Assembly (NCBI GenBank): GCA_021234155.1
Contig: JAJEKV010000130.1
Coordinates: 344,508 to 408,507, forward strand
From: Isoetes taiwanensis
Taxonomy: Eukaryota; Streptophyta; Lycopodiopsida; Isoetales; Isoetaceae
DNA length: 64,000 nt
Direction of reading: 5' to 3'
In this document: positions 1 through 64,000 of the stretch, in pieces
Layout: each line of letters opens with the position of its first letter
Position numbering within the stretch: position 1 is the first letter of the stretch
Notes under the pieces: model-generated
The model's database searches: none
What the model saw: the letters and a program-made list of their open reading frames with translations, nothing else
Told to the model about the DNA's origin: nothing
Position numbers and translations under genes: made by a program

Positions 1-242
1 TTGCCCTTAAAAAACTTTTTTCAATAAAACATGCATGTGACCTTATTTGTATTTGTAAAGTTCAAAAAAAGTTGTCAATATCATATCTCAAGAATATACA
101 CAATGCTTATCAACTGTATTTTTCCAATCATTGAAAAAATAGCAATATAGGTTTTATAATATACAATCAGATGTGATATTAATAGATCAGGTATATAACC
201 ATGACTTTAAAAACTTATATTGAAACAAACAGGTATGTAGAC
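1..242. other. 3' flank of retroelement copy A
   Basis: AT-rich sequence downstream of the stop codon of the minus-strand reverse transcriptase gene. A roughly 28-bp motif (ACCTATTTGTATTTG followed by AAGTTCAAAAA) occurs at about 40-69 and again at 241-268, overlapping the stop codon. It may be a short duplication at the element's 3' end. The true 3' terminus probably lies outside the window. Confidence 0.4.
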
Positions 243-2305
243 CTATTTGTATTTGTTAAGTTCAAAAATGAGGATGCCCATATCATATTTCAGCCCTGGA
301 AACGTTTGCTCATGCAAAACCCTAGTAACTTTGTGCCAAATGTCTTTCTTTCTGAACCCCTTACCTATAAATGTATTTATAAGATCCAGTATGTCATTTG
401 CTGCCCTAATGGGATTATTGTGCGCATATAGAAATGGCTGTAATTGAGAAATGATGACATTGCATGCCATCAAGTATGGTCTGCAACTACTTGCATGGAT
501 ATACTTAGATACTTTAAAAGGTAATTTGCATCTCTTATCAAATCTGTACATTGCATATATCCCTGAATGAGGTGCAAACACTTCAATGCTAATATTGAGA
601 AAATCAATCTTCCTTCCCATGGTATTGTCATTTTCATCATACATTGTTTCATCTTTTATGCCAAGATGTTCCAGATTGTATATCCTCAATTTTTCTTCAT
701 TGTTTTCAATGCCAAGATATTTCCTGATGTATGGGTTATTGATTCCCAAAATGTCATCCATATATCTGAAAGTGTTATTGAACATGGAAGCCTCCTGTAA
801 TCTGCCTTGTGCTATTAGTTTCATTATAAACTTAAGCTCAAACCAAGCTAAGTATGTATTGCACCATCCAGGGCTTGCAGCGAAACCCATTGGAATCCCC
901 TTGATTTGTTTCCAGATACCATTATGCATAACAAGATAACAGTTATTCAAGAGCCAGATGTTCAATCTTGTAAATATGTCTTTGTCAAGCCTAGTCCAAT
1001 AATTCCCATCAGGGACCCTGCACTTCCATGTTACTGCCACAGTCCCATTATTACTGACATGGTACCACATTTCAAAACCCGCATGTTCTTTTTTCTTAAA
1101 TTTCCAAGCCATATTGATAATCTGTTGCAATACATTGCATATACCATCCTCACCATCCAATGGGATATTTTCATAGCACTTTGTGATATCTGCTGTAAAC
1201 ACATCAGAAATCTTAGAAGGTAAATTGCAAACAACATCATATATGGAGTTGACTATCCATGATGCCCTAATCTTATTAGACATGAACAGGTTTGCTGCTT
1301 TGCATTTCTCCCAACATATATCAGGCCATATATCAATAATGAGATTCAATCCTGATGCAAGTATGGAGGCTGCTGTAGAGAAAATCGTATCATGTGCATT
1401 TGTAATCCATTTGTACTCCAACTTATGTGCTTTAAAGATCCCCAACAGATATGGCATGTTAATGCTGGAGTAGTGTCCATCACCAAGTATCCCTTGTAAG
1501 TCAGCCAGAATATTGCTGACAAGATCCTCCTGTATCATGTCCATTTTAGCAAAATCATTACTCTCCAGCCTTTTAGTAGCAGCCTCCCTAATGTGAACAG
1601 GGCAAATGAAAGCAGGATTATTTGCAGCTTTATCCACTGCTGCAGTATAAAGATTATTGACTATCCACTCAGTATTTTTAACAACTTTTTCATCATGGAT
1701 GAGAAACTTCTTCATAATTCTGGAGTTATCCTTGATAAAAGCCTTAGCTTGCCACTTAGTCTCTTTTTTAAGCATAGCTTTACAATCCTCAATTGCTTTA
1801 CTGTCCATTTCTTCCAAGGCAGACTTGTGTATCAGAAAGAATTGTTCAATAGTGTCCTCCATTTCTGATTTGAATCTTTCCAGCGTAAAGGGCATATCAG
1901 GTATGTGATTTAACCCAAGTGCAAACCAGTGTTTCAAAGTTTTATTATGCACAATACCTAAATCAGTAGTCCTAATATGACCAATGGAAGGATCGATATA
2001 TTTCTTAAGCCCAGGGATGCAACATGGGCATACAACAAATTATCCTCAGCAAAGATCATTTTTGGCTTGTAAAACATGTCTTTAAGGTTGGCTGAGTATC
2101 TCCATCCAAAGATGGTGGAGTCCCAAATGTCATAGCCGATATTGCCAAAATGGCTACATAAGACAGACTTGAAAATACTGCTGAACTTGATTCTATCTAT
2201 AACTTTGGAGAAATATGTAAAGTGGACATATTTATTTTTTTGCTTGACTTTTTTGGTACGCAGTCTCCACCTACCATCTGTTCTGATGGTAAGTTCCCTC
2301 CTACT
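243..2305 (-). CDS. Penelope-like reverse transcriptase (exon 3 of copy A)
   Basis: The exon follows an AG acceptor (TATGTGCAG|AGTAGG) and ends at TAG (245-243). Counting from the GTG at 1952, RT motif A is FTADITKCYENIP (Asp 255), motif B is KGIPMGFAASP (351-361) and motif C is FRYMDDIL (395-402), so the three catalytic aspartates are present. Upstream, FKAHKLEYKWITNAHDT matches the PLE pattern around lysine-histidine and the template-binding region. Downstream, KIDFLNISIEV and YIHASSCRP match PLE motifs D and E. This set is shared by PLEs and telomerase and differs from LINE or LTR RTs. The frame opens upstream of the GTG to about 2038, where a one-base shift in a T run breaks continuity with the exon's 5' part (2305-2040). 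A C-P-C-C stretch just upstream could bind zinc. No endonuclease domain follows. Confidence 0.8.
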
Positions 2306-2446
2306 CTGCACATAGCAGAAAGAAGTTAGAGTGAGATATAAGTTGGGATAAAACCCTTTACGTTTTCAGAGAGTAAGGGCACTGTGGCCCAAAGAACATA
2401 TATATTTTAAATAGGTTACCTTCTTTAATTCACTGTTGTATCATAC

Positions 2447-2920
2447 CCCAGATCCCGAGGTCTGATTAGAACGAGTCCTTGCATAATCAGTGATCTTAGT
2501 AACCGAGGAACTGTCAGATCTGGCTGAGGTAGCAGAATTCTTACTCAATTTGGGTGGCCTAAGTATTCCACTGGCCATGGTGTTACTGGACTGGGCTCTT
2601 TTCTTATTGCTCTGATATCCAAAACTAGCATTGTCAAATTGATGAGTATAAAGAAAAGAGATTGGTTTGATTGTTTTCTCAATGATGTCCACAACCTTGT
2701 AGTTTCCAAACTCACTCTTGAAGTCACAGTTCTTGTCAGCAGCAAACCTGTGTGTCATGGCAATCATAATTTCCCTAATGGATAAATATCCAATATAGGC
2801 TAATATTACAGTCTTCATAGGATCAGATGCCAAGAAAGAAGAGAATCTTGCAAACCTCATGCATATAGTGTCATTTGGCCATATCTTCTCCAGATTGTTG
2901 AGCATATGCCACAACAGATG
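2447..2920 (-). CDS. Copy A exon 2, 3' block, unknown domain plus Ser-rich linker
   Basis: An open minus-strand frame enters from the insertion point at 2920 (HLLWHMLNNLEKIW) and ends at a donor site GGATCTGGG|GTATGA. The first 110 residues are mixed alpha-helical in character; the last 50 are rich in Ser, Lys and Asn and look like a flexible linker ahead of the RT exon. The ATG inside the neighbouring repeat at 2983 is not the real start, because the frame joins TGG-ATA-GAT at 3940 when the repeat is removed. I do not recognise a catalytic domain. The role is inferred to be the N-terminal half of the RT polyprotein. Confidence 0.6.
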
Positions 2921-2923
2921 ATC

Positions 2924-3937
2924 CCATCGATCCGAGACATCGGATCGCCATTCTAGAATGGGACGAGCATGCATGTTTTGCATGCATGCGGGCGGCGCAT
3001 GCCCGATTACGGTTGGGACTTTCGCTATTTTAGGAAGCGTTTCTGCCGACTTCTCGCCGGGCTTCCTCTTCTCTCGCCGATACCTTATTCTCTTTGAATT
3101 ATTTCCGAGGCGGGGGGGGGCTTCTTCACGCCTGGTTTATTAATTTGGCGTTTCTTTCATCTTTGTCCGGGTTCGGCCTTTAGCCTTCATCTGTGACCTT
3201 CGTCCCTCGATCCTAGTTTGTTAAGGAAGTCCTTTGGTATTCGAGGCGGTTTGTTGGTTTCATGCGAGTCCCATTCTAGAATCCCATCGATCCAGGGACA
3301 GCCGGATCGCCATTCTAGAATGGGACGAGCATGCATGTTTCATGCATGCGGGCGGGCGCATGCCCGTTCAGTTGGAACGCTATTTTAGGCGTTTACGCCC
3401 GACTTCTCATCGGCTTCCTCTTCTCTCAAAGAGTACCTTATTCTCTTTGAACCCACCCTCCCCTTCTTTGTTATTGTATTTTTATCGCGTGGCGCGCGTA
3501 ATCAACCCTCCACTCACGGGAGGTTTGGTTTGTCTTGTTGTTTTGTTGGTGATGTCTACAGTGCAGCGGGTTAGCGGCGACATCTGTTTCGACTTTTCCA
3601 TTCGTGGGTTTTTGGGGCCGATTTTTATGCCTTCACGTTTGTCCAAGCCCCTTGCCGAAGAAGGCTTATCACTAGGGTTTTTCCTCGAAAACCCGAAAGG
3701 GCAGGGTTTTTTAATCCCGGTGATAAGCTTTCGGCAGGTACACTAGCCCAGTCTCTATTAGCATTGTATTTTGTTGGGGTTCAAATGATATAATTGGATT
3801 TTCCCTTTATTTTTTATGGGTAGTACGCATGTGTGCGGCTACCCACTATCCACCATTGTAGAAAATCTGCTGAGATGAATGAGAAGCAAGTCTAAGTCAA
3901 AGGCGGTTTGTTGGTTTCATGCGAGTCCCATTCTAGA
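2924..3937. repeat. Tandem pair of GC-rich insert units with ATC target repeats
   Basis: Two head-to-tail units (2924-3280, 3284-3937) each begin CCATCGATCC and end CCATTCTAGA. ATC occurs before the first unit (2921-2923), between them (3281-3283) and after the second (3938-3940), as expected for a 3-bp target duplication. Inside each start is TCTAGAATGGGACGAGCATG, a near inverted copy of the unit end. Unit 2 is longer and contains a strong hairpin at 3651-3738. The units are much more GC-rich than their surroundings and encode no convincing protein. They interrupt exon 2 of the retroelement. The superfamily is unknown. Confidence 0.65.
3651..3738. repeat. Long imperfect hairpin in insert unit 2
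   Basis: CCTTGCCGAA and GCTTATCA (3650-3670) pair with TGATAAGC and TTCGGCAGG (3721-3738). A poly-purine/pyrimidine loop rich in GGG/CCC lies between. It could be a transcribed stem-loop or a transposon subterminal structure. Confidence 0.5.
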
Positions 3938-3940
3938 ATC

Positions 3941-4208
3941 TATCCATGTGATATTATCCGGGCATTTTTTGTCAGACATTTTATCACAGTTGCATTTCAC
4001 AAACGGACAGTATGTACGCCAAATCTTTTTCAAGTAAAAGTCAATTCTCTTTCCTCAATTTTTGCCATGTGTCCCTTTTGTCCAACAAAAAGTCCATTGC
4101 CTATTTCACAAGTCCTACCCAAGAAATCCAACTTAAAAGGGAACTTACATTCAATTCTCTTGAAGGATTTGTTGAAGGCCAATGCATTGCTTTCTGCCTT
4201 TTGCACTT
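3941..4208 (-). CDS. Copy A exon 2, middle block, Cys-rich
   Basis: This piece resumes the reading frame cut at 13190. After one ACTT copy is dropped, GAT-GAA joins GTG-CAA-AAG with no stop, giving a Lys/Phe-rich stretch containing FKLDFLGRTCEIGNG. A one-base shift beside a T run near 4036 moves the frame into YCPFVKCNCDKMSDKKCP, whose Cys spacing suggests a small zinc-binding unit. The block ends at the tandem repeat insertion (ATC, 3938-3940). It shows the 9-kb transposon and the 1-kb repeat landed in the same exon. Function is unknown. Confidence 0.6.
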
Positions 4209-4231
4209 GGGTATAAAATCACTCGTGGGGT
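4209..4231 (+). repeat. Left terminal inverted repeat
   Basis: GGGTATAAAATCACTCGTGG and a few further bases match the other end with two mismatches. Preceded by TSD ACTT. Followed within 40 bp by GCTTTGCTTTGCTTTT subterminal motifs. Confidence 0.8.
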
Positions 4232-4639
4232 TGAAAAAGTAGTGTCCGGACGTCTGCTTGCTTTGCTTTGCTTTTGCTTTATCGAATTGCTTTGCTTTCG
4301 TTCTTCTCGGACACAAATAATGAATTCCCCAAACTTCGATCACTCCTACGGATCGATGACATGGCTGTCCGATTATTGGGGAATCGATTCACGGTTGGCT
4401 TTTGGCGGGAGGAATGATGGAGTGTAATTGCGAAATTGAAGGAGGCAGGTTGGCGGGGCTGTCCTCTCTTGCCATTCTCGAATTTGGTTACGGTGGAGAA
4501 TCGGCCGAGTTGGAGTTTCTCATATTCATAATTTGAATGGATGAAGATGAGAAGAGGCCTGATTTTAAAGTGAAATTGATCTTTGCCGAGAAAGAGGGAA
4601 TCAAGGAAACATAAAAGGGAATTGATGGAAGCGCTGCTA

Positions 4640-5170
4640 ATTCAAAGAATTAAGCCTCGGTGTGAGAAGAATTCAGGAGATTTCAAAGGATATGCATGAT
4701 TATTTTGAGGATCCGACAAAACATGCCAATGCTTTAGATAAGGCTGCTATTGTGGGATGATTTGTAAGAAAGATAAAACCAAATGTACCTTTACAAGTAA
4801 GCGTTGCAGACAAAGAGAGACAAAGGTTATGCAAAAAGTGATTGCTAATGTGAAGGAAACTATGCGGTTGCACAAAGCGAACGAGAAAGATTGACATTAG
4901 CGACAAAAAGGTCAACTTTACAAATGGTTACATCCACGAGAGAATAAACTTAATCATGCGGCAAGAGCGAGGCTGCTTGAAGTGCCTAGAAAATCTATTT
5001 GTGCAGCCTATAGAAGAAGAGTAATGGCGAGAAAGGGAATCAGGTCCCTGGTCTATGTTTTTGAGGAAGAAAAGTCGATCCGATGCATTGATGAAGTGAA
5101 AAAGGTTGTCTCGGTTTACGGACTGAAAACACAAGAGTTTCTCCATACAAAAACATGTGAGGAAGTTTAA
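4640..5170 (+). pseudogene. Transposase N-terminal remnant
   Basis: Plus-strand coding-like sequence in several frames. One reads PTKHANALDKAAIVG and IKPNVPLQVSVADKERQR, another RLLEVPRKSICAAYRRRV followed by an Arg/Lys-rich stretch. The order and spacing ahead of the YPHINIAQQTF block suggest it is the N-terminal region of the same transposase. Frames are broken by several small indels, so no intact product is expected. The family assignment rests on context only. Confidence 0.4.
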
Positions 5171-7310
5171 GGCAGAAAATGGCAATAAAGTTGACCATCA
5201 ATCCATTTTAAATCTTAAACTTCCTCATGTTTTATGTATGAATTTGCTATCTGCATGTTTTATCAGAATCAGACTTTTCTACTTTGGATTCCAAAAAATT
5301 GATCTCAGCCTGCAACCTGCTTATGTCTTCTCTGCTTGCTTCGATCCTGGCAATATCTCTCTCATTCACATGTCTGTTTAGGGTGATCTTGCTTGCAATG
5401 TCTGCCAGACAAAAAACATGTGAGGAAGTTTAAGACAGAAAATGGCAATAAAGTTGACCATCCAATCCATTTGCTTGAGGTCTCCCAGGTATTTATATCT
5501 GGAATGTTTACGGTCAAATTTGTTAATTTGTAGTGTTTGATAAAACTTTTCATGTTGAAGTTGAACAATTTATGCTTCACATGTTTTATGTATGAATTTG
5601 CTATCTGCATTGTTTCAGTCCCTATTGCTTTATAAATTTGCATTCTGCAATGTCTCAGTATCTTTGATTAATTACTTATTATGATTGATTTGCTTCATTG
5701 TTTCAGTACTTTCATGATTTTGCTTTATGCATTACAAAATGAATTTTACATGTTGTCTGCAGCTCCAGTTCTATATGGCTTTCAAGCAACAATATCCACA
5801 TATCAACATTGCACAACAAACATTTGAGAGGCTGAAGCCTTCATTTGTTAGAAGACTTCATGAGGAGGAAACTTCTTTCTTTGTCGATTATCACATCCAT
5901 TTGGAATTTGTTCTTCAAACACTGAACAGAATAAGAACAGACCCTAGAGGTGTTCATGAAAATTGTTCCACATAAATTCACCAAATTCATCTAAATCCAC
6001 ATAGTCATCATGTTTCCTTTTTGTTGGTAACTTTTCCTGCAAATAACATGACCAAAACTTTTCAACAAAAGCAATTTTCACAAATAAAGCAAAGCAAATA
6101 AATAATACTTACTTTCTTAGATGATTCTTACGTTTTTTTGTTCTTCTTTTTCTTCTCCTTCATTTGCATTGGTCTCTAAGCCAAGTTCTTCAAAGAATTT
6201 CATTGGGACATCCATAGAACAATCCAGGGCATTTTTTATTCTCTACAAGAAGCGGCTACAAATTAAATGATAAGCATGTTGGCATGGTAGCCTTGCACTA
6301 ATCTTGTAGTCATCTTGGAAAGCTAATCCACATGCGGAACATGGTATTTCATAACACAATGGCAACTTTGCTTTGCAATAACTTGAGGCCTGAATCTGAG
6401 GAGGCATTTACACTACTCAAGTTATAGCAATTAGCCCGTAATTCTTCCATTTGAGCGGGGTCCCTTTCTAGCACTCCATGTAATGCTTCAATTCATTCTT
6501 CTTCTCAACTTGATGATCATCCACCTTTTCAATAAGGCTCTCTAATTTCCTGCAATAGAATTTCTCCTGCATCAAGTCACGCATCAAGTCCTCAATTCTT
6601 TTCTTATCGAATCGGACTTTTTCTACTTTGGATTCAAAAATTGATCTCGACACGCAACTTTGCTTATGTCTTTCTCGCTTGCCGATCCGGCAATATCTCT
6701 CTCATTCACATATACGTTTTAGGGTGATCTTGCTTGCAATATACGCCATACAAAAACATGTGAGGAAGTTTAAAGACAAGAAAATGGCAATAAAGTTGAC
6801 CATCAATCCATTTTTGTTTGAGGTCTCGGTATTTATATCCGGAATGTTTCAGTCATTTGTTAATTTGTAGTGTTTGATAAAACTTTTCATGTTGAAGTTG
6901 AACAATTTATGCTTCACATGTTTTATGTATGAATTTGCTATCGCATTGTTTCAAAGTCCTATTGCTTTATAAATTTGCATTACGCAATGTCTCAATTATC
7001 TTTGATTAATTACTTATTATGATTGATTTGCTTCATTGTTTTGATTACTTTCATGATTTTTGCTTTATGCATTACAAAATGAATTTTACATGTTTATGCA
7101 AGCTCCAGTTCTATATGGCTTTCAAGCAACAATATCCACATATCAACATTGCACAACAAACATTTGAGAGGCTGAAGCCTTCATTTGTTAGAAGACTTCA
7201 TGAGAGGGAAACTTGCTTTCTTTGTCGATTATCACATCCATTTGGAATTTGTTCTTCAAACTTTGAGCGAGGAATAAAACGGACCCTAGAGGTGTTCATG
7301 AAAATTGTTC
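5146..7310. repeat. Nested duplications inside the DNA transposon
   Basis: The segment at about 5410-5955 reappears at about 6750-7310. The segment at about 5980-6745 reappears at about 11715-12490 in the same orientation. A 145-bp piece (ATCAGAATCAGACTTTTC to TCTGCCAG) occurs three times, near 5260, 6590 and 12345. The motif ACATGTGAGGAAGTTTAA occurs at 5152, 5417 and 6754. Copies differ by many small indels. This may be a real rearrangement by template switching or an assembly error. Confidence 0.65.
5757..5975 (+). pseudogene. First copy of transposase core fragment
   Basis: Encodes MAFKQQYPHINIAQQTFERL followed by KPSFVRRLHEEET. Then the frame is cut at about 5955, where sequence copied from 11.7 kb begins. 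It is a truncated duplicate of the fragment at 7109-7345. It has no independent function. Confidence 0.55.
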
Positions 7311-7345
7311 TGCAATTGCGGTGTGTGTGGAGAAGGAGATGAATG
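7060..7345 (+). pseudogene. Transposase core fragment, second copy
   Basis: Contains QYPHINIAQQTFERLKPSFV followed by a Cys-rich RETCFLCRLSHPFG segment. I associate the pattern tyrosine-proline, an RTFEKLKP-like block, then C-C-R-Y-H with large transposases seen in lycophytes, mosses and algae (from memory, not searched). It precedes the DDE-like block at 8.2 kb. The reading frame is disrupted downstream near 7345-7400. Probably non-functional in this copy. Confidence 0.5.
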
Positions 7346-8149
7346 CAAAGCTAAATTGATGACTTACAAGTCTACTAGTGAGTTGTGGAGGGAACTTGTA
7401 TGTGAAAAGCAAGATCCCTTAGAAGAATGGCACAAAGCATTCTGTCGATGGTTGCTTGTAAATCTTGTGGTTTGAAAAGGTACATTTAACATTCATGTAT
7501 ATCTATTTTGGAAATGAGCTAACGTTGTAGCTTCAGTTGCCAATCTGTCCAAAGGAAAAAGACAATGAAAGACATTTTGTTGAGTGGAAGCAGTTTGAGA
7601 AGGTATATTAATTTGTTTTAGTGTTATTTACTTTTTTACGAAACTTGTTTAGGACCTAACATCACCAAATTGTCTGTGTGTATTTGCAGCAAGAGCACAG
7701 TAATTTGAAGGAGAGTTCAATTAAGTAAGGGGAGGAAAAAAACCAACTAAAGTCACAAGATTAGCATACAAGTACGCTCCGATTACAAAGAGTTTATTCA
7801 GGTATGCCAACAAGACACTTGTGCAATTTGTTCCACATAATTACGGCACATTGGCGGAGGCAAAGCAATTTAAGCAATGCTTAGCCAACTTTCCAAAGAA
7901 TACTATTGTATCGATAATTGATTTTCTTTGAGAACTATAGCCTCAAAATTCAGAAGGAAGTACAATCATGCCATTGGCATACCGACCAAATTACTATTCT
8001 TGTTCACATTACCTATAGACATCCTGAGAAAAGGAAGAGGAAGAATTTAGGAACGCGATCGCATCTTGTTGGATCGAGAAACAAGTTGGTCTGGATCGAA
8101 GAATAATTAAGGAGACACATTTTACATTTTCGATTGCAAGGAGCATTCA

Positions 8150-8500
8150 AGCCGGAGTTTGTCAACCTTTGCTTGAAAGTCCATGCGCGGTGGCTGAAAC
8201 AAATGAATATAGAGTACAGCAACCATGTTTTTGGGTGATGGTTGCACATCTCAATTCAAAGGTGCGGATTATACGGTACATAGGTAGAAATTTTGTGAAC
8301 AATCCTACTCTGGAATATTTATGGTTTTTTTGCAAGTTCTCATGGTAAAGGAGAACATGATGGAGCTGGAGCTGTTTTGAAATTAATTCTAGCAAAGGAG
8401 CAACGAGAGTATGATTCTGGGCGCAATGTGCTAAGGATGCGGTGGAATTCCTAAAATGGTACATTGAAAACCATCCTTGTGCCAATGAAAAAAAGGTATT
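8150..8500 (+). pseudogene. Transposase DDE-like segment
   Basis: Plus-strand frames read GDGCTSQFKGADYTVHR, then FASSHGKGEHDGAGAVLKLI and, in another frame, KDAVEFLKWYIENHPC. A D-G-C-x-x-Q-F-K block followed by S-H-G-K-G-x-x-D-G-x-G is typical of a large eukaryotic transposase catalytic core; the Asp of DGC and a later acidic residue would be catalytic. Two frameshifts and a stop break this copy. Together with 4640-5170 and 7060-7345 it supports an originally autonomous transposon. Confidence 0.5.
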
Positions 8501-8519
8501 ATTTTACGGTAGGCTGGCC

Positions 8520-9200
8520 TAGTGTTTGCTTTGATGGAATTGCTTTGATGCTTTGCTTTTTGCTTTTGCTTTGACTAACTTTGCTTTGAATTGGCCTTGC
8601 ATATGCTTTACGCATTCATTAAATTTGCTCTGCATTTGCTTTTACGCATTTATCTTGGCTTTCATTCAATTCGGTGGTTGTCTCATTACTTTTGATTTAC
8701 TGCTTTGATTATCTTTGCTCTCGATGGAATTGCTTTGATGCTTTTGCTTTTTGCTTTTGCTTTTGCTTTTGCTTTGATTAATGCTTTGACTAACTTTGCT
8801 TTGAATTGGCTTTCTGATTTGCTTTACGCATTCATTAAATTTGCTCTGCATTTGCTTTACGCATTTATCTTGGCTTTCATTCAATTCGGTGGTTGTCTCA
8901 TTACTTTTGCTTTGATTATCTTTGCTCGATGGAATTGCTTTGATGCTTTTGCTTTTGCTTTTGCTTTTTGCTTTTGCTTTGATTAATGCTTTGACTAACT
9001 TTGCTTTGAATTGGCTTTGCATTTGCTTTTCGCATTCATTAAATTTGCTCTGCATTTGCTTTGCATTTATGTTGGCTTTCATTCAATTCAGTGGATGTCT
9101 CATTACTTTTGATTTCTGCTTTGATTATCTTTGCTAACAATTTGCTCTTGCATTTGCTTTCTGAATTTGCTTTGCTTTGCTTTTGCATTAACTTGCTTTG
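8520..9200. repeat. GCTTTT-rich tandem repeat, about 3 x 200 bp
   Basis: Three tandem units (about 8527-8690, 8722-8905, 8925-9110) each run from GATGGAATTGCTTTGATGC through a GCTTTTGCTTTT microsatellite to TTCATTCAATTCGGTGG. The low-complexity Lys/Ser open frames across it on either strand are artefacts. The same GCTTTT motif is found beside both transposon termini. The array sits inside the decayed transposase region. Confidence 0.75.
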
Positions 9201-9229
9201 AGTCAATGCTTTCCGGTACTTTTGGAATA

Positions 9230-9570
9230 TTGAAGCTAAGGACATAGATAAGTCCGAAAAGAAGGAATGGAAAACTTTGAATGGGAGCTCAAAGTTACAT
9301 AGCATTAGGGCACTTGATAGGAAGGATCAACAAAAGTGAGTACCGGATGCCTTGCTTGTTTTTGCCAAGCATGTTTTCATGGAGATTGGGATAATTGCAT
9401 TAACAAAGAGAAGGATAGGAGGCTGGAAAGAAGGTGTATTAAAACCAAAGAAGTACAACCCGGTGAATGCAGGAAGACAAATTATCAATGAGGAGGAGGA
9501 AGAAGAAGATGATGATGATGAGGGTGAGCTTGATTACCTCGGTGACATCTTAAGTTGGGGATAACTTTCT
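9230..9570 (+). pseudogene. Transposase C-terminal-like segment with acidic tail
   Basis: A plus-strand frame encodes FAKHVFMEIGIIALTKRRIG, then GGWKEGVLKPKKYNP and an acidic run of Glu/Asp (about 15 residues) ending LDYLGDILSWG. It follows the GCTTTT array and could be the C-terminus of the transposase. No domain is recognised. Confidence 0.35.
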
Positions 9571-10539
9571 TTGTACCTGAAGAAAATAATGATGAGGGTG
9601 TCGACTTTTACTTACTTTGCGATTGTCTTGAGACAAAGCAAACATTCTTTGGATTCTTATGTTGATGAGTGGGGAATGTATACAATGTTGGAGAGGTTAT
9701 AGTATCGGGCCACTACTATCGAGCAATTAGACACTCTAACTTTTCAATTCTTTGGTGGACAAGCCGGTGGCTTCAATTCTGACCACTTGGTAAGGCATGT
9801 TAAGTTTGACATGAATGATATTGGTGGCAACATGTACATGTTAGGAGAAGAGACCTGCGGAAAAATCATGTCATCTTTACTGTTGGGAATGAGTTCAATG
9901 CTCTCGATTTGGGTTTCAGTTCACAAGTGCATAGTACAAAACATTGACATTCATATTGATATTGTTACAAGCGGTTTACAATAGAGTGCACAATGATGTG
10001 CATTCAAAATCGGCAACGGGGAAAAAAAATTTATGTATGCGGTATATTCACATCTAACATTACATTGCACAATGATGTGCATTCAAAATGTGGCAACCGG
10101 GGAAGAAAATTTTATGGTTGCAGTTTGTATTTTTCACATCTTACACTTTTCTTGACATTCCTTAACATCCATTGCCTCACAAGCTGTCTTCGGGTTTTTT
10201 GCAAAGGCGAGAACTCGATTAAGGTAAGAAGATATGGCAAGCCAAGCAAATCAAAGCAAATCAAGCAAAAAATAAATTGCTTACGAAGTTCCATCATGGC
10301 TGCACTTTTTTTTTCGAGGAATAGCCCATCTTGGATTCTCACGCACATGCTTGGAACACAAATCCAAAATATCAAAGTCTTCTTGTTTGACAATTTACGG
10401 GGCAAGATGTTCTTTCACAAATTTTGTAGGCTCGGGGACTTTCAGCCCAACCAAACAATACATCCTTCATCTTTTCAAACCATTACATTGCCCTCATCAA
10501 ATTTGAAATGAGCTAACTATTAAAGAATGGTACATTGGT
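9571..10539. other. Transposon interior with weak coding traces
   Basis: No intact gene. Two diverged copies of a roughly 70-bp motif (CACAATGATGTGCATTCAAAAT) lie at 9990-10070 and 10068-10140. Minus-strand frames at 10112-10480 (such as VKEHLAPRKLSNKK) may be the degraded C-terminal end of the FCP1-like gene just to the right. Confidence 0.35.
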
Positions 10540-10985
10540 GAAAAAAAAAGATTTATCTGAGAGAATCATCCACCAACAAGACATTCTTCATTTCAGGATA
10601 TGCTTCAATGACATAAGAAAGTGGCTTCAAATAGACCGGCTTATGCGGATTGGTAGGTGTGGATAAGGCAATTTCAAACATTGTGCTCCTTCCCAAATGA
10701 ACTTGAACTTAATAAGATAATCTGCGGGCAACATCTGCTGCAGGCACTCAATGATGTTGTAGCGGTTCATCTTGGACCAAATAGCAATTTCAAAATGTTC
10801 TAGGGCCCGATCCATGAAATTATGCAAACACAGTGCGCAAACCCGGCACTTTGTTGGTTGTGTACGGTTTCTTGATTTTGCGGGGTATTGGTGTTACGTG
10901 TTTGTCATGCTTATGCCAACTCTTCATAAGCACACCATTCAAATCAAGGACCAACAGGTTTGTCTTTGTGCCTCCCTACAAACAA
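10540..10985 (-). pseudogene. FCP1/SCP-like HAD phosphatase fragment carried by the transposon
   Basis: Minus-strand frames give LLVLDLNGVLMKSWHKHDKH, then FMDRALEHFEIAIWSKMNRY and FKFIWEGAQC, and finally MKNVLLVDDSLR. These match, in order, the catalytic nucleophile motif, the FEIAIWS core and the LLVDDS motif of FCP1-homology (NLI-interacting factor) phosphatases, which dephosphorylate proteins such as the RNA polymerase II tail. The nucleophile motif reads D-L-N-G, so the second acidic residue of D-x-D is Asn. At least one frameshift (near 10835) breaks the frame. It was either captured from the host or is an accessory gene of the element. Confidence 0.6.
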
Positions 10986-11226
10986 GAGATACATTTTAAA
11001 AACACTTTAGACACAAACTAAGATATGACATTGTCAACTATGAAAAGATTCTGATTCACATATTCAATGAAAACATTTTATTTTAATGAAAAGTTTCTGA
11101 TTCTAATATTTAGAAAAGATTTTTTTTTTTAGAAATCTTACAAATTGAAAATATGACAATGTCAAATCTGAGTGGTTTACGGGTTCAAAGTTTAGCCCTT
11201 CCCATTATAGGCATCTAATATTCTTT

Positions 11227-11790
11227 CTATTGGAGTCGTTTGTCACCTTTTGTAACTTGCACCTTCTCGGCAACTACTTTGGGAATAGGTTTGATTGCTT
11301 TCTTCTTTTTTTTGGCTGCCAATGCGCTTCCCTGGAATTCTTTGTATTCTTTGTTGCATCCTCTTGAACTTCTCTTCCATCCTCTGATCAGCTTCTTTGT
11401 CTTGCTCATCCATCTGGCTTTGGTAATTACATTTGTGGCATCGCAATTGTGACCACCAATTTGTCAGCTCTGCTGATCCACAATCGTGGGTTATGCATTC
11501 CACGGCATTGATGTGAATATCGAGTTGGAGTTCTGAGGATCGGGAAGAATAGTCTGCTGAGGTTCAAGGCTAGTTTCCTTGATATTGATTGTAGCTCTTC
11601 TCAACCTGCTCTTAATTCCCAAAAAGCTCCTTCCCTCGAAGAACTTGGAATATTTTCTAAAATACCTTCATATGCGGTCGAATCACCGGCATCTTCATTC
11701 ACATCAGCAAATTCACCAAATTCATCTAAATCCACATAGTCATCATGTTTCCTTTTTGTTGGTAACTTTTCTGCAAATAACATGACCAAA
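11227..11790 (-). pseudogene. Cys-rich and coiled-coil segment of transposon gene
   Basis: Minus-strand frames read LRCHKCNYQSQMDEQ, with nearby Cys residues (MECITHDCGSAE) suggesting a zinc ribbon, then a charged helical stretch DQRMEEKFKRMQQRIQRI. Upstream (11601-11790) DDYVDLDEFGEFADVNEDAG is acidic. It lies directly downstream of the RING-like gene and may be its next exon. Frames are interrupted and no function can be given. Confidence 0.35.
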
Positions 11791-11889
11791 ACTTTTCAAC
11801 AAAAGCAATTTTCACAAATAAAAGCAAAGCAAATAAATAATACTTACTTTCTTAGATGATTCTTACGTTTCTTTGTTCTTCTTTTTCTT

Positions 11890-13000
11890 CTCCTTCATTT
11901 GCATTGGTCTCTAAGCCAAGTTCTTCAAAGAATTTCATTGGGACATCCATAGAACAATCCGGGCATTTTTTTTATTCTCTACAAGAAGCGGGCTGCAAAT
12001 TAAATGATAAGCATGTTGGCATGGTAGCACTTTGCACTAATCTTGTAGTCATCTTGGAAAGCTAATCCACATCACGAGAACATGGTATTTCATAACACAA
12101 TGGCAACTGCTTTGCAATAACTTGAACTGAATCTGAGGGAGGCATTTACACTACTCAAGTTATAGCAATTAGCCCTGTAATTCTTCCATTTGAGCGGGTC
12201 CCTTTCTAGCACTCCATGTAATGCTTCCAATTCATTCTTCTTCTCAACTTGATGATCATCCACCTTTTCAATAAGGCTCTCTAATTTCCTGCAATAGAAT
12301 TTCTCCTGCATCAAGTCCTGCATCAAGTCCTCAATTCTTTTCTTATCAGAATCAGACTTTTCTACTTTGGATTCCAAAAAATTGATCTCAATTTTGCAAC
12401 TTTGCTTATGTCTTCTCTACGCTTGCCCGATCTGGCAATATCTCTCTCATTCACATGTCTGTTTAGGGTGATCTTGCTTGCAATGTCTGCCAGATCTTTC
12501 TTGCACAATTCAAATTCACCCTCCAACCTATTCACTTCTTCATCCAAGACCCTAACATTAAACATTAAGCTACCTCTGTTTAGCAAAGGAACAGCACTTG
12601 CCTGAGAGTAAACCTGTGCATTACTTGGCTTCAATGGTGTGGGATTTGGTGTGGTTCTTCTGCTGCTGCCTGGAGAGGCTGTTTCGGCCAGGGAATGTTT
12701 TGGTTCGAGCTTAACTAGCTTCCTTGGGTACCTGTCAACTTGTTCTTTAAATGAAACCCAGTTTATCTTGTGTTCGTCCGGGTTAAGAGCTGCTCGACTA
12801 CAATTCTCCCAAGTAAATGCAAAGGCAAATTTCTTCCTGAGCTCATTGTTCGCCAGACCATGAGGATAAAGCTCTGAGATAAGAAAATCTAGCAGTTCTT
12901 TTAAATGAGGCTTCACATAAAATTTCTTAATTTTACCGTCAGTGAAGCCATGATTCCAGACTGATTCCCAATCCTCGTCGTAATTTGATCCTCCAACCAT
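11890..13000 (-). CDS. Transposon-borne coiled-coil protein with RING-like finger
   Basis: ATG at 13000 opens a 212-residue frame beginning MVGGSNYDEDWESVW. It has a globular N-terminal domain, a Ser/Pro/Thr linker (about 100-135) and a coiled coil (from about 150). After a frameshift near 12370 the coiled coil continues (KRIEDLMQDLMQEKFYCRKL). Downstream frames give CGLAFQDDYKISAKCYH and KKCPDC, with Cys/His spacing like a RING or related zinc finger. It starts about 185 bp inside the right TIR, so the terminus probably carries its promoter. The role is unknown; a DNA-binding or ubiquitin-related accessory is possible. Part of it is duplicated at 5980-6745. Confidence 0.5.
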
Positions 13001-13162
13001 TTAATCCATTTTCGCGGTACCATTCAGCCGTCCGAAAGCTTCATCGCCATCGCGAGGAGGTAGTTATGGCGCCAAAATTCTGATTCCGGAGCTAACCGAA
13101 ATGTGAACCGAAAAAGTTTGCTTTTGCTTTGCTTTTTGCTTTGCTTTTTCGCGTTTTTTTGT

Positions 13163-13185
13163 ACCCGACTAGTGATTTTATACCC
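13163..13185 (-). repeat. Right terminal inverted repeat
   Basis: On the minus strand it reads GGGTATAAAATCACTAGTCG, matching the left end. It is followed on the plus strand by TSD ACTT (13186-13189). GCTTTT motifs lie at 13119-13147. Confidence 0.8.
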
Positions 13186-14006
13186 ACTTCATCTTTCTGT
13201 AATCTAGCCAGCATAATAAGAGATTCCTTACCAATGGGAGCAATCACACCAAGATTTCTGCTGTTCCAGAGTGTGTGCTGGAACTGCTCACCATGTATCT
13301 CCACGTTTCTGCTAGACATGATAGGGAAAGGGCCACAATTGAAAAGGTTCATTTCTTTGATATTATACCTGAGTAATGCAGTTTTGACCTTGTCTTCTTC
13401 ACTTTGTGGCTGCTGATCATCCACTGCTACTGCTGCCTGGACCTGTTCTAGATCAGCAATCATGTTTATGTCAAAAAGACAGTTGTCCAATAACTGAGGT
13501 GGACTATCAGGTTTGTCAGCTGCAACAACTTCAGAGTCATTAGGTGGATAGGATATTTTCAGAGAATTTGTGGCTTCTAACACAGTAAGGCCTTTGATAA
13601 ATGCCATAAGGTCAAATACGTCATTTGTATCGGCAAGGATATGAGCAGCAGGAAGGCTAAGATAGGCTTGTTCAATAAGGGCTTTGCACTGCTCATAATC
13701 TTTGGATTTAGAACTGCATACTAGATTCAGTATCTTGTCAAACCCTAGAAAAAGTATGGCAGAAATATCTCCTTCAGCAAGGCCACACTCCTTATTAATG
13801 AAAACTTTGTGCAATTCTTTAATCATAATGCATCCAAGCACTGTTTGTACTGCCTTATTAGGAGCAGTAATTCCAGCTGCTGCATACCCAAAGTTACCAA
13901 GCTCATTGTACCAACCTGACCTGTTAGTGAGCGGTTGCTGCTGATAATTTGTGTGCTGATTGCATACTTTCAGAGTAATGGGATCAATATTAACTTCAGC
14001 CCCTTC
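13186..14006 (-). CDS. Copy A exon 2, 5' block, unknown N-terminal domain
   Basis: The exon starts after an acceptor (GATATTTTAG|GAAGGG) and is open for about 270 codons until the ACTT target site. It begins EGAEVNIDPITLKVCNQHTN, contains LAEGDISAILFLGFDKILN and an acidic Gln/Glu linker (about residues 165-185), and reads up to LARLQKDE at the break. Exon 1 ends in phase 0 (PLNQ), so the proteins join as NQ-EG. I recognise no enzyme domain; by position it is the N-terminal part of the retroelement polyprotein. An apparent ATG at 13841 is internal and the apparent C-terminus reaching 13092 is transposon sequence. Confidence 0.6.
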
Positions 14007-14125
14007 CTAAAATATCAGAAAGTTAGAATAAAGGAATTATTAATAGATTTCTTAATATTCAATGTAGAAATTAATAAGCAGTCACAAGAAGGTCTCTAAG
14101 GCTTACATTGGTAAGACCAATGATC

Positions 14126-14162
14126 AGAAATCGGGTTAAATATAGACTAGCCGAAGACAAAT
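14126..14162. repeat. Left copy of 37-bp target-site-like direct repeat
   Basis: The 37-bp segment containing GGGTTAAATATAGACTAGCC is repeated at 15707-15743 with two mismatches. The pair brackets the 1,544-bp insertion. Long, variable target duplications are a known habit of PLEs. Confidence 0.65.
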
Positions 14163-14630
14163 AATATATATAGAATCTTACTACTCTACTCTGCTCACTA
14201 GCCTTAGATCATGTTCACTCTTAATTCTGAGTTTGAAATTTAAGTGTTCTTATTATAACCCAAGTGTTAATAATTGTCTATTGACAAGTTGCATAAACCT
14301 TTAAAGGCAATGACCTTATGGTTGAGGGTACCCAATTTAATAATAAATTGATTCTTATATAAATGCTCATATGATAATCCAAATGTTAATAGTGGTCTAG
14401 GGACATGTTACAATTTTTTGAAAAGTAATAACCTTAGGTATTGGGGGCACATAAGCTATGAATACATTGATTTTATTTACTCAAAGGGATCGAAACAATG
14501 ACTTACTCTATGGGTGATATTTAACATTTTCTTATATTTAAGAAACATGGAAAATTTCTATAATTAAGTATAGGAATAAGATGAATGCAACATTAGCATC
14601 ATTGACTAAACCAAATTCATATTTTATTTT
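14163..14630 (+). repeat. Dispersed 468-bp repeat, copy 1
   Basis: Starts at a short TA run (ATATATATAGAATCTTACTA). It has a close inverted copy at 49592-50066, adjacent to retroelement copy B. No coding potential seen. It ends exactly where the inverted repeat arm begins. Confidence 0.7.
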
Positions 14631-15707
14631 TTATTTTTGGATAGGACCACAATACACTTGAAGGGAACCCATAACCATTGGGCTTATTATTCATAAAATT
14701 GATACATGGAAAATTCCTGTATCCACGTTGGCAAGCTCGAACTCTATGGTATGAACCCTAATCTGACGGAGTGACTTAACCCTAAAGGTATGGCGGAAGT
14801 GAACTGATTACATGGCATTTTCGATCTATTTACAGCTAGTTATATATGTAACAGAATCATGTTTGTTATAAAGGATGAGCTATGCTGGCCGGATCAGCAG
14901 CCACAAACGGATACGGGTACTAATCTGGGGCCTAGATCTGATCGTAGCATTCTTGAAAGATGAAAATTAAGGCCTAATACATCAGACTAATGGGCAGATT
15001 AAGGCATCAAACGAAGTTTTTCCAGCTATATAAGGATCTAATGCTTATCTATTGCTTGGAGTTAGAGATGGCTGGGCGCCCTGAGGGATCCCAAAACAGG
15101 GGCCACACTAGGCATAAACTCATGGAGTTATTGAGAAAGGCAGGGATTGAGCACCCTAGCCCCCAGCCTTCCAAGGCACAACTGATGGAGCTATGCAAAT
15201 TGCATAAGATTGATCCTAATAAATGTAGTGCCAGTGGGAGCATCACGAAATTCATCCCTACTCTCCAGCCATGCTCAAATACTGCTGCAAATCTGGGCAA
15301 GTCCAAGGAAGTAGCAGGAAGGAGCATGGAGATTGAATATGTAGCTGATTCAGCAAGTGATGAAGACGATTTTATTGAGGAGGAGATACCACTCAATCAG
15401 GTTTACTCATTATTCTATTTCTTAGCACAATTGGCTTATATTGGTTTTTGACTGATTGGTCTGTGATGCCTCATGTTGAAAATTATTCCTGGGTTTATAA
15501 CTCAGTAATTACATTATAAGCTAATTGGCATGACTGAAATTAACCTTATGGTTGCTGGTATAAATCGGATTGAATTTAGACATTATTCAGTATTTGGTGT
15601 GGTTTATGCTAGATAGGGATGTTTATTAGGATTTAATGTTGTTATAATCAGATGGCAGATGCTTCATGTTCATGTCTCATGCTTTCCCCTAATGGTATAG
15701 TTGTTTA
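14631..15707 (+). repeat. Inverted repeat, left arm (1,077 bp)
   Basis: Reverse complement of 16585-17661; both arms are exactly 1,077 bp. The only difference I found is CCT/CCC in one proline codon (about 15082). It contains about 437 bp upstream of exon 1, exon 1 itself and the first 307 bp of the intron. The spacer is 877 bp, so a transcript could fold into a long double-stranded RNA. Confidence 0.85.
15068..15400 (+). pseudogene. Duplicated exon 1 of the retroelement (inverted copy)
   Basis: Encodes the same 111 residues as exon 1 at 16892-17224 (MAGRPEGSQNRGHTRHKLME onward, ending PLNQ before a GT donor). It is followed only by 307 bp of intron and has no exon 2 in this orientation, so it is an orphan exon. 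It lies in the left arm of the inverted repeat. Confidence 0.75.
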
Positions 15708-15743
15708 GAAATTGGGTTAAATATAGACTAGCCTAAGACAAAT
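15707..15743. repeat. Right copy of 37-bp target-site-like direct repeat
   Basis: Matches 14126-14162 with two mismatches. Marks the right edge of the 1,544-bp insertion. Confidence 0.65.
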
Positions 15744-16120
15744 CCTAACAATTTGACAAAGGATCCAAGTAGCCAAAACTACTGGACTTATCTGACCCTA
15801 TAAAGGGAAGCCTTAGAGACCATTGATTTAAGTATAATCTAGAAGAGATAATAAGACTAAGTATGCAAGTAAAAAACCAATTACATAGGCCAGCAGAGAT
15901 GAACTGAAAAACTTCAGATTTAAACTGTCATAAATGAGTATCAATAATGAAATACATTTGAGTATTATTACTATTGCCATCAAATCAGCACAACTTTAGG
16001 GTGAAACCCAAAAGATATTACCTGAAGTATGTTAAAAATATTAATTACAAAGAACCATAAAGTGTAGAAATCCGTTATAATATATTCTTCAAGTCCATCA
16101 ACCACCACAAACTACAAGAG

Positions 16121-16255
16121 ATTGGGAGAAGAATGATTGGTTACCTGCAGTCAAACAGATCACTGGTTAGCCTATTGGGTAACAGTGAAATTGACTAGCA
16201 GGTAAGCTATAATCATTCTTGGCATTTTCAGCCCTTTACCCAAGGATAAAAAATG
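16121..16255 (-). ncRNA. Structured intron element I, copy A
   Basis: On the gene strand, a small GGGCTGAAAATGCC hairpin is followed by a long hairpin. Its stems are AGAATGATT/AATCATTCT, TTACCTGC/GCAGGTAA, AGTCAA/TTGACT and TCACTG/CAGTGA, capped by a loop TTACCCAATAGGCTAAC. The sequence aligns with 51150-51265 and 55921-56030. In those copies the loop and TTACCTG stem are conserved while inner and outer stems change on both sides. It lies in intron 1, about 640 bp after the donor. No match to a known ribozyme was recognised. Confidence 0.6.
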
Positions 16256-16584
16256 GTCCAGTGTCAGCAGAATAACCATAAAATGTTATGTCAAATAAAA
16301 ACACCATAATATTGCATTTTATTTAGCATATTTGCCTACTGCAGTGTGTCATTCAGAATTCAAAGTATGCAGGACTTTACTATGTATTACTAACTGTTTA
16401 ATGGCCAATCCGGGCCCAAATTCTCACAGCATGCTATAAGATAATAGTATGCAATAAATGCCAAATGCTCAGTACAAATTAATATGCAGAATATGCATAC
16501 TACAGATTTGTGCAAAAAAAACCAGCCAGAATGCACTAAGGGGATAGCATATAATGCCAAACATGGTACATCTAAAAAATAGCA

Positions 16585-17661
16585 TAAACAACTATACCAT
16601 TAGGGGAAAGCATGAGACATGAACATGAAGCATCTGCCATCTGATTATAACAACATTAAATCCTAATAAACATCCCTATCTAGCATAAACCACACCAAAT
16701 ACTGAATAATGTCTAAATTCAATCCGATTTATACCAGCAACCATAAGGTTAATTTCAGTCATGCCAATTAGCTTATAATGTAATTACTGAGTTATAAACC
16801 CAGGAATAATTTTCAACATGAGGCATCACAGACCAATCAGTCAAAAACCAATATAAGCCAATTGTGCTAAGAAATAGAATAATGAGTAAACCTGATTGAG
16901 TGGTATCTCCTCCTCAATAAAATCGTCTTCATCACTTGCTGAATCAGCTACATATTCAATCTCCATGCTCCTTCCTGCTACTTCCTTGGACTTGCCCAGA
17001 TTTGCAGCAGTATTTGAGCATGGCTGGAGAGTAGGGATGAATTTCGTGATGCTCCCACTGGCACTACATTTATTAGGATCAATCTTATGCAATTTGCATA
17101 GCTCCATCAGTTGTGCCTTGGAAGGCTGGGGGCTAGGGTGCTCAATCCCTGCCTTTCTCAATAACTCCATGAGTTTATGCCTAGTGTGGCCCCTGTTTTG
17201 GGATCCCTCGGGGCGCCCAGCCATCTCTAACTCCAAGCAATAGATAAGCATTAGATCCTTATATAGCTGGAAAAACTTCGTTTGATGCCTTAATCTGCCC
17301 ATTAGTCTGATGTATTAGGCCTTAATTTTCATCTTTCAAGAATGCTACGATCAGATCTAGGCCCCAGATTAGTACCCGTATCCGTTTGTGGCTGCTGATC
17401 CGGCCAGCATAGCTCATCCTTTATAACAAACATGATTCTGTTACATATATAACTAGCTGTAAATAGATCGAAAATGCCATGTAATCAGTTCACTTCCGCC
17501 ATACCTTTAGGGTTAAGTCACTCCGTCAGATTAGGGTTCATACCATAGAGTTCGAGCTTGCCAACGTGGATACAGGAATTTTCCATGTATCAATTTTATG
17601 AATAATAAGCCCAATGGTTATGGGTTCCCTTCAAGTGTATTGTGGTCCTATCCAAAAATAA
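16585..17661 (-). repeat. Inverted repeat, right arm, with 5' region of copy A
   Basis: Reverse complement of 14631-15707. It ends at 17661 with TATTTTTGGATAGGACC on the gene strand, which probably marks the 5' end of the retroelement, because unrelated sequence follows. The 437 bp before the exon 1 ATG would hold any promoter; no clear TATA box or initiator could be assigned. Confidence 0.8.
16892..17224 (-). CDS. Copy A exon 1, SAP-like N-terminal domain
   Basis: I chose the ATG at 17224 (MAGRPEG) rather than the upstream one at 17302, because copy C starts at the equivalent MTRPEG. The 111-residue exon has a basic N-terminus (RPEGSQNRGHTRHKLMELL), a helix-turn-helix-like segment (PSKAQLMELCKLHKIDPN) reminiscent of SAP DNA-binding folds, and an acidic tail (DSASDEDDFIEEE). 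It ends PLNQ at a donor CAG|GTTTAC. Copies B and C end their exon 1 in LNQ or PNQ at the same place. A nucleic-acid-binding role for the retroelement protein is inferred. Confidence 0.65.
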
Positions 17662-18918
17662 CAAGGTGCTGCGCACGGAGGGTTGCCCTCAATGGACCGA
17701 GAATGTGTTTTCATATTTTTTGTTTAGTCATTTTGTGTATCGGGCCTTATTAATGGTATAAACATGGGATTCGCTGTGCGTGCATATGTGTGTTCAAGCT
17801 GAAAATATATTCATTCAAAGAACAAGATGCCAATCATATCCACCCTGGTTTTTATACCAGGCCACTAATCTTACAAAATCTCTCCACCGTTCGTTTGTAT
17901 ATTCTATATTTACTTATTACAATCATATTCTATTGTTATCATGTATATTTAAGCATCGTTTTAAGTCTATATTTTAGAAACTTTGGTATTTCTAATAGAC
18001 TCCATTATTGTCTCAATATTAACTAAACTCCTATATATATTATCCTAAATCCTAGTAAATGTGTGTCCGACATTGCTTGGCTAATGTCCTAGCATGTGTT
18101 TTACTCGGCCTTTAACGTCCATATGTATGTTAACGTTCTTTCCGCGCCCTACATATGCCCGGCGCTGTCGCGCATATGTAGGGCGTGTGCTTATATCGGC
18201 CTTTCGCCATAGATGGTCTTCTCTCTGATCCACATGCATTGACGGGCATTGATTAGGTGTTGTCTAGCTAGATGTGCGAGGGTTATAAAGGAGACTGATA
18301 ATTTGTACGAGGGTTATAAAGGAGAGTGATAATTTGTTCAGATAGTTTGGGTTGTATGTTTATGTGGGCACTTGGGAGTTTGCCAAGTTTGGGTTGTATG
18401 TTTATGGCACACTTGGGCGTTTTCCACTTTTGCCAATTTTGTTCTTCGCGTGTATTTTTGACGTAATATATTCGTTTTGGAACTAATAAAATGTATGAAA
18501 ATCTAAGGTGTTAAATGTGTAAACTACATATTATTTCCTTAGTAACACTAGTGTAAATATATAGAACAAATCTTTCACTAAATGTGTTTCCTAGTTCTCT
18601 AGACGGTAAATGGGTGCTCGACAAGCTCGAGCATTATGCGTAGTGACAGACATAGAAGTATATGGAATAATGCTAAATTGTCAATGGCTATGCCTCATTG
18701 TCTACAACATTCCTTGCGCTTGAAAGCTTTTGCTATTAAAGAACCTCAGTAGCCACGTCGAGCATACATAGGCATTTGATATACGGAAGGGTATGTATTT
18801 GTGTCAAACAGTATTTTGCCATGCACCTTAGAATGGTTGCCACATGGCGACTGGTTTAGGCGCTGGTTTAGGCGCTGGTTCCCGCTAACGTGTTGACGGA
18901 TCATTTTAGGGCTACGAA
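17662..18918. other. Intergenic flank, no gene recognised
   Basis: AT-rich sequence with no convincing ORF. Seen: a palindrome-like GCCCTACATATGC ... GCATATGTAGGGC (about 18146-18185); a short duplication GAGGGTTATAAAGGAGA (18279, 18308); TTTGGGTTGTATGTTTATG twice (18345, 18387); and GGCGCTGGTTTA twice just before the LINE. Confidence 0.5.
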
Positions 18919-19614
18919 ATGGGCAACAGGAGGAAGGCCGCTTCCTCCTCACAAGAGGATACAGATGATCCAATGATGACGCTACTTCTGGAATTGAAAG
19001 ATGAGATACAGAAACTTCGACTGGCAGTCAACGATTTAAGTGCACAGAACAAAGAACTCCACACAGAGAACCTTGAACTCAAAGCCATGCTGTCTAAACC
19101 TAACCTGCAGCAGGACTCTCACTTGCAGAAAACCATCGATGAACTGCAGACCAAATTGGCAGACCTAGTAGCAGAAACCACTAAAGAGCAGATGATTTTG
19201 CATCAAGATAGGATATCTGCTGAGAAAGTAGAGCAAGAAGCCAGGGCCAGAAATCTGAAAATCTCTGGCATAGAGGAGATTGAGAATGAGGATATTTCTA
19301 AAACAATTGAGCAATTCTTCAGGGATATTATGCATTTGCATGAGCCCCAATTTGTACACGGCAGGCGTATAGGCAAAGGTCCTACAAGACCAATTCTGGT
19401 GAAATTCAAAGATGAAGAGGCTAGAAACAGAGTTTTACATAACCGCAGCACACTAAAAGGTCACAAAATCTGGCTGGACCAAGATCTGACACTGGCACAG
19501 CAGGAGATTAGGAAGAGGGAATGGAACAAGGTAAAAGAAGCAAGAGCAAATGGAATAGTAGCATACCTGGACAGTGCAGGGAAAGCCATCATAACAAAAC
19601 GAAGAAGAGACTAG
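18919..19614 (+). CDS. LINE ORF1 protein (coiled coil plus RRM-like domain)
   Basis: 231 residues. Residues about 20-110 form a heptad-rich coiled coil (KDEIQKLRLAVNDLSAQNKE onward). Residues about 115-230 resemble the L1 ORF1p RNA-binding and C-terminal domains: ARNLKISGIEE, VHGRRIGKGPTRPILVKFK and DLTLAQQEIRKREW. Such proteins trimerise and coat LINE RNA as nucleic-acid chaperones. The frame is intact. The stop at 19612-19614 lies 12 bp before the ORF2 ATG, which suggests coupled translation of a bicistronic RNA. Confidence 0.85.
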   Translation: MGNRRKAASSSQEDTDDPMMTLLLELKDEIQKLRLAVNDLSAQNKELHTENLELKAMLSKPNLQQDSHLQKTIDELQTKLADLVAETTKEQMILHQDRISAEKVEQEARARNLKISGIEEIENEDISKTIEQFFRDIMHLHEPQFVHGRRIGKGPTRPILVKFKDEEARNRVLHNRSTLKGHKIWLDQDLTLAQQEIRKREWNKVKEARANGIVAYLDSAGKAIITKRRRD

Positions 19615-19626
19615 GAAAACAGGGCC

Positions 19627-20886
19627 TTGAAGGTGTTAGCATGGAATGTACGTGGATTGTCAAAAGAGAAAATGGATGCATCAGTAGAGACATGGCAAGA
19701 TTCAGATTTGTTACTATTATCAGAGACATGGGAACACCAATCACGTCCCCTTCCAGAACTACAGGGATTTCAGATTATAGGGAGTGCCTGGAATGAGAAA
19801 GACCCAGGAGCAGGAAGAGGATATGGTGGTGTATCAGCTTATGCTAAATCAGATATAGCGCACAATATACACATACACTCAAAGCATGAGATGAGACAAT
19901 ATATATGGATTCGTATTGAACTCTCTGGTCAGACTAAATACATTGCTCTGTGTTATTTCGCCCCACTGAACATGCACATATATGATCACGCAGAATTGTG
20001 CAGAGCCAACCCATTCCATCAGTTATGCAAAGATACACTCCAAAATCAGGAATTGGGAGAGGTCCTCCTTGTTGGAGACTTTAATGCAAGGATCAAAACA
20101 CTGCAAACAACCTCTTATGTAACAATAGGAGATATCCGTTTGCTTGAGGAAGAAGATCCTGCATTCAAAAGACAGTCAGCAGATAATGTTAGAAACAGTA
20201 TGGGAGATCTATTTTTGGAGTTGGGAACAATCTGCCATCTCAAAATCCTGAATGGCATCACGATTTTTCCAGATTCTTGTGCAAACACTTGTTTCAGCCA
20301 CTTGGGATCTAGTACGGTTGATTACCTACTTGCAAACAGTCAAAATTCAGTAAGGAATTTCTATGTGGCAAATAAGATGCCAGAATCTGACCATGCTCCA
20401 CTGTTTTTCGAACTGGCAGGATTAGCGTCCGCTAAAAGAAGCCAAGCTAAGTTTACTCCAAAGCTAAAGTTGAATTATCAGAGGAGTAGCCAGTATGCAG
20501 AGCATCTAGAAGATATGCTAACGTATGCTACATGGACAGGAGAGGTAGGAAAGGATGCCACTGAGTTCTCAAACATGTTACATACAGCAGCTAGAAAAGT
20601 TTTTGGATGCACAAAACAAAGGAAAGCAGGGAGCAATGGTTGGTGGGATGCAGAATGCAGGGCAGCAAGGGCAGCATTACCTACTGGATGCCTATGCAAA
20701 CCCAAATGGTATAAGGCACTAATACGAGCAAAGAAGAGAAGATACCTTCAGACACGGCAAGAGTCCCTTCAGAAATGGTTTTGCGAGCACCCAAAAACCT
20801 TTTGGAAACAACTATCAACTAAAACGACCCAAGCAGATCTAGACCAGGCGCTACACATGGTTCGAGAAATCTATTCTCACAATCTT
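19627..20886 (+). CDS. LINE ORF2, endonuclease domain
   Basis: 420 open codons beginning MKVLAWNVRGLSKEK. Apurinic-like endonuclease motifs are all visible: WNVRG (Asn), LLSETWE (Glu), YGGVSAYAK, LLVGDFNAR (Asp/Asn), SSTVDYLLAN and MPESDHAPL (Asp/His). This enzyme nicks target DNA to prime reverse transcription. From about residue 270 comes the linker to RT with basic segments (AKKRRYLQTRQES). The stop at about 20887 is a frameshift: RT coding continues in other frames. Confidence 0.9.
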
Positions 20887-21931
20887 TGAAACCATGCAAT
20901 CGAGAGGTTGTAGATTCAGATATGTTCACAACATGGGATGTGACAGAGGCACTTAAAGATATGCCAAATGGGAAGGCAAAATTGATCTAAGGTCTAAGCA
21001 TTGAGCTATTGAAATGGAGTGGAGATAAATCCATAGAGGTTGTAACAAAGTTGATGAACCAAGGCATTATACAAGGTCCGCCACAAAGCTGGAAGGAAAA
21101 AAGCGAGTTTTCCAATCCACAAAACAGGGGATAAGAACAATGTGCGTAATTACGGGGACGATTTTAATCGGCAAAGATGTTCTCTAAGCTGCTAGGAAGT
21201 CTATTAGCAAAAAAACTCGGTTTATGGGCTGATGAAAATGAGAAAAGAGCTCATTTGCCAGTGCGGTTTGAAAACAACATCGCACTCTTGATCACACACT
21301 TAGCTTGCGAGTGTTGATCGAAAAACAAAACAACCCGAGGCGTTGTATTTGGCCTTCATTGACTTCACAAAAGCATTTGATAATCGTTCCTCGAAAAGGA
21401 CTTAGGGATCTGAATGGAACACCTTGGAGTACCAAAGGAAATCGAGGAGCTATCTCCCAATTATACTCAAGTGATAGCCAAATTATCTGTGGAATTTGGT
21501 GAAGAAATTCAAGCACTATAGGTGTTGGTGGGGGGTGTCCGTTGTCCCCAACACTGTTCGGTCTATACATAGATGAGCTTGAAGAGTGGTTAAGAACAAG
21601 AGGTTTAGCAGGTTCTCGGTTGGGTCATTTCTGGTCCAACTTCTATTGTATCTTGATGGCGTAATCTTGGTGGCAAACAAACCTGAAGGTTTACAATCCC
21701 ATCTTGACAATCTGGCAACGTTTTGTGAGGTAAGACATATGAAAGTCAATTTGGCCAAATCGAAAGTGATGGTGTTTGGGACTGTAAGTAGACCTACATT
21801 CACATTTAAGGGTGAGACACTAGAAATTGTAGATAGCTACAAATATCTGGGACTGGAATTTTCGGCAAAATATAGTTGGAAAGAGTGTATCAGGAAACGG
21901 ATAGAGGGCAGCAAGAGAGCTTTATATGGTA
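20887..21931 (+). pseudogene. LINE ORF2, reverse transcriptase domain (frameshifted)
   Basis: RT motifs appear in shifting frames: LSIELLKWSGDKS, NNVRNY, FIDFTKAFD (motif A, about 21352), GCPLSPTLFGLYIDELEEW (motif B, about 21536) and YLDGVILVAN at about 21647. The last should read Y-x-D-D; the second Asp is Gly here, which would abolish catalysis. The region then runs LATFCEVRHMKVNLAKSKVM and YKYLGLEFSAKYSWKECI, typical post-RT LINE sequence. It is cut at GGTA|CTAG by Helitron H1 (21931/21932). Confidence 0.8.
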
Positions 21932-22099
21932 CTAGTAATAGTGCCCAGCGTTGCTGGGCTAACGTTGGGAACCTATTTATGAGCTTACTCGATTCAATCC
22001 ACATTATTTTTGTGTCTATTTATTATTAGGTTCATGCTTGCATTTTTGGTATTTGTTTATAATAATTTAGATAACCTCTTTATTTCAAACACACAATAA

Positions 22100-22660
22100 A
22101 TTCACTAACACAAAACCCAACTCTCACATGGTTATCATTAATAATGCACTTGACAAATGTCATATGTACGGTAGTTTCATTTCTTTGCTTGCAACACTTC
22201 TTAGCATGGCACTCTAGATACTATCCAATATTCTCTCTAAGAGACATCTCGTAACCAAGCTTGCCAAATGTGAAACAACATCAAATGTGCATATTTGCGA
22301 ATAGTTTATATTTATGTGCCATAACTAAGCGTGTCAAATGTGAAACTACATCTTGCAAATAGTTTATGTTTATATACTTCATGGTTATGACTAATAATGC
22401 ACTTGACAATGTCATGTGTACATGTGTACAATAGTTGTTTCTTTGCTTGCAACAACTTTGTTTGCAACAACATGGCACTCTAGAAACCATATATCACATA
22501 TATTGCTTGAATGGCCTTAGCAATGCCCAAGAAGGTTTAAAGTAGTTGTTTCTTTGCTTACAACATGGCACTTTAAAACCATATATCCCATATATTGCCC
22601 GAATGACCTTAGCAATGCCCCAGAAGGTTTAAAATTCACACAACAAATCATCGAGAATAA
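22100..22660. repeat. Diverged internal repeats in H1
   Basis: Three related blocks (about 22128-22260, 22380-22520, 22540-22640) share GCACTTGACAA, TTTCTTTGCTTGCAACA and ACCATATATCACATATATTG motifs. No coding potential. Confidence 0.6.
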
Positions 22661-23879
22661 AAGAAATTGTAGGAGTCAAAGGTACATCAAAAGTGGAACA
22701 TTCGTAATAATTTTATGACAAAATCTTAATCTATATTTTAGTGCAATGTATAACACCACGCCCTAGTCCATATTTTACTCCAATGTATAACACCACACAC
22801 ATCGCACATGTCTTGCTTGTAGTTTCTATTGCACATGTTTTGCTTGTAGTTTCTCTAAATTGAGGCAAATGCAGGTTCCCATGAATAGAAACACATGCCG
22901 ATAATATCTTTTGCTGTGAATCCTAAAAGCAGTCTCATAAAGGAATGGTTTTCCTAGAACTTATGAAAGTGCTTTAGATCTCATAGACTATTTTGAATGG
23001 TCTTATCAATAGGTTAGAGGGCGTAAAATTCTTTGCTTGCCAAAACACAAAACATAGAGATTAAAAAAAAAAACAATAGAAGGCATCAAAGTGGCGATCA
23101 TATGCATTTGTTTAGGAGCTGGAGAAGGTCTTGCATTAGCAAAAAATGCAGACCAAACTGAACACATGGAATATGCCTAGCAGAAAAACTCGCAACAAAG
23201 TCGTATGTGCAAAGTGATTCAAACAAAAAATCTACTTCCCAACAGGCTCGAATCTTCATTATTATTGACAAAGGCAGGGAATTAGAACATTTTAAATTAG
23301 AAATAAGCGAAGAATTCAAATGCAAACAAAAATGCCAATTAAATTCTTAAAAATTTATCCGTCAAGAAGAGGAGTTAAAGAGATCAACATAATACCAGAT
23401 CCTCTCATAGTTGATAATTGGCATTATATAAAACGATTTGACAAACAAAAATACAAAGGAAGAATCTTCATTATGTACACGAAAAGACCCATCTTTGTAG
23501 CTTTCCAACTTTGTTTCATGCCCAAGTTCAAAATTCATGTCACAAAAGACAAACAAAAAATTGCATTCCCCAAAAATTAAGAACCACAAATGCATGAGAT
23601 AACTTCAATTTGGTGACAACAGAACATATATCGACGCAGTGAAGCTTCAAAAAATGAAGTAGAGCTTTGGCCATTTGGGGGAAAGTTTCACCTCTTTCGT
23701 GCCATCATGCATTCTAAACTTTCACTTTAGTGCATTGTGTGAAACTATTGATCTACTCCCACAATTAAGAAGGAAGAATATAAAGATAAGTTAAGAAGCT
23801 TCAACTTACCTTCTTTGGGGAGCGAGAACTCCAAAAAGGGTTCGTCCAAAGATATATCACGATGGGAGCAATTTCTTGA

Positions 23880-24590
23880 ACAAAAAAAAGCAGACATTTT
23901 AAATTTGTGCACATGTTTGGATCGACCTCTTCCAGACAGTTTACTACTCCATTGTTTAGTCTATGATGTAATACTCCTCTATGATGAAATAGTCTTGATG
24001 AATATGAGTGGCGGACACTAAAAAACAACCAAACATCCAATAGATAGTAGTTTCTCCAACATGCACAATCCACTATTCTATTCTATTATGTATGCCAACA
24101 TGGCGCACTACTGTCTGGGGCTCTTGGTAAGCTGTAGCAAAAGATGTTGTAGGCGAGGGAGAACCCATATTATTTTTGTAATGAGCAGGGCTTGAATTTT
24201 GTTCCTTTTGACATTTCGGACTTTTAAAAGTCTGAAAATTGAAGGGAAAAAAAAGAGCATTTAAGTACATGTTTGAGCAAATTTGTATGCAAGAGGAGTA
24301 TTTACGTACATATTTGGGATCAAACTCTTTCTCTATGATGTAATAGTCCTTATGAATATAAGTGTCGAGGAGACTAAAAACAACCAACATCCAACAAAAG
24401 CGGTTTCTCCAACATGCACATATCCACTATTTTATTCTATTACGTAAAGCCAACATGCACGCTCTTCCAGACAGGGGCCTTTCTTTTTTGACCTTCTTTT
24501 TTTTGCATTTGAAGCATTTGTAGTTGTAGTAAAAGATATTGTAGTTGAGGGCGAACCCATATGATTTTCGTAATGAGCAGGGCTAACATC
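23880..24590. repeat. About 390-bp tandem duplication in H1
   Basis: The block at about 23920-24195 is repeated at about 24320-24586. It includes CTATGATGTAATA, TTTCTCCAACATGCACA, GTAAAAGATATTGTAG and GTAATGAGCAGGGCT. The copies differ by scattered substitutions. Confidence 0.6.
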
Positions 24591-25150
24591 TATCATCTTC
24601 CTAGTTATTTAAATATAGATCAAAATGTTTATTGCCAACTAGAACTCTTGATGAAGCTCAAGACAAAGAGGGCATACCTTGTTAATAGAAGATCTGAGAA
24701 GGGATGGGTGTGCAAAGTATTAGCTTTGTTGGTCGTTGGTGTTGTGTGAGACATATCATAGATGCAGGAGCTATGGTCGTGCAAAGCATCCCTTGTTGAC
24801 TATACGTTTTGGGATTAGTCCGCCATAGGCGAGTACATGCATCCGGCCAGTTCAAACCTCGCTAAAGCTGGCGCCCTTTTTGCTTTATCTAGCCCTAACC
24901 CCCGCGTTGCACATAGCCATAGCCATGGCAGGAGTGTGAGAACTTCGTTGCTAGAAGCCCCCTGAGAACAATACCAATCTTTGGATCTTCGCCCCCATAG
25001 CCATAATGGCGGCGGTGAGTAGGCTCGATAATAGAGTGACAAAAATTGTTGTCCTTTTTTAGTTAATCCCGCTGCGTTCAATTACGTCAATCAAATCGGG
25101 CCGTTGGATCTAGGGCTTGATGCAACACCCTATAACATTATAATATAGGA

Positions 25151-25215
25151 TGCTAACCAAATGTCATAAGGCATCTCTCACAGACTGGGGACTCAGAAAA
25201 ATCCTATTCAAAACA
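25151..25215 (+). pseudogene. 65-bp LINE ORF2 segment between the Helitrons
   Basis: Reads MLTKCHKASLTDWGLRKILF and continues KT. It connects the upstream ALYG codons (21930) to LVQTVVLYGSPIWG (28468) in a single frame. This is the conserved region after RT in LINE ORF2. It shows that the two Helitrons are independent insertions 65 bp apart. Confidence 0.85.
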
Positions 25216-25235
25216 CTAGTAAATTGCCCACCTTC

Positions 25236-25359
25236 GGTGTGCAGTTCATGTGCTTGTACATAAAGACGAACGCAACAACACGTTTCAAGGTGGTAACGGT
25301 GTGCAGTTCATGTGCTTGTACATAAAGACGAACGCAACAACACGTTTCAAGGTGGTAAC
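25236..25359. repeat. 62-bp perfect tandem duplication at the H2 3' end
   Basis: GGTGTGCAGTTCATGTGCTT through GGTGGTAAC is present twice in tandem (25236-25297, 25298-25359). It includes half of the 3' hairpin. Confidence 0.85.
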
Positions 25360-27290
25360 GTTTCAAAGAGCACTCTGTTTTAAGGGATGTATAAGAGCTT
25401 GCATGCATTTTTTTTGTTTAAGGTCTCAATCAAGATACCATGCATCTTTCTTTTGGCTCAGGTCCTAATCTAGATGCCTTTGAAGCCCGTCCAAAAACAA
25501 AAATTATAATCCAAGGCACAAAGATCTTTAGCTTTTTTTTTAAACACATGAAACTGTTCTTTTTTTTTTTGATGTAGTGTAAAAAGATGGTTTTCCTTTT
25601 TGAACGTGTTGCAAAAGGCTAGGTTTTTGTTTATAGTTACAGTCAATCGATGCTCAAAAGGCAAGCCATAATGATGCAAGAAATGAGGTGTGCACTCTAT
25701 TGTAAAAAACTATCATTAAGATAAGATCTATGGTGTAGCCCAAGTGGGGCATGCAAGCAGCTCTAGTCCAAATCACTAAAATAAAAAACAGACATCTATG
25801 TGCATTCTTATGCATTTTTAATATGCAATGTGGATGTTCAAAGAATTTCAGAACACAAAAGCATACAGTGACCTGTGGGCCATTTCAGATAGCCAGCCTA
25901 TTGCACCTACAAACAATGCCATAGCTTGGAATTAGATAATGCAATCCACATGTCCTTCCTAAATTGTAACAAAGCTAATATGTGCATGCAGTCTCTGTCC
26001 ACATCCAGCATATGCTAAATTATACTTTGGATTAATCCATTTTGGGAAGATTCAGTCCTTTTAGCTGTGGAATGAGCCAAAGATCTGTCGAATTTCTCAA
26101 CTCATTACCAATCTTAACTCCGGTCATGATGATAAGCTCATCTATGGCAAGCTCATCCATGGCAGAGCAAATGCGTTACAAAATACAAACTTTGAAGAAG
26201 CAAAAGGTCTTACACACCCATTCATTGAGGATGATGTTTGGATTGTTAAGTCATCTGCTGAATATTTGTATTTTAAAATTTGAGGCATTTTATGGCCTTG
26301 TGCATTTTATGGCATTTTATGCACCTATAACATAGCTTCTGCAGAAGTAAATGATGAGGCGTTTGACATGTCTTTCCCAAGGATTCTTCTCTAGCTTTTG
26401 TGATATGGAACTTCTGTTGCATGAAGATTCGTGGTTGCAGATGCAAGTACTGACTGAAAAATGTAAAAGGACTATGGGTAGCCAGAAGCACAATTATTTT
26501 GTAGAAAATGGACGGCATGCCAACTAAAGAACTGCATATAAATCTTACCTGCTGCAATCCTCCACGATCAGTAACACTTCGATAAAGGAGATACAGGTCT
26601 AACTGGTTTCCCCCCGATCCTTGGAATACTGCACACCATGCAAACAGAAAAAACATGCCAAAAAAAGTGATGTGAACAGTAAGAAATGAACAGTAATTGT
26701 ATAGATTGGTTTGCATACACTCACGTAAACTATCCCCACAGAGAAGCATGGAATTTGATCAAGGTATCTCTAAACAACTCGGGGCTACGAATTACTTCTT
26801 CATGGGTAGCAAGAGGCAAAGGATAGATCTGAGGATGGCAAACAGTAGCAACAGGAAGAATAGAGGAACCAAGTTTCTGCAAAGGAGAAAGAGGAACTGC
26901 ATTCAATATGGACCCTTCTGCATGTTTTTGCTGTTGAAAATAATCAGAATCATGCTTCTGCGATTCTATATGTTGTTCTGAATGCCCAGATGAGAGCTTA
27001 GCAGCAGAACTTAAGCTCGTGCTTTAGCAGAGTGCTTTTCTTTTGCCTTGTGAATCTTCAATACCTTTTCCACAATTTTTTGTTCTTAAACCAAGAACGC
27101 TCTAATGATACTGCAAAAGCATGCAGCAGAAGCAAGCAGGTCTAATTTCAAAAAAGCAAAGTCCCCACTTGAAGTTTATTGGGTCAGAACTTGTCAGCGT
27201 TTCAGGCTCTCAAGGGTGTTCTTCATCTTGGACAACTCCAAATAACCATTCCTGTGTTCTGGGCTTGCTAAGCTAAACCCCAAGGGCAGG
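25360..27290. other. H2 interior, no gene recognised
   Basis: Open frames up to about 158 codons exist on both strands (for example 26273-26749 minus) but none shows a domain I recognise. The sequence may be captured host introns or UTRs. Poly-T/A runs occur at 25410 and 25558. Confidence 0.4.
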
Positions 27291-27297
27291 AAGGATT

Positions 27298-27863
27298 ATG
27301 CAGGCCATCAGAGATAATGAGACATCAAGACTCTTCAGTAAACTCGAAGAACATGGTATTGAGAGAAGATTACAAAGGAAATTATATCTTAACAGAATGT
27401 GGAAAAGCAGCTGGCATGCCAAGGTGAAAATCCAGTGTTGGTTAGTAGGTAATGACAGCACAATGCGCAGAAACTATAGATAAATTATCAGCTATTTCCC
27501 TTGCCTTTGGTGTGGACAACCAGCAGACCACTTTCATACCTATTGAAACTGTGAAAATGCTAAAACAATTTGGCAAAGGGTCCTAAGAATTATACAGCGA
27601 CACATCCCTTCTGCTCAACAGCAAATGGCCACTTGGAGCATGGCAGTTACAGGCTTCACCATTGATCAAAGGGACAACCAGCTGGAAATGGGATGGATCT
27701 GGGATGCTAACTCTGACCCATCCTATGAATACATAAATAGCGCAGAGGCCTCCATTGGCGACCTAAGCACCAGTGTAATATGGAGCTACTGCAGAGCATA
27801 TACCATTTGGACAATCTGGAAAACTTACACAGCCAAATTCATGAAGGAACTGATACTCCAGTG
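27298..27863 (+). pseudogene. Captured LINE ORF2 C-terminus with zf-RVT motif
   Basis: Plus-strand frames read MQAIRDNETSRLFSKLEEHG, MWKSSWHAKVKIQCWLVG, then FPCLWCGQPADHFHTY, CENAKTIWQRVLRI and a long tail (MGWIWDANSDPSYEY). The C-x-x-C ... H-x-x-x-C pattern followed by A-x-x-I-W is the zinc-binding domain at the end of plant LINE ORF2 (zf-RVT). One in-frame stop and a frameshift separate the parts. It lies inside Helitron H2 and differs from the host LINE, so it was probably captured. Confidence 0.55.
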
Positions 27864-28467
27864 AACATTAGCCTGATGGAATTATGGACCCAGCTAATCT
27901 GCGCTGCAGCAACAATGCACAGGGAATTGGAAAAACGCAATGGAGAGCTAGCAGATAAATGGGCAGATCAATGGAAACCTACCTTCTGTTGCACGCATCC
28001 GCTTCTCTGCTCTGCTCTGTTTCGATAGAAAAGGTAAGGACGTTTTCTCTTGAGGCGGAACCCTAGAACTCGAGATTTGTTTTAAAAGGACCCTAGAGCT
28101 TTCTCGGCCATCCAATCCAAAGGGGCAAGTGATATTGCCATAGCCAGAAGCTCTGTATCTTATATTAATGAACGTTCTTGGTGAGAAAATGCTGGATAAC
28201 AGAGCGGCAAGATGGTAAAGCAGGCAGGTATCTCCGATCCTCATCCTCGATCAAGCACCCTAAATTTGCCTGCCTAAATTGAACCCTAAATTGAAAGCGG
28301 CTATTCTTGGGGTTTACGTGCCCTTTTTTTTTAATATTTTTTGGACGTTACTTTTTTAGCCTTTTTTACGCCACTTTTTAGCCCTAAGATTGCATCATGA
28401 AATCTCGGCCGTCGAATTTAGGGCGTGGTCCATTACTTGCACTAAAACATTATAATATAAGATAAGA

Positions 28468-29251
28468 TTAGTCCAGACCGTAGTCTTATATGGCTCACCT
28501 ATCTGGGGGCCATGCATCTCAACTCATCAATGGACACAGGTTGAATCAGTGTTGAAGATATTTCTCCAGGAGGAATTAGGAATTAAACAACAGATTCCAT
28601 ATGCGATACTATTGGCAGAAGCGGGCATGCTCCCTTTGGAAGCCGAAGCTTTATATCAGACATTGAACTTTGTTACAAGAATTAGCAAAGCGGCCGGATG
28701 GCGTTTACCTAAGTTGGCACTAGCCCAATCCACATCCACGGGATGGTACCATGATGTATTTGTATGGGGTACGAGAAATGGGGATATCCATGGATCGGAT
28801 ACCGGAATGCGGATATTGGCAGCCGAGATTTAGTATCTGGAACCACGAGTTATAGAGAAGCTTTGGGCACACAAGGGTTCGCGCATGGTTACATATACAT
28901 CAGAAGTGAATCCCTTATTGATATACTCCTAACAAAATTACACGAAAGCCAGAATCAGGAGCTCTTTAAAAGAAATACATAGCCTTGATGCAGGGACCGG
29001 TTCTCATAGACTACGTGTGGAAGCGGTAGGTGGTCGAAAACTCAAGAGAAGAGAGGATTTGTGAAGTATCGCATGAATATGGTGAAGATGAAGCTCATGT
29101 GTTCTTACGGTGTCCAACATATGAGGGTATTCGAGCTAAATTTGATATACAGGCTACTGATTTTTCATCCTTATTAGATGATAATCCTATGGTGCTTGGT
29201 CTCTATTTTAGAGCTGTAGAAGCACATCGTTCACTAGTATTGAAACTGTGA
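28468..29251 (+). pseudogene. LINE ORF2 C-terminal region
   Basis: Begins LVQTVVLYGSPIWGPCIST and continues QEELGIKQQIPYAILLAEAG, LPLEAEALYQTLNFV and GWRLPKLALAQS, a conserved LINE stretch. After a frameshift near 28830 the frame resumes: EERICEVSHEYGEDEAHVFL and RCPTYEGIRAKF, where Cys-Glu-His-Cys residues form a zinc-binding motif. The stop is at 29249-29251. It is the direct continuation of the ORF2 interrupted at 21931 and 25215. Confidence 0.8.
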
Positions 29252-29306
29252 ACAATACTGTATGTTTGTTCGCTCCATGGCCTTCAAGGTCCAAGTGGGC
29301 GTGATT

Positions 29307-29332
29307 AATTAATTATTATTATTATTATATCA
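29307..29332 (+). repeat. (ATT)n tail of the LINE
   Basis: TAATTAATTATTATTATTAT follows the ORF2 stop by about 55 bp. Short microsatellite tails are common at LINE 3' ends. Confidence 0.6.
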
Positions 29333-30069
29333 GGTTTGAAGCCTTCTTTAGATGTCATATTTGGACCATTGTTGCATATGCGAAGTAGAGGGTACTTTCA
29401 TCAACATTACAATATAAAAACTCTAAACTTTAAAATCTTAATCACGTAGAATCTAATCCTAAACCAATCGAGAGCATTGTTAGCTATATGTTCATAAACA
29501 AAACTTAAATACCATTCGTTGTCCACGTAATTGGGGTTTCTAGCAAAGCTATCACTAAGTTATTTACGTGTGCATGGCAAAGCATCACTTGTTAGATGTT
29601 CTTTATCTTCCCTGATCTTTTATTGCAGTTACGTATGGTGCGGCTCATCTTTAATACCATCTCGAAGATTTGGATTTGCAACATGAATTACAATCGGTCA
29701 TTATCATATAAGTCCAAGTGTTTAGGTATGGCAAGAATAGATGACACAACACAAACATAAGGCGACTTGCATAAGACTTCATACGAATTAAACGTCTACC
29801 GATGAGGCATTAAGAAATACATATTATTTTCAAACATGGTTCAAATGCAAGATTGCAAGGCCGTGTCAACAAAGGAAAAATTACAACCTAATCTTTCAAC
29901 GGCATTTGCAATGATATTTACCTTTGGATATTTACCTTGTAGCTCACGTAGAGTAGGATGGAGAAAGTAAAGGTGGATTTCTACGCTTTCTGTGATGCGT
30001 AAAGCATAGCGGCGACAAAGATCAATATATTTTCATAATCATTGTCCAATCAAAGCAATAATTTAATAA
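29333..30069. other. Intergenic, no gene recognised
   Basis: AT-rich sequence between the LINE tail and the WD40 gene remnants. No ORF over 60 codons with coding character was seen. Confidence 0.5.
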
Positions 30070-30540
30070 TTAAAGAATCGGGGCTTTGCAAGCTTTATAA
30101 AACGTTGTGCCAAAGATACCATCATCAGCGACTGATAGCACAAAATTACGATGATGACATCCAAAGTTGTAAAAGTTACCATAAAAGTTCTTAGCAATCA
30201 ATCGTTCTCTTTGCGTCATTTGTAAATTTTGATCATCTCCCATGCGGGTTTCCAACGAATCTTTAAAAGGAGCCTCAAGACTTATGTTACTAGTTTATAC
30301 GGGCTCTTTGTGCTAGCGACCTATACGTAATGCAAAACATTTATTGATATCTTTTTTCAAGCTTCCGATCAACTTTTCTTGATTGGCATCAATGCATGAT
30401 GTTGTGCTTGAAACCACGGAGGCATCTGCGGATGCAAAATTATCAATTTCGAGGGTGCCGCGATCATGTATTCTTCTTTCTTCTAGAACTATTGGTGGCA
30501 ATATGTCGGCTTCACGGCTTGAATTTTGCTTTTTGTTCTC
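30070..30540 (-). pseudogene. WD40 (rabconnectin-3-like) gene, 3'-most exon seen
   Basis: Follows an acceptor TTTTCTAG|GAGAAC at 30540. The frame reads ENKKQNSSREADILPPIVLE, then Ser/Thr-rich linker (SSTTSCIDANQ). After small frame breaks it gives GDDQNLQMTQRERLIAKNFY and a short tail to 30070. It lies in order after the TLYIWD block at 30.6 kb, where plant WD40/rabconnectin-like proteins have a low-complexity linker. Assignment depends on the neighbouring exons. Confidence 0.4.
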
Positions 30541-30589
30541 CTAGAAAAGTGCGTGAAAAATGAAGTTGCGGCAACACCATGTAAACAAC

Positions 30590-30960
30590 GCTCTTGGGCT
30601 CTGGTGAACATCCGGATATATAGAGTGTAAGCTATTTCGGGGATGTTCCATTGGTAAATTTGCATAAGCGGGCAATATAATTCCTTCTGACATCCATCCT
30701 TGATTGTTCCCCATTTGAGAGAATATTCTTTACGCCTTTAGGGTTTCAAAGGGATACAAGTGCCATGCATGCATCTTCACTAAGCTGAAATGAAACATAA
30801 AGACCATGGCTCATATATGCACCAGTTGGAGGCAGATAGAATTGTCGAACAAGAGATACATGCTCCAGGAGATACATCTTTGTCGAAGAATAGCCAACAG
30901 ACAACCACCATTTATGTCCCATACACTAACACAACAATCCATACTTCGGATAATAAAGCT
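30590..30960 (-). pseudogene. WD40 gene segment, diverged copy of 41.2-41.5 kb
   Basis: Minus-strand frames give RNYIARLCKFTNGTSP and LTLYI, matching the YIACLC ... TLYIWD motif of plant rabconnectin-3-like WD40 proteins. The plus-strand sequence ATGAAACATAAAGACCATGG and its flanks are about 80 percent similar to 41215-41500, so the segment exists twice. Stops and frameshifts are present. It lies 3' of the exon at 31573-31885 on the gene strand. Confidence 0.45.
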
Positions 30961-31572
30961 TTTTCCTACTCCATGGGCACACTTTGTAACATTTTTTGAT
31001 GCCTTTGCTAAGCAAAAGAATTGGATGCCTATGCCGGGGAAAATTCGAAATTGCCACCATTTTTTCCACTACCGAGCAATCCGAAATTGTTGCTTCAAGG
31101 TCCAATAATTTTATATCCCCACTAGCATCTAAAGCGGTAGGAAAACTTGGATATCAAGAAGAAATATTCTTTCTTTGTGATTATCCTTGTGGCTTTTAAT
31201 TTTCTTTCATGTTTTGCATGTTTGAATCTGATGTACATGAACCATGTAGCCAATCATCCCAAAGAAATCCCTTACCTAGAAATGGGGAAAGTGCTTGACA
31301 TTTTTCGGAGGTGAGATTAATGCACTAATATCCAGTGGTTTAAAATTGTCTCTCAACTCCAGATAATTATTGAGGACATTCAAAACCGAATGAGCGATTC
31401 CCTACGGCAATGGTGAAGATTGTATATCGTGTCAAATGCTTGGTGGTATGCAATATGACATGTAAGAAGATGAACGCTGTCCTGTGTAAGATAGATAACA
31501 AATTTGTGCCCCACCTCTCTGGTCCCATACTGTATAATAATAGATTGACATATCCTTACATAAGGATGGATC

Positions 31573-31885
31573 TCAGTTCCTTACGAACAATCCGCCAATG
31601 TAGAAGCGGTTGTCTTTAGTGACATCATCACTCTCATGTTTATCTGTACAAGGACCTTTTATCCTGCTAATACTATCTTCTGTAGATAGTATCTCCCAAT
31701 GAGAATCAAACACTACAAGCATCAGCCGACCATCAAATGAAAAAGATGTTGCTTTGATACTTGCTGAACTCATTGAAACTACGTAGTCCAAATCAGACGC
31801 AAGTTTTCCATGACCAAATTGGTCCAGCTTAAAATTAGACCACAACTTCATTCTGCCACATAGATCAGCTAGTAATAAAGTATAT
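31573..31885 (-). pseudogene. WD40 (rabconnectin-3-like) exon, part 2, downstream of the insertion
   Basis: Continues the exon broken at 40438-40443. After removal of one ATATAC copy the frame runs SEQYT-LLLADLCGRMKLW. It then reads SFSFDGRLMLVVFDSHWEIL and RFYIGGLFVRN, which fit beta-propeller strands and the GGLF motif of plant rabconnectin-3-like proteins. WDR7/rabconnectin proteins act with the V-ATPase on endomembranes; the plant role is less clear. No stop interrupts this part. Confidence 0.55.
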
Positions 31886-31929
31886 TCCTGGGGGGTGCAG
31901 CTAATGTAAGGTCTATATGGCATGTGCGT

Positions 31930-32170
31930 GCACAGGGTTAAAGTAAAAGGCCCTTATACGGTTAAAAATCCACAAAAAAACCCCCTTATACGGAATTTTT
32001 TAGAAACTCTAGATATACCCCCTACCATATACGTACGCTGAGTTCTATAAATTCCTTCAAACCCCCTACCATATTTGTACAATGAGTTTTCTAAATTCAA
32101 CCAAACCCCTTACCATATTTTTATAATCGGTTTCATAAATTTAGAGCAGGACCTCATCTATAAGCGCTAC
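31930..32170. repeat. Subterminal repeats of the 8.5-kb element
   Basis: Repeated CCCTTATACGG (31949, 31983) and ACCCCCTACCATAT followed by TGAGTT (about 32020, 32063, 32106). Similar CCCCCTAACGTA and TACGTATACGTACGG motifs lie near the other end (40260-40360). They may be transposase binding sites. Confidence 0.55.
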
Positions 32171-32499
32171 AAAGCCCGTCCACAAGTGCCCTCAATCGGG
32201 CCTCAATCAAATTATTAGTAGGGGTTGTGTATATAGTTGACTACTTGATTGAATGGGTTGAGTATTAAGTAGATTTAAAGGTTTAACTTTCGGGCTTAAC
32301 TTGGGGACGAAGGACAATCATAACCCTCGAGGTGAAACATATCCGTGAACCATTGGCTTTATCACGTGAACCATTGGCTTCTTCTAAGGGTTGCACTTGG
32401 AACGTTTTTCAAGATAGAATTTTTCACATTTGAATATCAATGGTTTAATTGAACTATTAGTTTGAAGGTCAGAATTCTTGGTCCATTGGGGAGCAATCT

Positions 32500-33260
32500 T
32501 GAGAGTGCTTAGCATAGTATGATTTTACAAGTATTCAGCTTTGTTAGATACTAGCTATAAAAATAAACACTTGATACTACCACTTGAACTAGTTATAAAA
32601 ACAAGGCCACTAACTTATATTGAGACCACTAACTTATTGGATATAACTTATGTTCAAACGTTTATCTTTATATTGAGACCCTAACTTATCCATATTAACT
32701 TAATATCTACCACTAACTTATTGGATTTCTATGAATACTTTCATAAGTTATTGGATAACTTTTATTGGATTATAAGTTTATATTGGATAACTTATGTTCA
32801 AACTAACTTTATGTCCAATATTGAGACCCTACTTATCTTTAATTTATGTTCAATGTTTAACTTATTGGATATAACTTATTGGATATAACTTATGTTCAAA
32901 TGTTTATCTTTATATTGATACCCCTTTGTGAACAGTTGCTTAACCATTAACTACTCAACAATCTTTTTGAGAGTTGCCCTATAAAATTGTTGGCCAAGTA
33001 CTGCGGTACATTACAAAGTGTCCACGTCAAGAAAATGAGAAAGATACTTAAATCGTCATGGTTTCAATTATACCTTTGTCATTTGTCACATGCATTAAGC
33101 TGCTTAACCATTAACTTCTCAACCATTAAGCGCTTAACCATTAACTTAACCATTTGTCAACTTTGCATTAAGCTGCTTAACCATTAACTTCGGTGACCAT
33201 TAAGCTGCTTAACCATTAACTTCTCAACAATCTTTTTGAGAGTTGCCCTATCAAATTGTT
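32500..33260. repeat. AT-rich degenerate tandem repeats
   Basis: Multiple copies of TTGGATATAACTTATGTTCAAA with TATATTGAGACC (32590-32930), and of TTAACCATTAACTTCTCAAC (33095-33235). A longer block with CAATCTTTTTGAGAGTTGCC occurs at 32960 and 33228. Confidence 0.65.
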
Positions 33261-33349
33261 GGCCAATTACTGCGGTGTTTTGTGCAATAAGTGTCCGTCC
33301 TAAGAAATGAGAAAGTACTTAAATCATCATGGTTTCAATTATATCTCTT

Positions 33350-33660
33350 GTCATTTGTCACATCACGGACACTAATACCTAACGAACTTTGTCACATGCC
33401 CATTTGCATAACTTATACAATTTGCAAACAAACATACAAGTATTTTTACTGTGTAATTTGTCACATGTAGACACTATAATACCTGTGAACTTTGTCACAT
33501 GCCCGACTCACTGAAATATAATTTGCAAACAAACATACAAGTATTTTCTCTTTGTAATTTGTCACATCACGGAATCTTGTAATACCAGTTGAACTTTGTC
33601 ACATGCCCAGTGAAGTTATACAATTTGCAAACAAACATGCAAGTATTTTCTTACAAATTG
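33350..33660. repeat. About 100-bp tandem repeat, three units
   Basis: Each unit contains GAACTTTGTCACATGCCC, then ATACAATTTGCAAACAAACA, then CAAGTATTTT and TGTAATTTGTCACAT. Units start near 33357, 33462 and 33556. Confidence 0.75.
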
Positions 33661-34518
33661 GAGCCGCATGCAGCCATGCTAGAGCAAAGCTAAAAATCAG
33701 CATAAGCTGTGAAGCTTAGAACCCATAACGAGGAGCAACAACTGCAAAATGACCAGCAAATGAAACATAAAATAAAATTTGATATCATTATAGTAGAAGA
33801 ATATATCATTATGAAAACAAACTACCTTTCTTGGTCTTAATTTGTATCATCTTTTGGGACGCTTCCCTTTGGCCTCGTAAAATGTTCAAGCGGTTAGCTT
33901 CTTCACCATAAGCAAGTTGTGGCAAAGATATTACTTACGAGAATTCACAAACTCATCAAACTTTGTCTTGTCACTTTGGACAATGCATATTTGTTATTAG
34001 AAGAACTGAATTTTAAATTGGCAAGGGAAATCACACTTTCTAACTCTATGATTTGGTTCTCCGGCAAGTCATATGTGTACCTTGGCGGCGGGAATCTCCA
34101 GCCACCGATCACAAACTTTATACCAAGCCATGTTCACCTCGACAAGATAAGGCGGCCTATTAAGCCAAGTCAACGACCTCACGTGTCTCTTTCCATGACC
34201 TACTAATTTTCTTCCCTCATGCTAAGCACCGACCAATATACCAAGCGGACTTCAAGGTCTTACGGTTTTTCTTCTCAAGCCTTGCACTTCTTCTATTTCT
34301 CTCTTGTCCTACTTCAATTTCAAAGTAGGCATTTTGCATCAACTGCCTATACCTAAGCTTCGTTAGATTGCATCAATCTCAAATGGACCCTTCACTTTTC
34401 AAAAACCTAGATTTAACCTTGGTCAATCGTCCTTTGGCACCATGGATTGCCATTGAGTTGACTTACTAATGTGCTCTTGCAAATAGCATTCCCATCCATC
34501 ATCACATGATGTTGCACC

Positions 34519-35024
34519 TTATGCTTTAATCCTTCCTGTAGAGTCTACCATCTCGTCAAATACATGTCTCAATTGGGATTGATCAGCTGCAACCTCGTCA
34601 TCCTCGATGCTTGAGGCGGGTGGCAGCTCAAACTCATCACACTTCGTCGATGGTTGGACTTGCATCGGCCACTTCATGTGCAACTGGAAGAATTTCTCTT
34701 GCGACCAAGGTTCTTCCCACCATTCAAAGCACCCGCCTTTGGCTCCATTCCACAATCCTTGCAAAGAGATTGTGCATTTCTAAATCCTACCTTTAGCAAT
34801 CCTATGATGAGTTCATACAGAGCCACACTCTATAATCTGCGGATCGACTTCTTCAATAGGAACCGACCAGCAAACAAACTTTCTAACTTAGCCCGGATAT
34901 TTTCCATCTTTGCGTGTGCTTTGGGAAAAAGCAAATCGGCTTGTGCTTGATATTCGCCTACTACGTTCAATGCCCACAAGACTATGGAGAAGGTCTGCTC
35001 CGTCATAACCACGCTCGTTCCCAA
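34519..35024 (-). pseudogene. Transposase-like C-terminal fragment
   Basis: Minus-strand frames read MTEQTFSIVLWALNVVGEYQ, KAHAKMENIRAKLESL, then CKDCGMEPK-like and PASSIEDDEVAADQSQLRH. It lies downstream on the same strand as the 35.7-36.6 kb transposase-like segments. It is probably the C-terminal part of that protein; no motif identifies it firmly. Confidence 0.35.
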
Positions 35025-35663
35025 CCATACCTCCTACTTTAGAAAAGAAATTTTTCACAACAATCGCTGCCTGTTAAGTCAAGAGGGCAGCTAGTTTGGG
35101 AAAAGAATCTCTAAAATACTTTACCAATAACACCACGAAATGGCATGATATCTCCCACATCTAAAAAAGTTTGTTGGCTGATGAAATTCTCCTTCACGAG
35201 AATAAGCGAGGGTGGTTAACCAACCACAATCTCCACAATCTGGTTTTAAAAGAAAGAACACATTATAAATGACTTCTAAAAAGCACGTTAACAACTAGAA
35301 ACTTACCTAAAGAAGAAGGCAAGGCGTCGGTTGCGGCTTCCACTTTCGGGCTGCCGGATCCTTGTATTGGGGATAAGAAAACATCTATGTATAGCGCAAC
35401 TACCACGAGATAAATTTACTGTTCCAAGGTTATTTTTCTCTTTTTTTTCTGCTGTTCTCTTCTCTCAAAAATGGGAGACATTTCGAACACTACGACTTGC
35501 AAGTGGTTGTGCGACTCCCCAATTTTGGCGATCCACCCGCTTCATATCAGAGCTCTAATCCGTGTTCCTTCCCAAATGTCTCAAAAACCACCCAAATATC
35601 GTTTAAGGTGACCAACCATTTTCCCAAGTAAAGTCGCCTTGAAGCATTATCTAGGGGCGTTAA

Positions 35664-36633
35664 CTAATTTCTTACCATTATGTATGTAATCTTGATCATG
35701 CAAACCGATAATACTTCCAAAATCACTTCTCGTTTTCCCTTTAAAACCCAACCTGCCCATGGAATATGAAATGAGGAATCGGGACTACAATAATCTTCAA
35801 TCATGCATTTTCGTCTCCTACCATCACCATCACTAGCATGGCCAATTAAAGGGCCAAGAACTCCCTCGACATGTTTTACGCCATAAAAGTTGTATCTGGC
35901 GCCATTGGTGCCAATAAACACTTGCATCGAACTTGTTGCAAGTTGGTTGAATTGCCGGCTACAAAGTCGAGGTAGCTTAGGATGTAGAGGGTTCACTATT
36001 ATCCACACGAGCATAATGTGCAATTGCACATTCATCATAGGCTCTACTTATATTTGAGAAGCCTTCAGCGCCTTCTCAACCTCTACCACAAAAAATTCAT
36101 CACAAGAATGGTCTGTTTCAGCCCACAGAAACCATTCAATACATCATCCCGAGCATTCCACCTAACTGATCTCTTAACAACGGTTTCATCTTCAGCAGCC
36201 AAGCATGGTACCTTGCACGGTGGACAAAAACCTAGATGTTCCATCTTTTTTTTTATATGTTTTGGCCAGCATCTCAAAATTCTCTTCGCGTATCCCAACC
36301 CTGTATTGATGTTGGGTTCTACATCTTCGTTTTGTGGTGGAAATATGGGGTCCCCCAAAATTAGTGCTGAGGAAGTCATGCATTCTAGCACCACCCCATA
36401 TCTTCACAATTTCAAATATTTGTTTGGTGGTCTCATGATATCTCTTTTGCACACCAGGCTTGTTCAAATTGGAAGCTAAATCTACCAAAAAATTCCAAAG
36501 CCCTGCCTTTCCTTCGAACTTCCCATTCTTGTAAGCTTCTTCGATGTCCTGAGAATTTTGAGATGTCCTTCCTCTTCATAGGTCGATCACGGCTCCACGT
36601 AAAAGTCCTTGCCTTGATCGAAGAGCAAGACAT
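35664..36633 (-). pseudogene. Unclassified DDE-type transposase core fragments
   Basis: In gene order: NLNKPGVQKRYHETTKQIFE, ARMHDFLSTNFGGP, CLAAEDETVVKRSVRW with DVLNGFCG, and VEGVLGPLIGHASDGDGRRR followed by GWVLKGKR. I recall the combination of a DET...GFCG block and a GHASDGDxRRR block from transposon proteins of seed-free plants and invertebrates, but cannot name the superfamily. Asp/Glu in these blocks are candidate catalytic residues. Frames shift at least three times, so the gene is broken. Confidence 0.5.
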
Positions 36634-37192
36634 CTCACGCTAAGAAAAAAGCATTCCTTCTTCAAGCTCTTAAAATCTTTGCTTTGCCCGTAGTTTGAGC
36701 TTGATGAAGGAGCTCACCTGCTGTAAAATAGCCAAGTCTGATACACGACTTGGTGGACCTATGGCCTCTCCCTACAATCTTTTGTTTTTGCCTGAACACC
36801 CTCATCCTAAAGTCCCTTTCTTTTGGAATGGAGGCACAAGGCTTGCATTGGTAACTTTCATGGGCAGATGAGAAACGAAGACAACCGTCATGCCGAAATG
36901 TTCCGAGAAGCCTGGAATGCTAATCCTGACATGTGGCTCACTATACCAATTCCCTCCACGCTTAATATCACCCAAAAAAGGCTTTATATCTATGGTTCGA
37001 CTATTATATCTGTAACTACCTTGCCAGAACCCCCAACATAAATTTAAATATCCTGGATTTACAATCTTATAAATTAGCGGGATTGGACCACTATTCCTAT
37101 TTCTTACAATCTTAACGACTTACAACCCCTTGCAGCACTTGATCCTTCTCCACTTGACCCTGCTCCGCTTGTGCCATCGCTGCTACTTGACA

Positions 37193-37390
37193 CTATTGAC
37201 CAACAAAATAAGTTAAACATTGAACATAAATAAAGCAGTGCCTAAGCTGAAAAACCTTACCTCGTGGCATGAAAGTGAACAATGATTTCTGATTTGCCTC
37301 TAGAGTGGAGAACTTAGATGGGCGACCAGGTTTTTTTCTATTGTCTTCATATTTCTTAACATGAGCTTGGGATGTAATATGTTCTCTCAC
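37193..37390 (-). pseudogene. Transposase-like zinc-finger region
   Basis: Reads REHITSQAHVKKYEDNRKKP, then GRPSKFSTLEANQKSL and FTFMPRG. The H-x5-H pattern with an upstream Cys pair (FCRECNSTYGN at about 39.2 kb, separated by intron-like sequence) resembles a BED-type zinc finger at the N-terminus of DNA transposases. It lies 5' of the core at 35.7-36.6 kb on the same strand. Confidence 0.4.
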
Positions 37391-37399
37391 TGATACTAT

Positions 37400-39090
37400 G
37401 ATATCACCTGTAAAAAGACAAATCTTTATATTAGGTCCACAAAGCTAGAAATTATTGCTCATGAATAAGTCTGCCATGATCTATTGCTCCAATGCTTGAA
37501 CATGCTTTCAAAACGCTCAAAAATGTTATCTCATTCGGCTGGTCTGTCACCTCATTGTTTGAATAAATTCGGTGTAAATTAAGTGAAATAATAATATTTC
37601 TGCCTTTGGCAGATGAGTCAAAGCCCAGGATGATAGCCAAGATGAGCTTCACATTGTTTGTTGATCATCGTCATTGTTCTCATGTTTGAATTTTTTGCGG
37701 AAAGTTCCCGCAGCCTTTATCCACAAATATCCGAACCAAGGCACTTGGCATTACGGCAAGCTATGCGAAGCTTCGGAGAAAATGATCCAATAAAATTACT
37801 AACATGCACACTGTAAGTGAAGTTGCATGCACGAAGTGTCTTGTCATTCTTTACAATGTAAGTCAATAAAGCATTCATCAAATGCACCCAACTTCGTTTC
37901 AAGCTGGAAAGCTATGAAGCGACCACTGCATGACTAGGCGAGACCTGCATGACTAGATGCAAAAGAAGATCCACATTTCTTGACCCGGTGAACCTTACGC
38001 CCGGCCCGGTGAACTTTGATTTCTTCGACCTCCTCAAGATGTACTTTCCTACCATTTATGACATCAAATATCTCATGAAGTTCGTGACAACCTTCATGGT
38101 GGACTCAACCGTCTTCCTGAAATACTTGAGGTTGAAAGAATAGGAGCCGCCATCGCCTGGTCAAGATGCGGCGATCTTCTCACTTCGATGGGGCCTTGCA
38201 CATTTCAATTTCATTTGGCGGGGGTGTTTTAGTGAATCTGGAGAAGTATGCAGGTGTTCTATTCTGCTGGGCGTCGACAAGAATGATGCTTGAGTCGATA
38301 TTTATCAACCTTGTAAGTTTACCTTGCAATTTAGAATCACGATGCTGGGGCTGATGCTATTTAGGATAAGTTCATTAGCAAGAAACCAGAGTAATTAGAA
38401 GTCCCTTTAGACATGCGGATGCAAATTAACCACTAGTGCTAGTTTCCCTCCCTTCACGCTTCTAAGTTTCAGTCCTCTTGTTGGTGGTTAAATCTTGCCT
38501 GCAGTCTGCTCCACCGCAATGAGATCTGCTCCCCGCAACAGATCTACTCCATTTCCTTGCCATTCCAGCGGATCCGCATGGGAAAAGATAGAAACCTATG
38601 GGACTGCATTGATTGGGCATGGGGCGAAATTTAAAACTTCGAGAAAGTTTTTGGCACATCGACCATTAAAACTCCAACAACAAATTATATTAAAACTCCA
38701 ACATATAAAGTATCATGCTTCATATAAAAGAGAGAAAAGAGGGTTTAAAAAGTTTTAAACCCCTTGAGCAAATGTCGCGAGGGTGATGAGGATCTTCTTG
38801 AGGTTCTTTGTAGTCTCCAACGGATGGGGTGTATAGCGAGAATGAAGTGCCATTTTCCATTGACCATTTCAAGCTTCTCGCCCTCCATCAAGTCTTGAAC
38901 TTTTTTTATTGGCTTCAATGCAAATTGTTCACGTTCTTACGTGCATCAAATCAATAGGAAATAGTTAAGAAATAGAATGTTATGGATCAAATAGTTCCCA
39001 AAGTTTACAATTTTTATTTCCAACAATGAGCTAAACAATCCAAAAAAATCTTGACTGCCAGGGGCACCAAGACTTTCATCTTCTTTCACC
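37400..39090. other. Interior of the 8.5-kb element, no gene recognised
   Basis: Short open frames only (60-90 codons). None shows a domain; may be introns of the transposase gene. Confidence 0.4.
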
Positions 39091-39351
39091 CTAGCAAAAT
39101 ATTTGTCGAGATGGGCCTTGGTTTTGCAATGCGAAGAAAGAAGTTATACCACATATCTTCACTACATTTCCATATGTACTATTACATTCCCGACAAAATA
39201 TTTTGAACACGGCTTTCCCATCCCTAAATTCATGAAGTGAGCTCAAACTTATCATGCATTGTTGATTGCGCATAAGTTTGCTCTTTGCATTATCTAGGCG
39301 TCGTCTTTGAGCTGCTACTTCTCGGTGTTTTGCAAGCTTTGATTGCATCAT
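39091..39351 (-). pseudogene. Transposase-like N-terminal Cys-rich fragment
   Basis: Encodes a basic helical start (KLAKHREVAAQRRRLDNAKS) then FKIFCRECNSTYGNVVKICG. Probably the 5' part of the same transposase gene. Confidence 0.35.
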
Positions 39352-39949
39352 AGTGACCTCTCTAGAGCCATCAACAAAAGTTGCAATCGAGTGTATTAAT
39401 CGTCATGGCTGCAATGAAATGAGGAAAAGCAAATATATTATGAATATCAGTTCTATACCTTGCATATGTTTTCGTGCGTGCTTTTTTGAAGAATTCGTTA
39501 TCACAACATCAATGCGGTTTGGGTCCAGGGTTTCTTGGCAAGTGGTCGAGCACATTCATCCAAAGTTTCTTTGGGGATATCACATTCATTGGCATTGATT
39601 TGCTTCACATACGGGTTCACATCTGACTTGCCCAATACACGGTTATTTAGAAATGCAACTTCATTTGTATTTTCACGACAAAAATGCCTCTCTTCCCCGC
39701 CATTGAAATGGGAATCGTCGTAAACCCAAGAAACAAAAGTTTTTGCCCTTCAAGGCATCTAACTCATCTACTTCTATCTCTCTTGAACAACATCAGAATT
39801 ACAGTTTAGTGGGCAATGCACACCCCGATCTCGCCTTCTCTAGAAAATGAACACCGGCCTTATCAGTATCTTCTTTGCCATGCCAAATGTCGACCAAATG
39901 AGATTTACTTAGAGAACCATGGAAGAAGAGAATCTTTGACCATATTTCA

Positions 39950-40180
39950 TAACCGAATACCCGAACTGAAATGCCAAATGCTGACCAAATGAGATTTACT
40001 TAGAGAACTACTGGAAGAAGAGAATACTGACCGGAATACTGCAACTGAATACCCGAACTGAAGAAGTGAATACTGCAACTGAGACCCGAACTGAAGAAGT
40101 GAATACTGCAACTGAGACCCGAACTGAGACTGGAAGAGCCCGTGGAAGAGACGCCTAATGCCACATGCCGGAAAGCTCCC
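39950..40180. repeat. Short direct repeats near the right end of the 8.5-kb element
   Basis: GAGATTTACTTAGAGAAC occurs at about 39900 and 39990. GAATACTGCAACTGA with ACCCGAACTGAAGAAGT recurs about three times at 40020-40120. No coding value. Confidence 0.6.
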
Positions 40181-40437
40181 AAGAGCTTTCGAATGCTAGA
40201 AGCGCAGACCGCCCGATCGGGAGCCCTCGAAGATTACTCGAACAAAAAAAAAAAAACAATACCCCTAACGTATACGAAAAAATTGGGGGTAGACTATTGC
40301 ATCCTACCCCCTAACGTAGGTACACATTTTTGGTCCCTTATGTCACCCGTACGTATACGTACGGAAATACCACCAAATAAACCCCCTTCCGTACACGCAC
40401 GTATTTCATACGGTCCCATTGTGTGCACCCCCCGGGA

Positions 40438-41085
40438 GTATATTGTTCTGATCTTAAATGAGGAACAATCCTGATTGTGTGTATAGGACCCGATGCTAGT
40501 GGGCCATGAAATACAACTTGTAAAACAACAAGAATCATTGTACCCAGAATTATTACCACTCTCTTCCAAAGTAGCCTGCTCTGATTTCTAAATTCAGCCG
40601 CTATAGAGCCAGCGTCGTCGCCTTCATAATCATTTCCATCTAGGTCCATGCCCAGATGCAGAGCTGAACTCAGCAGAGTAAGAGATAGCAACACAAGAAT
40701 TATTGCCATAAAAGGAACATAAGGCTGCAGGATATGATACCCAGGAAGGTAACTACTTTCTATACATACAACGACCAGTGCCAGCATCCCATGTGCACAC
40801 ACCACCATCAACACTCAGACTAATGACAATAGATTCTGTGGCCCCCTGAGAATTGTTCACCACAGCATTGACATGTCTGTCCAAATCAACAATAGCTGCA
40901 GTATGTCCACGCTCCAGAGCTCCTGCTATCAGCCAAATCCACAGGCATAAGGGCTTACCCATTTGGAACACGGACAAATGGCACAACATGAGCTCTTCCA
41001 GAAACATCAAGTAAAATAAACTTTGACATAAGATTTTTAAAAAGGTCGAATTCAGCTGGGAAGAAGTATCCAAACCTGCAGTCAA
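40438..41085 (-). pseudogene. WD40 (rabconnectin-3-like) gene, N-terminal coding part
   Basis: Reading toward lower coordinates: LLDVSGRAHVVPFVRVPNG, GHTAAIVDLDRHVN with SLSVDGGVCTWDAGTGRC (a WD repeat ending in W-D), then RKLPSWVSYPAALC in another frame, and VVFHGPLASGPIHTIR, LRSEQYT up to the insertion. RKLPPWV, VFHGxLxxGP and LLxAD-G-x-L are, from memory, landmarks of the Arabidopsis At4g11270-type WD40 protein. At least two one-base frameshifts (near 40810 and 40655) occur. The exon is broken at 40443 by the 8.5-kb element and continues at 31885. Either a pseudogene or affected by sequence errors. Confidence 0.55.
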
Positions 41086-41109
41086 CTGGTTAAATGAAAT
41101 ACGTTATAG

Positions 41110-41640
41110 ATTACACAGAATAACACCTACATTAGCCAGAAATATGGGCAAAACAGAATGATATGATCTTGCTAAATTGAAACTGTTGAAAAGAATAAGA
41201 GGCTGAATGAATGTCCCAGATATATAGAGTATCGCTATTTCCAGGATGGTCGGCTGCATAAACAAGCAATATAGTTCCTTGCAGCATCTCATGTAACTTG
41301 CTTGACTGTGCCCATTTGAGGAATTATTCTTTCTGCCTTTAGGGTATCAAGGGATACATGTGCCATGCATGCACCTTCATTAATTGAAATGAAACATAAA
41401 AACCATGGCTCATATGCCAGTTGGAGGCAGATAGAATTATCGAACAGGAGATACATGCTGTCGAAGAATAGCCAACAGACAACCACATGTTTTCTTGTTC
41501 TTCTGAGCTCTTTAGTTCATCAGCTCTGATGTCTTGTTCCTGCCCTTCTGCATTTACGTAGTGTATATTTCCTTCAATCAAGTTCTTAGCAACAAGACAA
41601 AGTGCACAAGTGGGTGTTTTTTTCCTAGTGGTGTACAAAA
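41110..41640 (-). pseudogene. WD40 gene segment, out of order, similar to 30.6-30.9 kb
   Basis: Contains CALCLVAKNLIEGNIHYVNA and DELKSSEEQENMWLSV, ACMAHVSLDTLKAERIIPQM, and in another frame LLVYAADHPGNSDTLYIWD. The TLYIWD block normally follows, not precedes, the coding part at 40.4-41.1 kb in rabconnectin-like proteins. The 41215-41500 stretch is duplicated at 30.6-30.9 kb. A partial tandem duplication of the gene is likely. Confidence 0.45.
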
Positions 41641-41755
41641 AAACGAAATTCAAGCACTAAATCAGCACCTTCATAGGTAACATGTGTGATCAGGGCTTCA
41701 CATTACCAATATGCTCATTATGTCATACATAACTAAAGAACATCCCAGTATTTTT

Positions 41756-41815
41756 TGAAGGGCAATGAAGGGCAATGAAGGGCAAGGGAAGGGCAATGAA
41801 GGGTAGCTTAAAGGG
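41756..41815. repeat. GGGCAATGAA short tandem repeat
   Basis: AAGGGCAATG repeats about four times (41758-41803). Probably intronic. Confidence 0.7.
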
Positions 41816-41854
41816 CAACCAACACCATATGTCCTGGACTGCTTTATTGTACAC

Positions 41855-42044
41855 CACCAATAAAAAAAGACCCAAGTCTCCAATAACGGACCTTTTGCCA
41901 TGTCCAGAAGAATATGGCACCGCTTCCAGGCTTATTGATTTGTGACGCTGCAACAAAGTGGGATCCAATGCAAGCTAGCGAATTTCCAGAAGAGGCGCAG
42001 GGCTTCAGATGGGAGATGGGAAGTCCAGATACTAAATCCCACAT
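41855..42044 (-). pseudogene. WD40 fragment, IPI3/WDR18-like
   Basis: Encodes MWDLVSGLPISHLKPCASSG, ACIGSHFVAASQINKPGSGA and IFFWTWQK before intron-like sequence. The C-W-D ... SxxAxxGSxFxAxSQ ... GxxxFWxWxK pattern resembles the start of plant IPI3/RID3 (WDR18) proteins, which act in pre-60S ribosome assembly. It might instead be a first exon of the neighbouring WD40 gene. Only one exon is visible. Confidence 0.4.
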
Positions 42045-42777
42045 ACCACATGATTATTTATATTGAGACAAGGAATTAACAAAATGTGCCATGAGCTAAA
42101 AAGAAAGAGATAGTAACATGACTAGTAATGGTGCAGCGTTGCTGGGCATAAGTTGGGAGCCTGTAAATATTTTGGCCGCAATGGCTTCCTAAAGGTTGGA
42201 AGCCTGTAAATATTTTGGCCGCAATGACTTTCTAAAGGTTTAACAACGCTAAAAAGAAGCATAATTCCTATAGTGTTGATTAGGGCGGGAATAGAAAATC
42301 GAAATGGCATTCAATACAAAATACTTTTGTAAATGTCAACTGAACTAAACTAATTAGTTTGTGACTTGCACGTGTGTTGTGTGTCAGAAGCAAAATTCCA
42401 AAACCAAATAGCATTCAATATAAAATACCATTGTAAAGTGAATAATAGACAGTGTGTATGGATGTGTATGCAATAAATGTTGAAAGGGTATTGGGTCGCA
42501 ATGAAGATAGCATGCAATAATAGCGATGTAATGCTTTATCTAATTCCCAAAGGTTCACAAACAATACCATGCATGTGCAACAATAGGAATATAATGGCTT
42601 TATCACAATGCCAGAAGGTTCACAATTGACAACACCATGCATGTAACAATACATTGTAGGTGGTTTATTGTCTAATTGTAGGTGGTTTATTGTCTACTGA
42701 GGGGCTACTATAAGTTGGCACAATCACAAAATCCATAGCGTACAAAATCTCAAGATACAATTTAAATAAAATATCTA

Positions 42778-42890
42778 GCATTATAACAGGGGGTTTTTTT
42801 TGTGATTTTATACGGTTTTTGGCATGGTTTTCATATGATTTCATGGGCGTATTGCATGAGGCATACTAATCAGTACATCTAGAGTGCACT
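42778..42890 (+). repeat. Dispersed repeat GCATTATAACAGGGGG, copy 1
   Basis: Shares about 110 bp with 60404-60520, including ATTTTATACG, TTTTTGGCATGGTTTTC and CTAGAGTG. Could be an end of a non-autonomous element. Confidence 0.65.
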
Positions 42891-43363
42891 AAGTTTTTGC
42901 ATGCAATTTGTGCTGTTTTTGTTTCATCCTCCTCAATGGTTAAGATCAGAGGGCTTACAAAGAAAGCCCTCTTTTAATTCAAAAAGATCCAAGGGCTTAT
43001 AATCAAAGCCCTTTTCTTTCATGCATTTCTTGCCTTGGTAATTCAATTTTTTTTTTTTAATAGAACCCATTGTATTTTAAGGAAGAAAAGGATGGGCCTC
43101 AAGCATCGAGAGAGAATTAAGAGAGACTTATTAGGGCTTCTTTGGCGGCTGCAGCAGCTCAGTAGCCGGATCAAGCGTTTGGCGTTAGTGCGGCTACAAT
43201 AGGCCAGAATCCAGGTAGGCTGCCGGATCAAGCCAGATCAACCCAGCCGTGGATCACCAGCACCTCTTCTTGCAAATAATGAACCCTGTCTTTCTCTGAA
43301 CTATGGGGTTTGTGAAATTTGTTCTAGTCTTCTAGTTTAGGCTGTGATAACATTAGTGAAAAT

Positions 43364-44150
43364 GTGTGGAAGGATATGTTCGGATCTGGAAGATCGACTG
43401 GTCTTACAGCCCTTGGAATCGGCCATGGGGATGTGGTGATGCTGGCATTAAGGAATTCGATCTGCTTTCCAGTTGCGTTTTTTGGTGTAATTTCAATTGG
43501 AGCTATTATAACCACTGCCAATCCTTTGAGCACTAGAGCAGCACTTTGAGTTCTACATTGGTAATCACTTCCAGGGACCAGGTTGGTAAGTTTGAACATT
43601 GTGGTTGTTGAAGAGGAAAATGAGACAGAAAAATTGGATGATGGTCTGATCCCTTTTTCTAAAGTAGTTTCAGCAAAGAGGGCATGTCGATGAAGGTCTC
43701 AATCTCCCATCTGAACCATGGCGTTGCTTTACTCTTGGGAACCAAAGGATTAAGTAAAGGGTGTTTCGACCCAGAAATTTGATATCCGCTTTGAAAGTTA
43801 TAACCAATGCAAGTGGAAAAGTATCAAGTAATGATGTCCTTGCCGTGGTGTTGCCCATGTTCCATGTGGTTTGGACTATTTATCGACCCTAGCTACCCTT
43901 TATAATGGTAGCACCTTGATTGTTATGCCCAATTTTGATATGTCCAATGTCTCGGAGGCCATTCTAAATATAGGATAACATATTTTCCATTAGTTCCTCC
44001 TATCTTGATTCAATTGGCCAAAGATCCCTTGTGTGATAAGTATGATTTAAGCTCCCGCCGGTTTGTGCGGTGAGCAGGCAGCAGCTTTAGGAAAGGAAAC
44101 AACCATGAAGTTTCTACAAAGGTTTCCAAATCTTCGACTAGAAACGGGTA
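43364..44150 (+). pseudogene. 4-coumarate:CoA ligase-like gene fragment
   Basis: The first part reads LGIGHGDVVMLALRNSICFP, then VAFFGVISIGAIITTANPLS, the N-terminal substrate region of adenylate-forming acyl-CoA ligases such as 4CL. Later frames give VPPILIQLAKDPLCDKYDLS and GKETTMKFLQ-like sequence, matching the PPxxLALAKSPxVxKYDLSS region before the central motif. Stops and frameshifts break the rest, and the AMP-binding and catalytic-lysine motifs are not visible. It lies in candidate Helitron H3, so gene capture is likely. Intact enzymes activate cinnamic acids in the cytosol. Confidence 0.65.
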
Positions 44151-44910
44151 AAGCCATATTTTATTCAAATGCATCCTAAAAACTGAGTTCATCTTTTATT
44201 GGAGTGGATCGTAAAGTTTGGTTTTAGCTGCAACGTTGATGTTGAACATGATGATGATGTTTTAGCGATTGGACTTTAAAATTTTTATAAAACCCTAATT
44301 TCTTTTGCTAGATTAGATTGTCATGATTTGTAATGAGAAAATTCATATTTCCTTGCGGGTATGCTTTTTTAACAACCGGGCTTGATACAAGATCTGTAGA
44401 AATGGTTTCATTTGCCATGCATCCTTTTTATTTTTTCTCCTTTCCGAGATTATCCATGAAAGTTTAATCTTGCTATGCATTCGCTATTCACATGTTGGGA
44501 GGTACGTCCATCATTTTTATATCGACCACGATGGTAACATATGCATATGCATGGACATTAGAAATGCATATGCATGGACATTAGAAAGGCACAGTTATTT
44601 CATGCTTTTAGAAAGATGATCATAGGAGTTTTTCAAACAGATCTAGGTGCGACTATAGAGAATATTTGGAGGCTTTTCAAAAGATCATTAACCAATATTT
44701 TGTCATACACTCATAGCTCAATGTTAAATATATTCTTGCTATCTTTATATGTGGACAAATTGCATGTTCCTCTTGAAACTAATCCATGTTCTAGCATGAA
44801 CCATGCCCTCTTATACATGTGTTCAACTACAATATCCAAGCTTCTTAGTAATTATATATAGATCCTTAAAAGTTTACCTATGTTTGCTTTTGTTAGGGCC
44901 GAAGGGGCAA

Positions 44911-45390
44911 AAAAAATTTTAGTATAAAACTACCATTAATATTAATTAACACAAATCATTGGGTCCAACACATTTAAATTAAAATCCCCCTTAAACCCCT
45001 TTGGTTTGGGTGCATATTCACCACCCGAGGGGGTGGTGGGTGGTGTAAGGCGAGAGCCCTTATAATTATGTTTTGCATGTACAAAATCAACACCTTATAG
45101 TATATTGCACGAAATCTTATAGTATTTTGCAAATCTTGTTGCACAATTATAACAAATTCTATACATCCATACCCACAAGCGAGGAATTTTTGTATGCAGG
45201 AATAAGGGTGTAGATTAAGGAATAAGGGGTGAAGATGCCTATCCAACACCTCTCGTTGCCCGGAGTCACCCCCCGTGTGAATATGCACCCAAACCAAAGG
45301 GGGTTTAAGGGGGATTTTAATTTAAATGTGTTGGACCCAATGATTTGTGTTAATTAATATTAATGGTAGTTTTATACTAAAAAAATTTTT
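44911..45390. mobile_element. Foldback MITE, copy 1
   Basis: Terminal inverted repeats of about 115 bp: TTTTAGTATAAAACTACCAT at the left and its complement at the right. It includes TTTGGTTTGGGTGCATATTC near the inner edge and a GGGGGTGGTGGG core. A second copy lies at 62996-63459. No coding capacity. Target duplication not resolved. Confidence 0.8.
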
Positions 45391-46039
45391 AATCACATAG
45401 CAAAAGCAATTTAAAAAAAAAAAAAATAATGGCGTACGCGTTTCTTCAAAAGGTACCTTTTTGTTCAAGTTTTGTTTTGCCTTTGGGAGGTGTGGGGGGT
45501 CTTAGCATTTACAACAAAAAGAAAAAATGTGACTCTGTTTGTTTGTTTTGAGGATTGAAGACCTACTTGCAGGAACGACTCATAGGACTCCAATATCTTG
45601 ATTAAAAAATAGCTTCAAACTGATTCATCCAGAAATTTAAAAAATCATACAGTTTTGAAGCAAAAGTAGAAAGAGCAACTATTAAGCAATACAATATCTA
45701 AGCTAAAAAGAAAAAATCATGGCCATTTTGATGGAGCCAAAACCGTCTGCCTAGTTACAGATTGCCAATCTCAAGCTACCTGTGCCTGGTAACTCCCACT
45801 TGCAGATCGTCGGCGATCTTATGCCGACTCCCATGTGAGCATTGAGATACAGCAGACATAGCTTAATCTGATGAAAAAAGGGCAGGAAGAGAGGCAGGCA
45901 GAAGAGGATGTAAAGATATGTATAAGGATGCTTTGTGACGACAGTTATATAAGAAAAAGGGAAAAACGGAACAAAATCACAGTCCAAATTTGCTTTCCTT
46001 AGTTGCACTTCCATTCTACTGCTTCTGGAGTGATGCTTC
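45391..46039. other. No gene recognised
   Basis: Poly-A run near 45410; otherwise low-information AT-rich sequence. The minus-strand frame at 45751-46014 shows no domain. Confidence 0.5.
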
Positions 46040-46350
46040 TACTGCATTGCTGGGCATCATGTGGGGATTTATAAACAATGTTGGGCATCAGGTGGGGAAC
46101 TGTAAATGTTGGGAATCTGGACATCGTATGGGGACCTGTAAACAATGCCTCCTAGGCATCATGTGGCAACCTGGAAATGTTGGGAACCTGGGCATCATGT
46201 GGCAACCTAGAAATGTTGGGAACCTGGCCATCATGTGGGGACCTGTACACAATGTTGGGCATCAAATGGAGAAATGGGCATTATTTGGGGACCTGTACAC
46301 AACGCTGGGCATCAAGTGGAGACCTATAAATGTTAGGAACCTGTAAATGT
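46040..46350 (+). repeat. Minisatellite of GGGCATCATGTGGGGACCTG units
   Basis: About 8-9 degenerate units of 30-37 bp built from TTGCTGGGCATC, TGTGGGGACCTGTAAA and AATGTTGGG. The first unit (GCATTGCTGGGCATC) resembles the 3' end of Helitrons H1 and H3 (GCGTTGCTGGGC), so the array may have grown from a Helitron terminus. Confidence 0.7.
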
Positions 46351-47315
46351 TGATGGGCATTCCATTTTATAATATTTGTTCTGGAGTGGAGGGGACACAT
46401 TGTGTGTATATCTCTTGTTCATATGATGTTGTGATGCTATGTAAATGGAATGTCTTGGAGTTTTGTCCATTTATACCATTGAATGTGTCTTTGGGTGTGT
46501 ATAATTGAGTGGTCTATGATACTCGTTTCGGATGCCCTTTTGCTTTCTTATTGCAATTTTACAATGTAGATTGTACATAGAGTTTAATGTTAGAGACCCG
46601 AAGTAAACAAATGATTCTTATATTAATGGCTAAGGCATCTACTTTTATCAGCCCTTTGCAGACTATCCAAAAAACCTAAGCCTACTGCAGCATTCTAAGC
46701 ATCTAAATTACTTATTCTAGATTGCATGCAATTAATATCTAGCAAGCTTACAAAAAATCCAGCACAACATCATCAGTTAGCTGTCATACCAAATACCATC
46801 ACAAATCTATGCTTAAGCCAACACGCACTCTACATTTCAATCCAATCTAACTATAGCAGCATAAATGGACGTTGCACTTAGTCTAAAAACTAACAACCAA
46901 GGTTATCTCTAGCAAGCCTATATATATCAAGCACTTGCATCATAGTTTTGTGCCATCATGAAAACAATAGCACATCATGTTTTTTAAGACTTGTTTCTTA
47001 AGCCAGCATCTACTCCAAACAAAAACATCTGGCAACATCAATAGATCAGAGCATCAACAAAAATAGAAAACCATAATTACTTGAACTTTTGTACCTTTGC
47101 CTACAATGACTTATTCCAGCCATGAAAAGCAGAAGCAAAGAAAAAGCTGACAAAGAACATTGGTAATAGCAGAAATAAGGGAAAACGAATGGTAGCGATA
47201 TGCACCACAACAGCAGAAATATGGGAAAAAAATATGTTTTCAGCGCTACAGGAGATACATAGCATTATAGTTTTATAGGAATATTGCCTCAGTAATGGAC
47301 TGATGTTTGCTTTGT
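46351..47315. other. No gene recognised
   Basis: AT-rich; no coding-like ORF and no clear repeat. Confidence 0.5.
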
Positions 47316-47423
47316 GATGGTAGATTCTGAGCAATCTTTAGAGCCCATTATAAGACTTCTGGCTCAAATGATGGTAGATTCTGAGCAATCTTTAGAGCCC
47401 ATTATAAGACTTGTGGCTCAAAT
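47316..47423. repeat. 54-bp tandem duplication
   Basis: GATGGTAGATTCTGAGCAAT through TGGCTCAAAT occurs twice (47316-47369, 47370-47423) with one difference (CTTCT/CTTGT). Confidence 0.85.
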
Positions 47424-47436
47424 ACAAATTTGAGAG

Positions 47437-47570
47437 ATGAAATTGGATCATCCAGAATTTTACTCGAAGGCCCCACCTTGGGCAAATCCATCTGCATCAT
47501 GGTGGATGAGACATATAGCAGAAAAAAGGCAAGATGACAGTAAAAATTGGCATGAAATTCAATGTAGTAC
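47437..47570 (+). other. Exon-like ORF, unrecognised
   Basis: MKLDHPEFYSKAPPWANPSA then SWWMRHIAEKRQDDSKNWHE has protein-like composition and ends before a GT (CAATGTAGT). It may be a captured exon. I cannot name it. Confidence 0.25.
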
Positions 47571-49490
47571 ATTTTTCATATGTCACATGTATATCTATTT
47601 CTCCAAATACTTCCACTGTGGCAGAATACGATTAGGCACCCTATGTACGCTGCTCTTTCATAGAAGCTACCAAAATTACCTGAAGAAGAAGGGATTGATT
47701 TGGTAACATCCATCATTATATCTGCAAACCAGCATGACTTGCCGGATGACTCCAGAATAAATTGTACAGCTGTGTATGTCCAGTTTTTGCAAGCATGTGC
47801 AGATTTGCCTTGTAGCCTAAAATAGAGACGGAAACATCTATTAAAGTTATGAACAAAGGTCTGATTGCTGCGAGGTCGGCTATCGTGCAACAGAGAGCTG
47901 CGAACTTTGCCGTAGGTGTACATTAGGCAGTTCCTGCTCAGAAATGCTAAACGCCATGTAAGAGCTTTTGGGGTATGGCTCACATGCATATGTTATCAGC
48001 TAGCGTAAGCTGAAGCTGTTGCAAATGTGCATTGCAGTTAATTAAAGTAGAACTTCATTGAAATATGTGCCCATCTACTAAGTAGAATCAAGACATGATA
48101 AGTAGAATCAAGACATGACACATCCAGGAAGATGAGAAGTTACAGGTCACCAGAGCAAAAAGCTGGTAGCCAATAGCCAAGCTAGAGATGCAGATCAGAC
48201 ATATAACATTTGCCTTATACGATCCTAGTACCTGCAGCAACAGGTTGTGTATAATGGGCATGGAATGTCCTGTATACATGCATGAGACTATTGTATAGTC
48301 ACAATAATTATTACTATGTAGATGGACTTGCACCTGTTCAAGCACGTTTAGGAAGTGTAAAAATAATTTTCTTCTGATGTAGCATGTTTCAGGTTATAAT
48401 GGAGTACTTAACCTTCCTCATCAAGATAACTATTCTATGTGTAACAAATGCTGGTCTGGAAATAGTTTTCCTAAGAAATTATACCTATCCAATACTCAAA
48501 ACCTTTAGTCTGCACAGAGATATAAAATCACGCTACATGCACTTGACGGCAAACTCAAATGTGATAATATGAAAACTAAGATGGTCAATTTATCTTCGAA
48601 GAAAAGAACATTACACTTCTTAATATTAAGGCAATCATAAATCAAGAAGAGTTATTTTTACCTCAGACAGCAAGAATTTTCTTGGAAGTGAAGCTTATTG
48701 TGCCCTTTAACTGAACCATAGGGCATTCTGATCAAAAAATCTGAAACACAACCGCATCATCGACCATGATAGAACATAATGCGAAGAAGAATTATACGTA
48801 AGCACATGCAAAAGCCTCTCCCTCAACAAAGGCCTAGCTTGTATACACATCATACTCCATCGTATAGCCACCAGACAGTTTGGCCTTTAAACATTCAACC
48901 AAACATGCTTCCCACTGCATCTCGAAATGTTGATTGTTTTCCTGCCCATCACCAGCTCCGGCTTAGGACAACTCCTAAGGACCTCCCTTTGCTCCTCTCT
49001 CGCTCTCTCTGCTTATCATCATGCTCCGTTTTTCATCATGGGCAATAGAAATCAAGAACAAAAATCAAAATCAAGAACAAAAATCAAATCAGGGCAAAAT
49101 TTTTCTCAAGGGTTTTCCTGCTCTGTAACGCTCTGGCCGGCCAAAAATTGTGGCTATAAACTCTGTTGTTGCTATGCAAAGAAGTGGGAGGTGTTCCCTT
49201 CATGGTGAGGAAAATCGAGCAACCAATGTTTGGCGCCTCCCAAAAACCTCCACACAATGCAAAACCCTACTCAAGCATTGTCTTTGCAACTCGATGTTTC
49301 TATTTTCACCAGCAATGCGGCCATGAATCAAAGGTCACCTTTGGCGCTGACGTAGACGATAATCCTAGAAGCTCCATCGCCCTCTCGTAAGAAAACAGTC
49401 CCTGGTTGCCCAGAGCAGGCCTCTCCGGTTAGCCGGTTTCAAGAGTGGCAGCCAACAACGGAAACGACCTAACAGTTACACCCAATAATG
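47571..49490. other. No gene recognised
   Basis: Short open frames only. Contains two copies of GTAGAATCAAGACATGA (48080, 48100), AATCAAGAACAAA repeats (49051-49085) and pyrimidine-rich sequence at 48985-49025. May contain non-coding pieces of captured genes. Confidence 0.4.
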
Positions 49491-49507
49491 GGTTTTTAGC
49501 AGTCATA

Positions 49508-49549
49508 GGCATATTCCAAGTATATACTGGCATATACTTGGAATATGCC
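49508..49549. repeat. Perfect 42-bp palindrome (18-bp arms)
   Basis: GGCATATTCCAAGTATAT, loop ACTGGC, then ATATACTTGGAATATGCC. Outside it, GGGTTT (about 49490) and AAACCC (about 49552) extend the fold. Confidence 0.85.
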
Positions 49550-49591
49550 ACAAACCCACATAAACAAGGGTTTGCCCCCTTAGGGGCAACC

Positions 49592-50066
49592 CAGAAAATA
49601 AGATATGAATTTTGTTTAGTCAATGATGCTAATGTTGCATTCATCTTATTCCTATACTTAATTATAGAAATTTTCCATGTTTCTTAAATATAAGAAAATG
49701 TTAAATATCACCCATAGAGTAAGTCATTGTTTCGATCCCTTTGAGTAAATAAAATCAATGTATTCATAGCTTATGTGCCCCCAATACCTAAGGTTATTAC
49801 GTTTCAAAAAATTGTAACATGTCCCTAGACCACTATTAACATTTGGATTATCATATGAGCATTTATATAAGAATCAATTTATTATTAAATTGGGTACCCT
49901 CAACCATAAGGTCATTGCCTTTAAAGGTTTATGCAACTTGTCAATAGACAATTATTAACACTTGGGTTATAATAAGAACACTTAAATTTCAAACTCAGAA
50001 TTAAGAGTGAACATGATCTAAGGCTAGTGAGCAGAGTAGAGTAGTAAGATTCTATATATATATATA
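49592..50066 (-). repeat. Dispersed 468-bp repeat, copy 2 (inverted relative to copy 1)
   Basis: Reverse complement of 14163-14630 with a few differences and a longer TA run at its start (50053-50074). It abuts structured element II of copy B. Confidence 0.75.
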
Positions 50067-50074
50067 TATAGCCA

Positions 50075-50150
50075 GTTTTGCCTTAACCTCCCAGAGGCCA
50101 AGGCTTATCAGACCCATTATCAATCAATGGGGAGCCCCATGGAACCATGC
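50075..50150 (-). ncRNA. Structured intron element II, copy B (truncated)
   Basis: On the gene strand: CCCATTGATTGATAATGGG hairpin, conserved TCTGATAAG, then GCCTT...AAGGC enclosing CCTC/GAGG. Same order as copies A and C with different stem bases. It is cut before the later hairpins, where the TA-rich repeat starts. Confidence 0.5.
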
Positions 50151-51149
50151 CTACCAATCATGCTGCAGCAGTGAGGATAAATGCAAACTTGAACTAAGCA
50201 TGTGTTGGCGTATAGATAGTAGAGTAAACAGGCTATGAACCCATCAAAATAGATGCTTAGGTGCAGAAATGCATGGTCAAATACCACCAAATTATACAAT
50301 ATGTATTGCATGCAACAAGCAGATAGTTAATTGAGCTTTTTCTGGTGAAAAAATGCATGGTTCAGTAAAACTTTTCAGCAAATGTGCAAGTTTATGCCTT
50401 AAAGTGCATAATTCGAAGCATGATTATAGTGCATACAGTTAAAGATGGAGATAGATACCTTTAGTAAGGTTCATCCCTATGCTGGACACAAGTGTACAAA
50501 GATAGAATGGAAATAAAGTCTGCACATAGGTTCATTTTGCCAACAAACCAAAAACAACAACAACAATGTGCATTTCATGTTGAATCTTTTGATTCCTTTA
50601 AAAATCATATTTCTAACATATTTTATTGGCACTCCATGTATGTCTCATGCACGAACTCCCCTTACAACAAAATATAAAGCATGAGCATGCTGGTATTTAT
50701 GTATCCATTACATAAAACAAACTGAAATATGCAACAGCAAATAAAGAGCCTTGAAGTTTGGCTGTGAGGCAAACGCATGGTGGTAACTGCACACAATATT
50801 TACTGAAATATGCTGCAGCAGATTACGGCCCTCGTCACCTTGCTAGAAATAGATACAATAATCTTTTTTTTCGGAAAAAGGAGCATATGCAAAGTCAAAT
50901 AGTGCATTCCTTATAAAGAAATTTAAGACCATATTTCTTAAATCAAAGATATAAGCTGTAGCAGATACAGAGTATTACCAGTAGCCCTTTTCGTAGTTTT
51001 TCTCCAAATAACTTGCATTACTAAAACCACAACATTGGGGTATACCGTTTATGCAGGACGTTTTTACAAACACTTGTACAAACATTTTAGTCCGGTCCTT
51101 GAATCAGCACGCTCCAAAGACATCACTAAACTGAAATAATGGAGTAAGG
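50151..51149 (-). other. Intron of copy B, no gene
   Basis: AT-rich with no coding-like ORF. Lies between structured elements II and I in the same arrangement as copies A and C. Confidence 0.4.
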
Positions 51150-51265
51150 GAAATGGAACTCCGGTTACCTGCACCCAATCAATACCTTAGTTAGCTTAAT
51201 AGGTAAAAAGGCAAGGGGCGTCAGGTAAGCTTGAGAATTCCATGGCTTATCGCCCTTTGCCCTTT
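51150..51265 (-). ncRNA. Structured intron element I, copy B
   Basis: On the gene strand: a GGGCGATAAGCC hairpin, then stems ATGGAA/TTCCAT, TTACCTG/CAGGTAA, CGCCC/GGGTG and GCCTT/AAGGT, with loop TTACCTATTAAGCTAAC. Compared with copy A, the inner and outer stems changed on both sides while TTACCTG and the GCTAAC loop stayed. Lies about 125-240 bp into intron 1 of copy B. Confidence 0.6.
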
Positions 51266-51389
51266 GCCACTTAAATCAGTAAGCAAAAGATAGAAATGCA
51301 TAAAACATTAAAGAATTACAGACATAGCATTATGTGTCTAGTTTTGAGGTCAACTAGAACTATAAGCTACGCTAGACAAAATAGAAAAC

Positions 51390-51480
51390 CTGGTTCAAAG
51401 GAAGGACGCCATCATCAGATTCGCCTTCCACAGCTCTATAATATGCACTGGTGTATATGTCTGTAGTCATTAAGCAGGGC
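51390..51480 (-). pseudogene. Copy B exon 1, 3' end
   Basis: Reads AVEGESDDGVLPLNQ before the donor AACCAG|GTTTTC. This matches the acidic tail and PLNQ end of copy A exon 1 and PNQ of copy C. Upstream sequence contains a stop and only weak similarity (FGRNQRVSRHDS), so most of exon 1 is lost or strongly diverged. Confidence 0.45.
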
Positions 51481-52196
51481 AACTCCTTTAAGACCCTTGA
51501 TCATTCCACGTTAATGGCTGTCATGTCTGGACACCCTTTGGTTCCTTCCAAATGTTCGATCTTCCAAAGGCATATTAACACTTGCGATAGCAATATTTAG
51601 TTGCCCAACCATCTTCCCTTGATAGATCAATATTAGCAAACGGGCTTGTAACAGGGCTTGTAGCAGATAGATTCAACAGATCAGAAGATTAGATTAAGTC
51701 TCAGATGGAAGATATCCATGGGGAAACACAGACATATTGAATCCGCTGACTAAAAAATATTCATGAAATGAAAGCAGAATGATCATATTGAACAGCAAGA
51801 TAGAATTGCCGGAATGTGCTTAGTAAGCTTCGATCTTCATGCTCACTGCAAGTCTCAGAGCTACCACAATATGCAAGTATATGAAATGCAGAGTCGAATC
51901 GTCCCTAAGCAGCAAGCATGTAGAATACTGGCCGATTCCATTTTTGGGAGCTTTTCGGCATAGGTCGGCATGCTGGCGGCCATTCTCATCTGCCATGAAC
52001 TGCTCTCAAATTGAGGTCCACAAATGGTGCATCATCCACCAGCACAGTGCTCAAACGTAAGACTCCGGCAGGCTGGCTGCTCATGGTTAAACATAGATTG
52101 CCACAAAGCCACAAGAATAGCTGAGATGGATTAGAACGGCATGTTGGCGGCCGCTCTCATCCGCCAAGAACCCTAGACTTTCAGCTTAGGGTTAGG
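51481..52196. other. Upstream of copy B, no clear gene
   Basis: A minus-strand frame (MADENGRQHADLCRKAPKNG) has no recognisable domain. ATGCTGGCGGCCATTCTCAT and ATGTTGGCGGCCGCTCTCAT (51970, 52141) form a diverged repeat. Confidence 0.35.
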
Positions 52197-52200
52197 TTAA

Positions 52201-52522
52201 GGGTAAAAGCATGCTACGGTGTACCACTTTTGGAACCCTCAAAAGTACCCACACTGGGTACTTTTAAAACTGATACTTTCTGGTTTTTCTTTCCATTAAA
52301 ATCAATCGAAAAGTTTTGAATTGAAGGTCAATAACATGTCAATCCATAGTACTACAGGATAATAATACTATTAGAGACTAAAATAAATGAATTAACGCTC
52401 AAACTTATTATTTATTGCGACATTTATGCAAGTTCCCAGTACCCAGTGCTGGGTACTTTTCTGGGTAGTTTCACACTCCCTAAAAAGTACTTTAGATGGT
52501 ACACCCTAGCATGCTTTCACCC
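52201..52522. mobile_element. 322-bp MITE with TTAA target duplication
   Basis: Terminal inverted repeats GGGTAAAAGCATGCTACGGT (left) and GGGTGAAAGCATGCTAGGGT (right, minus strand) continue into GTACCA. TTAA flanks both ends (52197-52200, 52523-52526). Inner GTACCCACACTGGGTAC and GTACCCAGTGCTGGGTAC are small palindromes. TTAA targets are typical of piggyBac-like and some other cut-and-paste elements. Confidence 0.85.
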
Positions 52523-52526
52523 TTAA

Positions 52527-54490
52527 GCATATCTACAGGAAAATATATGGATAGTTTTCCACTCCTACGTGTGGTATATGCCAACTGGTTATACATGTGA
52601 GCACCCATACTTCACCATGTGCCGATGTCTAAGGCAATATTTGATATTTGCAATTTGGCGCTTTAGGTCCAAGCAATACCTTATTTTGTCATTTGGCTCT
52701 CCCTAATTTCAGAAGAATGATGACATTCCAAGTAATGGATTTTGAGACATCAAAATCTTGATGCCCTACTAGTCCATGCTCAATAGGCTACTAAAACACC
52801 TTGGCAACTATAATATGGCAAAATTTGATCATTGGTCTATGCAAATTTAGTGGCCATGCTTTGCAAAACGTTATCTGCATTGCAAATTTGAGCAATAAAG
52901 CAATATGTACATTTTCTCTATATCTGGCTGTACATTAGCACAAACAGACTGTCTTTTGATCCAACAGACAGATCTAAACATGGGTGCTTAGCAACTATAT
53001 CGATCAAGTTTTGCAACATCCAAAGACGAGCAATCAGTGGACTTTGAATCAGAAGTATGTATGGAAAGCCTATGCTACTTCATCAGATAGCTAGAGGCTA
53101 AAGAAAAGATAATCAGAGGACATTGAATATATATTTATATTTATAGATATATATATATATATACATATATATACGAAGTCCGAGTTGAGTTATTTGGTTA
53201 CTTTTTGGATTTCTCTGATCTAGCTTCCTTCAGTATGGTACAACCTGGCCTGTTACATGGTTAATACCTTTTAATTAGAATTTTGGGAACCCATGCAGAA
53301 TTAATGTAGTGTATACTTGACACTCTATCTTAATCAAGGTGGTTTTTATTTGGTACACTGTATTTTCCTTCCGGGCATATTTGCAATACTTTCAGATCTT
53401 TTATTGTGCCTTTGTCACCTGTTTTTGGGACCTAGATATCTGGTATATTTTTGTTACATGAGATTAGGTTTTTTAACCCCGCATATTTTTTGGAAGGTTG
53501 ATGTTAAATGGGAATCATTGTATGCCCATAATTCATGTTACATGGCCAAGTTCTTTTATCCTTAGCAATGGGTTTATGCTCATGTTAATAAGGGGTAACG
53601 TATTTTCGTTGCTACTATGGTTCTAATTTTTTAATTTCATTGAAGTCTTTGTTGAGTTCTTTGTTGACTTACAGATTTTCTCTGAGCAAGGCTTCTTCTA
53701 TGGAGTTATATTTACTTTGATAAATGATAAATTTCCTCTCAGTTGGTTGATCTGTGACCTATCCATTGTTGTAATTTTCTAACTTTATCAGGGTTGTTGT
53801 CCTGGGCAACATGTTACCCATTAGGACCCTTATATTTGCTAGTTACATCTTGCAAAATACTGTCTTCATATTGTGACCCATTGGACTTCATGATGTTAGG
53901 CTCATTAATATGTTGTGATTGGTGTTGGTAATTTTCATTGTGACGTCCATGGGTATTGTTACATGACCAGATATTTACCCTTAGACTTGTTTTTATTATT
54001 CGAATGGTAAAATGATGTTGTACGTTTCAACCATTGTGGTATATGGTATTCGGGTATTTTATTTTTTAATTCTGTTCTGGAATTTCTTTCGTTACCTAAC
54101 CTAGGTTTCACAGAAACCCTAGCGATGGCCGGAAGTGGAGTTTGCTTCCCAATTAGGTTTACGACCTTGAGATGGCTACGACCACAGGCAGTCGTACCTT
54201 GCTGACTTGTATCCATAGCAGGAATCTTAACGGGTTTCATCATATTATACATGGCACTAGTTGTTACATGCATTCTGATCTGGCACTCCGACTCTGTTGC
54301 TTATTATGAAAGCAAGTACTCCTCTCTGGCAACACGACCCAGGTGATCTAATTCGGTCCTTATTTGGTATTTCTTGTAATTTGATCGGGGTTAAACCTTG
54401 ATTAGTGCTAGAATATGATTATTTTGATCAAATGACAGGGATTAACTCAACTCTGCCACTGCTATATAAACCCATGGGCTCGCCCCTTAC
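52527..54490. other. No gene recognised; upstream region of copy C
   Basis: AT-rich; a TA microsatellite lies at about 53128-53175. The last few hundred bases should hold the promoter of retroelement copy C; CTATATAAACCC at 54462 is a possible TATA box about 40 bp before the exon 1 ATG. Confidence 0.4.
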
Positions 54491-54501
54491 ATTTTCAAGA
54501 G

Positions 54502-54816
54502 ATGACGAGGCCTGAGGGCGCTCCCAACAAGGGACAAACTAGGACTAAGCTGATATAATTTCTCAGAAGACATGGCCTTGAGCATGGTGCTTCTCAGCCC
54601 TCTAAAGCTCAATTGTTGGAACTCTGCAGACAGCATGGACTTGATCCCAACAGGGACAAGCATGATACTGGTATTAAGAAATTTATACCAGGCCAAGGGC
54701 TTGGTAACAATGTTCCCAGAGTTTTGGAAGCACCTGCAAGCACTGTGGAGGTGGTTCCCCTTTCTGAATCTGATAGAGATGACGAATTTGAGGATGTGGA
54801 GATCCAGCCTAATCAG
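54502..54816 (+). pseudogene. Copy C exon 1, SAP-like domain with a stop
   Basis: Starts MTRPEGAPNKGQTRTKLI, then a TAA in place of the Glu codon of copy A, then QPSKAQLLELCRQHGLDPN, GIKKFIPGQ, and an acidic tail (SDRDDEFEDVEIQPNQ) at donor CAG|GTCTTC. Alignment with copy A over the whole exon is clear, at roughly 40-50 percent identity. The premature stop suggests decay or a sequence error. Confidence 0.65.
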
Positions 54817-55920
54817 GTCTTCTTTTGTTTTAAATCTGACTGATTTAATACAGTGCTTTCTAGTAGTTCATTTTATATATTTCTACTAGATAATACCCCA
54901 TAATTCCTACCACTCCAGTGTGCTTAAATCCGGGATCATATTACTGATCTTGTACTGATATGAATTTGATTGATGTAAGCTTGAAGGAATTTAAGGAATT
55001 TTTAACCTTACCTTACAAATTTTATCTGGTAGTCAGATGACTAGAATTCTCTTTAATTTGCTACCATAAAAATTGAAAAACCAGAATATATGCTCTTCCA
55101 TGGGATGTTCAAACCAGATAACTTGATATGGCCTGATTACTACCTGGTTAGGATACTATTTTACTTTAGTTGTTTGAAGTTTTTTCATTCCTATTGAATG
55201 ATGATTTTCTCGGTGTAATTTTGTCATCTCTATTCTTATTGATCTGAGAAATTGCAGCAGGCCTTACTCGTGAGAATGTTCCTATAAGATTTTTCATTCC
55301 TTAAGATCCACAAAATAGGAACCCATGGCTTTCTACCCTTTAATTTGATAGAATTATTTCCCCTAGGTGTTTGGATGCCTAAAGTTCATAATATGTCTCA
55401 ATAGATTCAGTTAATCTTATTTGCCTTTTAATTTACTGGTTCCAACCTGATTATACATATATTTGATGGTGAGGCGATAAATTATGATAAGTAGGTTGGG
55501 ATATGGTCATTGTTTAAATGTAGTGTTAGGTAGGTGGCAGTAGCATGATAGATCCTGCTATTCGGGTTTTCCCTTTGATCATTTAAGAAAGTTTACAAGT
55601 CTGTTTTGAGTATATGCTGATCCTGGCTCCTGCATGCTGACCATGTCCCATCTTGCACTCCATTTTTCCTGTTACCACTGTATATTTCCCTTGAACCATG
55701 CTTACTAGCAAGCCTCTGGACTATTTGTAGCTCAGTAGGTGGATAGTTGTTGTATTGTAATGCTAATACTATAGTTTTATTTAAATTTTTCTCGGCATCT
55801 TATGACTGGCCTTAAAGGATTTAGGTAGCAGACGTTTGGATGATCTACTATTATTTCTATCATTGTCTCAGTAGCTATGGTTTATCTTATGAATTCTTGC
55901 TATTTCTCTCTTAAATTTGA
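54817..55920 (+). other. Intron 1 of copy C, 5' part
   Basis: No ORF or known repeat. Lies between the exon 1 donor and structured element I. Confidence 0.45.
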
Positions 55921-56030
55921 GGGTAAAGGGCCGAAAGGCCAAGATTGTTCATAGCTTACCTGCTAGCATATGCATTTTTACCCTTCTTAGGCTAACAAGT
56001 GCATTTTTGCTGCAGGTAACCGAACTCCTT
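55921..56030 (+). ncRNA. Structured intron element I, copy C
   Basis: GGGCCGAAAGGCC hairpin, then GTTC/GAAC, TTACCTGC/GCAGGTAA, AGCA/TGCT and ATGCATTT/AAGTGCAT stems with loop TTACCCTTCTTAGGCTAAC. Stem bases differ from copies A and B but pairing holds. Conserved blocks are GGGTAAAGGGC, AGCTTACCTG, TTACC, GCTAAC and GCAGGTAACC. Confidence 0.6.
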
Positions 56031-56610
56031 CTCCCTTGTCTTGTGATGTTCTAGGCATTCTGCATGCTTGCGGATATGAACAATTATTGTACTGTTTTAA
56101 AAGCTAGATGGTAAGATATCTTACCAGATTATTTTCTGTATATTTGGCAGCCGAACACATGGTACTTTATTTTCTATCACTTATATGTTCATTTCCTTTG
56201 AGTATACTTCAATGTCTTTGGTTCTTACTTTATATTTTTATATGAAATCAAATTACTAGTTGATGGTGGTCATTTTCCTTGTCCAAATTTCTTATAAAAC
56301 ATATTTAAATTCTGTCTAAGGATAGGACTCTTTTTTCTTTACTGTTTACTTGTCTATAGTTATTACAACAGGTTTTAATTATTGAAACAAACATAGGCTG
56401 TAATCAGTTCTGATATTCTGATAGCTTATAGGAGCAATTTATTTTTTGATGGTAATTATATCAAAGGTTTTTCATGAAATATTTTTGCCTAGTATGATCT
56501 TTTCTCCTTTATTGTTTACTGCTTCATATTCAACTGGTTTTGATTTTTGAAGCAACCCTAGGTTGTAATCTGTTCTGGTAGTCTGGAATTTTTTAGGTTT
56601 AATTTGGGAA

Positions 56611-56752
56611 TCTCTAAGGCCTCCCCTTTTGGGGTCTGATAAGTCCAATCTAGTTATAGATTTGGATGACTTGACAAGTCACAAGGATTTGTTCAGTTTA
56701 GTATATATATCCTATTTCAGGTCTCTGGTTTTACCAGAGTGGGCCTTAGAGA
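56611..56752 (+). ncRNA. Structured intron element II, copy C (intact)
   Basis: Closing stem TCTCTAAGGCC/GGCCTTAGAGA. Inside: CCCCTTTTGGGG hairpin, TCTGATAAGTCC, ATCTA/TAGAT hairpin, TGACTTGACAAGTCA hairpin and CTCTGGTTTTACCAGAG hairpin. Copy A has the same five-part plan with different bases in four stems. This is the only uninterrupted copy in the window. Confidence 0.6.
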
Positions 56753-56763
56753 TAACAAGTTGT

Positions 56764-57011
56764 TTATTTCGTAAGCTTTATTCCTTTTACTTTTCTAAAC
56801 TTTCTTTGGATGTTATGCTTTGTCAGGAACTCAGGAAGCTCGTAATCACCAACTGCATCATGTGGAATCGATGCCCAAGCCTGGAACCGTCTCCCATCAC
56901 AAACACCAATGTGTGTGATGCCTCCTGGCGTGAAGCAAGTTCCCCTGCATGTATACTTAGAGGGGAACTTTTTTGACTCCAACACAGCAAGACGCCAGCG
57001 TGTGTTATCAA
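56764..57011 (-). pseudogene. Unrecognised minus-strand coding fragment
   Basis: Reads GSYAIVDNTRWRLAVLESKK, CRGTCFTPGGITHIGVCDG and FQAWASIPHDAVGDYELPEF. Composition is protein-like. It lies just left of, and on the same strand as, the Helitron helicase remnants. I cannot assign a family. Confidence 0.3.
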
Positions 57012-57380
57012 CTATCGCATAACTCCCTACAATAAAAAGGTATCATTTCAGAAAACGATAGGAAACATGCATTGATGAACTTCTTAATAGAAGATAGAAT
57101 ATATCCTATTAAGAAGCATATCCTATTAAGAAGCATATAAGCAATTGTTATTGTTGGAACTAACAAATCTTTCACTCACCATCCCTACGATGTACATGAA
57201 CTATAAGCCCTCGGCCGGTTCCAAGTTCGAGGTACAAAAGGTGTGTAGGGCTTCATGATCAGCACACATTCAGAAGATCAATAATCATCTAAGAAGCATG
57301 AAAACCTCCCTCAAAAAAACACATATACATACAATATATGGACATTACAACATTAGTCGAGGACATGACACTTACCTCCA

Positions 57381-58560
57381 TCACAAAGCATCCGTGTAAA
57401 CCACGTTCCTTGTGAACCTTGAGACTGTAGTGGCGTCTTCTTGAGGCATGGATGGTGGGTCTTTGATAGCAACAGAATTCCTTGTCGATTTTTGTACCCT
57501 TGAGAATGCCACATATAATTGTCCATGCGTAAAACGGGCTTTGGAAGATATATCCCACCTTATGCATTGTGCGTACGGGACTTGTTTATGGTCATGGCAA
57601 AGGCGGGCGCAAAGGGAATTGCACCCTTTTAAAGGCCGAAATGGCAAACTGAATCGGTAGGCACAATTGGAATCGTGATAGAACCGCGGTGTCACCAGCG
57701 TGTGTCAGTTACTATCGTGCCTCAATGACCCGTCTTCCGGCTTTCGTATAATCAATCGTGTTCCATTGCCACGGTCCCTTCTTGAGCGATGTAGACCTCA
57801 ACAACATTACAATCATTCCCACCTTTAGGTTTAGCTTCGTGGGCGGTACACCACTTGGAGTTTGTGCATTAAAACTCAATGGGATATAGACACGCTGGCG
57901 GCCATCGTGTGTCTATGATTGATCAGCACTAAAGTAATTTGTCGTCTCTCCATGGATGAAGCGCCACCTTCTTATTGATCTCATCGACAAAAAATGGTTC
58001 AAAGGCGATAGTATTGCGCGATGTGTCGAGAAAATCACTTCTTTCGGTTACGTTGGATATCGGGAAATATGTCACGAATTAAATCATCCACATCATCGAG
58101 CCAAGGCATATATCACGTGGCGGATGGACCATATCAACACCCTTCTCAGGAAAGGTTGGTTTCGGCCATCTCTATACTTAGTAAGTAGTCGGCAAATGCT
58201 TGTTGTTCAAGCATCTAAGCCCAATGCATTCATGGCATGTTGATTGTCGGTTTATATTCTCACACTATCCCGGATATCTGAGCGCTTAGAGAAGCTTCCT
58301 ACGATTTGTCTTTGCGAACCTTTAGGAACCCGAGGGTGGTATTTGTGGAAATCCCTCCCAATAGTATTGGAATCCCACCAAAGCGATTGTGCGCTCATTG
58401 CCCATCACATCTCTCAATGTTCTATCCATCGCCTCAAATATCCATTTGGGAAGGTAGCCAAGGGTCAAATAAGCGTGCAAACTTACATCCCTAAAAGAAT
58501 CTTAGAGATTGATGAGCGTAAATTCTACACTTACATCCTAAAAGAATCTTAGAGATTGAT
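57381..58560 (-). pseudogene. Decayed Helitron helicase (Pif1-like)
   Basis: Frames on the minus strand give, in order: FEAMDRTLRDVMGNE, VPKGSQRQIV-like and DSVRIYKPT-like sequence, FADYLLSIEM, LIRDIFPDIQRN, THRAILSPLNH with DEINKK, LNLKVGM-like and WQWNT-like sequence, RVIEARIV, then ARFTHGQLYVAFSRVQ. These are successive motifs of the Pif1-family helicase of Helitron RepHel proteins (the last is motif VI). There are many stops and frameshifts. No Rep domain was found upstream. The helicase would unwind DNA in rolling-circle transposition; this copy is dead. Confidence 0.7.
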
Positions 58561-60403
58561 GAAGCGTAATTTCTCTGGTGGGGAAGGACCTCAAATATAC
58601 CACGTGCCCATGCCACCATGAAACTAAACTTACAACCTAGGAGTGTCATAAAGCGACCTAACCCTAAACCCTATCAAGCAGGGAAACTATTTGTTTTTCA
58701 CCTTAATGAACACAATGCTATGTACTTTTGAGAATCGGTACTAACAATGTGTAAAAAGGAAATCTTGAAGTTCAAGTAAAGTAAAAAAATATAAATGAGG
58801 AGACTATAATAAATAGATAAGTTTTTTTATCCATTGACCATGTTATAGGATTACATCAAAAAGGTACATAAGGAATGTACCTTAAAACTTTCATGAAGTA
58901 CAAAAAAATCATGAAGTACAAAAAAATCATGAAGTACAAAAAAGAGTATTGTAAGGCAATGCTCTTCTACCATAGAGAAGGTGCTACAACAGCATTTTCA
59001 AAAGGCCTATCTACATAAACGAAGACACACCTTGACCGCACTATGCTCTCAACCCATATTATTCTCCCAACCATCTTCCTCATTCTTCAAAGACAAACAA
59101 CATGTCATCAATGACTTTGACCTCCCTCACTTCGACAAAGGTGCTTTGGCTATAGAAATTTTCGAGCTTGACAATAAGATTGTCGATGTCAACACTTATC
59201 AACTCATCTACACACTTTGGACATGGCCTCCAAGGTCGCCACTCATACCCGCGACCCCAAGGCTTTGGACGACGAAGGAGATCGACTAACATGCACCTCC
59301 TTCGAATCAGCCATTCGGCAACATGGTGCCAAAAGCATACCATGGCACCAAAATTTGCACCATCTACATGACAATAGAAAAGAAGATTAGAGCAAGTTTA
59401 GGCAAGGACCTGGCATGGACCGCGTGTGTATAGTAGAGGACAACTTAAGCGTTTAAAGTTTAATTGGATTTGTTTATAAAAAAAAAAAAACAACCTTTCG
59501 ACTCAATATGGAAAGCGCAACATGGCATTCTACTTAAACCCTTACAAATCTACCCTTTCGTAATAAATAAATAAAACATGTCAACTAACCTTGCAAAAGA
59601 AACCGCCTCACCAGTTGACTATGCCTTCCTTGGTTACGACACCTATTGCAAATCAATAGATCTGATCAAGATTTGTAGGCTACAAAACATTTACGGACCT
59701 GTTGTAAATGAAGGAAGTATGGAAATTGAAGATAAGAATGATAAGAATGTATAATTCTCCTAGGCATGTCTACGCAATCATGCCTTATGCAGCAAACATA
59801 TATGTCTTATCATTATGTACCTCGGTTATGAATGAAAGGGCCCTTCGTGATGATAGGGAGTAAAAGAAACGAGAAAAGCCACGTTAAAAATAGGATGCAA
59901 AAAATCAGTAAATGATAATGCACAAAAGACAAAGCCTCTCAAACTTCTGCCAAGCATACGGATAGCATTATCTTCAAATCCAATTATGGATTGAAATGTG
60001 GTTATAGAGGTCGAGGAATAAGGGAATTTCTTTGTGATGCGCTGTTTTACCTTCATAAGTTGGAAGCATAAAAGCGAATTGCATTTGAGCCAAAATTGCC
60101 AAGAGAATACTATTTGCAAGACTTACAATATCCATTATGGCCAATCTACATATGAGATGAGTCCTTAATTTTTGCTGCAGAAATACGTAGGCTTTCAAGT
60201 TGGATCCATGGTTGCTTATGCAGCAGACATGGAAGTAGACCCATTCTTGCCGTGAGCTCTCTTTCACCTCATACTCGGGTAAGCAACTTCAACCGGAACT
60301 GGATTTCATGCTATTTCAATTCAATTAAATTAAAGTAGATGAATGCATGACTTTTTAATGTTGCAATAACAAATAGACTATTGTGTCTTATCAATATGTA
60401 GCA
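58561..60403. other. No gene recognised
   Basis: Small repeats only: AAAAAATCATGAAGTACA three times (58890-58937); CTTACATCC with TAAAAGAATCTTAGAGATTGA twice (58482, 58532); a short CCCTAAACCCTA stretch near 58665. Open frames of up to about 100 codons (58981-59289 plus, 59826-60267 minus) show no domain. GTACCTCGGTTATGAATGAAAGG (59818) recurs at 63483. Confidence 0.4.
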
Positions 60404-60520
60404 TTATAACAGGGGGTTTCTTTTGTAATTTTATACGCTTTTTGGCATGGTTTTCCTATGATTTTAGTGCTGTATTCATTGGCCCATACTAAATAGTATT
60501 TCTAGAGTGTGCCTTTTTCA
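60404..60520 (+). repeat. Dispersed repeat GCATTATAACAGGGGG, copy 2
   Basis: Similar to 42778-42890 over about 110 bp. Followed by different sequence. Confidence 0.65.
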
Positions 60521-61740
60521 GAGCGTTGATTTAGATTAGCTTCAACAATCTAACGGTTGTTATTGTGACCATTGCATTCATATGGATATGGATCAAACCC
60601 TAAAAATTTTGTTCTCTGCACTATTGTCTTCTCGATTGCACTATTGTCTTCTCGATTAGGTAATGGTTGGCGGAGTGAATATTTGGTGGTGGTGTCGATT
60701 AGTGGTGTTCTTCATACTAGATATGGTACGAGGTTTGTTATTGCTAGAGATTAGATCAAACGTGGAATATGGTGAAAAAGTATTTGGTTCATTCCTCATC
60801 CTTCCTTTTGAGTATCAAATCCGTTATAATTTACGTTTTCAGTGATATCGTTGTCGATTGTCAATCGATCGTTTGGGCCTTCTTAGAATTAATATGTAGC
60901 ATTTTTCCTCACATCGGCTCACGACATCACCACGATTTTGTGCTTCAAACCAAAAACCAAGATCGAAACCCTAGTAGAAGAGGGTGATTTGAGCTTTCTT
61001 CTTGTAAGTGGTAGATCAAGCTTACGCCAATTGCTCGGGCGGACTTCGAGATTCGCCCTTTGCGGCTGGCCTTGGGAACCGCATTAAGGGCCTCGGATTT
61101 GGACGATGAAAACTACAACTTGAATTTGCATGTGTTCGCGATGGCCGGGTGAGTATGCCTTTTGCTCCATACCGTGTTCTCGAATTAGATTCTATCGTGC
61201 TTGCAAAATCATCCCGTTTGCCTCCAAAGCTGCATCTTTTGTTGAAGATTGCACCGATACGTGGGCAAAAGAGTCCCTGTTGGTTTTATGCCTCTAGGAA
61301 ACCAAATATACAGAGTGCAGAAGATTTAGTTTGTAGCTTGGATGCCTTGAAGCCATTTATGAGCACAGGCAGCATGGCTTGGATTTGAGCATGAGTAGCA
61401 TGGATTGAGAGGCTCGTGTTATATGTGTGGTATGGTGGAGCACTAAAATCAACAGTTCCCATATTTATCTTTTATATGTAGCATCATCACAATTGTTATT
61501 TTAATCCGTGAAGCTTGTGTAACCCTCATGTTACGTACATGTTTGCTATGATTTCTCCCTCGTGTTGTTGGCCACACTTTTTTGGCATATATTAAATTTT
61601 ATTTCCCCATAGTTCACACACGCCATCTCCACACACTAGTGCATCGCCGATTGGGCATGCCAAGGACATGATAATAATGCGGGTTGCGACGAAAACCCGA
61701 AAGCCCTAAATGAGAAAAGAAGTCCCCATACGGCCGTCTG
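60521..61740. other. No clear gene
   Basis: A plus-strand frame at 61149-61388 (ELDSIVLAKSSRLPPKLHLL) is protein-like but unrecognised. CACTATTGTCTTCTCGATT is duplicated at 60620 and 60638. Confidence 0.35.
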
Positions 61741-61744
61741 GGTT

Positions 61745-61790
61745 GCAGTAAATCTAGCTGGAAGTTTGCAGTAAATCTAGCTGGAAGTTT
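61745..61790. repeat. 23-bp tandem duplication
   Basis: The unit GCAGTAAATCTAGCTGGAAG plus TTT occurs twice in direct succession. Confidence 0.85.
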
Positions 61791-61979
61791 GCAGATGAAG
61801 TCCCCATCTGAAGCTGAAATTGCAAGCAAGAAAAAAGAAGAGGCTAAAAGAGTTTAAGTTGCAAAAAAAGCAGATGGATATTTTAAAATACTATTCAATC
61901 GCGTCATGTTAGGTAAGTAAAACATATCGAATTTCCTTAACGATCTGTACCCTTTACTGTTGTATTGTTGTATTGTTGT

Positions 61980-62720
61980 TTTAAATGGGATATGACTTGA
62001 TCTGTACAATTTTTATACAGAGTGCATCTTCATTATGACATCATGGCCATCTCATTCCTGGTTTGGAGGCATTTCTAGATGCTATTTTAAATGGGATAAG
62101 ACTTGATCTGCACAATTTTTATACAGACTACATCTTCATTACCACAATCTTCTTTGATTTGTTTGACATAATAATGCTCCTTCTTTAAGTTGTTTGAAGA
62201 ATAATGCTCCTTCTTTAAGTTGTTTGAATTGTGCAGGCAATCTTGAAATGACAAGCAAGGAAACTATTTACGGGCAAAATATGGCCAAACAAAAAACATT
62301 TGCTACCATTTTGAGTCGACAAAATGCTCTCATAGATGGATATGGTATGCAATTTAGGTCATGGCCGTTTCATTCTTGGAAGCATTTCGGATGCTCTTTT
62401 AAATGGGATAAGACTTGTTTTAAATGGGATAAGACTTCCGCACAATTTCTATCTGAGTGCATCTTCATTATGACATCATGGCCATCTCATTCCACGGCAC
62501 GGAAGCATTTGTAGATGCTATTTTAAATGGGACAAGACTTGATACTGCACAATCTTTATCTGAGTACATCTTCATTATCACAATTTTTTTCATTTGTTTG
62601 TGAGAATAATGCTCCTTTTTAAGTTGTTTGAAGAAGAATAATGCTCCTTCTTAAGTTTTTTTAAGTTGTTTGAAGAATAATGCTCCTTCTTAAGTTGTTT
62701 GAATTCTGCTGATGCGTTGA
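61980..62720. repeat. Degenerate tandem repeat region
   Basis: TTTTAAATGGGATAAGACTT with CACAATTTTTAT and ACATCTTCATTA recurs about four times (61980, 62090, 62397-62450, 62520). AATAATGCTCCTTCTTAAGT with TTGTTTGAAG recurs about five times (62168-62215, 62605-62705). Confidence 0.7.
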
Positions 62721-62995
62721 GAGCAAGGGGAGGTTGCATATAATCTAGAAATCTTGTTTTGTGTATAAATTCCATAGAAGTGTGATCTGAGTTAGTGGCA
62801 TCTTTGTCAAGCCTCATTTCGAATTGATACATGGATTTACAATAAAGCGTGCTTTTTCGATTCAAGATTATATCTTCAAACTACAATACGATGGTTCCAA
62901 ATCTCAATTCTTGTTGCTTCACATATTAATTTATCTTTCTATGGTTATATATCCCTACACCATCCTTAAGGCCCGAAGAAACAGAAAAATTTTTA

Positions 62996-63459
62996 GTTAA
63001 CATAAACCATTACACACAACTACCATTAACATTATTAACACAAACCATTGCATTTAACACATTTAAATTAAAATCCCCTTAAACCCCTTTGGTTTGGGTG
63101 CATATTCACCACAGGGGGTTCAGGGCGGCGAGAGCCCTAAAAATTTACAATACATGTACAAAATTAACACCATTAAGTACATTATCTCAAACCTTATAGT
63201 ATTTTACAAACCTTAATATCAAAGATTATACAAAACTTGTACATGCATACCCACAAACGAGGGATCGCTATATACGGTCCGGATGTTGGAATAAAGGAAA
63301 AATATGCCCATCCGATGACTCTCACTGTCCGGAGTAACCCCTGATGTGAATATGCACCCAAACCAAAGGGGGTTTAGGGGGATTTTAATTTAAATGTGTT
63401 AAATGCAATGGTTTGTGTTAATAATGTTAATGGTAGTTGTGTGTTAATGGTTTATGGAC
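62996..63459. mobile_element. Foldback MITE, copy 2
   Basis: Inverted termini CATAAACCATTACACACAAC and its complement, then the same TTAACACATTTAAATTAAAA and TTTGGTTTGGGTGCATATTC blocks as copy 1 (44911-45390). Core diverged. Non-coding. Confidence 0.8.
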
Positions 63460-64000
63460 AAATGATGGATAATGAAGACATGTACCTCGGTTATGAATGA
63501 AAGGCTCACGCAATGAAGTGTGGGCATATGCAAACTTATCAACACATGCAAAGATCCGTCTGCAAAGCCCCGCCATCTATGAGACATGATAAAATGCTCC
63601 TACAACCTATTTTTGAAGCCTAAGGCACCGCTAACCAATTTATTACGCCATAATTTCTGCTATTCGAGAACTTAAGATCTTAACCCGGTTGCCAATAAAC
63701 CAATCGACATGATGCAAATGGCTTTACGGTAAAATACGGCATGTAAGCTTAGAGGAACCCACCAGTCCAGGGCGAAAGTTTTGGAAGGCATCTTACGCAC
63801 TTATCCGATGCTGGTTGCTTGATGCTCGTGGAATACCACATGGACACTTTAGTCACATTTTTCTAGATGAGGTGGGCCAAGCGATGTAACCGGATTCACT
63901 AATTCCTATTGCAAATCTAGCAACCTCGAAACTGTAATAGTGCTTTGCGGGTGATCCTCAAAGAACTTGGACTGTCATAAGATCTCCAATAGCGAATGTT
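63460..64000. other. No gene recognised
   Basis: Low-information sequence to the window edge. Begins with a repeat of the 59.8-kb motif (GTACCTCGGTTATGAATGAA). Confidence 0.4.

Follow-up and report, generated by a model that had tools for sequence, protein, structure and literature searches.

A conserved, covarying RNA-like fold in the intron of tandem Penelope-like elements

Results

Three copies of a fold among the exons of a Penelope-like element

The stretch of DNA analysed here (64,000 nucleotides, hereafter the window) contains three occurrences, A, B and C, of a 122-nt fold that we call structure I, and its orientation relative to an upstream exon is identical in all three. In A and C, a second common block lies downstream of structure I in the intron and folds into a closed multi-helix structure, structure II. 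These folds are accompanied by coding pieces of a Penelope-like element (PLE) that ends in a reverse transcriptase (RT). The features of the window are listed below; the three copies of structure I were each identified by fold, by covariation and by a match to a covariance model built from A, B and C.

246-2365 (1961-2365 and 246-2039), minus strand: PLE RT frames, with 60-64% identity to RT in five tandem arrays
2444-3136, minus strand: later PLE exon of the copy A unit, with matches in five autonomous arrays
13095-14006, minus strand: PLE exon 2 of copy A, after the acceptor ...ctgatattttag at 14007; exons 51-53% identical stand at the matching place in five autonomous arrays
14091-14163, minus strand: structure II of copy A, 3' part beyond an insert
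15708-15821, minus strand: structure II of copy A, 5' part to just past the CTATAT site, interrupted by the insert
16121-16244, minus strand: structure I, copy A
16892-17224, minus strand: PLE exon 1 of copy A, ending ...EEEIPLNQ, donor CAG|GT at 16891
50062-50138, minus strand: structure II of copy B, diverged 5' part only, homology ending in (TA)n; read from the sequence
51145-51266, minus strand: structure I, copy B
51390-51420, minus strand: end of PLE exon 1 of copy B, ...DDGVLPLNQ, donor CAG|GT at 51389; the remainder of the exon is unrecognised
54508-54816, plus strand: PLE exon 1 of copy C, with one in-frame stop, ending ...EIQPNQ, donor CAG|GT at 54817
55918-56039, plus strand: structure I, copy C
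56610-56754, plus strand: structure II of copy C, complete, with UAUAUAU linker; fold z = -5.3, covariation on 16 copies (itself locus L001)

The window RT has 61 homologues (best E 3e-100), with Selaginella and Chara among the named ones, and it matches Pfam RVT_1 below the cut-off only. These relatives, together with a frame at 31576-31953 that we take to be MED16-like (Pfam gave nothing there), suggest that the host is a plant. No homologue of exon 1 or exon 2 was found among 5.8 billion proteins at E up to 1, an AlphaFold model of exon 2 from its single sequence was uninformative (mean pLDDT 31.9), and viral contigs gave no match. A GIY-YIG domain was found neither in the window RT nor in six exon pieces of arrays L031 and L037, and a scan of the three forward frames of L031 for the GIY-YIG motif was empty, but an unrecognised PLE exon could hold such a domain. 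Judged by its type of sequence and by the literature on such elements (PMC6431247, PMC9033089), the element is classed as Penelope-like.

We searched the 1.66-Gb genome (1110 contigs) with copies C and A as queries, which gave 710 and 434 candidates, respectively; 40 of each were scored, all of them matched, and 30 of each were taken on as loci, among which window copy C is L001 and window copy A is L039. Many structure I loci are on the same strand, 4-9 kb apart. We then read seven array stretches of 9.9 kb, chosen because they had two structure I matches close together, and all seven consist of direct repeats at 4.2-8.4 kb, head to tail and 92-99.6% identical. Five of them (L031, L032, L033, L036 and L037) have the unit order structure I, exon 2, two coding pieces, RT, exon 1 and next structure I, and structure I is thus positioned in the intron that separates exons 1 and 2 of a gene that ends in RT. 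That the copies belong to a retroelement, and the intron to a PLE, had been a guess in an earlier note on this DNA, and the tandem PLE units from the genome bear it out; the same units led us to reject the intron of a host gene as the setting of structure I. The next copy downstream of A is 19.7 kb away, just beyond the window (L040).

A donor CAG|GT in the same phase follows ..NQ in A, B and C, and was found by pattern in three of the seven arrays (L031, L033 and L034) and not in the other four. The acceptor AG|GAAGG precedes exon 2 in A (TTTTAG|GAAGG) and in L031 (TTTTCAG|GAAGG), and occurs at the matching place in L049, L055 and L066. We infer that the intron between exon 1 and exon 2 is spliced. 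The copy A unit has a duplicated region (5260-12494) between its exon 2 and its RT, with direct duplications at spacings of about 1.3 and 5.7 kb, which include the end of a 212-aa ORF at 12365-13000. The window also contains a LINE-like element (19627-22026, plus strand) with an ORF of the endonuclease/exonuclease family at 19627-20889 and an RT fragment at 21583-22026.

Fold and covariation of structure I

A fixed-letter pattern of structure I matches the window exactly three times, with no match in 100 shuffles, and the covariance model built from A, B and C finds the same three sites only (E up to 10). All three copies share a GGC/GCC hairpin and a stem TTACCTG/CAGGTAA. The stems at one level read AGTCAA/TTGACT in A, CGCCC/GGGTG in B and AGCA/TGCT in C, and those at the next level TCACTG/CAGTGA in A, UGCCUU/AAGGUA in B and ATGCATTT/AAGTGCAT in C; the outer stems are AGAATGATT/AATCATTCT, ATGGAA/TTCCAT and GTTC/GAAC, and outermost is a further stem closed by GGG/CCC. 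The result is a compact two-hairpin, multi-stem architecture with conserved bulges and C-C mismatches, in which many of the most conserved letters sit in helices; in copy A, the inverted stems are perfect. The motifs CTTACCTG, GCTAAC and GCAGGTAACC are common to all three window copies and nearly invariant in a larger set, and structure I contains CTAAC, TGCAG and CAG|GTAA in full.

With sense defined as the reading strand of the upstream exon, the sense fold compared with dinucleotide shuffles gave z = -6.4 (A), -3.0 (B) and -4.7 (C), and the antisense fold -6.0 (A), -2.0 (B) and -4.1 (C). A coarser 120-nt scan did not separate the strands cleanly (sense/antisense z of -5.1/-7.4 for A, -3.9/-0.9 for B and -4.2/-4.3 for C), and here the antisense of copy A folds better than the sense.

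A hand alignment of A, B and C comprises 42 pairs, three of which are absent from C. In 23 of these pairs both columns are invariant, two show changes on one side and 17 show changes on both sides, with full pairing that is partly built in, the pairs having been drawn from the copies' own folds (the three outer P2 pairs of C by homology). When strands were swapped between copies as a crossed control, pairing in variable columns fell from 55/55 to 52/106. A larger alignment was made from the window and 35 of 67 loci of the same genome, with 44 matches and 38 distinct sequences. Here, both sides change in 27 of 41 pairs, and 92.8% of 1532 cells are paired. The covariation score of 0.279 was reached by none of 500 shuffles (shuffled score 0.113), cells with a two-sided change number 146, where shuffles average 54.6, and a shift of the partner by 1-3 columns brings pairing down to 28-46%. 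These alignments lean towards the structure, as they were fitted to the model, and the shuffles ignore kinship while the slides preserve it; both controls nevertheless stay well below the observed values. A single genome supplied every copy. In a smaller set of 19 distinct sequences the result was similar, with two-sided changes in 23 of 41 pairs.

In the larger set, G-U cells outnumber A-C cells by 69 to 28, with pairs defined on the sense strand and 10 of the 28 A-C cells in one possibly misaligned pair. This excess leans towards selection on the sense RNA, and the strand evidence for structure I is weak. The six G-U cells and no A-C cells of the hand alignment were rejected as evidence on the strand, those pairs having come from sense-strand folds.

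Structure I is confirmed as a conserved, covarying RNA-like fold in a PLE intron. The three positions and the consistent orientation claimed in the earlier note stand, confirmed by the pattern and the covariance model, and every stem it had named is present, the second-level stem of B in the slightly longer form given by the fold. The compensatory changes that it described were upheld in the window and again with more copies from the genome.

Structure II and the 3' ends of the element

Structure II lies 0.3-1.1 kb downstream of structure I. Copy C folds with z = -5.3 on the sense and -5.4 on the antisense strand. Covariation was assessed on 16 of the 24 distinct complete copies: both sides differ in 13 of 41 pairs, and pairing holds in 98.8% of 653 cells. 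Four of the five covariation measures exceeded all of 500 shuffles, and the fifth, further pair types, did not (132/500). A stem UCNGA/UCNGA, whose middle pair is U-A, A-U or C-G, closes a loop with UAUAU.

We compared 60 loci at structure II. Of these, 26 continue through it, 20 exit at UAUAU into a (TA) run of at least 12, 13 were classed as 'other' and one gave no match. Eight of the 13 exit at the same UAUAU with a shorter or broken TA run (L004, L015, L026, L027, L040, L048, L050 and L060); of the remainder, L066 continues, L039 is the insert-bearing copy A, and L024, L059 and L063 show no such site. In total, 28 of the 60 loci end at one UAUAU of structure II, followed by TA-rich sequence, in contexts that were all read, and they are not to be counted as independent events, as many of the 60 are near-identical relatives. 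In window copy B, too, the left part of structure II is followed by (TA)n, in which the copy stops. Thirteen arrays with spacings below 10 kb have at least two copies among the loci. The downstream-most listed copy exits at UAUAU in 10 of these arrays, and none of their 16 upstream copies does so. In the three exceptions (C1052, C223 and C812) the last listed copy goes on through structure II. So does L022, one of a further pair (C93) whose partner is not among the loci; copies beyond the last listed ones may explain this. An element that ends at UAUAU beside (TA)n is what would be expected of internal initiation of cDNA primed in a (TA)n target.

The insert within structure II of copy A (14164-15707, minus strand) is 1.5 kb long and consists of an inverted, 99.8% identical copy of 16585-17664 and 467 bp that are also found at 49595-50061 beside copy B. 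The insert is bordered by a near-identical repeat of ~35 bp around GGCTAGTCTATATTTAACCC. In copy C, a perfect palindrome, TGGTAAGATATCTTACCA, lies between structures I and II (56109-56126), where GGTAAG/CTTACC occurs again.

Parts kept in distant families and in arrays without RT

Eight loci of other families were compared with L031. Structure I is 71-77% identical in seven of them and exon 1 59-69% in all eight, and where the two were aligned separately structure I is the better kept. Within the intron, six of the eight align only at structure I and then from structure II onward (61-64%); the exceptions are L060, which aligns at exon 1 and structure I only, and L016, which aligns across. In closer families, a larger part of the intron is alignable.

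Two of the seven arrays, L034 and L035, gave no match to RT, and matches to exon 2 were seen in L035 only, at E 0.064 or worse, none of them convincing. At the DNA level, they share structure I, structure II and exon 1 (in L035 a start-like piece of it) with the autonomous units, and also keep roughly 75-110 nt just past the RT frame. The simplest reason would be that the parts kept are those needed in cis for copying in trans.

Discussion

A candidate template module within an intron

In our reading, the PLE probably carries in its intron a cis-acting RNA module in two halves: structure I would be the half that is recognised and mark unspliced RNA as template, and structure II would hold the start of reverse transcription. 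The gene would be split into exon 1, an intron with structures I and II, and the exons that end in RT. With units arranged head to tail, a read-through transcript would bear exon 1 and structures I and II of the next unit on its 3' side. The PLE protein, made from spliced mRNA, would bind structure I of such an unspliced read-through RNA. Reverse transcription would begin within the template, at the UAUAU that structure II leaves unpaired; a (TA)n end of the target DNA would pair with this UAUAU and act as primer, and cDNA would be made through the upstream unit. Splicing would strip both folds from the protein-coding mRNA; with the folds absent from it, only intron-containing RNA could be the template, and the intron would therefore be kept. 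The exact role of structure I, its binding by RT and the geometry of the primer are deduced here from sequence, and structure I is linked to cDNA initiation by being retained together with structure II at a distance of 0.3-1.1 kb; the motifs CTAAC, TGCAG and CAG|GTAA within the fold would also suit a role in splicing.

Alternative explanations for structure I

The earlier note had offered three functions: a packaging signal, a new ribozyme or a splicing regulator. A packaging or template signal fits best, because two arrays in which RT and exon 2 went undetected keep the fold and because the 3' ends of the element lie in the downstream companion fold. A splicing regulator stands as a rival: structure I would be a splicing or intron-retention switch that hides CTAAC, TGCAG|G and CAG|GTAA, which we take from their consensus to be a branch point, a 3' splice site and a U1 site, and some RNA would stay unspliced. 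The constancy of CTTACCTG, GCTAAC and GCAGGTAACC agrees with this, and PMC12218528 describes plant introns in which folds cover alternative 3' splice sites. However, the acceptor before exon 2 (in A, L031, L049, L055 and L066) lies outside the fold, every one of the motifs also forms part of a paired stem, and the fold is retained where RT and a convincing exon 2 are missing. Downstream of the internal TGCAG, no exon is conserved among A, B and C and stops are present; with the exon 2 acceptor elsewhere, this TGCAG is disfavoured as a true 3' splice site. We therefore regard a splicing switch as unlikely. A different factor might bind structure I, for instance one acting in the export or translation of unspliced RNA. 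Retention in the RT-less arrays would be equally expected of such a site, and structure I is hundreds of bases from the RT start site, but structure II would then be the sole signal read by RT, and we consider this explanation rather improbable.

The compactness of the covarying fold and its conserved bulges and C-C mismatches would suit a self-cleaving ribozyme of a new class, and PLEs bearing hammerhead ribozymes are described in PMC6431247 and PMC11167929. The earlier note saw no hammerhead core in structure I, and indeed no hammerhead was found in the window (curated cut-offs, and E up to 3) or in five PLE loci (E up to 1). No other Rfam family matched the window at curated cut-offs or the five loci at E up to 1; weak matches were far below the cut-offs, one of them (25.6 of 80 bits) overlapping copy A on the other strand. 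No family comes near its cut-off, and the known RNA families were rejected for structure I. Hepatitis-delta-like, hairpin and twister ribozymes presumably do not fit either. Moreover, helices hold many of the letters that vary least, and the element ends in structure II instead of at structure I; a new ribozyme is unsupported and very unlikely. It seems just as improbable that structure I is a DNA palindrome or MITE-like repeat whose paired changes arose through hairpin-mediated correction. The perfect inverted stems of copy A and the low antisense fold energies would be in keeping with a palindrome, but the two-hairpin, multi-stem architecture, the constant intron place between the exons of tandem PLE units, in one kind of element, and the retention in RT-less arrays are not, nor is the excess of G-U over A-C cells, although that count used pairs chosen on the sense strand. 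MITEs are short and mobile, with terminal inverted repeats and a target duplication of their own; duplications close around the fold were sought by eye in copy A.

Relation to known systems

Retroviral packaging signals can lie in an intron, where a fold marks the unspliced RNA. The analogy to the module proposed here is one of function only; the element, the enzyme and the fold are unrelated. To our knowledge, no other covarying RNA module is known, hammerheads apart, in a PLE that lacks a recognisable endonuclease. PLEs of this kind from spike moss, conifers and rotifers (Athena) are like the present element in RT sequence, head-to-tail units, a genomic intron and insertion at AT-rich DNA. 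AT-rich targets of PLEs, and microsatellites as landing sites of transposable elements, are already on record in PMC12477314. The present element differs from these PLEs in its two covarying intron folds, one of which holds the 3' end of the element; we found no such module in the accessible parts of their literature.

According to PMC11167929, RNA from the first 172 nt of the ORF is required by the PLE protein of Anolis, and cDNA starts internally, in a stem-loop. This element, Poseidon (PAc), and the one described here would have in common a start inside the template in a stem-loop region, an AT-rich target and a need for nearby 5' RNA; in PAc, however, the signal is in the pLTR/ORF and there is a GIY-YIG enzyme and a hammerhead, whereas here the signal would be in the intron, the target is TA repeats, and neither enzyme domain nor hammerhead was found. 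In Terminons (PMC6431247), the PLE RNA similarly exposes a short repeat beside a fold for pairing with repetitive target DNA. There, a hammerhead stands by telomeric repeats, whereas here a multi-helix fold without a hammerhead match has a UAUAU that would face (TA)n.

A 2013 paper considered antisense or unspliced sense templates for the retention of introns by PLEs and left the matter between the two (PMC3846280). A template signal and a cDNA start both lying within the intron would speak for unspliced sense RNA as the template, and an intron-borne module would make the intron question testable with short RNAs. Such a module would also give a handle on how these PLEs choose TA-repeat sites. 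Telomerase and PLEs have a common ancestry, and the keeping of introns sets PLEs apart from most retroelements. We suggest, tentatively, that structures I and II could be a built-in counterpart of telomerase RNA, a scaffold read by a telomerase-related RT, with a binding domain (structure I) and a short 'template-like' UAUAU in a multi-helix loop (structure II) that would pair with (TA)n ends, the intronic placement making genomic RNA and mRNA mutually exclusive. If true, this would answer why PLEs keep introns. Cis-acting retroelement RNA is known as a kind; new would be the intron location, the two-fold design and the start facing (TA)n. No published description of structures I or II was found in a literature search that had the key PLE works of 2007 and 2021 outside its reach.

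Lastly, a block of ~107 nt past the RT frame (5913-6019 in L031, 5714-5820 in L037) is common to the RT-less arrays L034 and L035 and is possibly a third cis-acting piece. Array L034 itself has a 4.2/8.4-kb repeat structure with both typical and divergent copies of structure I (5090-5215, 53 bits).
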